34,191 nt of DNA from Erysipelothrix rhusiopathiae (GCA_902772725.1 CACYBS010000351.1:1-34191); one strand, 5' to 3'; positions 1-34,191 are shown, counted from the stretch's first letter. Translations and numbers: made by a program. Notes: generated from the sequence alone by a model not told the origin.

Positions 1-513
1 CGAAATCATATAAACCAGCGGAATCACATTGAAAACCAATATTCCAAGACACGGAAGTGTCATTAATGTAATATGTAAATTTCCATTGAATAAAGATGCG
101 ATATCTTCTTTAAGTGTCGGTGGAGTGATTCCTTTTTCAATCATCTTTTCACATTTATAGGACTGCTTGATCTGCAATACCCAGAGTAAAATAAAGCCCG
201 CAATCACAAAAAGGGTTACAATTCCAAAGAGCAGGATCAGTAAAGAATTATCTCCGGCTGTATATTCATAAACACCTTTTGCCTCATTCCAAACCTTACC
301 CTGTCCTGCTTCTCCAAGACCGGGGAGCTTTCCCATATTGCCGATTCCATCGGTAATCATAAAGAAGATAAACGCTACTTCAAGAATCATAACAATGACA
401 CCTTTAATAAGCTGTCCGTGTTTGATTAAGCCAAGCCCCATACATAAAGAAGATAATTTCGTCCATTTGTCACCCTTTGTGAGCGCATTTTTAACGGATA
501 TTTTATCAGTCAT
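1..513 (-). CDS. malF: MalF-like sugar ABC transporter permease (partial, C-terminus beyond window)
   Basis: This is the first 171 residues of a membrane permease; the frame is open to the window edge and the rest lies outside. The start is an ATG at 513, just downstream of a GGGAGGAG ribosome binding site. Two hydrophobic segments fall near residues 35-50 and 75-95, and a third begins near 155. Between the first two is a loop ending in a GEAGQG/VWNEAKGVYEYT-type stretch, which resembles the extended N-terminus of Gram-positive MalF maltodextrin permeases as I know the family. Such permeases form a heterodimer with MalG and move the sugar delivered by the binding protein. It is the fourth gene of the leftward operon, after the LacI regulator, MsmK-type ATPase and binding protein; a MalG-type gene is expected next. 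The exact sugar cannot be read from this fragment. Confidence 0.85.
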   Translation of the reverse strand, partial: MTDKISVKNALTKGDKWTKLSSLCMGLGLIKHGQLIKGVIVMILEVAFIFFMITDGIGNMGKLPGLGEAGQGKVWNEAKGVYEYTAGDNSLLILLFGIVTLFVIAGFILLWVLQIKQSYKCEKMIEKGITPPTLKEDIASLFNGNLHITLMTLPCLGILVFNVIPLVYMIS

Positions 514-539
514 TCTATCTCCTCCCTTTGATACAGGAA

Positions 540-562
540 GAGTGCGGGATTTGCCCGCACTC
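540..562 (-). promoter_or_regulatory. Intercistronic hairpin between binding-protein and permease genes
   Basis: A perfect 9-bp stem (GAGTGCGGG pairing with CCCGCACTC) encloses a 5-base loop, ten bases downstream of the binding-protein stop codon. On the minus strand it is not followed by a U-run, so it does not look like a full terminator. A stable hairpin in this position usually protects the upstream message or partly stops transcription, giving more binding protein than permease. That role is inferred. Confidence 0.6.
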
Positions 563-571
563 CATTTTTCA

Positions 572-1798
572 TTATTCTACAGCGGAGCTGTTGTATAATT
601 CGTTTGTCTTTTCAGTCTGCTCAGCAGCGTTGTCGTGTGTTACTTTTCCATTAACAATCGCATTACCGAATGTTTCTGCCGGACCCCAGAAGTTTGACAT
701 ATTAGCAACAAACGGCTGAATGAAAGATGTTCCGTTGATGGTATCATTCTGTGCCTTAACCAATGGATTGTCAGTTACATCGATGGTAGTATCGGTAGGA
801 ACAACCATACGTAAATCAAAGTGATCCTGCTGAGCCTGAGTAGATCCTAAGAATGCAGCTAACGCTACAGCCTGTTCCGGATTCTTCGAATACGGATTAA
901 CACCGATTGCCTTAACACCGGCAAAGGATAATAACTGTTTCTGTTCACCGTTGATTGTGATAGTCGGAACCGGAGCAATGCCCATGTTGTCACCTAAAGC
1001 TTCCTTAACATTGTTGTAGTCCCAGGAACCGGAGAAAATTGCGTTTACAGAACCATCTGCCAAGCCGGCAATTCCAACACCGTCGGCATCGTTTTTGAAG
1101 TTAGGGTTTGCAGCAAGATCAACTAAGTAGTTTGTTACGGCAACAGCCTTATCACCGGAGAAATCGATTCCTGCATCGTTATCCATGCCATCTTCACCAA
1201 ACATTGTGCATCCATTTGCCAGATACGGTGCTGCAAGGTACCATGCATTGGATAATGGATAAGCTACAACGCCTTTTTGCAGCATTGTATCCAGATTCTT
1301 AATATCATCTTCTGTAAATACGGATTTGTCATAGTACATAAACCAAGTATTAGTTGTGAAAGGTACACCATAGACACCGTCTTCATAAGTAACATAGCTC
1401 ATAACTGTATCGGTATTATGTTCTTTGATTTCGTCTAATGTACTTCCGCCAAGTTCAGCTAATGCACCGGCATCGATCAAGTTTGTGATCTGGTCGTTAG
1501 CAAACATGTATACATCAGCTGCAGCTTCCGGGTCCTGTGGAACCGTAGTTCCGGCATCGCCTTCAGACATAACGCCAACCTTAATGTCAAGATTCCATTC
1601 CGGATGTGCTTCCTTAAAAGCAGTTAATTCTTTGTCTAACCAGTTTCCCTGCTCATCGGATTGATCTTCAGCAGGTGTCCAAACTGTCAATGTGATCTTA
1701 TCTCCGGATGAAGATCCTCCTCCACCGGATCCTGAACATCCAACCATGGACAAGCTCATCAGAGCTGCCATACCAAGCTTTAATAATTTACTGCTCAT
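572..1798 (-). CDS. malE: Extracellular sugar-binding lipoprotein (MalE-like)
   Basis: This 408-residue protein is the solute-binding component of the sugar ABC transporter. Its N-terminus is a lipoprotein signal (positive start, hydrophobic stretch, then MVGC with the lipidated cysteine at residue 21), followed by a Gly/Ser linker, so the mature protein should be tethered outside the membrane. The body has the family-1 binding-protein pattern, for example LTVWTPAEDQ near the mature start, GVYGVPFTTNTWFMYYDKSVF around residues 145-165, and AIFSGSWDYNNVKEAL in the second lobe. Length is normal for MalE-type proteins. A strong AGAGGAGG site precedes the ATG. The gene lies between the ATPase and permease genes and ends before a hairpin that may raise its expression over the permease. 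Maltodextrin is the likely ligand, from similarity to MalE and the MalF neighbour. Confidence 0.9.
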   Translation of the reverse strand: MSSKLLKLGMAALMSLSMVGCSGSGGGGSSSGDKITLTVWTPAEDQSDEQGNWLDKELTAFKEAHPEWNLDIKVGVMSEGDAGTTVPQDPEAAADVYMFANDQITNLIDAGALAELGGSTLDEIKEHNTDTVMSYVTYEDGVYGVPFTTNTWFMYYDKSVFTEDDIKNLDTMLQKGVVAYPLSNAWYLAAPYLANGCTMFGEDGMDNDAGIDFSGDKAVAVTNYLVDLAANPNFKNDADGVGIAGLADGSVNAIFSGSWDYNNVKEALGDNMGIAPVPTITINGEQKQLLSFAGVKAIGVNPYSKNPEQAVALAAFLGSTQAQQDHFDLRMVVPTDTTIDVTDNPLVKAQNDTINGTSFIQPFVANMSNFWGPAETFGNAIVNGKVTHDNAAEQTEKTNELYNSSAVE

Positions 1799-1846
1799 GT
1801 TTCATTCCTCCTCTTTTATTATATTTTTTTTGAATTAGAGCCTATA

Positions 1847-3010
1847 TTAGAATTCCAGATTCAATCCATTCGAATCGAATACATGGATAACATTACCGGC
1901 AAAGGTAAAGCTGATTTCTGAATGCGGATCATAGTTTTTATTACCCAATTCCAATGTCGGTACAATGATAATGGAGTCTTTGCCGCAGGCATTGACATGC
2001 AGATGAACGCTGGATCCCATCATTTCGGAAACATCGACTATGCCATGCAGCATAGATCCTTCTACCTCATTTAAGGTGATATGTTCAGGTCGAACACCGA
2101 TTGTTACATTCTGTGCTTGAACATTATGTGCCTTTAAATTTTTTTGTTTGTCTTCGGAAAGAACAACCTTAGCATCTTCAACCTGCACATAGTATTCACC
2201 GTTTGAATTGATATCGAGTTTTCCGTCATACATATTCATCTGTGGCATTCCGATGAAGCCTGCCACAAAGATATTTTTCGGATGATTAAATACTTCCTGC
2301 GGTGTTCCGATCTGCTGTACTTCCCCATCTTTCATGATCACAATTCGATCTCCAAGGGTCATCGCTTCCGTTTGATCGTGAGTTACATATACAAATGTTG
2401 TATCGATACGTTGTCTAAGTTTAATGATTTCTGCACGCATCTGGTTTCTGAGTTTTGCGTCCAAATTCGATAACGGCTCATCCATGAGCAGTAATCTTGG
2501 CTCACGTACAATAGCACGCCCGATCGCAACACGCTGTCTCTGTCCACCGGATAAAGCCTTCGGTTTACGGTCTAAGTATTCACTGATTCCTAAGATTTCG
2601 GCTGCTTCATTCACCTTGGCATCAATTTGTTCTTTCGGCATTTTACGAAGCGTCAATGGGAATTCCATATTCTTTCGAACGGTCATATGCGGATAAAGGG
2701 CATAGTTTTGGAAGACCATCGCAATATCACGATCTTTTGGTTCTACATCATTGACAAGTTTGCCGTCAATATAAAGCTCACCGCGGGTAATTTCTTCTAA
2801 GCCGGCAATCATTCTAAGTGTAGTCGACTTACCGCATCCGGATGGCCCTACCAATACGATAAATTCCTTATCTTTGATGTCCAGATTAAAGTCATCTACC
2901 GCTACAACACCTTCATCTGTAATTTTAAGATTTGTGGTTTTCTGTTTTTTCTTTTCATCCTTTGCGACAGGATAAATTTTTTGAATATGTTTTAAACTAA
3001 CCTCTGCCAT
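1847..3010 (-). CDS. msmK: Sugar ABC transporter ATPase, MsmK/UgpC/MalK type
   Basis: This 387-residue cytoplasmic ATPase energises carbohydrate import. All nucleotide-binding motifs are intact: Walker A GPSGCGKST (residues 55-63), Q-loop Gln101, signature LSGGQ (153-157), Walker B ending in MDE (176-178), and switch His211. The C-terminal third (about 240-387) matches the TOBE/regulatory region of the MalK branch, with a VGVRPEH-type motif (here IGVRPEH). Residues 17-35 form a Lys-rich, charged insertion between the first strand and the VAVDDFNLDI stretch that most MsmK proteins lack. The gene starts 16 bases after the LacI regulator stop and precedes the binding protein, so it is operonic. 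In many Bacillota one MsmK serves several sugar transporters; having its own permease and binding-protein genes here makes a dedicated role plausible. Confidence 0.93.
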   Translation of the reverse strand: MAEVSLKHIQKIYPVAKDEKKKQKTTNLKITDEGVVAVDDFNLDIKDKEFIVLVGPSGCGKSTTLRMIAGLEEITRGELYIDGKLVNDVEPKDRDIAMVFQNYALYPHMTVRKNMEFPLTLRKMPKEQIDAKVNEAAEILGISEYLDRKPKALSGGQRQRVAIGRAIVREPRLLLMDEPLSNLDAKLRNQMRAEIIKLRQRIDTTFVYVTHDQTEAMTLGDRIVIMKDGEVQQIGTPQEVFNHPKNIFVAGFIGMPQMNMYDGKLDINSNGEYYVQVEDAKVVLSEDKQKNLKAHNVQAQNVTIGVRPEHITLNEVEGSMLHGIVDVSEMMGSSVHLHVNACGKDSIIIVPTLELGNKNYDPHSEISFTFAGNVIHVFDSNGLNLEF

Positions 3011-3026
3011 AATCTCACCCTTCCTT

Positions 3027-4049
3027 TCAGGATATCTCCTTTACACTGTCACCCGATGTGATCGAATGTTCAATCAATTCATGAATCCGGTCTCTGGAAT
3101 AACTGATTCTCAACAATAGGTCTTCAACACTTTTCTTTGCCATTAGTTCAGAATTCTGCTGAATGGTCGTAATACGTGGAACAGAATATCTGGAATACGG
3201 TATACCATCAAAACCGATGATAGAAATATCTTCCGGAACGCTTTTTCCCATATCTTTTAATGCACGTATGGCACCGATGGCCAATGTATCGCTTAAAGCG
3301 AAGATGGATGTAAGATCGGGATTTTGTTCCATGAGCTCTTTTGTCGCTTCATATCCGGATTCCATTGAAAACCGTCCCGGTTTAAATTGTTTGGAAACAT
3401 CAAAAGCTACATTGCAGTCTTTAAGACAGTCGATAGCTCCCTGCACTCTGGCGGTTCCGACCCAGCCATTATCGCTTAACATCTGTCCGCCTACTATGCC
3501 GATTTTTCTATGCCCGTGATCCAATAAATATTTCACAGCATCCCGACCACCCTGATAGTCGTTTGTGCAATAGCTTGATAAATTCTCAAACGGAAGAGAA
3601 GACGCATCACCGGAAACAAGTACACTAGGTACTTTAATGGTATCAAACTGTCCTTTAAAGACATCGATATTGCCTCCCAGAAAGATCAATCCCTTGGGTT
3701 TTCTTTCGTTGCAGATTTGCAGAGCCGTTTGTACTTCATTATCTGTTTCATCAAGAAAGACCACGCTGACCTCTTCGCCGCTGTCTTTGAAGTCCTTTTC
3801 AATCAGTTCCAGCAATTCTTCAAAAAACAAGTTTTTTGTACCTTTCACTAAGATATTGATGGATGATGCGGAATTTCTTTTTAAGAGTCTGGCATTTGAA
3901 TTGGGCTGATATCCTTCCTGTTCAATGATTGATAGTATTTTCTCTCTTGCCTGCTCACTTACATCAGGATGATTGTTAATGACACGTGATACCGTTCCTA
4001 TACTGAACCCAGATAACTCGGCAATATCTTTAATTGTCTTCAAAAGCAT
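3027..4049 (-). CDS. LacI-family transcriptional regulator of the sugar operon
   Basis: This is a LacI/GalR repressor of about 340 residues. The N-terminal helix-turn-helix reads TIKDIAELSGFSIGTVSRVINN, then the LacI hinge, then a periplasmic-binding-like ligand domain with a SIIGFDG motif near the C-terminus. It is the first gene of the operon and its promoter carries a perfect LacI-type palindrome, so it probably represses itself and the transporter genes until a sugar binds. Start choice is uncertain: GTG (4055), ATG (4052), ATG (4049) and TTG (4043) follow one another. The AGAGG site sits best for the ATG at 4049 (5 bases) or for the TTG at 4043 (11 bases from GAGG), which would give the usual LacI opening M-KTIKDIA. 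The inducer is unknown, probably a maltodextrin-type sugar. Confidence 0.92.
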   Translation of the reverse strand: MLLKTIKDIAELSGFSIGTVSRVINNHPDVSEQAREKILSIIEQEGYQPNSNARLLKRNSASSINILVKGTKNLFFEELLELIEKDFKDSGEEVSVVFLDETDNEVQTALQICNERKPKGLIFLGGNIDVFKGQFDTIKVPSVLVSGDASSLPFENLSSYCTNDYQGGRDAVKYLLDHGHRKIGIVGGQMLSDNGWVGTARVQGAIDCLKDCNVAFDVSKQFKPGRFSMESGYEATKELMEQNPDLTSIFALSDTLAIGAIRALKDMGKSVPEDISIIGFDGIPYSRYSVPRITTIQQNSELMAKKSVEDLLLRISYSRDRIHELIEHSITSGDSVKEIS

Positions 4050-4071
4050 CATCACCTCTTCGTTATCGTTT

Positions 4072-4087
4072 CCGTAAACGTTTACGG
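4072..4087. promoter_or_regulatory. LacI-type operator (perfect palindrome)
   Basis: CCGTAAACGTTTACGG is a perfect 16-bp palindrome with the central CG typical of LacI/GalR sites. It lies just downstream of the predicted start of the lacI-msmK-malE-malF transcript. A degenerate second copy of the GTAAACG half-site and repeated ATCGTTT blocks flank it (4061-4100), suggesting a double operator. CcpA cre sites share the core, so catabolite control is an alternative. Confidence 0.8.
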
Positions 4088-4103
4088 TATCGTTTACATC
4101 ATC

Positions 4104-4132
4104 ATTTTATGTTACCGCTTTCATCTTGTCAA
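4104..4132 (-). promoter_or_regulatory. Consensus vegetative promoter of the leftward sugar operon
   Basis: On the minus strand, TTGACA (4132-4127) and TAAAAT (4109-4104) are separated by exactly 17 bases. Transcription would begin near 4097 and run through the palindrome at 4072-4087, a standard roadblock or repressor arrangement. Confidence 0.82.
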
Positions 4133-4213
4133 CGGATTTTTTTAAATTATTTTGTTCTGTTAGAAACAGCTGTTATCATAAAGTATATAATAAATATGAT
4201 TCAGGAGGTTTGT

Positions 4214-5314
4214 ATGGAAATTCAAAAGATAAATATCGGCATCATTGGATCGGGTGCCATCAGTGGTATTTATCTGGATAATCTTACTTCCCGCTTTTCT
4301 AACGTCCAGGTAAGTGCCATCAGCTCAAGAGGAATGGCTTCTGCTCAAAAGAAAGCTGAAAAATATCATATTCGTGCTCTCACAAATGATCAGATGTTAG
4401 CTGACCCGGACATCGATATAATAGTCATTCTGACACCGGTTCAGACGCATTACGAATTAATCAAAAGTGCCCTGCTGGCAGGAAAACACGTATATACAGA
4501 AAAGACCATGACAGAAACCTATGCCGAAGCTAAAGAGCTGTGTGAATCAGCCGATGCCAAAGGATTGTATTTAGGATCGGCACCGGATACTTTTTTAGGA
4601 ACCGGATTTCAAACGGCCAAAAAGGCAATCGATGAAAATAAGATTGGAACGATTCATTCTTTTACTATTTCAATTACCCGGGATAATGATATACTCACCG
4701 CCATGTTCCCTTTCCTTCGTATTCCGGGAGCCGGAGCTTTAAGAGACTATATTGTTTACTATCTGACAGCTTTGGTTTCCTTACTTGGACCGGTTAAAAC
4801 AGTATCTGCCGTATTAAAAACACCATATGATAAGCGAATGAATTCTATACCGGATACAAAAGGGTTTAACGAAATGATAGATACACCTAATGAAGCCATT
4901 ATTGCGGCTACATTGGAGTTGGAAAACGGCGTTATCGGAACAATCCATGAAGATAATGAAAGTGTGATTTTTGACAGGTCCGATTTTGTGATCTGTGGAA
5001 AAAATGGTTTATTAAAACTTGGCAATGCCAATGAGTTCGGTAATCCGGTAGAATTAATACGTCCGAAAGGATTCTTTGAAAAAGAGACAGAAGTGTTAAA
5101 ACCGGTTGGTTTCTACAGTGATAATTCCCGGGGAATCGGCCCTGCCGAGCTGGCTGATGCGATTGTTCATCATCGGAAAAACAGAACCGATAAAGCGATG
5201 GCTGCACATGTACTTGAAGTCATTGAAGCTATGGAACAAAGTTCTAAAGAAGGACGTTTTATTGAAGTGGAAAGCACCTTCGAGAAACCGGAATTATTTG
5301 ATATGAAATATTAA
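4214..5314 (+). CDS. Gfo/Idh/MocA-family NAD(P)-dependent oxidoreductase
   Basis: The product is 366 residues, the usual family length, starting at the ATG at 4214 behind TCAGGAGG; a longer upstream frame has no such site. The Rossmann fold opens with INIGIIGSGAISGIY (GxGxxG-type), followed by the VILTPVQTHYELIKSALLAGKHVYTEKTMTETYAEAKEL stretch, whose E-K-T replaces the usual EKP. The C-terminal sheet domain includes a GAGALRDYIVYYLTALVSLLGP segment, equivalent to the D(x)H-region of relatives. These enzymes oxidise or reduce sugar and inositol derivatives. It is divergent from the sugar operon and shares its control region, so it may process the imported sugar; the substrate cannot be told. 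A TATAAT hexamer at 4186-4191 is a likely -10, without a clear -35. Confidence 0.88.
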   Translation: MEIQKINIGIIGSGAISGIYLDNLTSRFSNVQVSAISSRGMASAQKKAEKYHIRALTNDQMLADPDIDIIVILTPVQTHYELIKSALLAGKHVYTEKTMTETYAEAKELCESADAKGLYLGSAPDTFLGTGFQTAKKAIDENKIGTIHSFTISITRDNDILTAMFPFLRIPGAGALRDYIVYYLTALVSLLGPVKTVSAVLKTPYDKRMNSIPDTKGFNEMIDTPNEAIIAATLELENGVIGTIHEDNESVIFDRSDFVICGKNGLLKLGNANEFGNPVELIRPKGFFEKETEVLKPVGFYSDNSRGIGPAELADAIVHHRKNRTDKAMAAHVLEVIEAMEQSSKEGRFIEVESTFEKPELFDMKY

Positions 5315-5337
5315 AGAGGCAGTTTACACTGCCTCTT
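5314..5337. terminator. Bidirectional intrinsic terminator between convergent genes
   Basis: A perfect 10-bp stem (AAGAGGCAGT/ACTGCCTCTT) with a TTAC loop starts in the oxidoreductase stop codon and ends in the stop codon of the converging acetyltransferase gene. A T-rich tract (ATCGTATTTTTTT) follows on the plus strand, and TTTAATATTT follows on the minus strand. Confidence 0.85.
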
Positions 5338-5854
5338 ATCGTATTTTTTTGGAAAGAACAACCAATTGTATTTCCTGAATATAGTTTCCCTTTTCATCGG
5401 TATTAAATCCATCCTGCTCATAGGATGACATATCATGTCCAAATGAAGAGAGAACACCATGATTTTCATATCCAAGATGCTCATAGATTTCTATTGCCTT
5501 TGTCTGGGTAGAATATGCCATGACATTGATGGTTTCAATAGAAGGATACTTTTCTTTAATAAAGTCTTCCATTACTATTAGAAACTGTTTTTCATCCTCT
5601 TTATCTGCCTGTGGATCAATTACCACCTGAAGGGCCCCGGCTTCTTTTCGAATACGGTTATTAACAGAGAAATATCCCATCAAATCTTCTTTGATGACTT
5701 GAAAATAAGAATCTTTTCGATAGTTTTCACGAAGCAGAAAATATTCATTTTCTGTACCCTTCCCCAGTGTTGTCCATGCATAATCCTTTGGGAAATTCCA
5801 TCCCGCAATTTTCTCGGCATTATTCTGGGTTAGTTTTTCAATATTCCATTCCAT
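5336..5854 (-). CDS. GNAT-family N-acetyltransferase
   Basis: This 172-residue protein has the GNAT layout: a central region LMGYFSVNNRIRKEAGALQVVIDP where the acetyl-CoA-binding strand lies, and the closing motif TKAIEIYEHLGYENHG typical of the family's last helix and strand. The start is the ATG at 5854 because AAGGAAG lies seven bases upstream; an extension by seven residues to MCERKNC has no site. The protein would move an acetyl group from acetyl-CoA to an amine, but the substrate is not predictable. It stands alone between two bidirectional terminators. Confidence 0.75.
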   Translation of the reverse strand: MEWNIEKLTQNNAEKIAGWNFPKDYAWTTLGKGTENEYFLLRENYRKDSYFQVIKEDLMGYFSVNNRIRKEAGALQVVIDPQADKEDEKQFLIVMEDFIKEKYPSIETINVMAYSTQTKAIEIYEHLGYENHGVLSSFGHDMSSYEQDGFNTDEKGNYIQEIQLVVLSKKIR

Positions 5855-5873
5855 ACAATTCTTCCTTTCGCAC

Positions 5874-5897
5874 AAAAGCGGAGATATCTCCGCTTTT
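5874..5897. terminator. Palindromic terminator downstream of the alcohol dehydrogenase
   Basis: A perfect 24-bp palindrome has A4 before and T4 after a GCGGAGATATCTCCGC core, so it forms an A-tract/U-tract hairpin on either strand. On the minus strand it ends the alcohol dehydrogenase transcript just upstream of the acetyltransferase gene; its ribosome binding site follows within a few bases. Confidence 0.8.
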
Positions 5898-5911
5898 TGA
5901 ATTTTCTAATT

Positions 5912-7135
5912 TTAGAAATCTACGTCTAAGTCGTAGTAGCAGCACTTGAAGAGTTTTTCCATCTCTTCCTGGCTAGGCTGACGAGGATTAGATCCTGTAC
6001 ATGCATCCAGAATAGCGTTCTTAGCGATTTCAGGTAATCTTTCTAAGAATACTTCTTCCGGTACGAAGCCCTGTTCTGTTGGGTAGGAATCAGCACCGTA
6101 GTTCTTAATGCAGTGAGGGATGTTTAAATCATCGTTCATCTTACGTAAGTAAGCGATTAATGCAGCAACCTTGTCATCATCACTTGCATCTTTGTCGCAG
6201 ATGCCCATGTAGTCAACGATTACGCCGTAACGCTTTTTAGCAGTTTCATCTTTAGCGTTGAATGCGATTACCTTTGGTAAGTACATAGCGTTAGCGGCAC
6301 CATGGATAATGTGTGCTCCATAATCCTGGAATACAGCACCTGTCTTATGTGCCATAGAGTGAACGATACCTAAAAGTGCGTTAGAGAATGCCATACCTGC
6401 TAAGCACTGAGCATTGTGCATACGATCTCTTGCGGCCATATCACCGTTGTATGAAGGGATCAAATCCTTCATGATCATTTCAATCGCATGGATTGCCAGA
6501 GGATCTGTGTAATCACAGTTCGCTGTTGATACATATGCTTCAATCGCATGAGTCATAGCGTCCATACCTGTATGAGCAACTAACTTCTTAGGCATTGTTT
6601 CAGCTAAATCCGGGTCAACGATAGCGATGTCCGGTGTAATTTCGAAGTCAGCGATTGGATATTTAATACCCTTAGCATAGTCTGTAATGATAGAGAATGC
6701 AGTTACTTCTGTAGCAGTTCCACTTGTAGAAGATACAGCTACGAATTTTGCCTTATGTCTTAATTCAGGGATACCGAATACTTTACACATATCTTCGAAT
6801 GTGCAGTCAGGATATTCGTATTTGATCCACATTGCCTTCGCAGCATCGATTGGTGAACCACCACCGATCGCAACGATCCAATCCGGTTCAAATTCAAGCA
6901 TCTTTTCAGCGCCCTTCATAACTGTTTCTACAGAAGGATCGCTTTCAATACCTTCAAATAAGGCAACTTCCATACCTGCTTCTTTTAAGTATTGTTCAGC
7001 TCTTCCTAAGAAACCAAAGCGCTTCATAGATCCGCCACCGACGCAGATAATTGCCTTTTTACCTTTCAAAGTTTTTAATGTTTCAAGGGATCCCTTACCA
7101 TGGTAAAGGTCTCTTGGTAATGTAAATCTTGCCAT
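5912..7135 (-). CDS. Iron-containing (group III) alcohol dehydrogenase
   Basis: This 407-residue enzyme belongs to the Fe-dependent alcohol dehydrogenase family (butanol, 1,3-propanediol and lactaldehyde reductases). The nucleotide-binding motif AIGGGSPIDAAKA covers residues 89-101. The metal ligands expected from the family are present: Asp192 and His196 in MDAMTHAIEAY, His259 in HSMAH, and His278 in HGAANAMYLP; His263 is the nearby catalytic-type histidine. The start at 7135 is set by AGGAGGT five bases upstream. Its role is probably NAD(P)H-dependent reduction of an aldehyde at the end of fermentation; the alcohol is unknown. It is a single-gene unit with its own promoter (7164-7191), a Rex-like site next to it, and a terminator. 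High-level expression is suggested by its near-consensus signals. Confidence 0.93.
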   Translation of the reverse strand: MARFTLPRDLYHGKGSLETLKTLKGKKAIICVGGGSMKRFGFLGRAEQYLKEAGMEVALFEGIESDPSVETVMKGAEKMLEFEPDWIVAIGGGSPIDAAKAMWIKYEYPDCTFEDMCKVFGIPELRHKAKFVAVSSTSGTATEVTAFSIITDYAKGIKYPIADFEITPDIAIVDPDLAETMPKKLVAHTGMDAMTHAIEAYVSTANCDYTDPLAIHAIEMIMKDLIPSYNGDMAARDRMHNAQCLAGMAFSNALLGIVHSMAHKTGAVFQDYGAHIIHGAANAMYLPKVIAFNAKDETAKKRYGVIVDYMGICDKDASDDDKVAALIAYLRKMNDDLNIPHCIKNYGADSYPTEQGFVPEEVFLERLPEIAKNAILDACTGSNPRQPSQEEMEKLFKCCYYDLDVDF

Positions 7136-7163
7136 AATAGACCTCCTATTTATCACGAGCTTT

Positions 7164-7191
7164 ATTATAGAACAAAAGTAAAGGAAATCAA
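7164..7191 (-). promoter_or_regulatory. Promoter of the alcohol dehydrogenase gene
   Basis: On the minus strand, TTGATT (7191-7186) and TATAAT (7169-7164) are 16 bases apart, with the -10 about 30 bases upstream of the start codon. Confidence 0.75.
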
Positions 7192-7197
7192 AGGCTT

Positions 7198-7215
7198 TTG
7201 TGAAAATTTTAACTA
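7198..7215. promoter_or_regulatory. Candidate Rex (redox) operator
   Basis: TTGTGAAAATTTTAACTA matches the known Rex consensus TTGTKAANNNNTTMACAA at all but one defined position. It lies six bases upstream of the -35 of the alcohol dehydrogenase promoter. A further TTCACAA half-site occurs at 7234-7240, and TTGTGAAAAT (7198-7207) is perfectly inverted at 7231-7240. Rex commonly controls fermentative dehydrogenases in Bacillota according to NADH/NAD+; binding here is inferred. Confidence 0.6.
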
Positions 7216-7289
7216 GTGATTTTAGGGCATATTTTCACAATAGGAACAGAGTGTCTAACTTCACGTTTTCTCATAAATCAAATAAAAAA

Positions 7290-7305
7290 GGTAGATCTCT
7301 CTACC
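7290..7305 (-). terminator. Intrinsic terminator of the exonuclease / unknown-protein operon
   Basis: Directly after the TAG stop at 7306, the minus strand forms GGTAGA-GAGA-TCTACC followed by TTTTTTATTT, a standard intrinsic terminator. Confidence 0.88.
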
Positions 7306-7869
7306 CTAGATTTCTTTCAGTTCCTGATATACCTTCGGTTCGATTTCATCATCCCAACTTTCCAGGAAGAAGCCGTTGGTTACAGGATATCTCTGGTTAA
7401 GATTGGTTCCTGTGATGATATAAATCTCCGGTCTAAAGGAAATATAATCCTTTTCAAAACAGATATCTTTTGTTTCTAAATGGAAAATCAATGCTCTTGT
7501 TACCCAGAGCTCATCGATTTCATCCTCTTCATCGATATGCAGCTGCTGATGTTCATTAACAACCGTAATCCCTGTGATTTTTTCTTCAATTTCTGTCACT
7601 TTCTGTACTACATCGGTGTATACCGAATGAATATCCTCCGGTTCACACGGTGCGATACTCCATAAGGCATATCGATCAATATCTTCAAAATAATTAATCT
7701 GTTCCAATTTATTTTCCAAAAGATAGTTTTCTTCTCCGATTGATAAACCGACCACAGAAGTAACAGAATTAATAACATAGAAAGGATCGCATTTATAATA
7801 ATGAAATGTCTTCCCTTTCAAACTCTCTAAAAGCTCATAATCTAAAACATATTGCGTAATATCCTGCAT
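7306..7869 (-). CDS. Conserved-looking protein of unknown function
   Basis: I do not recognise this 187-residue protein. It is acidic, without a signal peptide or membrane segment, and has an Asp/Glu-rich stretch (HIDEEDEIDELW) in its middle, so it is probably soluble and cytoplasmic. The start is the ATG at 7869, eight bases after GTGGAGG. It follows the exonuclease gene by 25 bases and shares a strong terminator, so the two form one transcription unit. Nothing in it points to catalysis; pairing with a membrane-anchored nuclease makes an accessory role possible but unproven. Confidence 0.7.
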   Translation of the reverse strand: MQDITQYVLDYELLESLKGKTFHYYKCDPFYVINSVTSVVGLSIGEENYLLENKLEQINYFEDIDRYALWSIAPCEPEDIHSVYTDVVQKVTEIEEKITGITVVNEHQQLHIDEEDEIDELWVTRALIFHLETKDICFEKDYISFRPEIYIITGTNLNQRYPVTNGFFLESWDDEIEPKVYQELKEI

Positions 7870-7894
7870 AGTTTCAGCCTCCACTCAACAATTA

Positions 7895-8809
7895 TTATAA
7901 CTGATTTTTAATTCTTTGTCCCTTTACAACGCCACGTTTAAAGCCTTTTGCCATATATCGAATGATCCATGTGAAAACTGTAATAACCCCACCGATAAAT
8001 AAGACGGTACCGAAAATAATATACGGTCTTCCAAAATGATTCAATGCGTATTTCAACATCTTCTCAATATCATGAGGCGCATTGCCATACACACCGGCAA
8101 CCGGTGACAACATCGCAAAGCCGATAAAGGTTGCGATGCATCCCATGATCAAAGGAAATCTTTTGCGTGCTTTAATGACTTTACCGGTTGATAATTCCGG
8201 CGGTTCGGCCGGCATGGTTTCTTCAAGCTCTTTTCGCTCTTCTTTATCATAAGCAGTAAAACGCGGATCATGAATCAATGCATCGAAACAGAATAAAGTA
8301 GCTTCGGCATCTTCTTTGGAGTTATGCGGTTCCAGCTTATATCCAAAATAAGAAGCACAGTTTTCTAATGTATACTTTTCAAATTTACTATGCTCAATTC
8401 CTTCTTTAAAAGCACCAAACTCCCGCATTACGTCGAATTTATTTCCTTCTACAATAAAACCATCCGCTTCGACAAATCGGATATCAAAATCCAGATCATA
8501 GCTTACCACCAATAACGCATTGGTAAAAAGCGCCTGGATTTCATCGTAAAGATCTTTCATCGTCGGAGCCTTTTCAACATCTTCCGGTGAAATATGATGG
8601 TATTGTTCCGATTTTGCCCAGCTTTTCTTTCTGGTTGGATGGATTAAGGAAGATAATAAGATTTTTCCGGTACCATCTAAAAAAGTAATTTGGACGATAT
8701 CATCCGTTCCCGGTGTAAGTCCTGTCGTATCGGTATCAAAGACTAAGATTCTGCTCTTGTCGATTTCTAAAAGTTCTGAAGCTCTTCGCTTCGCATACCA
8801 TTTTTCCAT
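7895..8809 (-). CDS. DnaQ-like 3'-5' exonuclease with C-terminal membrane segments
   Basis: The 304-residue product has an RNase T/DnaQ (DEDDh) exonuclease domain at about residues 20-180 and two hydrophobic segments at about 218-242 and 261-286, ending in a basic tail. Exo I reads FDTDTTGL (Asp25, Asp27), where the usual motif is DxE, so the catalytic Glu is replaced by Asp. Exo II is VSYDLDFDIRF (Asp109) and Exo III is HNSKEDA (His162, Asp167). The linker at 183-216 is charged and contains Glu-rich sequence. The hydrophobic segments suggest the nuclease domain is held at the cytoplasmic face of the membrane. It begins an operon with the downstream unknown gene. The substrate (DNA or RNA) is not evident, and the D-for-E change may lower activity. 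Confidence 0.82.
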   Translation of the reverse strand: MEKWYAKRRASELLEIDKSRILVFDTDTTGLTPGTDDIVQITFLDGTGKILLSSLIHPTRKKSWAKSEQYHHISPEDVEKAPTMKDLYDEIQALFTNALLVVSYDLDFDIRFVEADGFIVEGNKFDVMREFGAFKEGIEHSKFEKYTLENCASYFGYKLEPHNSKEDAEATLFCFDALIHDPRFTAYDKEERKELEETMPAEPPELSTGKVIKARKRFPLIMGCIATFIGFAMLSPVAGVYGNAPHDIEKMLKYALNHFGRPYIIFGTVLFIGGVITVFTWIIRYMAKGFKRGVVKGQRIKNQL

Positions 8810-8844
8810 AATTTAAAACTCCATTTATGTAACCTGTTATCTTT

Positions 8845-8850
8845 ATTATA
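8845..8850 (-). promoter_or_regulatory. -10 element upstream of the exonuclease operon
   Basis: TATAAT on the minus strand lies 35 bases before the exonuclease ATG. The best -35, TTTTCA at 16 bases, is weak. It lies next to the azlD terminator. Confidence 0.5.
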
Positions 8851-8872
8851 ACCCAAACAAACCAAATGAAAA

Positions 8873-8892
8873 GAAGCCGAACATACGACTTC
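8873..8892 (-). terminator. Terminator of the prdX-azlC-azlD operon
   Basis: The minus strand folds GAAGTCG-TATGTT-CGGCTTC (one G-U pair) followed by TTTTCATTT, immediately downstream of the azlD stop codon. Confidence 0.72.
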
Positions 8893-8894
8893 TT

Positions 8895-9224
8895 CTAAAA
8901 CACAACCTGAACTAAAACCATGTAAAGGATGGTACCAATCAGTACGCTAAATATTGTATTGCGCTTCCAGAGATAGGATAGCGATACAACTGCCAGCGCT
9001 ATAATCTCCGGAATCATATGGTTTCCGGATAAAGGAGACACATCTTTTAAGCAGTACACAATTAAAAGTCCCATTGCCGTATAAGGTACGACATTGCCAA
9101 GATACAGTATGATATCCGGGACTTTGTTTCGGTCAAAGACCATTACCGGAAGTAAGCGGGTAGCCATGGTAACAAGACCCATCACAAGAATCACAATAAA
9201 GGCATGGGAATAATCAATCATCAT
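8895..9224 (-). CDS. azlD: AzlD-type branched-chain amino acid exporter subunit
   Basis: This 109-residue, very hydrophobic protein has four membrane segments and the family's conserved opening MGLVTMATRLLPVMVF. AzlD (YgaH) is the small partner of AzlC (YgaZ) in an exporter of branched-chain amino acids and analogues. The start overlaps the end of azlC by 11 bases (8 if the next ATG is used), with GAGGAAA just upstream inside azlC, so translation is probably coupled. It ends the operon and is followed by a terminator. Confidence 0.9.
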   Translation of the reverse strand: MMIDYSHAFIVILVMGLVTMATRLLPVMVFDRNKVPDIILYLGNVVPYTAMGLLIVYCLKDVSPLSGNHMIPEIIALAVVSLSYLWKRNTIFSVLIGTILYMVLVQVVF

Positions 9225-9909
9225 CTTTTTCCTCGATTTTCTTTCGCATCACGATTAAAGTTATCACAATTATGATCATCGCAGGAATTAAAAATAAATT
9301 CGGTCCAAATAGAATACGGCATATAAGTGTTGCCCCAAGTCCGAGTATTGCCGGTATATGGCTTTTTGAATTGATCCACTGTTCAATAAATACGGTTGTA
9401 AATAAAGCGGTCATCGCAAAATCTATACCGGTTGAATCAAAGGTGAGTAAAGATCCGATCCAGCCGCCTAAAAAGGAACCAAGCAGCCAGGAGCTTTGAT
9501 CAAATAAAGTCACCAGTAATCGATAATTACTGAGATTTACACCTTCCGGCATTTCATCCTTTGATAACATGGCATAGGTTTCATCGCATAAGGCATAAAA
9601 CAGATACCATTTTCTTTTGCCTTCATTTCGATAGCGTCCGATCATGGAAATACTGAAGAAAATATGCCTTGCCGACACCATGAATGCCGTAATAGCTGCC
9701 ATCAAAAGTGAACTTCCCGTTAAAAAAGATACACTGACAAATTGGGCAGTACCGCTAAAGATAATTAAACCGGAAATAAAGGACCAGAACGGACCGAAGC
9801 CATGTTTCTCCATGAGGATTCCATATCCGATGCTTAACACCACAAAGGTTACCATAATCGGCAGCGAAGTCTTAAATGCTTCACTGATATCTTTTTTTGA
9901 AATACTCAT
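9214..9909 (-). CDS. azlC: AzlC-type branched-chain amino acid exporter subunit
   Basis: The product has 231 residues and several hydrophobic segments in the AzlC/YgaZ pattern: SLPIMVTFVVLSIGYGIL at the start, FSGTAQFVSVSFL, then SARHIFFSISM and a YALCDETYAML motif typical of the family. With AzlD it would export branched-chain amino acids across the membrane. The ATG at 9909 overlaps the stop of the upstream prdX-like gene as ATGA, which fixes the start and implies translational coupling; a 23-residue upstream extension would overlap prdX further and is unlikely. Its pairing with a tRNA-editing deacylase is unusual. Confidence 0.92.
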   Translation of the reverse strand: MSISKKDISEAFKTSLPIMVTFVVLSIGYGILMEKHGFGPFWSFISGLIIFSGTAQFVSVSFLTGSSLLMAAITAFMVSARHIFFSISMIGRYRNEGKRKWYLFYALCDETYAMLSKDEMPEGVNLSNYRLLVTLFDQSSWLLGSFLGGWIGSLLTFDSTGIDFAMTALFTTVFIEQWINSKSHIPAILGLGATLICRILFGPNLFLIPAMIIIVITLIVMRKKIEEKDDD

Positions 9910-10388
9910 AGACTTACCACTTTCACAATATTGCCGTGCGCTTCGATAATCCCAATTAAATCCTTCGATTTTAACCATACCGTTGCCGTATTATCATTTG
10001 GATGTACGCCAATGATTTCATCTTCAAAGGCAGAATCCAAAAACAAGGTAACTTTATGCTCATGATCATTCAACAAACCTAACGGTGTGACAGAACCGGG
10101 CTCAAGTCCCAATATCTGCAACAAATCATCCGCAGAACAGAAGGACAGGGCTCTCAATCCATTCTGTTTACGGAATTCTTTTAAATCAACCCGCTTATCG
10201 CCTTTTACAGTGATCAGATAATAATTGCGTTTCTTATCGTCTCGAACAAAGAGATTCTTGGCATCAAATTCAGGATACGGTAAATCAATGGCATCCAATT
10301 CCTTCATATTATAAACAGCTTCATGCTCGGTTATTTCATACTCGATATGATGCGTATTTAAATAATCATATACTTCCTGTTTATTCAT
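9906..10388 (-). CDS. prdX: YbaK/ProX-type aminoacyl-tRNA deacylase (PrdX-like)
   Basis: This 160-residue protein matches the free-standing trans-editing domains related to the insertion domain of prolyl-tRNA synthetase. Characteristic stretches are EHEAVYNMKELD near residue 25, KNLFVRDDKKRNYYL around 55-70 with its conserved Lys, VDLKEFRK, and GSVTPLGLLND around 110-120. Members hydrolyse mischarged tRNA, most often Ala- or Cys-tRNA(Pro). The start is the ATG at 10388 behind AAGGGAAG. It is the first gene of an operon with azlC and azlD, overlapping azlC by four bases. Substrate preference is inferred from the family, not seen. Confidence 0.9.
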   Translation of the reverse strand: MNKQEVYDYLNTHHIEYEITEHEAVYNMKELDAIDLPYPEFDAKNLFVRDDKKRNYYLITVKGDKRVDLKEFRKQNGLRALSFCSADDLLQILGLEPGSVTPLGLLNDHEHKVTLFLDSAFEDEIIGVHPNDNTATVWLKSKDLIGIIEAHGNIVKVVSL

Positions 10389-10413
10389 AGTCTTCCCTTT
10401 CAACAATGAAATA

Positions 10414-10422
10414 ATTCTAGCA
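10414..10422 (-). promoter_or_regulatory. Extended -10 element upstream of prdX
   Basis: The minus strand reads TGC-TAGAAT, an extended -10, about 25 bases before the prdX start. The -35 (TTTCGA at 16 bases) is poor. Confidence 0.4.
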
Positions 10423-10540
10423 TAAAACAGATTTATCGAAAAATAATACACTCTTATAACCATGTATTGAAAAGTTTTATTACTTAGTGTTTTGGATTAA
10501 TATTGACATCGTTTAAACTGAAGATAAGGAGTTTTATTGT

Positions 10541-11350
10541 ATGGATAAGAAACAAAAATTAAAAGGTATTCTATTGGCAGTGGCAGCCATGATTGTCTCA
10601 CTTGTAGTTTATAGAATTGCGGGAGCTGTTATTGATAATTTCGTTACCAATCGATTTTTCAAAAACTTTTTAGCGGAGTTGTGTTTTGCGATTATGGCTT
10701 TAATGAGTGTGATTCTCTTAAAGAAAACGAGGATTTTTAAAGCAGATAAAAGATTTTTAAAAAGTGGCCTTTCGTCAGCCGGACTTCTCTATGGAGTTAT
10801 AGCGTTTCAAGGCTTTTTTTCGCTGGGGATGCTGTTGAACACAACTGCATCTCTTGTTGAAGTTCTTCTATTTATTGCCTTCTGTTTCCTGATTGGATTC
10901 TGTGAAGAAGTCATCTATCGAGGCTTAGTTCAAAATTCCTTCCATGATTATTTTGGAGAAGACAGTTTAGGACATGTATGGTGTGCACTTATATGTTCAG
11001 CAATCATATTTGGAGCATCCCATTTAACCAATGCCTTACGTCCGGGTGGTGATATCGCATCAGCTGCTGTTCAGGCTTTTGGAACCATGGGAATGGCTGT
11101 ATTCCTTGGAGCTATATATTTTAGAAGTCACAAAAATATTTGGTTACTCATCATTTTACACGGCGTATTTGATATGGTTGTAATGATTGGTTCCGGTATT
11201 CTGGCAGGAACTGATTTAAGTGCTCTGTTAAACAACTATTCTGCAAACTTTATAGGAGCTCTTTTCTGGAATGTGGTATATATACTTACCAGCATATTCC
11301 TGTTACGTCCAAAGAAAGTAGAACCGCTATTGAAAAAAGAGGATGCATAA
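10541..11350 (+). CDS. CPBP-family intramembrane metalloprotease
   Basis: This 269-residue membrane protein has about seven or eight hydrophobic segments and the three motifs of the CPBP/Abi (Rce1-like) family: EEVIYRG with Glu122, Glu123 and Arg127; FGASHLTN with His161; and HGVFD with His207 and Asp211. The enzyme would cut substrates inside the membrane; bacterial members are often linked to bacteriocin immunity or peptide maturation. No bacteriocin gene is near. The start follows AAGGAG. It is transcribed alone, divergent from prdX; TTGACA occurs at 10503-10508 but no good -10 follows it. Confidence 0.88.
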   Translation: MDKKQKLKGILLAVAAMIVSLVVYRIAGAVIDNFVTNRFFKNFLAELCFAIMALMSVILLKKTRIFKADKRFLKSGLSSAGLLYGVIAFQGFFSLGMLLNTTASLVEVLLFIAFCFLIGFCEEVIYRGLVQNSFHDYFGEDSLGHVWCALICSAIIFGASHLTNALRPGGDIASAAVQAFGTMGMAVFLGAIYFRSHKNIWLLIILHGVFDMVVMIGSGILAGTDLSALLNNYSANFIGALFWNVVYILTSIFLLRPKKVEPLLKKEDA

Positions 11351-11356
11351 TAAAAA

Positions 11357-11386
11357 AGGATTGTTTCCAGTTTAAGGAACAATCCT
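11357..11386. terminator. Bidirectional terminator between CPBP and ACT-protein genes
   Basis: GGATTGTT and AACAATCC form a strong stem that extends to AAGGATTGTT with one bulged base. An A-tract lies upstream and CTTTACTTTG downstream, so both converging transcripts can use it. Confidence 0.8.
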
Positions 11387-11389
11387 TCT

Positions 11390-12067
11390 TTACTTTGTAT
11401 CAAACCGGAAGCTTGAATTCTTCAATACTTCTATTGTTTTATCAGCTGTTGCTGCCCTTACAAACACAAAATCATAGTCGAATGTAGATATAAATAAGAA
11501 CTGTATATCTCTTTTCATGAAAACATCGGATATCCTTGCGGCAACATTTACGCGATAGGGTGATTTATCAACATGGATACGAATCGCTTTCCATCCATCA
11601 CTTCTGGAAACAGTGTTTTTTGGAACCATTGTATCCGGACATATTATTGATCTTTGATCTTCTGTTATGCCAATAAAACAATACGGATTTTCTAAATCAA
11701 CAAAGGAATAGTTCTCTACTTTACAGACTGAAAACGCAAAAGGAAGCATCTCAAGGTACAATTTACTTGTTTGTTCACGAATGATTTCTCCATTCAAACG
11801 CTTTTTAAGTTTCAACTTAACTTTTTCATACCGTTCTTCAATTTCATAATCCGGAATCCATATTTTAGCTTCTTCTATTTTCTCAAGAACATTTGTGACA
11901 ATCTTATAATCTTCTTTGGGTCCGGGATATCTTCCGGTTATAAGATATTGATTATGGTAAGCTTCAAACATCCAGTCATTGATTTTTATCTTCTGTTTCT
12001 GTTTTAACTGCCGAAAAGTCTTATTGGTTTGAAGCAGCTGTCCATTGACGCGTTTATGATTTTTCAT
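11390..12067 (-). CDS. ACT-domain protein with an unrecognised N-terminal domain
   Basis: The product is 225 residues. The C-terminal half (about 100-225) resembles the CASTOR/ACT_7-type ACT proteins: LYLEMLPFAFSVCKV, then ENPYCFIGITEDQRSIICP, and the diagnostic ISDVFMKRDIQFLFISTFDYDFVFV (residues 179-203), the region that binds small ligands such as amino acids in this fold. The N-terminal 95 residues are basic and helical, with an IWIPDYEIEERYEKVK stretch that I cannot assign. The ATG at 12067 is set by CCGGAGG upstream. It begins 32 bases after hsdR in the same direction, so it may be the last gene of the restriction operon. A ligand sensor is plausible; a role in restriction is not shown. 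Confidence 0.75.
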   Translation of the reverse strand: MKNHKRVNGQLLQTNKTFRQLKQKQKIKINDWMFEAYHNQYLITGRYPGPKEDYKIVTNVLEKIEEAKIWIPDYEIEERYEKVKLKLKKRLNGEIIREQTSKLYLEMLPFAFSVCKVENYSFVDLENPYCFIGITEDQRSIICPDTMVPKNTVSRSDGWKAIRIHVDKSPYRVNVAARISDVFMKRDIQFLFISTFDYDFVFVRAATADKTIEVLKNSSFRFDTK

Positions 12068-12099
12068 TATTATCCTCCGGCAAATCGAATGCGGTGACA

Positions 12100-15000
12100 T
12101 CAAATCATCGCATTCTTTTTAATAGAATTAATTGTGTTGACCAGTTTTGTTCGAGTTTCCGGATCAAACAATCGAATGAAGTTTACCGGCTTATCAAATG
12201 GAGGTTTTTGAAGTTCTGTTATATTATCAATATAACCGTTCAACTCAACATAATTGATAACCTTATTAATAAACACAATCTGACGCTGATTCAATCCCTG
12301 ATCATTAATAAACTCTGAAAAAGCCTCCATGGCAGCACTATGATCCAACTTTGAAATCTTCCGAATCAATAAACCAAATGGAGTTTCTCCATATTCTCTT
12401 TGATAATCTTCTTTAGTACCCAGTTCATTAGTAAAAATGCGGTCTAGTTCTTCATAATCGGAAGAAGTAAGCGGAATATTATGTTTCAATTTATGGATCA
12501 CTAAATCATCACTATGCTGGCTGATATATTTATTGACCTTTTCTTTATAATCTTCAAATTCATAAGCAGGGGTAAGTATATCTCCTTCCCTTTCTTCCAG
12601 GATGATATCTTTCAAATCTGTTTTTATAATTTTTTCCGGTTCCGTATCGTTCCATAAAAAGCGAATTAGATATCGTAATTCTTTACGGACATTTTCAATG
12701 GCCAATAAATCGTTAGCATTCCAGAAAGCATCGCTCTGCACCTCTTTGATCAAAGGTAATCTTGCCTTAATTTGAGGAACGGTAATCTTTCTTTCTAATT
12801 GACTGGATATATTACATAACTGCTTCTTAGCTATTGAAAAGCTCGGTAACTGTTCCATATCTGCCAACATTAAGCCATACATCAAGTTATCAAAACGTTT
12901 TGCGGCTTCATCCTGTTCAGGGTCATATACTAATGGTGCGATATAATTTGTAAGCTCTTCTTTATCAATATCATTCAATACTGTAAAAGCATCCTCGTTT
13001 TTATATTTTTGAACATATTGACGATTTAGACGTACAGCGATTAATGCATCATCCAGTTTATTCACCTGTGAATAACACTCCGTGATGATTTCATTTCGCC
13101 ATTTTTGGAATTTATCCTCCACAAAAGCGCTGTCCTGCAAAACCATTGCCAGCCGAATCTTTTTTTCAAAAATGGACTCTGTTAATGATTTGACTTTGGT
13201 TCCTTCATATCCATTCGGTGTCTCTCTGAAAAATTCAAAATTAGAACAATAATCAAAGATGATAAACCGCCGTTTATCAATATAAGTACCATCTATTTCA
13301 TCGATGCACTGAAGGCCTTTACATAACCGGGTTCCCCGTCCAATCATTTGCCAGAATTTTGTCTTAGACCGAACTTTTTTAAAGAAAACTAAATTGACAC
13401 ATTCTGGAACATCAATACCGGTATCCATCATATCTACAGATACTACAATATATGGAGGGCTTGCAGGTTTCTTAAAATCATCAATGATTGTCTGGGCATA
13501 GCTGTCCTCACATACTACACGGCTTGCCCATTTCCCGTGATATTGAGGATAAAGTTTATTAAACCGCTCCACAATAAACTCAGCATGTTTCTTGTTTTGA
13601 GCAAAAATAATAGACTTACCAATACGGTCTCCGCCTTCTGTTTTAATACCTCTTTCCATTAGATCCTGTAATACAATATCAACGGTGTCCGCATTAAACA
13701 CAAACTTATTCAGCTTACTTGATGGAATGAAATCCGGAATATAATCATCTTCCGCAAAATCATCTTCATATTTCTGCCTATCCTTTTCATCCAGGTCATC
13801 GTATGTGATGCCTTCTTCCAGAAACTTCATCTTGGTTTCATATGTATAATATGGAACTAATACATGATCTTCATAGACTGCCGTTTCATAATCATACGCA
13901 TAGGTTGGGACATTGACTTCTAAGTCAAAGAATGAGTATGTATTTTTATCAACATCCGTGCGTGGTGTCGCGGTTAATCCCACCAATATCGCATCAAAAT
14001 AATCAAAGATTGTCTTATATTTATGGAAGATACTTCGATGGCTTTCATCGATGATAATCAAATCAAAATGTGCCGGTGTAAACATCGGAAATCCATCATC
14101 ATTTCGTGAATTATCAATCGCATTTAACATTGTCGGATATGTTGAAAATACAATTCTAGCGTTTAAATCGTCCTTATTTGAACATAAATTACATAAAGAC
14201 ATATCCGGTAAATAGTTTTTAAAATCATCCTTAGCCTGGGCAACAAGAGCTGTTCTATCCGCAAGGAAAAGAACATTAGTAACATATCCGGCACGACTTA
14301 AAACATCGGTTAAGCTGGATGCAGTACGGGTTTTACCCGTACCTGTAGCCATGACCAAAAGATTCTTTCTTCCACCTTTTGAGATATTGTCACATACGGC
14401 ACGAATAGCTTCTTTCTGGTAATAACGGTCCGTGATTTTATCATCAATTTGAATAGAGTATAGGTTTTTCTTTTCCTGCCGCCGATTCATTAGTTTTTGA
14501 AGATCGTCTTTACTGAAAATCTGACTCACTTTTCTTTGTGGGGATGTCAAATCATCCCAAAAATAAGTTTCAAAGCCATTGGTGGTAAACATCATCGGTC
14601 TTCTGCCAAATTTTCTTTCTAGGCAATCTGCATATAATACTGCCTGTTGACGTCCAACATTTGGATCTTTTGATGCCTTTTTAGCTTCAATAACAGCCAA
14701 AGGAAGACCATCTTTACCAAAAAGAACATAATCACAATATCCTTTTCTTCCAAGTACTCCACCCATGTTATCGACTTCATATTCAAAGGTAACATCAGCA
14801 TTTACACCTTCTAATGCCCATCCCATATCCTCTAAATCCGTGTCAATAAAGATTTTACGGGTTTTAAATTCAGAAAGATCATCCGCAACAAATGTACGGT
14901 TCTGTATATGCGCTTCTTTTTCCGCTGTTAATTGAGCAGACATTTCTTGAAGTTTTCTTTGAAGCTCTTGAATTTCGGCATCCTTTTGATCAATTAATCC

Positions 15001-15465
15001 TTCCTGTTCCCGGATTTTCTTTTCATCAATGATGACCTCCTTATCAGGAATAGCGTGAATATCAAAGGTACGCTGCTCGTATTCATCCCCATAACAATAT
15101 TCAATCCATTGAATAAACTCAAATAAAGCCTTTAAACAGCATACAGCAACTCCTTTAGATACAGCTTGTTCTGTATGTACAGCACGGTTTCCTGTTTGAA
15201 CAATAATTCTAAGCTTATTCCATGTATTGGGATCTAATTCATAACGAAAAGACTCTTCATAAATTAACGAAGATAAATTATCCCGATATGGCATTTCCAT
15301 ATTAGAATCTGCAGCATATACCCATTTAACAGCTAGTTCTAATGCCTTCCGACATCCTATTGCACACATACTTGGAGACGTGGCATATATTTTTTCTGCT
15401 TCTATACATGCTTTTGAAAACATTTCAAATTGCCTGTTGTTTTCTAGATATCCAAAATTAGACAT
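12100..15465 (-). CDS. hsdR: Type I restriction enzyme, motor/nuclease subunit HsdR
   Basis: This 1121-residue protein is the DNA-translocating and cleaving subunit. Domains in order: a DUF4145-like helical N-terminus (about 10-130), a coiled coil (about 150-185), an HsdR nuclease domain with a PD-(D/E)xK core (Asp245, Glu260, Lys262 in IEAKK), a superfamily 2 helicase with Walker A ATGTGKT (373-379), the DESH box, TATPRTD, and QMIGRGTRLC, then a C-terminal EcoEI-type region. All catalytic motifs look intact. The start is the ATG at 15465 behind AAGGAGGAG. It lies 94 bases downstream of hsdS-1 in the same direction. With HsdM and either HsdS it would cut DNA lacking methylation at the HsdS-specified site. 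Confidence 0.96.
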   Translation of the reverse strand: MSNFGYLENNRQFEMFSKACIEAEKIYATSPSMCAIGCRKALELAVKWVYAADSNMEMPYRDNLSSLIYEESFRYELDPNTWNKLRIIVQTGNRAVHTEQAVSKGVAVCCLKALFEFIQWIEYCYGDEYEQRTFDIHAIPDKEVIIDEKKIREQEGLIDQKDAEIQELQRKLQEMSAQLTAEKEAHIQNRTFVADDLSEFKTRKIFIDTDLEDMGWALEGVNADVTFEYEVDNMGGVLGRKGYCDYVLFGKDGLPLAVIEAKKASKDPNVGRQQAVLYADCLERKFGRRPMMFTTNGFETYFWDDLTSPQRKVSQIFSKDDLQKLMNRRQEKKNLYSIQIDDKITDRYYQKEAIRAVCDNISKGGRKNLLVMATGTGKTRTASSLTDVLSRAGYVTNVLFLADRTALVAQAKDDFKNYLPDMSLCNLCSNKDDLNARIVFSTYPTMLNAIDNSRNDDGFPMFTPAHFDLIIIDESHRSIFHKYKTIFDYFDAILVGLTATPRTDVDKNTYSFFDLEVNVPTYAYDYETAVYEDHVLVPYYTYETKMKFLEEGITYDDLDEKDRQKYEDDFAEDDYIPDFIPSSKLNKFVFNADTVDIVLQDLMERGIKTEGGDRIGKSIIFAQNKKHAEFIVERFNKLYPQYHGKWASRVVCEDSYAQTIIDDFKKPASPPYIVVSVDMMDTGIDVPECVNLVFFKKVRSKTKFWQMIGRGTRLCKGLQCIDEIDGTYIDKRRFIIFDYCSNFEFFRETPNGYEGTKVKSLTESIFEKKIRLAMVLQDSAFVEDKFQKWRNEIITECYSQVNKLDDALIAVRLNRQYVQKYKNEDAFTVLNDIDKEELTNYIAPLVYDPEQDEAAKRFDNLMYGLMLADMEQLPSFSIAKKQLCNISSQLERKITVPQIKARLPLIKEVQSDAFWNANDLLAIENVRKELRYLIRFLWNDTEPEKIIKTDLKDIILEEREGDILTPAYEFEDYKEKVNKYISQHSDDLVIHKLKHNIPLTSSDYEELDRIFTNELGTKEDYQREYGETPFGLLIRKISKLDHSAAMEAFSEFINDQGLNQRQIVFINKVINYVELNGYIDNITELQKPPFDKPVNFIRLFDPETRTKLVNTINSIKKNAMI

Positions 15466-15559
15466 ACGTCTCCTCCTTTTCATAAGTAGTATGATAATAA
15501 TAATTTATGATATTTATATATCGTAATATCCTGGTTTGTAGACTTGATAAACTCGGGTA

Positions 15560-16606
15560 TTATCTTGATTTGTTGATTTGTTTGGCAAATTCAGCAAATT
15601 CTTTCTGAACACTCATGGGTGGTACTATAACAGTCGTTGCAGCAATCACCCCAAGATGTAAATGCTTAACCGCTACACCTTTCGTGCCTTCTTTAAATTG
15701 TTTTTGGATAGAATCTGACCTCAACTGCTGACATAAAAACTCTGGAAGCATTCTCTTCCTGTCATATTTAATTACAGCTAAGCTTTCGAATAAGCCAAGT
15801 TTCTTATCTGTTCTCACAATAGCCGGAGTCCCCAAGGTGCCACTTTTAGCTAGTAATATGTCAAACTTTTCAGTTTGGCATCTTTTCTGTATTTCGGAGT
15901 ACTCTTTATCCGATATATACTTTACATCAGAAAAATTTAATTCCCCATTGACAATGTTTTTTGCAGAAATAAATGTTATTCCTTCATTTAGGTAATGTGG
16001 AGTCTTATGAGTTCCATCAGTTATTTTGTCACACACTTCGCTAAGTTTTAATTTCGGATAATTCGCTTCGGAAAACATCTCTATAAATCGGGATTTGATT
16101 AACATGTCTAATTCATCTAATTCTCGGTGGCGGAGTGTAATAATCCTTTTTATTCTATCAAGAATATTAACTATCCTATGCTGCTCTTTTAAACTGGGTA
16201 AATTTATCGGAAACTCGTACAGCATTGAAAGTTTTAGATTATCTCTAACACTTCCTGTTGCAATAGCTCTGATGAAATGTAACGTAATTTCACTTTTCAA
16301 ATAATAGTATAGATACTGTTGATCAAGCTCTTTTGAAACAGAAAAGACATTATATAACGGACTAACAATAACCCTGTCTTCATATCTTTGCCAATCTACA
16401 GAGCCTACGTTAATTCGTGATGGATTATATGCAAAATATCCTTTAGGAACAATTTTATAGGTTGTTTTGTCTTTACTAGCTACTTCTTTGCCAAAATAAT
16501 CTCGACAAAAACCTTGTGTGTTTGTAACACTGTATACCGGAATATCTTCATTGCTTTTATTTTTTATACAATATTCCCGAATATAATCTCCGAGTCTCAC
16601 CTTCAT
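15560..16606 (-). CDS. hsdS: Type I restriction specificity subunit HsdS (copy 1, shortened C-terminus)
   Basis: This 348-residue subunit has two target-recognition domains (about 1-138 and 180-325) separated by the central helical conserved region with LIKSRFIEMF at 169-178. The second conserved region stops at QINKSR, about 24 residues earlier than in copy 2, so the final helix that pairs with the central one is missing. Both recognition domains differ from those of copy 2. The ATG at 16606 is preceded by a weak GGGTTAA site. The leader TTCGTGTTTATAGGG resembles the leader of the small gene before copy 2. It lies between the HipA-like gene and hsdR. The missing helix may weaken assembly with HsdM, or the tail may be supplied by recombination with copy 2. 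Confidence 0.9.
   Translation of the reverse strand: MKVRLGDYIREYCIKNKSNEDIPVYSVTNTQGFCRDYFGKEVASKDKTTYKIVPKGYFAYNPSRINVGSVDWQRYEDRVIVSPLYNVFSVSKELDQQYLYYYLKSEITLHFIRAIATGSVRDNLKLSMLYEFPINLPSLKEQHRIVNILDRIKRIITLRHRELDELDMLIKSRFIEMFSEANYPKLKLSEVCDKITDGTHKTPHYLNEGITFISAKNIVNGELNFSDVKYISDKEYSEIQKRCQTEKFDILLAKSGTLGTPAIVRTDKKLGLFESLAVIKYDRKRMLPEFLCQQLRSDSIQKQFKEGTKGVAVKHLHLGVIAATTVIVPPMSVQKEFAEFAKQINKSR
16073..16102 (+). repeat. Direct repeat copy A within hsdS-1 (candidate crossover site)
   Basis: This 30-bp segment matches 19518-19547 at 28 positions, including a perfect 18-bp core AAATCGGGATTTGATTAA. On the coding strand it encodes LIKSRFIEMF, at the same codon register as in hsdS-2. Confidence 0.75.
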
Positions 16607-16648
16607 TAAAATTAACCCTATAAACACGAAGATGCTTCTACAAGGTTT

Positions 16649-17779
16649 TTACTTCAATAACAAGCCAGCTCTTTTCTGTATTTCTTTTGAGATTAACTTA
16701 TACCTTTTTTCTGATATGTTATATCTTGGATTTTTCTTTAGTTTGTAGGTCAATAGATGTCGTAATTGTTCACGATTTTTATCAGTCATTACTGCTTTCG
16801 CTTCATCAATGAAATTATCGTATGTACTCGGATAACGAGTTGAAACATATTCATCAAACGAATCTTGTGATTCTAATGCATCTATTGGAACAAAATTAAA
16901 CAATGAGTTACCATGATCAAAAAGCGGAGCCGGTTTAACAATTGTATTTGTGCTGTTATCCACTAGTACCCCAAAATTGCCGAAATGTCTATCTGTGTTA
17001 CAAATTATCGCATCGAATACAATCATTTCATTTAAAGCATCAATAAACTCCGGTCCAAGAGATTCGTAACAATCCCTTACAGCCTGCATTCCACCCGATG
17101 TTACGATTTTACCTACCGGAACAAATGAATAATCTAAACTAGTAAACAATTCACACGTAGAACACAGGGTCCCTTTCCATTTTGATAAACGATACTCAAC
17201 CGCATTAACTCCCATTGCTTTAGCGATTTGAGATGCATAAAACTCAGAATATGGTTCAAAGCCTGAATTTGAAAATCCAGTAACTCCACCTTTATATAGA
17301 TATACTTTTCCATCAATCCGTCTCCAACATTTCGGAAGCATTCCATTTGTTGTAAACTCAGGACTCGATACCAATGAAGTACGAGGTGAAGTTCCATAAC
17401 CAGTAAAGGCAACTAATGCCAAAATATTACTGAATTTATTTTCATAAAGGTTGTATTTTGCAAAGGTTCCTTCAAAACTATCTGTTACTACCCAATAAAC
17501 ATCATTTAAAGACAATCCTTTTGAAACAGAAATAATATCCATAGGACGATTAATACTTAGCCCACATTTATATAGAAAACTATCTACAAAAGCTCTATTT
17601 TTTGGAATAGTTCTATGCTTAATCCAATGACTTAAACCTTCATCTCCTAACTTCATATCTAGAGGAAGGAGATGTGTTTCATCCGTTACCCATAGGATAT
17701 GGAGTCTTGGAGTAGCTGTATTTTCCAGTACTTCAAACCGAATTATCGGTGTATCTTTATGTTTAATAATATAAGTCAA
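16649..17779 (-). CDS. HipA-like serine/threonine kinase without a HipB partner
   Basis: The 376-residue product matches the kinase core of HipA-type toxins: a Lys-containing strand VYLYKGG (Lys163), the catalytic loop NTDRHFGNFG (Asp263, Asn268), and the metal-binding LFDHGNSL (Asp288, the DFG equivalent). The first 100 residues form a separate domain with a KNRAFVDSFLYKCGL stretch, and are not an obvious HipA_N domain. HipA kinases phosphorylate glutamyl- or other aminoacyl-tRNA synthetases and halt growth, usually checked by HipB; no HipB-like helix-turn-helix gene is adjacent. The start is a TTG at 17779 (AGGAGGGG lies eight bases upstream), since no ATG fits. It sits between hsdS-1 and the recombinase gene, inside the segment bounded by the direct repeats. 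Confidence 0.85.
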   Translation of the reverse strand: MTYIIKHKDTPIIRFEVLENTATPRLHILWVTDETHLLPLDMKLGDEGLSHWIKHRTIPKNRAFVDSFLYKCGLSINRPMDIISVSKGLSLNDVYWVVTDSFEGTFAKYNLYENKFSNILALVAFTGYGTSPRTSLVSSPEFTTNGMLPKCWRRIDGKVYLYKGGVTGFSNSGFEPYSEFYASQIAKAMGVNAVEYRLSKWKGTLCSTCELFTSLDYSFVPVGKIVTSGGMQAVRDCYESLGPEFIDALNEMIVFDAIICNTDRHFGNFGVLVDNSTNTIVKPAPLFDHGNSLFNFVPIDALESQDSFDEYVSTRYPSTYDNFIDEAKAVMTDKNREQLRHLLTYKLKKNPRYNISEKRYKLISKEIQKRAGLLLK

Positions 17780-17867
17780 AACAATCCCCTCCTATATCCT
17801 TCAAACTCTTACTGATAATAAATTCTATTTATATGCTAACACAAACCATCATAGATGTTAGATCAAC

Positions 17868-18836
17868 TTAGGCAATATATCTTCGATGCGATGCTTTCAC
17901 ATTACTTTGATTAACTATCGCATATTGCATAGTTGTATCTATTTGAGAATGACCCAATATCTTTTGTACTTGTTCAATAGGCATTCCCTTATCAATAGCA
18001 CGGGTTGCCATAGTTCTTCTAAACTTGTGAGGATGAATCCTTTCCAAATACTGTTTCCGACCTAATTCTCTTAATCTTATTTCAACACCACTGATTTTTA
18101 AACGATCATGTGGAGCATCTAAGGTTACAAATAATGCAGGATTATCGTCATTTCTAGATTTTAAATAATTTTGTAGGTGCAGCTTAGCTTTAGCATCAAA
18201 GTAGACTCTTCTCTCTTTGTCACCTTTACCAAATACTACACATTCTCTTTCTTCAAAATTAATATCATTTCTATTCAGATTTACTAATTCACCAACACGA
18301 ATTCCTGTAGAATACAATAAATCAATTATTGCAAGATCACGAGGACAGTTACAGCTATCACGAAGTTTTTCAATTGATTCATCTGATATTACTTCTTTGA
18401 CCTGTTTCTTGGTTTTGATTTTATGAATTCTATGCATTGGACTCTTTAGAATATGATCTTCTTCTTCCATCCACGAAAAGAAACTAGATATATTTCTTCG
18501 AATATTGTCCACTGTAGCATTACTGCAATTATTTATCTTTTGGTAATCTGCTAAGTACTTTCGAATACATTCTGTTGTAATTTTACGTACCGGATCAAGG
18601 TTAATTTCAAAGAAACGTACCATTGTAGTTCTGTAATATAACAGCGTTCTTTCAGAACAACCCTCAATCTTTTTAGCATCTAAAAACATTTTTAGATAAT
18701 CATCATTGGATACAGATTCATATTTAGGAGTATTATCCATTAGATTGGATAACAATACTTGCTGAAGTCTTTTCAATTGTTCTGCGTTAAGATAATTAGT
18801 CATTTCATTCATTATTGTGTAAATTGCTTGTTCCAT
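17868..18836 (-). CDS. Tyrosine recombinase (XerC/D-like), probable hsdS recombinase
   Basis: This 322-residue site-specific recombinase has an N-terminal SAM-like core-binding domain (about 40-130) and a catalytic domain with every active-site residue: Arg180 (TGIRVGE), Lys204 (GKGDKER), His270 and Arg273 (HPHKFRRT), His296 (LGHSQ) and the nucleophile Tyr304 (TMQYA). It resembles integrases found between hsdS genes in type I systems that shuffle specificity domains. No tRNA attachment site or phage genes are nearby, supporting a local role. The ATG at 18836 follows AGTAGG. It lies between the two hsdS genes, within the direct-repeat bracket. Confidence 0.92.
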   Translation of the reverse strand: MEQAIYTIMNEMTNYLNAEQLKRLQQVLLSNLMDNTPKYESVSNDDYLKMFLDAKKIEGCSERTLLYYRTTMVRFFEINLDPVRKITTECIRKYLADYQKINNCSNATVDNIRRNISSFFSWMEEEDHILKSPMHRIHKIKTKKQVKEVISDESIEKLRDSCNCPRDLAIIDLLYSTGIRVGELVNLNRNDINFEERECVVFGKGDKERRVYFDAKAKLHLQNYLKSRNDDNPALFVTLDAPHDRLKISGVEIRLRELGRKQYLERIHPHKFRRTMATRAIDKGMPIEQVQKILGHSQIDTTMQYAIVNQSNVKASHRRYIA

Positions 18837-18932
18837 ATATTTTGCCTACTTTCTATATGATTCATAGCAATATACTAACAGAACAAATAAAGCGTTCTAA
18901 ATTAATTCTTAACTACTATCCAAATCCTGGTT

Positions 18933-20051
18933 TTATCCAAAGTATTCCTGCATTAAACTATCAAACAATAATTGTGTTTCATCAAGTGATTTTTGTATGG
19001 CATCTCTTGATTTGTCTACTTGACGCAAAAAAACAGAAAACTCTTGTTGTACTTCTAATATAGGTAAAGGAACAATAAACTTTTTTACATCCTTTACATT
19101 AACATGGGCAACTGTAGATGCATTATTTTTTCGTACTGCTTGGCGATAAACATCATCTGATATTAAAGCATGTAGTAAATATTCAGATGAACACTTTGTA
19201 TAATCAGGTCTAAGTAACATGACTCTTTGTCCTAAGCAGAATTTATGTCCTGAAGGTAGAATCGCAGCATTTCCAAACGATCCTTCCCGTGCGTAAACGA
19301 TGTCACCTTTCTCAGGACATAGCCTTGCAGTTCTTTCAAGATATTCTTCATCAGAAACGTATTTCATTGAATCCCAAGAAATATAGCCTTTTTTTATTTC
19401 TGATGTTCTAATTGCAGGATTTTTTAATTCACCTTCATATTTAGGGGTTGTATGCGGACAATCAACAATTTCTGTACATAGATCCTCCACCGGTTTTAAT
19501 TCACATGCGCCTTTGTTAAACATCTCCACAAATCGGGATTTGATTAATGTATCAAGAAGTTCTATTTGTGATTTTTTATTCAATATCATTCTCTGAATTC
19601 TACTAAGGATTTCAGCTATTTTCTCTTGATCATCTAAACTCGGATATGGAACAAGAATATTATCAAAATCCTTCTTCACTATATGTTTCATGGTCGCACC
19701 ATGAGTCATCCCAGCCATCTTATTTAAATTATATTTAACAGCAAAAACAAAATAATCCTTATTAACTGGTGCTTTATCAAAAACCACTTTGAATATATGT
19801 TGATTAAGTAATGCTTTTCCTTGATTCCAAATGTATACTCCGAGACTTGCAGACCAAGAAATTAATACATCTCCATTTTTGATTTCAATTTTCTTAGGAT
19901 AGTCTCCATCATAAAACCCTAAATCATAAGAATTACCAGTTAAATCTTGAATTCTTATGATTGGAAGGCCTTTATCCCCTCTATCACTTGGCTTGAAAGC
20001 ATATCCATTAATATAGGAGGCAAGATCCCCTAATCTAATCTGTTGAGTCAT
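18933..20051 (-). CDS. hsdS: Type I restriction specificity subunit HsdS (copy 2, full length)
   Basis: This 372-residue subunit has TRD1 (about 1-138), a central conserved helix ending in LIKSRFVEMF (169-178), TRD2 (about 185-325), and a complete C-terminal conserved region ending in DAIQKSLDETQLLFDSLMQEYFG. It determines the target sequence for both methylation and cleavage. Neither TRD resembles those of copy 1, so the locus holds four recognition domains. The start MTQQIRLGDLAS overlaps the end of the four-cysteine protein gene by 17 bases, indicating coupled translation. It is upstream of the recombinase and next to the hsdM end of the operon, and is probably the main expressed copy. Confidence 0.93.
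   Translation of the reverse strand: MTQQIRLGDLASYINGYAFKPSDRGDKGLPIIRIQDLTGNSYDLGFYDGDYPKKIEIKNGDVLISWSASLGVYIWNQGKALLNQHIFKVVFDKAPVNKDYFVFAVKYNLNKMAGMTHGATMKHIVKKDFDNILVPYPSLDDQEKIAEILSRIQRMILNKKSQIELLDTLIKSRFVEMFNKGACELKPVEDLCTEIVDCPHTTPKYEGELKNPAIRTSEIKKGYISWDSMKYVSDEEYLERTARLCPEKGDIVYAREGSFGNAAILPSGHKFCLGQRVMLLRPDYTKCSSEYLLHALISDDVYRQAVRKNNASTVAHVNVKDVKKFIVPLPILEVQQEFSVFLRQVDKSRDAIQKSLDETQLLFDSLMQEYFG
19518..19547 (+). repeat. Direct repeat copy B within hsdS-2 (candidate crossover site)
   Basis: Direct repeat of 16073-16102 with two transitions; it encodes LIKSRFVEMF. Flanking DNA is diverged, so the identity is local. The two copies are 3445 bp apart in the same orientation. Confidence 0.75.
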
Positions 20052-20262
20052 GTTTTGACTCCTTCAATTTTAAAAATTGTTTTTTCCATGCACGTGATGG
20101 CTTTCTACATATATAATCATCAGAAGCAAATGCACAGATACCAGGGCTATCTGCATATTTGCATATGTCAGGATTATTAGCTCTACAACCAAATGTTTGA
20201 GTTTCAGAATCACCATCATTTAAAGGTGCATGAAACGAAAACTGGACTTCTTTTATGTTCAT
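20035..20262 (-). CDS. Small four-cysteine protein of the restriction operon
   Basis: This 75-residue protein has cysteines at 26, 34, 43 and 52 (spacings C-x7-C-x8-C-x8-C) followed by a basic tail RKPSRAWKKQFLKLKESK. Four evenly spaced cysteines suggest a zinc or iron-sulfur site, and the basic tail could touch nucleic acid; both are inference. I do not know its family function. Similar small proteins seem to occur beside hsdS genes in Bacillota, from memory and unverified. The start is the ATG at 20262 behind GTGGGG; the gene overlaps hsdS-2 by 17 bases. It is short but its coupling to hsdS-2 makes it convincing. Confidence 0.7.
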   Translation of the reverse strand: MNIKEVQFSFHAPLNDGDSETQTFGCRANNPDICKYADSPGICAFASDDYICRKPSRAWKKQFLKLKESKHDSTD

Positions 20263-20318
20263 AATCATCCCCACAAACACGAATTGTTTAAATCCGTGTT
20301 ATACTCCTTTCTACTTAG

Positions 20319-20343
20319 CTGGCATAGCTTTAAACTATGCCAG
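20319..20343 (-). promoter_or_regulatory. Hairpin upstream of the four-cysteine gene / hsdS-2
   Basis: A perfect 9-bp stem (CTGGCATAG/CTATGCCAG) with a 7-base loop lies between the decayed nuclease gene and the small gene. No U-run follows on the minus strand, so an attenuator, processing site or protein-binding site is more likely than a terminator. Nearby, AACACG/CGTGTT arms at 20276-20300 form another weaker inverted repeat. The rest of the 180-base gap shows nothing else clear. Confidence 0.45.
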
Positions 20344-20442
20344 TTCTATATCTATTTAATTCTCTATCTCTGTTAACCTTGCAGCCATATTACTTTAATT
20401 CATTACTATCCATAATATGAATACATGTAGTCGCTTATATCA

Positions 20443-21559
20443 TCATTCCTCTTCCGAATCAAGTAATCGTCTTAAATCATCAACATCCGGTAATGCCTTA
20501 CGTAATTCATCAGGCATATCTTTGGATGTTTTATACGTTGCCACTTCCATTGGTTTGTTGTAATCCTGAATCACATAGTCTACAAATGACTTGTTCATAT
20601 CTTTACAAATAATAATACCAATCGCTGGGTTTTCATGCTGTTTGCGTTCAAAGCCATCCAAAATGCTCAGATATCCCTGCAATTATCCCAAATAAGAAGT
20701 CTTGAACTTTCCTGTTTTGAATTCCACTGCCACTAGACAATTTAATCCTGTGTTAAAAAACAAAAGGTCGATATACTGATCTTCTCCGAAAGCAGATAAA
20801 TGATACTGATTGCGAATGAAGGCAAAATCTTTACCAAAGGTCAGAATAAAGTTTTTCACATTATGAATGATGGCATTTTCTACAACACGCTCATTAACGT
20901 CATGTTTATCTCTTACACTCAGTTCTTCCACATTTATGTAATCTAACAGATACTCATCCTTGAAAGAATTAATTGCTTGGAAAGCCTGCTTTGCTGCAGG
21001 AAGCGTCTGAATAAAATTATTTGGAAGATTACCTTGATGACGGTAGTCATCACAGTCAATGCTATTATTTAAAGTTTCAACAGAAAAATGTTTTTCAGCA
21101 CATCGTTTTATGTAAAACAATCTTTCTTTATAATCCTTTACCTTTCGAAGGATTACCCTGTGATGCGTAAAGCCGATTTGAAAGAATCCCTCTACCGAAG
21201 TTTCTAGATAATTTGGAACTTGTAAGTTCCAGATCTTCATAATTTCCAATACTGCGTATATTTGGTGAAATACAAGGATCAAACACAACCCATTCTTTAT
21301 AGAATGTACACATATATCGAAGATTTCTGGCAGAAAAGCCTATGAGCCTCGGCAATTCTTTTTCCAACTGCTGGCTTATGGCATCAATTGCGCCTTTACC
21401 CCAGAAACCCTTTCTGGAGTTTAAAGAGATGTACTTACCGATTCCATAGTAAAGTGTTAGCTGTTTCTCATTCACTGAACGAGCAGCATTATACTGACTC
21501 TGTAAAATAGCTGTTTTGATTTGTTTCACAGCTTCATCATATTTTTGTATATTGCTCAT
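20443..21559 (-). pseudogene. yhcG: YhcG/DUF1016-type PDDEXK nuclease gene, broken by a frameshift and a nonsense codon
   Basis: The DNA encodes a DUF1016/YhcG-like protein in three pieces. The N-terminal part (MSNIQKYDEAVKQIKTAI... to LSRNFGR) runs from the ATG at 21559, behind AAGGGG. It breaks near 21201-21207, where one extra A in TCTAGAAAC shifts the frame; removing it joins LELTSSKLS to ETSVEGFFQIGFTHH. The second part carries the nuclease core (QYIDLLFFNT, then LVAVEFKTGKF) and is stopped by TAA at 20685-20683, where relatives have Gln (CAA to TAA). The last part (QGYLSILDGFERKQHENPAIGIIICK) continues in frame to 20443. Restored length is about 370 residues, normal for the family. These nucleases often travel with type I restriction genes. 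Two independent lesions suggest the gene is dead, unless one reflects sequencing error. Confidence 0.85.
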
Positions 21560-21697
21560 AATATACCCCTTTCTAATCACAGACTACTACTCAGGAAACC
21601 ATCCTTTCATAATCTGTCGATTTTATAATTTTTCTTTGAGTCAGCGGGTTATATTATGCAAATCTCTTTCTATTGAAAATACATTGTTTATCTGTAA

Positions 21698-23224
21698 TCA
21701 CTTTCCTAACAAAGCTCTAAGCTCAGCCAGTTCAATTTCAACCTGCTTATTTAAATCCTCGATTTCTTTTAAAATTTCTTCCGTTGAAGGATATTCCACA
21801 GGTACATACTCTACTTCTTTATATTTGTTAATGGATAAATCATAATCGTTGTCTTCAATTTCCTTTTTAGGAACCATGAAAGACTGTTCAGTTCTCTTTC
21901 TATCTTTTTCTGCATTCAAATTTCTGAATCGCTGAATGATATCCGGAATATCATTTTCATTAATCTCCGAACGTTTATCATCCAAGCTAAAACCATCTGC
22001 CTTCATATCATAGAACCATACATCATCGGTTCCTCCGGCACCTGTTTTCGTAAATACTAACACTGCTGTTGAAACACCTGCATATGGCTTAAACACACCG
22101 GAAGGCATAGAAATAACAGCCTGTAATTGATGATTATCAACTAATTCTTTACGAATTGACTTATGTGCTTTACTGCTTCCAAATAACACACCATCCGGAA
22201 CAATACATGCACAACGACCACCAATTTTTAACATTCTTAAGAACAATGCCAAGAATAACAATTCTGTCTTCTTTGTATTGGTCACTGCCTTTAAGTTATC
22301 ATTAATACTTTCAGCATCAATGGTACCTTTAAAAGGCGGATTAGCTAAACAAATCGTATACTTATTGGAAATCGCATTCTGCTTGGAAAGACTATCTTTA
22401 TAGTCAACATCCGGATTTGTGATGGAATGTAACATTAAATTCATTGCAGAAATTCTGAGCATTGTACGATCCATATCAAAACCAGAAAACATTGTAGATG
22501 TGAAATGATTCCATTGTTCCTGTGTCATGACATCTTCATAATTCTTACGGATATATTCCGCTGCAGAAACTAAGAACCCGGCAGTGCCACACGCTGGATC
22601 ACAAATTATATCATCCGGTGTTGGCTGTAATAATTCCACCATCATATTTCGTATATGCAATGGGGTTCTAAATTGTCCATTGGTTCCAGCTGTAGACAAT
22701 TTACCAAGCATATATTCATACAGGTCGCCCTGCATATCTAAATCCGCAATATCATTTTCATACAGATCATCTAACCCAGTAATTACCTTTTGAAGAATCT
22801 GTGGCGTCGGTATTAAGAACATGGCATCACTCATATAGCGTGCAAAAGCAGTGCTCTCTTGATCACCATTAGTTTCTGAATGCACTAATTCACCATCCAC
22901 AAAATCCGGTAATACTCCATTTTTCATTTCTTTGATTGCAGGGAAAACTCTTTGTGAAATGATATCAAAAATATCTCTTGGATCTTTATCTTTGAATTTG
23001 CTCCATCGCATGGATTGACCTATTTCACTTTGCGGAAATATTCTTGCTCCGGTTGCACCGCTGAACGCATCAAATGCTTCATTTTGTAACTCTTTTTCAT
23101 CCAAAGAACGAATAAACATCAAATATGTTAATTGTTCTATTACCGTCAACGGATTGGTTACTCCCCCTGACCATAAATCAGTCCATATTTTATCTACTTT
23201 ATTCTTAATAACTCCTGTAATCAT
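21698..23224 (-). CDS. hsdM: Type I restriction-modification DNA methyltransferase subunit HsdM
   Basis: This 508-residue adenine N6-methyltransferase carries an HsdM N-terminal helical domain (about 8-145), motif I DPACGTAGF (209-217) for S-adenosylmethionine, and the catalytic NPPF (295-298). The preceding GQFRTPLHIRNMMVELL is also standard. It ends in a charged helical region (ILKEIEDLNKQVEIELAELRALL) that probably contacts HsdS. Two HsdM and one HsdS form the modification enzyme. The start at 23224 follows GAGGTA. It is the first gene of the island, so the operon promoter should lie in 23225-23470; a TGATAAAAT extended -10 at 23269-23277 on the minus strand is a weak candidate. Confidence 0.96.
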   Translation of the reverse strand: MITGVIKNKVDKIWTDLWSGGVTNPLTVIEQLTYLMFIRSLDEKELQNEAFDAFSGATGARIFPQSEIGQSMRWSKFKDKDPRDIFDIISQRVFPAIKEMKNGVLPDFVDGELVHSETNGDQESTAFARYMSDAMFLIPTPQILQKVITGLDDLYENDIADLDMQGDLYEYMLGKLSTAGTNGQFRTPLHIRNMMVELLQPTPDDIICDPACGTAGFLVSAAEYIRKNYEDVMTQEQWNHFTSTMFSGFDMDRTMLRISAMNLMLHSITNPDVDYKDSLSKQNAISNKYTICLANPPFKGTIDAESINDNLKAVTNTKKTELLFLALFLRMLKIGGRCACIVPDGVLFGSSKAHKSIRKELVDNHQLQAVISMPSGVFKPYAGVSTAVLVFTKTGAGGTDDVWFYDMKADGFSLDDKRSEINENDIPDIIQRFRNLNAEKDRKRTEQSFMVPKKEIEDNDYDLSINKYKEVEYVPVEYPSTEEILKEIEDLNKQVEIELAELRALLGK

Positions 23225-23474
23225 AATCTATACCTCATCTTCTGTAAGTCTTAATTCCGCTATAACAAATTTTATCATGTGAAATTCATGGATTCTATAT
23301 GAATCATTGGAAATTTTAATGACATTTAATTATCTATCATTTTTGAAAGAAATTCCTTTATTCAATCAGGCCTTGATAATAATACCCTATAACATTGTTT
23401 ATCTACCACAAAATCACCACTTGTATATTGAGTTGACATGGATGCCCGTAAGATGTTCTAAACAATTAAAAAGC
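23225..23474. other. Gap upstream of hsdM: control region of the restriction island
   Basis: No convincing gene is seen here. It holds a weak extended -10 (23269-23277, minus strand) and a short inverted repeat, GATTC/GAATC arms around 23290-23304, which could be an operator. A 60-residue plus-strand frame overlaps it but lacks a ribosome binding site. Confidence 0.35.
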
Positions 23475-23499
23475 CAATTTGGATCATAGATCCAAATTG
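23475..23499 (-). terminator. Terminator of the MATE transporter gene
   Basis: A perfect 11-bp stem (CAATTTGGATC/GATCCAAATTG) with a 3-base loop is followed on the minus strand by GGCTTTTTAATTG. It separates the transporter transcript from the restriction island. Confidence 0.88.
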
Positions 23500-23516
23500 A
23501 CTTGTTTACAGAAATA

Positions 23517-24848
23517 TTAACTGAGATCAGCCCAAGTTTCTTTTTTATAGAATGAGATGGAAAGGATAGTGGCAACAGTCCAGCCAATCGGCCATGCACA
23601 CCAGATACCCGTTGCACCAAGAGAGGTACGCGAGAATACATATGCCAATACAACACGTAAAATCAAATCTGTAAATGTGGCAATCATAAAGTATTTCATC
23701 ATTCCGGCACCTCTTAGTACTCCATCAGCTACAAGCTTTGCGGATACCACAAAATAGAATGGTGATAGTATTCTAAGAAACATCATACCGGTATGCATAG
23801 CTTGTTCTGTAGGGTTATCCAAGAAAAATCTTAGGCACATTTCACCACCAAAGAAGTAGAGAAGAAATAATGGAGTGCTGAGCATCCAAACCATTTTAAT
23901 TCCTGCTTTAAAACCATCTCTGATTCGTGAAATTTTTCCTGCGCCAAGATTTTGCGAGGTGTAATTTGATATCCCGTTGCCAAGTGTGGTGAATGAAGTT
24001 ATTACCAGGTTATTAAGTTTGACGGAAGCAGAATATCCTGCCATAACCGATGCACCAAAGCCATTTATAATTCCCTGAATCACAATATTACCTAAGGATA
24101 TAAAACTTTGTTGGAGAGTACTTGGAATCGCAATCCTGACAATCTGTTTCAACAATTCTACATTAAAAACAGGAACCTTTTCTTTGGTACCAATATCATA
24201 CAATCTTCTAAATACTACAATCATCGCAAGGATACAGCTAATACCCTGGCATAAGAAAGTTGCCCAGGCAACACCTGCCACTCCCATATGAAACGCCTTT
24301 ACAAACAGAATATCTACCGCAATATTGGATGTAGATGAGGCCGCAAGAAAATAAAACGGAGTCTTGGAATCACCCAAAGCAGAGAAAATTCCGGTGGCAA
24401 TATTATAGAAAAACACAAATGGTAATCCTAAGACATAGATATCAAGATATAGCTTAGAATCCGCAAATACTTCCATCGGCGTATGGATTAAGTTAAGCAG
24501 TGCATTCGATCCTAATATACCGATCAACATTAAGGTAAGACATACCGCTGCACTGAAAATACAGGTTGTATATACCGCTGTTTTCATTCGGTTATAATCT
24601 TTTGCCCCATATAGTCTGGAAACAACTACCGAGCACCCCATATTACAGCCAAAGGCAAACGCAATGAAAATAAGAGTAATTTCATAACTGTTCCCAACAG
24701 CCGCAAGTGCATTTTCACCAATATATTTGCCGGCGACAAGGCTGTCCGCAATATTGTACAGCTGTTGAAAAATGATACTTCCAAATAATGGAATACAAAA
24801 CTTCCATAGAACCGTTTCAGGATTTCCAACAGTTAAATCCTTATTCAT
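23517..24848 (-). CDS. MATE-family efflux transporter
   Basis: This 443-residue membrane protein has about twelve hydrophobic segments and typical MATE signatures: IFQQLYNIADSLVAGKYIGENALAAVG near the N-terminus and the matching GNIVIQGIINGFGASVMAGYSASVKLNN in the second half. Such proteins expel cationic drugs or metabolites using a sodium or proton gradient. It lies divergent from a LysR regulator, with a palindrome over its promoter, so the regulator probably controls it. A perfect hairpin terminator follows. The substrate is unknown. The related transporter at 32811-34178 has the same N-terminal motif but a different sequence. Confidence 0.93.
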   Translation of the reverse strand: MNKDLTVGNPETVLWKFCIPLFGSIIFQQLYNIADSLVAGKYIGENALAAVGNSYEITLIFIAFAFGCNMGCSVVVSRLYGAKDYNRMKTAVYTTCIFSAAVCLTLMLIGILGSNALLNLIHTPMEVFADSKLYLDIYVLGLPFVFFYNIATGIFSALGDSKTPFYFLAASSTSNIAVDILFVKAFHMGVAGVAWATFLCQGISCILAMIVVFRRLYDIGTKEKVPVFNVELLKQIVRIAIPSTLQQSFISLGNIVIQGIINGFGASVMAGYSASVKLNNLVITSFTTLGNGISNYTSQNLGAGKISRIRDGFKAGIKMVWMLSTPLFLLYFFGGEMCLRFFLDNPTEQAMHTGMMFLRILSPFYFVVSAKLVADGVLRGAGMMKYFMIATFTDLILRVVLAYVFSRTSLGATGIWCAWPIGWTVATILSISFYKKETWADLS

Positions 24849-24884
24849 AACATCACTTCTCTTTCTATTGTTTTTTAGTATCTA

Positions 24885-24917
24885 GTGAATTATAATTCAC
24901 AATATGATATATGTAAA
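24885..24917 (-). promoter_or_regulatory. MATE promoter overlapped by a perfect palindrome (probable LysR-family site)
   Basis: On the minus strand, TTTACA (24917-24912) and TATAAT (24894-24889) are 17 bases apart. GTGAATTATAATTCAC, a perfect 16-bp palindrome at 24885-24900, covers the -10. On the plus strand, TATAAT at 24947-24952 is a likely -10 for the divergent LysR gene. Binding at this palindrome would block the transporter promoter, whereas activators in this family usually bind upstream, so repression is the simpler reading. Confidence 0.65.
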
Positions 24918-24968
24918 ATGTCAATAATATAATTGAGATATATGATTATAATATAGCTGAGGAATAAT

Positions 24969-25862
24969 ATGAATATTAGTTACGATTACTACAGAGTGTT
25001 TTATTATGTGGCGAAATATAAAAGCTTTACAGCCGCTGCAAGAATTTTATTTAATAACCAGCCAAATATCACAAGAATGATGAAGAAAATGGAAGAAGAA
25101 TTGGGATGTTCTTTATTCATTCGGAACAGACGCGGCGTATCGCTTACTCCGGAAGGAGAAAAACTATATGCGCATGTTTCAGTTGCCTTTGAGCACATCA
25201 CAATCGGTGAGCAGGAAATCGCAAGAGACAAAGAACTTAAATCCGGCGTTGTGACAATCGCAGCCAGTGAGATCGCTCTTCATTGTGTATTGTTGCCGGT
25301 ATTGAAAGAGTATCGTAGGTTATACCCGGAAATCCGAATTAGAATTTCAAATCATTCCACTCCGCAGGCATTGATGACATTAAAAGAAGGACTAGCTGAT
25401 TTTGCGATTGTGACAGAGCCTTTTGATTTACCTGCTGATATCAATGGTGAAATCATCTGCTCTATTCAGGAAGTTGCCGTTTGCACCAAACAATATGAAA
25501 TCGAAGAAGGAACCAAGCTTTCAAATAACCAAATATTTGAGCATTCCATCATAGGAATGGAAGAAAATACAAGTTCTTTTACATTTTATACAGAATATTT
25601 TAATTCGATCGGCGTAACTTATAAAACGGATATAGAGGCTGCCACAGCGGATCAAATACTTCCGATGGTCAAAAGTGATTTAGGAATAGGATTTGTTCCT
25701 ACTGATTTTTTAAACAAAGAAGACATGGATAATCTGGTTATTCTTGACTTGGAGAAAGAATTGCCAAAAAGAAATATATGCATATTAAAACGAAAAAATA
25801 CCTCTTTAAGCTTGGCGGCACATGAACTTGAAAAAATGATAAAACAGAAAAAGGAAAAATAA
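24969..25862 (+). CDS. LysR-family transcriptional regulator
   Basis: The 297-residue protein has the LysR N-terminal winged helix-turn-helix (YYRVFYYVAKYKSFTAAARILFNNQPNITRMMKKMEEELG, then LFIRNRRGVSLTPEGEKLY) and a substrate-binding-like effector domain from about residue 90. The helix contains NQPNIT rather than the common SQPALS. Length is normal. It is divergent from the MATE transporter across 120 bases, an arrangement typical of a regulator and its target; the effector is unknown. It ends inside a shared hairpin that also contains the stop codon of the converging acetyltransferase gene. The start ATG lies 17 bases after the proposed -10, with GAGGAAT as ribosome binding site. Confidence 0.92.
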   Translation: MNISYDYYRVFYYVAKYKSFTAAARILFNNQPNITRMMKKMEEELGCSLFIRNRRGVSLTPEGEKLYAHVSVAFEHITIGEQEIARDKELKSGVVTIAASEIALHCVLLPVLKEYRRLYPEIRIRISNHSTPQALMTLKEGLADFAIVTEPFDLPADINGEIICSIQEVAVCTKQYEIEEGTKLSNNQIFEHSIIGMEENTSSFTFYTEYFNSIGVTYKTDIEAATADQILPMVKSDLGIGFVPTDFLNKEDMDNLVILDLEKELPKRNICILKRKNTSLSLAAHELEKMIKQKKEK

Positions 25863-25885
25863 ATGCACCTTTTAAGGTGCATTTA
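25860..25885. terminator. Terminator shared by two convergent genes, containing both stop codons
   Basis: A perfect stem of 12 bp (TAAATGCACCTT/AAGGTGCATTTA) with a TT loop spans from the LysR stop codon to the acetyltransferase stop codon. On the minus strand it is followed by TTTTTCC, a good U-tract; the plus-strand tail is weak. Confidence 0.85.
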
Positions 25886-26446
25886 CTCCTGCTCAATTTT
25901 CTTTTTTACAACAGCCGGAACGCCTGCTGCCACCGAATTATCCGGTATATCACTTGTGACAACACTGCCTGCCGCAATAACGCAGCCATCCCCAATGGTA
26001 ACACCCGGAAGTACTGTCACATTGCCGCCAAACCAACAATTATTACCAACTTTAATCGGTAACGCCTTCTCTAAACCTTTATTGCGTTTTTCATACTGCA
26101 AAGGATGGGTGGCGGTATAAAAACCGCAAAACGGTCCGATAAAGGCATTATCACCAATTGTAATAGAACCACCATCCATAAAATAACAGCCATGATTCAC
26201 AAAACATCCTGTTCCAAAAGTGGTTCTGTTTCCGTAATCAAAATAAACTGGTGCTAAAACAGCCATCCCTTCCGGTAATTCACGACCTAATATTTTCTTT
26301 AATGTTTGTGTCTGTTCTTCACTTCCCGGCCTAGCCATATTAAATTCATAATTCAACTCTTCTGCATTTAATCTTAACTTCAATATTTCTTTATCAAAGT
26401 TGGCATCATACCATTCACCCTTGATCATCTTTTCAATTTCTGTCAT
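25883..26446 (-). CDS. maa: Maltose/galactoside O-acetyltransferase (hexapeptide-repeat family)
   Basis: This 187-residue enzyme has the Maa/LacA fold: an N-terminal helical cap (Mac domain; EKMIKGEWYDANFD), then left-handed beta-helix hexapeptides such as ITIGDNAFIGPFC and VTVLPGVTIGDGCVIAAGSVV, and the catalytic His in YTATHPL. It transfers acetyl from acetyl-CoA to a sugar hydroxyl, possibly to detoxify excess imported sugar. The start at 26446 follows GGAGG. A TATAAT -10 at 26475-26470 (minus strand) probably drives it. Convergent with the LysR gene. The sugar acceptor cannot be told from sequence. Confidence 0.92.
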   Translation of the reverse strand: MTEIEKMIKGEWYDANFDKEILKLRLNAEELNYEFNMARPGSEEQTQTLKKILGRELPEGMAVLAPVYFDYGNRTTFGTGCFVNHGCYFMDGGSITIGDNAFIGPFCGFYTATHPLQYEKRNKGLEKALPIKVGNNCWFGGNVTVLPGVTIGDGCVIAAGSVVTSDIPDNSVAAGVPAVVKKKIEQE

Positions 26447-26664
26447 GATTTGTCCTCCATCACTTGTTCATTATAGCTAATTACGATTATTAAATACTAC
26501 TAAAAGATGAGTATTAATCACTCTAAACAATCGAAAATATACTTCATATGTCAAAACGGCAAGAATAAAGGATGAATTATTTCATTCCTAAACAATTCCC
26601 CATCTCCTTTTTCAAAACTGTGTTACTATTAAATTAACAAGAACTACGAAAGCGAGATAATACT

Positions 26665-27300
26665 ATGTTTAAGAAAAAAGAGAAAGGAATGAACTTTCAG
26701 AGCACCCTGATGGGTATGCTGGCATTAATTGCCGTGGTAGCGGTTATCTTTGCGTGCTATGAATATAATCAGGTACATAAAAAAGCACCGCAAATATCAG
26801 CTACCTTAGTAGAAACCAGATTAGAAGATTGCTCGGAAATCGTAACTACCAGATATAAATACAACGGTGTTGGAATCTATGAAGTTCCAAGACAGATGTT
26901 AGGAAACTTTCCAATCCCCCTAACCGGAAGTAAGTTGATTGTTGCCTATAAAGGTGAAATGTTGATTGGAACAGATTTCTCGGATCCTAAGATCACAATT
27001 GAAGATAAAGTCATTACCATTCAATATCCGGAATTAAAGATACTCTCCCATACCATCGATTCAAAATCCTTTGATGTATGGGATGAAAGCACCGGTCTTT
27101 TTGAAGACTTTACAATGGATGATTATGCGACATTTGTCACCGAACAGAAAAAGATCCAGGAGGCTGCCGCCATTGAAAACGGAGTTTTGAATCAGGAATG
27201 CGAAAAGGCAAAATTATCGATTCAAAAACTGGTCAGCGTCGGCGATATATCTGAGCAGGGGTATACCGTTAAGGTCATCTTCGGAGAAGAAGAAAAGTAA
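26665..27300 (+). CDS. DUF4230 family membrane-anchored protein
   Basis: The 211-residue protein has a lysine-rich start, one membrane segment at about 14-33, and an outer region matching the DUF4230 pattern (CSEIVTTRYKYNGVGIYE, then GSKLIVAYKGEMLIGTDFSDPKITIEDKVITIQYPE). Residues 150-185 are helical and Glu/Lys-rich. Family function is unknown, and I know of no assay for it. The ribosome binding site is weak (AAGCGAGA before the ATG at 26665). It is a single gene with its own terminator, and its promoter is not clear within the 218-base gap upstream. Confidence 0.82.
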   Translation: MFKKKEKGMNFQSTLMGMLALIAVVAVIFACYEYNQVHKKAPQISATLVETRLEDCSEIVTTRYKYNGVGIYEVPRQMLGNFPIPLTGSKLIVAYKGEMLIGTDFSDPKITIEDKVITIQYPELKILSHTIDSKSFDVWDESTGLFEDFTMDDYATFVTEQKKIQEAAAIENGVLNQECEKAKLSIQKLVSVGDISEQGYTVKVIFGEEEK

Positions 27301-27303
27301 GTC

Positions 27304-27330
27304 AAGGTCCATCATACGATGGATCTTTTC
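27304..27330 (+). terminator. Terminator of the DUF4230 gene
   Basis: A 10-bp stem (AAGGTCCATC/GATGGATCTT, one G-U pair) with an ATAC loop is followed by TTCTTAT just after the stop codon. Confidence 0.8.
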
Positions 27331-27338
27331 TTATAAAA

Positions 27339-27363
27339 AAATCTCGTTAATATTCCGAGATTT
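27339..27363 (-). terminator. Terminator of the small basic protein gene
   Basis: Stem AAATCTCG/CGAGATTT with a 9-base loop, followed on the minus strand by a T-run of seven. The stop codon at 27347-27349 lies in the loop, which supports the short gene as real. Confidence 0.78.
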
Positions 27364-27538
27364 CCTTACGAGTTTCTTTTCGAGCATTGTTGCGGTCATA
27401 TTTAGTCTTATCTTTCATAGTTGCACTAGGGCGCATCCATATACCGCCATTGTTGATCACATTCTGTCTTTCAATACCGCGTACTGCCTTGATTTGAGCC
27501 ACTTTTGACTTTTTACGATTATTCTTTTTCTTTTTCAT
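27347..27538 (-). CDS. Small very basic protein (unknown family)
   Basis: This 63-residue protein starts MKKKKNNRKKSKVAQIKAV and contains about one third Lys or Arg. The middle has GGIWMRPSATMKDKTKYDR, which looks like a conserved motif of small Bacillota proteins as I recall, but I cannot name one. Such charge suggests nucleic-acid or ribosome binding; this is inference. An AGG site lies about nine bases upstream of the ATG. A matching terminator overlaps its stop, which argues for a true gene despite its size. Confidence 0.6.
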   Translation of the reverse strand: MKKKKNNRKKSKVAQIKAVRGIERQNVINNGGIWMRPSATMKDKTKYDRNNARKETRKEISEY

Positions 27539-27572
27539 ATTCTTCTACCTGCTACAAATATTATAAATCAAA

Positions 27573-27598
27573 GAGACCTATCTAAAAAGATAGATCTC
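27573..27598 (-). terminator. Terminator of the LRR-YbjN operon
   Basis: The minus strand pairs GAGATCTATCT with AGATAGGTCTC (one G-U), loop TTTT, followed by TTTGATTTAT. It lies ten bases after the YbjN-like stop. Confidence 0.72.
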
Positions 27599-27607
27599 AC
27601 TTACCAA

Positions 27608-28219
27608 TCAATTCAAATCTCCCGGCTTTTTATCCGGTTCTTCTTCATCCAGGAAAGATTCTAAAAATTCAATGAATTCTTCGTCCTCACCCTGGGAAAC
27701 AGCTTTTTCAAGAAGCTTCCGGGTAATCTGGCGTCTGTAACAGTCTTTCCAACAATGATAAGCCTGTTTAGCACTCATATCCTTAAAGACAATTCCCAGC
27801 AATCCCTCATCTACCTTTTCAAAGAGGTTGATACCAGTCATAATTCCTTCTCTGATGACTTCATCAGAAGGAAGTCCATTATCTGTATCTATATAGAAAC
27901 GGTAGCGGGTTTCGCCATCATCATAATCCATTTCAAAGTTTCCCATAGATATATCATAATTGACACGGGTTAGATATTCTGCCATTCTAGCCATCATTAT
28001 TTCATCATCCGGATTGGTTGAGACAGGTGATGACGCTAAAATCAAAATACCTCCAAGGGCAAGGTGAATATTAAAAGAGATGCCATTCAATCTGCTTTCA
28101 ATCCCTACATCAAAGCGGAATATTCCTTTTTTCTCATCAAAGTAGAAATTCCAACCATCGTTTTCTAAAAAGTTTTGAACTAAATCAGCGACTTCTCGCG
28201 AATATGGATAATCCGACAT
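27608..28219 (-). CDS. YbjN-like (type III secretion chaperone-like fold) protein
   Basis: The product is 203 residues. Its first half fits the YbjN domain: VADLVQNFLENDGWNFYFDEKKGIFRFDVGI, then ASSPVSTNPDDEIMMARMAEYLTRVNYDISMGNFEMDYDDGETRYRFYIDTD. The C-terminal 60 residues are helical and acidic (ESFLDEEEPDKKPG). YbjN-fold proteins act as chaperones or sensory adaptors in some cases; their role here is unknown. The start ATG at 28219 lies inside the end of the upstream LRR gene (overlap of 35 bases), with its GAAAGGAAAGG site also inside that gene, so expression is coupled to it. Confidence 0.8.
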   Translation of the reverse strand: MSDYPYSREVADLVQNFLENDGWNFYFDEKKGIFRFDVGIESRLNGISFNIHLALGGILILASSPVSTNPDDEIMMARMAEYLTRVNYDISMGNFEMDYDDGETRYRFYIDTDNGLPSDEVIREGIMTGINLFEKVDEGLLGIVFKDMSAKQAYHCWKDCYRRQITRKLLEKAVSQGEDEEFIEFLESFLDEEEPDKKPGDLN

Positions 28220-29522
28220 ATTTTTCAACCTTTCCTTTCTTTTCTCTTAACTCATCTTCTGTATACACTCTGAATTCAGGATGCAGATGCATCCAATGTG
28301 TTATCAACTCCGACATTAAGTCATCCAGACCGATTACATTCATATCTGCCAAAAACCACTCTTCCCGATAATTATTTTCAATAGATGTTAACTGATGACT
28401 ATGATACAGTGTTGCACCATCTTGAATACCATACTCCTGGGCAAAATCATCTTCATATTCATAAAAATCAACATCTGTCCACCAATCCAACAAGCCTTCT
28501 TCATCCAGGCAGGGAACAATACCGAATCCCCTGTACCAACAATCGTAAGAATCATAATAATAGGCACTCATCGATTCTATGATAAACTCTTCATTGAATA
28601 TCATATTGATTAACCAGGTATCCTTACGTTTTTGCCTTAAGTATTTACTAACATCCACTGTGTTATTGAATAGTACGGAAGTTTTATTTAATGGAGGCTT
28701 TTTACGGCTCACTTTAATTTGTTTCACATACTCCAAACCTTTCAATTTTTGGGCAGTGATACTGTATTGTTTAAATAATTCCGGATAACATCGTGATTTA
28801 TCTTTTGTGGCATTGGAAACACTTTCTACCAGATCTAATAGAAGAGGATGTTCATCCCATATCATGAAACCGGTATTCAATGCCCCATCCCCAAGTTTAC
28901 TTACGGATTTAGGCAGCACTATTTTCTTTTTAACAGTAGTTCTAAAAAACGCACAGTCTTCAATCTCTTCCAACGTGGATGGAAGAATCAGAGAATCTAA
29001 TTCCATATAGCTTAGACAAAACGATTTTAAGACTTTAATCCCTTCCGGAATCACTAAATTCTTTGAATGGGCATGAGCTAGAAATAATTGATTATCTTTA
29101 AAATAGAAATCGGGATATTTAGATTCTATCCAGGGTGTATTATAGAAAGCCTCTACTCCAAAGATGATCGTTTGATCTAAATCATATTCATGCTTGTCAT
29201 AAACATATTGAAAGCTTTTATCAGTGACAATCGATTCAAGCTTCAAACAGTTTCTAAAGGCATAGCTATGAATTCTTTGAAGCGTTGAAGGAAGGAAGAC
29301 CTTTTCCAAATTTATGCAGTCTCTAAAGGCATTTCGCCCAATTTCTTCAATCCCCCGGTCAACGATAATGGATGTAATATTATCTTTTTCATCCTTCCAT
29401 GGGACCTCATCCATTAATGCTCCACCAAAATCCGGTATGATTCCTTTGACGGTAAGACAGCCATGTTCATCCAGATTCCACTCGATTGAAATCGTATTAG
29501 AATTATTCATAAGATTTTTCAT
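28185..29522 (-). CDS. BspA-type leucine-rich-repeat protein with an acidic C-terminal domain
   Basis: This 445-residue protein carries LRR_5 repeats (IIVDRGIEEIGRNAFRDCINLEKVFLPSTLQRI type) at about residues 50-110 and 150-215. Residues 255-445 form another domain rich in acidic and aromatic residues (YYYDSYDCWYRGF, WWTDVDFYEYEDDFAQEYG) that I do not recognise. No signal peptide or anchor is seen, so it is probably cytoplasmic, unlike classic secreted BspA. The start at 29522 follows AGGAGAG. It is the first gene of a pair with the YbjN-like gene, which it overlaps. A 7-bp inverted repeat lies in its leader. Confidence 0.85.
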   Translation of the reverse strand: MKNLMNNSNTISIEWNLDEHGCLTVKGIIPDFGGALMDEVPWKDEKDNITSIIVDRGIEEIGRNAFRDCINLEKVFLPSTLQRIHSYAFRNCLKLESIVTDKSFQYVYDKHEYDLDQTIIFGVEAFYNTPWIESKYPDFYFKDNQLFLAHAHSKNLVIPEGIKVLKSFCLSYMELDSLILPSTLEEIEDCAFFRTTVKKKIVLPKSVSKLGDGALNTGFMIWDEHPLLLDLVESVSNATKDKSRCYPELFKQYSITAQKLKGLEYVKQIKVSRKKPPLNKTSVLFNNTVDVSKYLRQKRKDTWLINMIFNEEFIIESMSAYYYDSYDCWYRGFGIVPCLDEEGLLDWWTDVDFYEYEDDFAQEYGIQDGATLYHSHQLTSIENNYREEWFLADMNVIGLDDLMSELITHWMHLHPEFRVYTEDELREKKGKVEKYVGLSIFARSR

Positions 29523-29538
29523 GTTCTCTCCTATTTAC

Positions 29539-29571
29539 CAGATCAATGCGAACCATTTTTTAAATGATCTG
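29539..29571 (-). promoter_or_regulatory. Inverted repeat in the leader of the LRR-YbjN operon
   Basis: CAGATCA and TGATCTG flank a 19-base loop just upstream of the LRR gene's ribosome binding site. It could be a regulator site or an RNA hairpin. A weak promoter (TTGAAA/TTAAAA, 18 bases) overlaps on the minus strand. Confidence 0.35.
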
Positions 29572-29618
29572 TTTATTCAATTTTCAAAAAACAAATATTA
29601 GGATTAAAAAAAGAGTCA

Positions 29619-29813
29619 TTACATGTCTGCGGGTGAACAAAAGGCAAAGCCTTTTATTTCCCTTGCAGATACGGTCCGGCAGCTTCTGCCATCTCCTGTT
29701 TTGTGACCCACAAGAATTGAAACAAGGTGTGTATTGATATCATTTCTCAATACCTCGTAGTTAAAGCGGTAAGCTATCGCTTTTCCGCAGTCAAACACAA
29801 TGTTGTCGTCCAT
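29619..29813 (-). CDS. Small orphan protein with its own promoter
   Basis: The 64-residue product contains cysteines at 9, 45 and 59 and looks soluble. I do not recognise it. The evidence for reality is good: AAGGAGG lies eight bases upstream of the ATG at 29813 and a clear promoter lies at 29856-29884. One oddity is a strong hairpin (AAAAGGC/GCCTTTT) inside the last codons (29639-29655), followed on the minus strand by GTTCACC; it may end transcription before the stop codon or slow translation. Alternatively the transcript is a small RNA whose coding potential is accidental. Confidence 0.5.
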   Translation of the reverse strand: MDDNIVFDCGKAIAYRFNYEVLRNDINTHLVSILVGHKTGDGRSCRTVSAREIKGFAFCSPADM

Positions 29814-29855
29814 TTTAGGCTCCTCCTTTTCCTCACCCTGATAGGATGGACTGTC

Positions 29856-29884
29856 ATCATATACCATAATGAAACCGATTTCAA
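29856..29884 (-). promoter_or_regulatory. Promoter of the small orphan gene
   Basis: On the minus strand, TTGAAA (29884-29879) and TATGAT (29861-29856) are 17 bases apart. The rest of 29885-30003 is A/T-rich with nothing I can name. Confidence 0.65.
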
Positions 29885-30003
29885 GGAAAATTTTGGTTTT
29901 TTGATGTTATGCAAATGTTAACCCCCTCAAAAATGGTTCTTACACTACTGATAACAGAAATTTTTTCAAAAAATATATGTATTATTTTTTGTTTCAAAAG
30001 AAA

Positions 30004-30028
30004 AATCCCAAGAAATTATCTTAGGATT
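30004..30028 (-). terminator. Terminator of the LRR-LRR-phosphatase operon
   Basis: The minus strand forms AATCCTAAGA/TCTTGGGATT (one G-U pair) with a TAATT loop, followed by TTTCTTTTG, twelve bases after the phosphatase stop codon. Confidence 0.78.
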
Positions 30029-30040
30029 CAAAAAATAGTA

Positions 30041-30511
30041 TTATTCATGTTTTGGATTTAATTCTAAAGAATATACTTCTTCCAATAAATCATATACATG
30101 CATATTTGGATGATATTCTTTAAAATATTCTGAATTATCTCTACCCAATAGCTTTTCTGCAAAAGCGCCTACTGCTCTTGAGCGGGATTGTCCTGCATAA
30201 CAATGTACTAATAAGGTATCCACGTCTAAATGATCCTGTATGAAATGGATGATCTTTTCAGCCATCTCTTTATTAAAGAGCACGGCATCTTTTACTTCCC
30301 TTTCAATATCATCAAAATATAGAGTTAATACCCCTTTGCAGTATTTGTTCTCTGTAAAAGTAACACCAAAGCCCTGAGTATGCGTATCCTGGATCGATAT
30401 CACGACATAGGTATCCGACTCCATGATCCAGTTTTCTAATCCATACGGGTAGTAATGAGCCATCACATAATCAAAGGCATCAAAAATAGATTCTACTCTA
30501 ACCTGTTTCAT
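30041..30511 (-). CDS. Cysteine-based protein phosphatase (dual-specificity type)
   Basis: The 156-residue protein has the phosphatase P-loop VHCYAGQSRS, with nucleophile Cys104 and Arg110 in the HCx5R pattern, and an acidic FDD at 67-68 that may supply the general acid. It resembles bacterial dual-specificity-like tyrosine phosphatases in which this loop follows a short beta-sheet core. The start ATG at 30511 overlaps the upstream LRR stop as ATGA, and AGAAGGA lies upstream within that gene. The target is unknown; a phosphorylated LRR partner or associated kinase substrate is a reasonable guess. It is the last gene of the operon and has a terminator. Confidence 0.82.
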   Translation of the reverse strand: MKQVRVESIFDAFDYVMAHYYPYGLENWIMESDTYVVISIQDTHTQGFGVTFTENKYCKGVLTLYFDDIEREVKDAVLFNKEMAEKIIHFIQDHLDVDTLLVHCYAGQSRSRAVGAFAEKLLGRDNSEYFKEYHPNMHVYDLLEEVYSLELNPKHE

Positions 30512-30996
30512 ACCCAATCCTTCTTTTTTAAACTAATGCAGGATACAAACGCACTTTCATCGATATATTTGATATTGGATGACATCTGTACCTCTTCTAA
30601 GCCATAACAATTTTCAAAGGCTCCCTTTGCGATGGAGATCACCGTATCCGGAATGACGACCTTTTTTATGTTTCTGCATCCCGAGAATGTATAATCATAA
30701 ATCTCAGTAATAAAAGGAAGAGTAATCTCTCTTAGATGTTTACATCCATAGAAGGCGTATTTACCTATTGTCTGCACGGTATCCGGTATTTGAACATGTT
30801 CTAAATCAATACATTGTTCAAATGCCGAATCACCGATAGATTTAACTCCATCTGGAATCGATATACTTTGAATGAAGATCTTTTCCTTAAAACATTTTTC
30901 ACCGATTTCAACAATTCCTTCCGGTAATACCACTTCATTACCGTGTCCGGTGTATTGTTTCAAAATACCGTCTTCGATCACAAATTCATCATTCAT
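30508..30996 (-). CDS. Short BspA-type leucine-rich-repeat protein
   Basis: This 162-residue protein consists almost wholly of about six LRR_5 repeats (ISIPDGVKSIGDSAFEQCIDLE type) from residue 20, without signal peptide or membrane segment. Its opening EFVIEDGILKQYTGHGNEVVLPEGIVEIG is clearly related to the opening of the upstream 568-residue LRR protein, so the two are paralogues and this one may be a shortened copy. Both ends overlap neighbours by ATGA (30993-30996 and 30508-30511). It could serve as a protein-binding adaptor between the larger LRR protein and the phosphatase; this is inference. Confidence 0.85.
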   Translation of the reverse strand: MNDEFVIEDGILKQYTGHGNEVVLPEGIVEIGEKCFKEKIFIQSISIPDGVKSIGDSAFEQCIDLEHVQIPDTVQTIGKYAFYGCKHLREITLPFITEIYDYTFSGCRNIKKVVIPDTVISIAKGAFENCYGLEEVQMSSNIKYIDESAFVSCISLKKKDWV

Positions 30997-32699
30997 AAGT
31001 TTCCATCCGATGAAAGCTTTTTATATAAATCCGAATCACTTTCAATAATCGAAAGTGCCTTTTCATTATCCTTCTGTTTAAGAATTGATCCATAAATCGA
31101 AATCATATCTTTCATTTCCAGCTCTTCATAGTATTCTACAAGAAATTTAGCTGCTTCCACTAATACCTGCTCCCGGCACGGAGAAGATAGATAATGAATG
31201 ATTCCATCAGCAAGCTTTTGAATATCATCATCCTTTAAAAACCTTAGATAAGGCATATCCGATTTATGATTGGTAAGGTATACTTTTGCCTGCGTATTCA
31301 AGTCCAGTGTATCCCAGATACTTCTTTGCGATAATACATATTCATTCAAAGCTCCCCAGCTAAGCTTGTCAATATAGTCCGGAAGTGTATCCAGCCATTT
31401 TCCTTTTAGCTTATTAAATGGCAGAGCATGTTTGGAGATACATTTGATATCCTTGGAAATGGAAAAGTTCTCCTTTTGTCCGATATAACCAAACAGAATA
31501 CCGTTTTGAATAATATAACCTTCATCATCGGCCAGCTTTCTGCATTCATAGAAAGCCGACTCCCCGATATATTCAACCGTATCCGGTAAATGAATCATTT
31601 CCAGATTTCTGCAGTATGAAAACGCATGATCTTCTATTCTTTTTAAATTAGGTGACAACTCAATACTTGAAAGCTCTTTACAGCCGGAAAAGATTCCGTA
31701 TGGTAATTCTGTAACCCGGGATGAAAGATACACATGTTCCAGGCCGGTACATTCTAAGAAGGCTTCCTCTTCTATTTCAGTGACGCTGTCAGGGATGGTA
31801 ATTTGTTTGATCTTTACACAATGAGCAAACGCATGATCCCGTATATAGGTAACGTTGGAAGGTATGTCAATGGATTCAAGCCGGATACAATCCGCAAAGC
31901 CATAGCTTCCGATCGAAGTGACACCGGCAGGAATTTTGATTTCTTTTAAATGTGTGCATCCGGAAAAAATATGGTCTCCCATATTGGTAACGGAGGAAGG
32001 AATATGAATGTCTTCTAAATGACTGCAGTCAAAAAAGGCATATTCATCAATTGTATCTACCGTTCCTAATATTTCAATATTCTTTAAATGCGAACATTTT
32101 CCAAACGCATAGGCAGGAATTTGATTTACACCACAAGGTATAGTAAGTTCTTTGAGCTTTCCGCAATTATAAAATACGTTTTTTCCAAGCTTAGTTACAC
32201 CACTTGGAATTGATACATCTTCTAAGCGTATGCAGTTATAAAAGATACCATCTTCGAAAACAGTTACCGTATCGGGGATATCTACATGTTTTAAGCTGAA
32301 ACAACCCGCAAACAGCCCTTTCTTAAGTACAGTTACCCCGTATGGAATTTGGATCGTCTCCAACATTTCACATCCCGAAAAAGCCTGTTCGCCAATGGTT
32401 TCCACAGTTTGAGGCAGTTTGATATTCTGTATGCCGGCACAGGCAAAAAATGCACCTTTGCCGATTTCTTCGATACTGCCTTCGATGATTACTTCTTTTA
32501 AGTGATCACATCCGTAAAAGGCAGATTCCCCGATTCTTTTGACCGATTCGGGAATCTTGACATTTTCTAACATCCTGCATCCTGAAAAGGCATTATCCCC
32601 GATTTCAGTTACTGTTTCAGGAATTACGGCATTTTCCTGATATCCCCTGAATTTCTTTAGTACGCCGTTTTCAATATCATATAAAGCCTGTTCCATCAT
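30993..32699 (-). CDS. Large BspA-type leucine-rich-repeat protein with C-terminal helical domain
   Basis: The 568-residue protein has sixteen consecutive 23-residue LRR_5 repeats (about residues 20-390), such as NVKIPESVKRIGESAFYGCDHLK. A GILFGYIGQKENFSI segment follows, then a helical region of about 140 residues (LNTQAKVYLTNHKSD, EYYEELEMKDMISIY) that I do not recognise. No signal peptide, cell-wall motif or membrane segment is seen, so it is probably cytoplasmic. Such repeats form protein-binding surfaces. The start is the ATG at 32699 or 32696 behind CGGAGG. It leads an operon of three overlapping genes; only a weak TGATAAAAT -10 is seen upstream. Confidence 0.88.
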   Translation of the reverse strand: MMEQALYDIENGVLKKFRGYQENAVIPETVTEIGDNAFSGCRMLENVKIPESVKRIGESAFYGCDHLKEVIIEGSIEEIGKGAFFACAGIQNIKLPQTVETIGEQAFSGCEMLETIQIPYGVTVLKKGLFAGCFSLKHVDIPDTVTVFEDGIFYNCIRLEDVSIPSGVTKLGKNVFYNCGKLKELTIPCGVNQIPAYAFGKCSHLKNIEILGTVDTIDEYAFFDCSHLEDIHIPSSVTNMGDHIFSGCTHLKEIKIPAGVTSIGSYGFADCIRLESIDIPSNVTYIRDHAFAHCVKIKQITIPDSVTEIEEEAFLECTGLEHVYLSSRVTELPYGIFSGCKELSSIELSPNLKRIEDHAFSYCRNLEMIHLPDTVEYIGESAFYECRKLADDEGYIIQNGILFGYIGQKENFSISKDIKCISKHALPFNKLKGKWLDTLPDYIDKLSWGALNEYVLSQRSIWDTLDLNTQAKVYLTNHKSDMPYLRFLKDDDIQKLADGIIHYLSSPCREQVLVEAAKFLVEYYEELEMKDMISIYGSILKQKDNEKALSIIESDSDLYKKLSSDGNL

Positions 32700-32785
32700 G
32701 AACACCTCCGGTAATTATCTGTTTCAATTTTATCAGTTTCTCGTTCTTTTCTCTATATATGCCCGCACTTGACACTGAAATTAAA

Positions 32786-32812
32786 AAGAGTTGGATTACT
32801 ATCCCAACTCTT
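32786..32812 (-). terminator. Terminator of the second MATE gene
   Basis: The minus strand forms AAGAGTTGG/CCAACTCTT with a 9-base loop, followed by TTTAATTTC. The first arm overlaps the stop codon. Confidence 0.82.
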
Positions 32813-34178
32813 AAGCTGTTTGATGACGAATAGAGCGAATATATGGATTGGTATAGAAGGCCACCAATAGATATGCGGTCATTACACACCAGATAATCGG
32901 TTCACACCAGATAACGGCTTCGTATTGGAAAACCGGAATCAGGAAATATACGAACAATACCTTACCGATAAATTCAATCACACTGGAGAATAACGGCATA
33001 ATCTTAGAACCAACTGCCTGTAAGCCAAAACGCGTCTGAATCAATACACCCAGTACGGCATAGAATGGGGCAACTACATATAAGAAGCGGCTGGCGTTAT
33101 CGATAATCGTTGGATTGTTCGAACCGGAAATCCATACCACAAAGGTCGGTGCCATTGTCCAGAAAATAGCTGATACGACTACTGCCATCAGCACATCATA
33201 AATAAATGCGGAACGCATTGCCTTTAAAATTCGGTCGCCCTGGTTGGCTCCCTTGTTGGCAGCGATAAATGCAGAAATTGCAGCTGACATGGAGATAAAC
33301 GGAAGGTTACCGATCGCATAAATCTTACGGGCAGCCACGTGACCTGCGATAATCGTTGTTCCTAAGCCATTGATACCGGACTGTAAAATAATTGAACCTA
33401 CCGATACGATGGATCCCATAACAGCCATAGAATATGCCTGACCTGCTAAATCCTTATATAAAGGCACATCGGTTTTAAAATGTTCCTTAGAAGGAATAAG
33501 GATCCTTGTCTTTTTCAACATGTAGATAATACATAATACAGCGGATACACCCTGAGCGATTACAGTAGCGATGGCAGCACCTACAACACCCCATCCAAAA
33601 GATGTGATAAATAAAATATCGAGAACAATATTTAATAAAGATGAAATCACCAAGAATACAAGAGGCATTACACTGTTACCGATAGATCTTAGTAATGCCG
33701 AACATGTATTGTAGGTAAACATAACAGTAATACCTAGGCCGATGATCATGATGTAAGATAGAGATTCTTCTAATATAGAAGCCGGTGTATTGATCAATTC
33801 CAGAAGTGGACGAAGACCAATAACGGCAATGATTGTCATCACAATACAGCTGATTACACCGATTTTGATAGTTCCTGCTACGGAGCGTTTCATCATATCT
33901 TCATCACCGGAACCAAAACTTCTTCCGCAGACAATCGCAAAACCATTTCCCATGTTCATGGAAAAGCCCACCAACATTTCAAAAATAGATGCGCTGGCAC
34001 CGATGGCTGCTAATGAATTTTCACCCAGATAATTTCCGACGATGGCAGTATCTACCGCATTGTATAACTGCTGAAAGATATTGGAAATCATCACCGGAAT
34101 CATAAATAAAACCAATGACTGTAAAATGGGACCGTGTAATAGATCTACCGTTCCGGTTCCCCGTTTTGTTTCGGCCAT
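32811..34178 (-). CDS. MATE-family efflux transporter (second copy)
   Basis: This 455-residue protein has about twelve hydrophobic segments and the MATE repeats: IFQQLYNAVDTAIVGNYLGENSLAAIG in the first half and GSIILQSGINGLGTTIIAGHVAARKI in the second, related by the family's internal duplication. It would export cations or drugs with sodium or proton influx. The start at 34178 follows GGGAGGT near the window end; whether another gene lies upstream in the same operon is not visible. A good terminator overlaps its stop codon. It is distinct from the MATE gene at 23517-24848, and no regulator is adjacent in view. Confidence 0.93.
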   Translation of the reverse strand: MAETKRGTGTVDLLHGPILQSLVLFMIPVMISNIFQQLYNAVDTAIVGNYLGENSLAAIGASASIFEMLVGFSMNMGNGFAIVCGRSFGSGDEDMMKRSVAGTIKIGVISCIVMTIIAVIGLRPLLELINTPASILEESLSYIMIIGLGITVMFTYNTCSALLRSIGNSVMPLVFLVISSLLNIVLDILFITSFGWGVVGAAIATVIAQGVSAVLCIIYMLKKTRILIPSKEHFKTDVPLYKDLAGQAYSMAVMGSIVSVGSIILQSGINGLGTTIIAGHVAARKIYAIGNLPFISMSAAISAFIAANKGANQGDRILKAMRSAFIYDVLMAVVVSAIFWTMAPTFVVWISGSNNPTIIDNASRFLYVVAPFYAVLGVLIQTRFGLQAVGSKIMPLFSSVIEFIGKVLFVYFLIPVFQYEAVIWCEPIIWCVMTAYLLVAFYTNPYIRSIRHQTA

Positions 34179-34191
34179 AAATACCTCCCTA

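Follow-up and report, generated by a model that had tools for sequence, protein, structure and literature searches.

The window, the whole stretch of DNA that was analysed (34,191 nucleotides from Erysipelothrix rhusiopathiae, CACYBS010000351.1), comes from an 85%-complete MAG and represents one strain of the species. Its minus strand, on which all features given below lie, carries in this order hsdM, a split YhcG-type gene, an 81-aa ORF, a first specificity gene (hsdS_B), a recombinase gene, a HipA-like gene, a second specificity gene (hsdS_A) and hsdR, and with them the co-directional order hsdM-hsdS-recombinase-hsdS-hsdR. The type I methyltransferase HsdM (21698..23224) was identified by PF02384, HsdM_N and the PADLOC model MTase_I, and the type I restriction subunit HsdR (12100..15483) by ResIII, EcoEI_R_C and HSDR_N. 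Both hsdS genes match PF01420, and the locus holds the four recognition domains (TRDs) counted in the initial annotation. The hsdM-proximal hsdS_B (18933..20051) has a full C-terminal tail (LFDSLMQEYFG), while the downstream hsdS_A (15560..16627) ends at INKSR. Between them are encoded a XerA-like tyrosine recombinase of the TvrR type (17868..18836; 322 aa; PF00589 at 3e-34, NF040815 above cutoff, and its position in a recombinase tree, see below) and a solo HipA/CtkA-like kinase (16649..17779; 376 aa; CtkA 3akj at E 8.5e-5, PDC-M03A at 3e-18), whose HipA_C match of 1.9e-6 is below the Pfam curated cutoff. The YhcG gene neighbouring the locus is split and matches PADLOC PDC-S02. An Rfam search gave no matches, and PADLOC has no model matching the recombinase.

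The 81-aa ORF (20035..20280) lies between hsdS_B and a repeat described below (T1) and has no family match. A homologue occupies the same position in one related locus (L151), in which the upstream TRD1 shares 75.7% identity with that of the window, and the ORF appears to be a companion of the TRD1 cassette when this is moved.

Direct repeats in and around the two hsdS genes

The repeat encoding LIKSRF(V/I)EMF to which the initial annotation had pointed was borne out: M1 in hsdS_B (19518..19547; TTAATCAAATCCCGATTTGTGGAGATGTTT) and M2 in hsdS_A (16073..16102; TTAATCAAATCCCGATTTATAGAGATGTTT) are identical at 28 of 30 nucleotides, including the first 18, and lie on the same strand in the same codon register. 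Crossing over between them in silico gave in-frame chimaeras and a circle of 3,445 bp, as had been anticipated, and the gene remaining on the chromosome after this deletion lacked the C-terminal tail. Given the shared peptide, the same LIKSRF codons would arise by chance with a probability of about 0.002 (order 1e-3) under the codon usage of the window, in which CGA makes up 13% of Arg codons. This figure, which concerns LIKSRF alone, is suggestive and not decisive, and comparison with the sequences of related genomes makes a far stronger case for the M repeat than the codon usage of the window.

Further repeat classes were found beyond the reported one, giving three short site classes that are all direct, namely T (5′ of hsdS), M (between TRD1 and TRD2) and E (at the C-terminal VDKS), and all six sites of the window point one way. 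T1 (CAATTCGTGTTTGTGGGGATGA; 20265..20286), located 5′ of the hsdM-proximal hsdS cassette, scores 26 of 33 against the T consensus, and T2 (ATCTTCGTGTTTATAGGGTTAA; 16612..16633), at the start of hsdS_A, is a weak match with a score of 23 of 33 (shuffled maximum of 21 in both cases); the two have the uncommon block TTCGTGTTT in common. E1 (GTAGACAAATCAAGA; 19005..19019) lies at the VDKSR motif of hsdS_B, and E2 (ATCAACAAATCAAGA; 15563..15577) at the 3′ end of hsdS_A, which stops directly after it. The left blocks are identical between T1 and T2 and between M1 and M2, and the two mismatches inside the M site (GTG vs ATA) recur as the identical difference between T1 and T2.

Recombinase relatives and site conservation

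Related loci were collected by scanning 84,980 species genomes with the recombinase, and the best 80 loci were kept (more exist). The recombinase lies between two co-directional hsdS genes (hsdM>hsdS>rec>hsdS>hsdR) in 53 of these best 80 loci and the downstream hsdS is inverted in three, while the remaining loci mostly reach contig ends or have no recognised hsdS. Cultured species with this anatomy include Kandleria vitulina (DSM 20405), Agathobaculum butyriciproducens (DSM 100391) and Lactobacillus hominis (DSM 23910). A recombinase search yielded two architectural groups, one with oppositely oriented hsdS pieces and one with co-directional hsdS genes flanking the recombinase. A second locus in the same genome (contig C313) has opposite hsdS pieces, an inverted repeat and a recombinase 57% identical to that of the window, a likeness that would favour a window locus that inverts in the manner of ivr/SpnIII-type systems, which likewise have a related tyrosine recombinase between hsdS copies and exchange TRDs in a type I restriction-modification system. 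However, those systems use inverted repeats, and none were found between the hsdS copies of the window, where the T, M and E copies are all direct and no hsdS is oppositely oriented. In the recombinase tree, all 16 inverting-type sequences formed one clade (98/90) that leaves out the window; the window belongs to a large group (76 rows) in which the direct type predominates. Inversion was rejected on site orientation and on the tree, and we regard it as scarcely credible.

In all related loci M closely resembles AAAGCCCGATTTGTCGAGATGTTTGG, with variable adjacent codons, and a search pattern that admitted every synonymous codon of the M peptide matched 31 sites in 295 genomes, with CGA TTT in 30 of the 31. 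The T consensus, AAATTCGGATTTGTAGGGATGA, is related to M, and in most loci each of the two hsdS genes has a T site at its start or immediately ahead of it. Its left block (the five bases before TTTGT) is locus-specific and was the same in both copies in 42/51, compared to 7.6 expected and a maximum of 16 in 2,000 permutations; the blocks flanking it were much less concordant within loci. Within-locus concordance at M reached 55/55 for the CGATTT block (44.0 expected, permutation maximum 49) and 53/55 for the AAAGCC block (30.5 expected, permutation maximum 40), while the GTC block was the same in 43/55, so that M differences also occur in other loci. The AAATC block of E was concordant in 50/50 (42.5 expected) and the codons preceding it in 35/50 (14.4 expected). 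Such concordance is what an identity requirement at the crossover, or frequent exchange, would leave, and it could in part stem from a shared ancestry of the hsdS pair. These comparisons show that T and M are conserved as DNA sequences and that their agreement within loci exceeds what permutation gives.

An alternative explanation is that the window contains an ordinary duplicated hsdS pair, with a repeat that reflects coding constraint in a conserved helix and with any exchange due to RecA homologous recombination. The motif is a conserved HsdS stretch, the repeats are short, and the same codons are used in solitary hsdS genes of genomes G017, G031, G047, G086, G195, G196 and G204, in which no recombinase relative was found at E ≤ 1e-60. 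However, T sites with the same core stand at or before the start codon, mostly in non-coding sequence, and have their locus-specific left block in both copies; the M codons are near-invariant across many families next to variable ones; and the related recombinase is found between hsdS genes in the majority of the best 80 loci given above. This explanation is very improbable in our assessment. Codon conservation as the only cause was rejected on the T sites, the permutation tests and the near-invariant codons, and among the related genomes compared the core was not simply fixed by codon conservation in all hsdS genes of the family, so that the repeats are best read as recombination sites.

The mismatch of two bases between M1 and M2 could slow exchange if it falls within the crossover region. 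Together with the weak T2 and the split YhcG neighbour, it would also fit a decayed or frozen locus, in which switching was lost after the kinase arrived and the M core diverged. Against this, both the recombinase and the kinase have intact ORFs and conserved motifs, the left blocks of each T and M pair are identical, and M differences within a locus are found elsewhere too (the GTC block above). We consider a frozen locus unlikely.

Reassortment of TRDs and the two hsdS slots

Different species had single TRD1 or TRD2 segments in common, which in many cases occupied the opposite slot, and TRD1-to-TRD2 matches were absent under the thresholds used. Inspection of 12 pairs drawn from different loci showed an identity of approximately 0.8-0.97 up to M on one flank, and a gapped background beyond it. 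On this evidence, TRDs have been reassorted among species, and the breakpoints fall at M. Copies were also found within single loci: a T-to-M cassette of 526 bp is present in both hsdS genes of L180 (99.8% identical), and L189 contains a tandem repeat of 2,287 bp (99.96%) comprising the tail, small toxin-antitoxin-like genes, the recombinase, M and TRD2, the tandem copy being a circle-sized unit. Both are MAG contigs, and an assembly error is therefore possible in these two cases.

A conserved C-terminal tail (..LFDSLMQ.YFG, 24 aa) was present in 62 of the upstream and five of the downstream hsdS genes of 66 pairs, and distal copies continue with unrelated residues directly after the E site. 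The window matches this pattern, with hsdS_B tailed and hsdS_A stopping at INKSR. The downstream gene, being nearly always tail-less, has the appearance of a silent donor, and the hsdM-proximal position, in the window the only one with a complete C-terminus, that of an expression slot. We presume that hsdS_B is the expressed copy and that hsdS_A serves as a silent donor. Since hsdS_A lacks the conserved tail, the product of a simple M1xM2 deletion is likely to be poor or inactive. An hsdS_A-plus-tail product was in frame in silico, as were both M1xM2 chimaeras.

Probable excision and reintegration, and embedded cargo

The pneumococcal tvr locus excises a circle and reintegrates it at direct repeats, and carries TvrR and a Phd-Doc pair (PMC6265443; PMC4263131); its upstream hsdS alone is active (PMC6265443). 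The initial annotation had called a circle-forming version with a kinase unusual; a place outside described systems for such a version with a toxin-like gene is not supported, as tvr/SpnIV forms circles with Phd-Doc (PMC6265443); the essence of the mechanism it put forward can be kept, while its unusualness cannot, the kind being a described one. The window resembles tvr/SpnIV in its gene order (hsdM - hsdS - cargo/recombinase - hsdS - hsdR), its tyrosine recombinase, its toxin-type cargo in the excisable segment, its exclusively direct repeats and its midpoint site inside hsdS. Homology to TvrR was judged via two Lactobacillales-order loci, stand-ins for pneumococcal TvrR, which have the tvr gene order, a Doc-family gene and a recombinase 56% identical to that of the window. 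The Doc-bearing loci of tvr order have the site AAATCCCGATTTNNNGAGATGTTTGG in common with the window, and the midpoint site AAATCCCGATTT...GAGATGTTT is found in both the window and L260, the stand-in for pneumococcal tvr. From the tvr order, Doc, the recombinase identity and the same M site, we infer that the window is related to tvr and works like it, and the mechanism is most likely the same as in pneumococcal tvr/SpnIV.

Several differences nevertheless set the locus apart. The hsdM-proximal TRD1 is immobile in pneumococcus, whereas the window family has an extra T site before it; the repeats known as TERs are ~70 bp long in tvr, whereas E1 and E2 have only about 11-15 bp in common; Phd-Doc lies upstream of the recombinase in tvr, whereas the solo HipA/CtkA-like kinase lies downstream; and the donor is tail-less in the window family. 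No attenuator hairpin was found before the window recombinase (fold z-score -0.13) or before hipA. Considering the T sites, the short E sites, the tail-less donor, the cargo and the lack of an evident attenuator, the window is not a strict tvr locus.

The locus very probably undergoes tvr/SpnIV-type excision of a circle and its reintegration elsewhere at the locus, through direct T, M and E sites and with a donor and an expression slot. The tyrosine recombinase would act on the short direct sites before TRD1 (T), between TRD1 and TRD2 (M) and after TRD2 (E), and the excised circle, carrying the recombinase, the kinase and one or two TRDs, would reinsert at another site of a class present on it. 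Deletion with release of a circle had been proposed for this locus; the circle is retained here as an expected product, and the purpose is probably reintegration at a different site and not plain deletion. It can be deduced from the order of the sites that two TRD1 and two TRD2 would give four in-frame tailed specificities in the expression slot: BB is the present arrangement, AB would arise by M-excision then T-insertion, BA by M-excision then E-insertion, and AA by E-excision then T-insertion.

The kinase keeps the catalytic-type motifs NTDRH..N and FDHGNS of HipA/CtkA kinases; it differs from them in its sub-cutoff HipA_C match, and no HipB-like partner was found beside it, the recombinase and hsdS_A being the only ORFs of at least 80 aa on that strand there. 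Relatives at 60-61% identity were found in L144 (between hsdS and the recombinase) and L125 (between hsdS and hsdR), and a remote one (25%) in L141; HipA was found in only these three of the best 80 recombinase loci. Close HipA relatives lie mostly away from hsdS (the one in L062 neighbours a different type I system), and on these grounds we rejected the idea that HipA is an invariable component. The same distribution, and the differing position of HipA in L144, L125 and L141, would suit an integrative cargo element of recombinase and kinase inserted into an hsdS array, with hsdS shuffling incidental. However, dozens of loci have the recombinase flanked by an hsdS pair, whether cargo is present or not, and the sites are inside hsdS, which makes such an element most improbable. 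Other cargo in related loci included DUF3990-type pairs (PDC-M10), HEPN/MNT, Fic, zeta-like, SpbK-like and YhcG genes, and this variety of toxin-antitoxin and defence genes makes the cargo slot a general one. Embedded-defence loci (PADLOC PDC, the RptR/DarTG2 island) likewise have toxin or defence cargo between hsd genes, the occurrence of defence genes in type I loci being termed 'guilt by embedding' in a preprint (Payne 2024, as cited in PMC12255303); the window differs in that the cargo is inside a recombinase-excisable segment. As a toxin/defence-type cargo, the kinase may plausibly stabilise or regulate the excised form, as has been put forward for TvrAT or demonstrated for TvrT, and by this analogy it could retain the circle or restrain the recombinase.

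Studies of switches of this excision type have until now been confined to pneumococcus, and the T sites, the tail-less donor, the cargo and the breadth are new here. The REBASE survey of hsdS switching searched for inverted repeats and its text mentions neither direct repeats nor tvr (PMC7394358), so that a direct-repeat class would be missed. Literature searches found no paper with the site or peptide motifs, and no match on recombinase-linked hsdS phase variation in Lachnospiraceae. Sister loci were present in over 50 further genomes, most of them from gut bacteria, suggesting a widespread reshuffling of restriction specificity. It is an evenly balanced question whether direct-repeat excision and reintegration is common and largely overlooked in Bacillota of the gut, with a tailed expression slot, a tail-less donor and three site classes moving both TRDs independently, and with a segment that is a landing place for toxin and defence genes, the kinase coupling survival or phage defence to circle retention. 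If active in dozens of gut species, such loci would be a source of heritable variation in methylome and phage resistance. Long reads can be searched for the class directly by its grammar of T, M and E sites, and the locus would connect epigenetic switching with the toxin or defence genes embedded in it.

Sites and neighbouring genes in the window

For hsdS_B, the site 5' of TRD1 (T1; 20265-20286) and the site between TRD1 and TRD2 (M1; 19518-19547) both carry TTTGTGG, while their hsdS_A counterparts (T2, 16612-16633; M2, 16073-16102) carry TTTATAG, and one two-base difference therefore tags both sites of each gene. T1 also contains the GTG start of an 81-aa, Cys-containing ORF of no known family (20035-20280, minus strand). 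Because a homologue is found in the equivalent position, beside a related TRD1, at the related recombinase locus L151, this ORF may, judging from sequence, belong to the mobile TRD1 cassette. The gene for a YhcG/DUF1016 PDDEXK nuclease (20683-21580, minus strand), which matches the PADLOC candidate defence family PDC-S02, is split into two overlapping frames, reflecting either a pseudogene or an assembly error.

Duplicated segments in related loci

L189 holds a tandem duplication (751-5310) of a 2,287-bp unit, 99.96% identical, that covers the TRD2 tail, two small toxin-antitoxin-like genes, the recombinase and the M site; either the reinsertion of a circle monomer or an artefact of the metagenome-assembled genome (MAG) could account for it. 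In L180, from an Akkermansiaceae MAG, where hsdR comes first and the recombinase follows, both hsdS genes hold an identical T-to-M TRD1 cassette (4476-5001 and 10971-11496).

Direct and inverting architectures

The genome of the window carries a second type I system (L016; contig C313, 4201-12291), whose recombinase is 57% identical to that of the window. L016 contains half of an hsdS gene, lying in reverse, together with an inverted repeat of 26 bp; by its sequence organisation it is an inverting locus, housed in the same genome as the window's proposed direct (excision-reintegration) locus. The loci L173, L174 and L183 combine a recombinase of the direct clade with an inverted downstream hsdS and may be intermediate between the direct and the inverting type of architecture.
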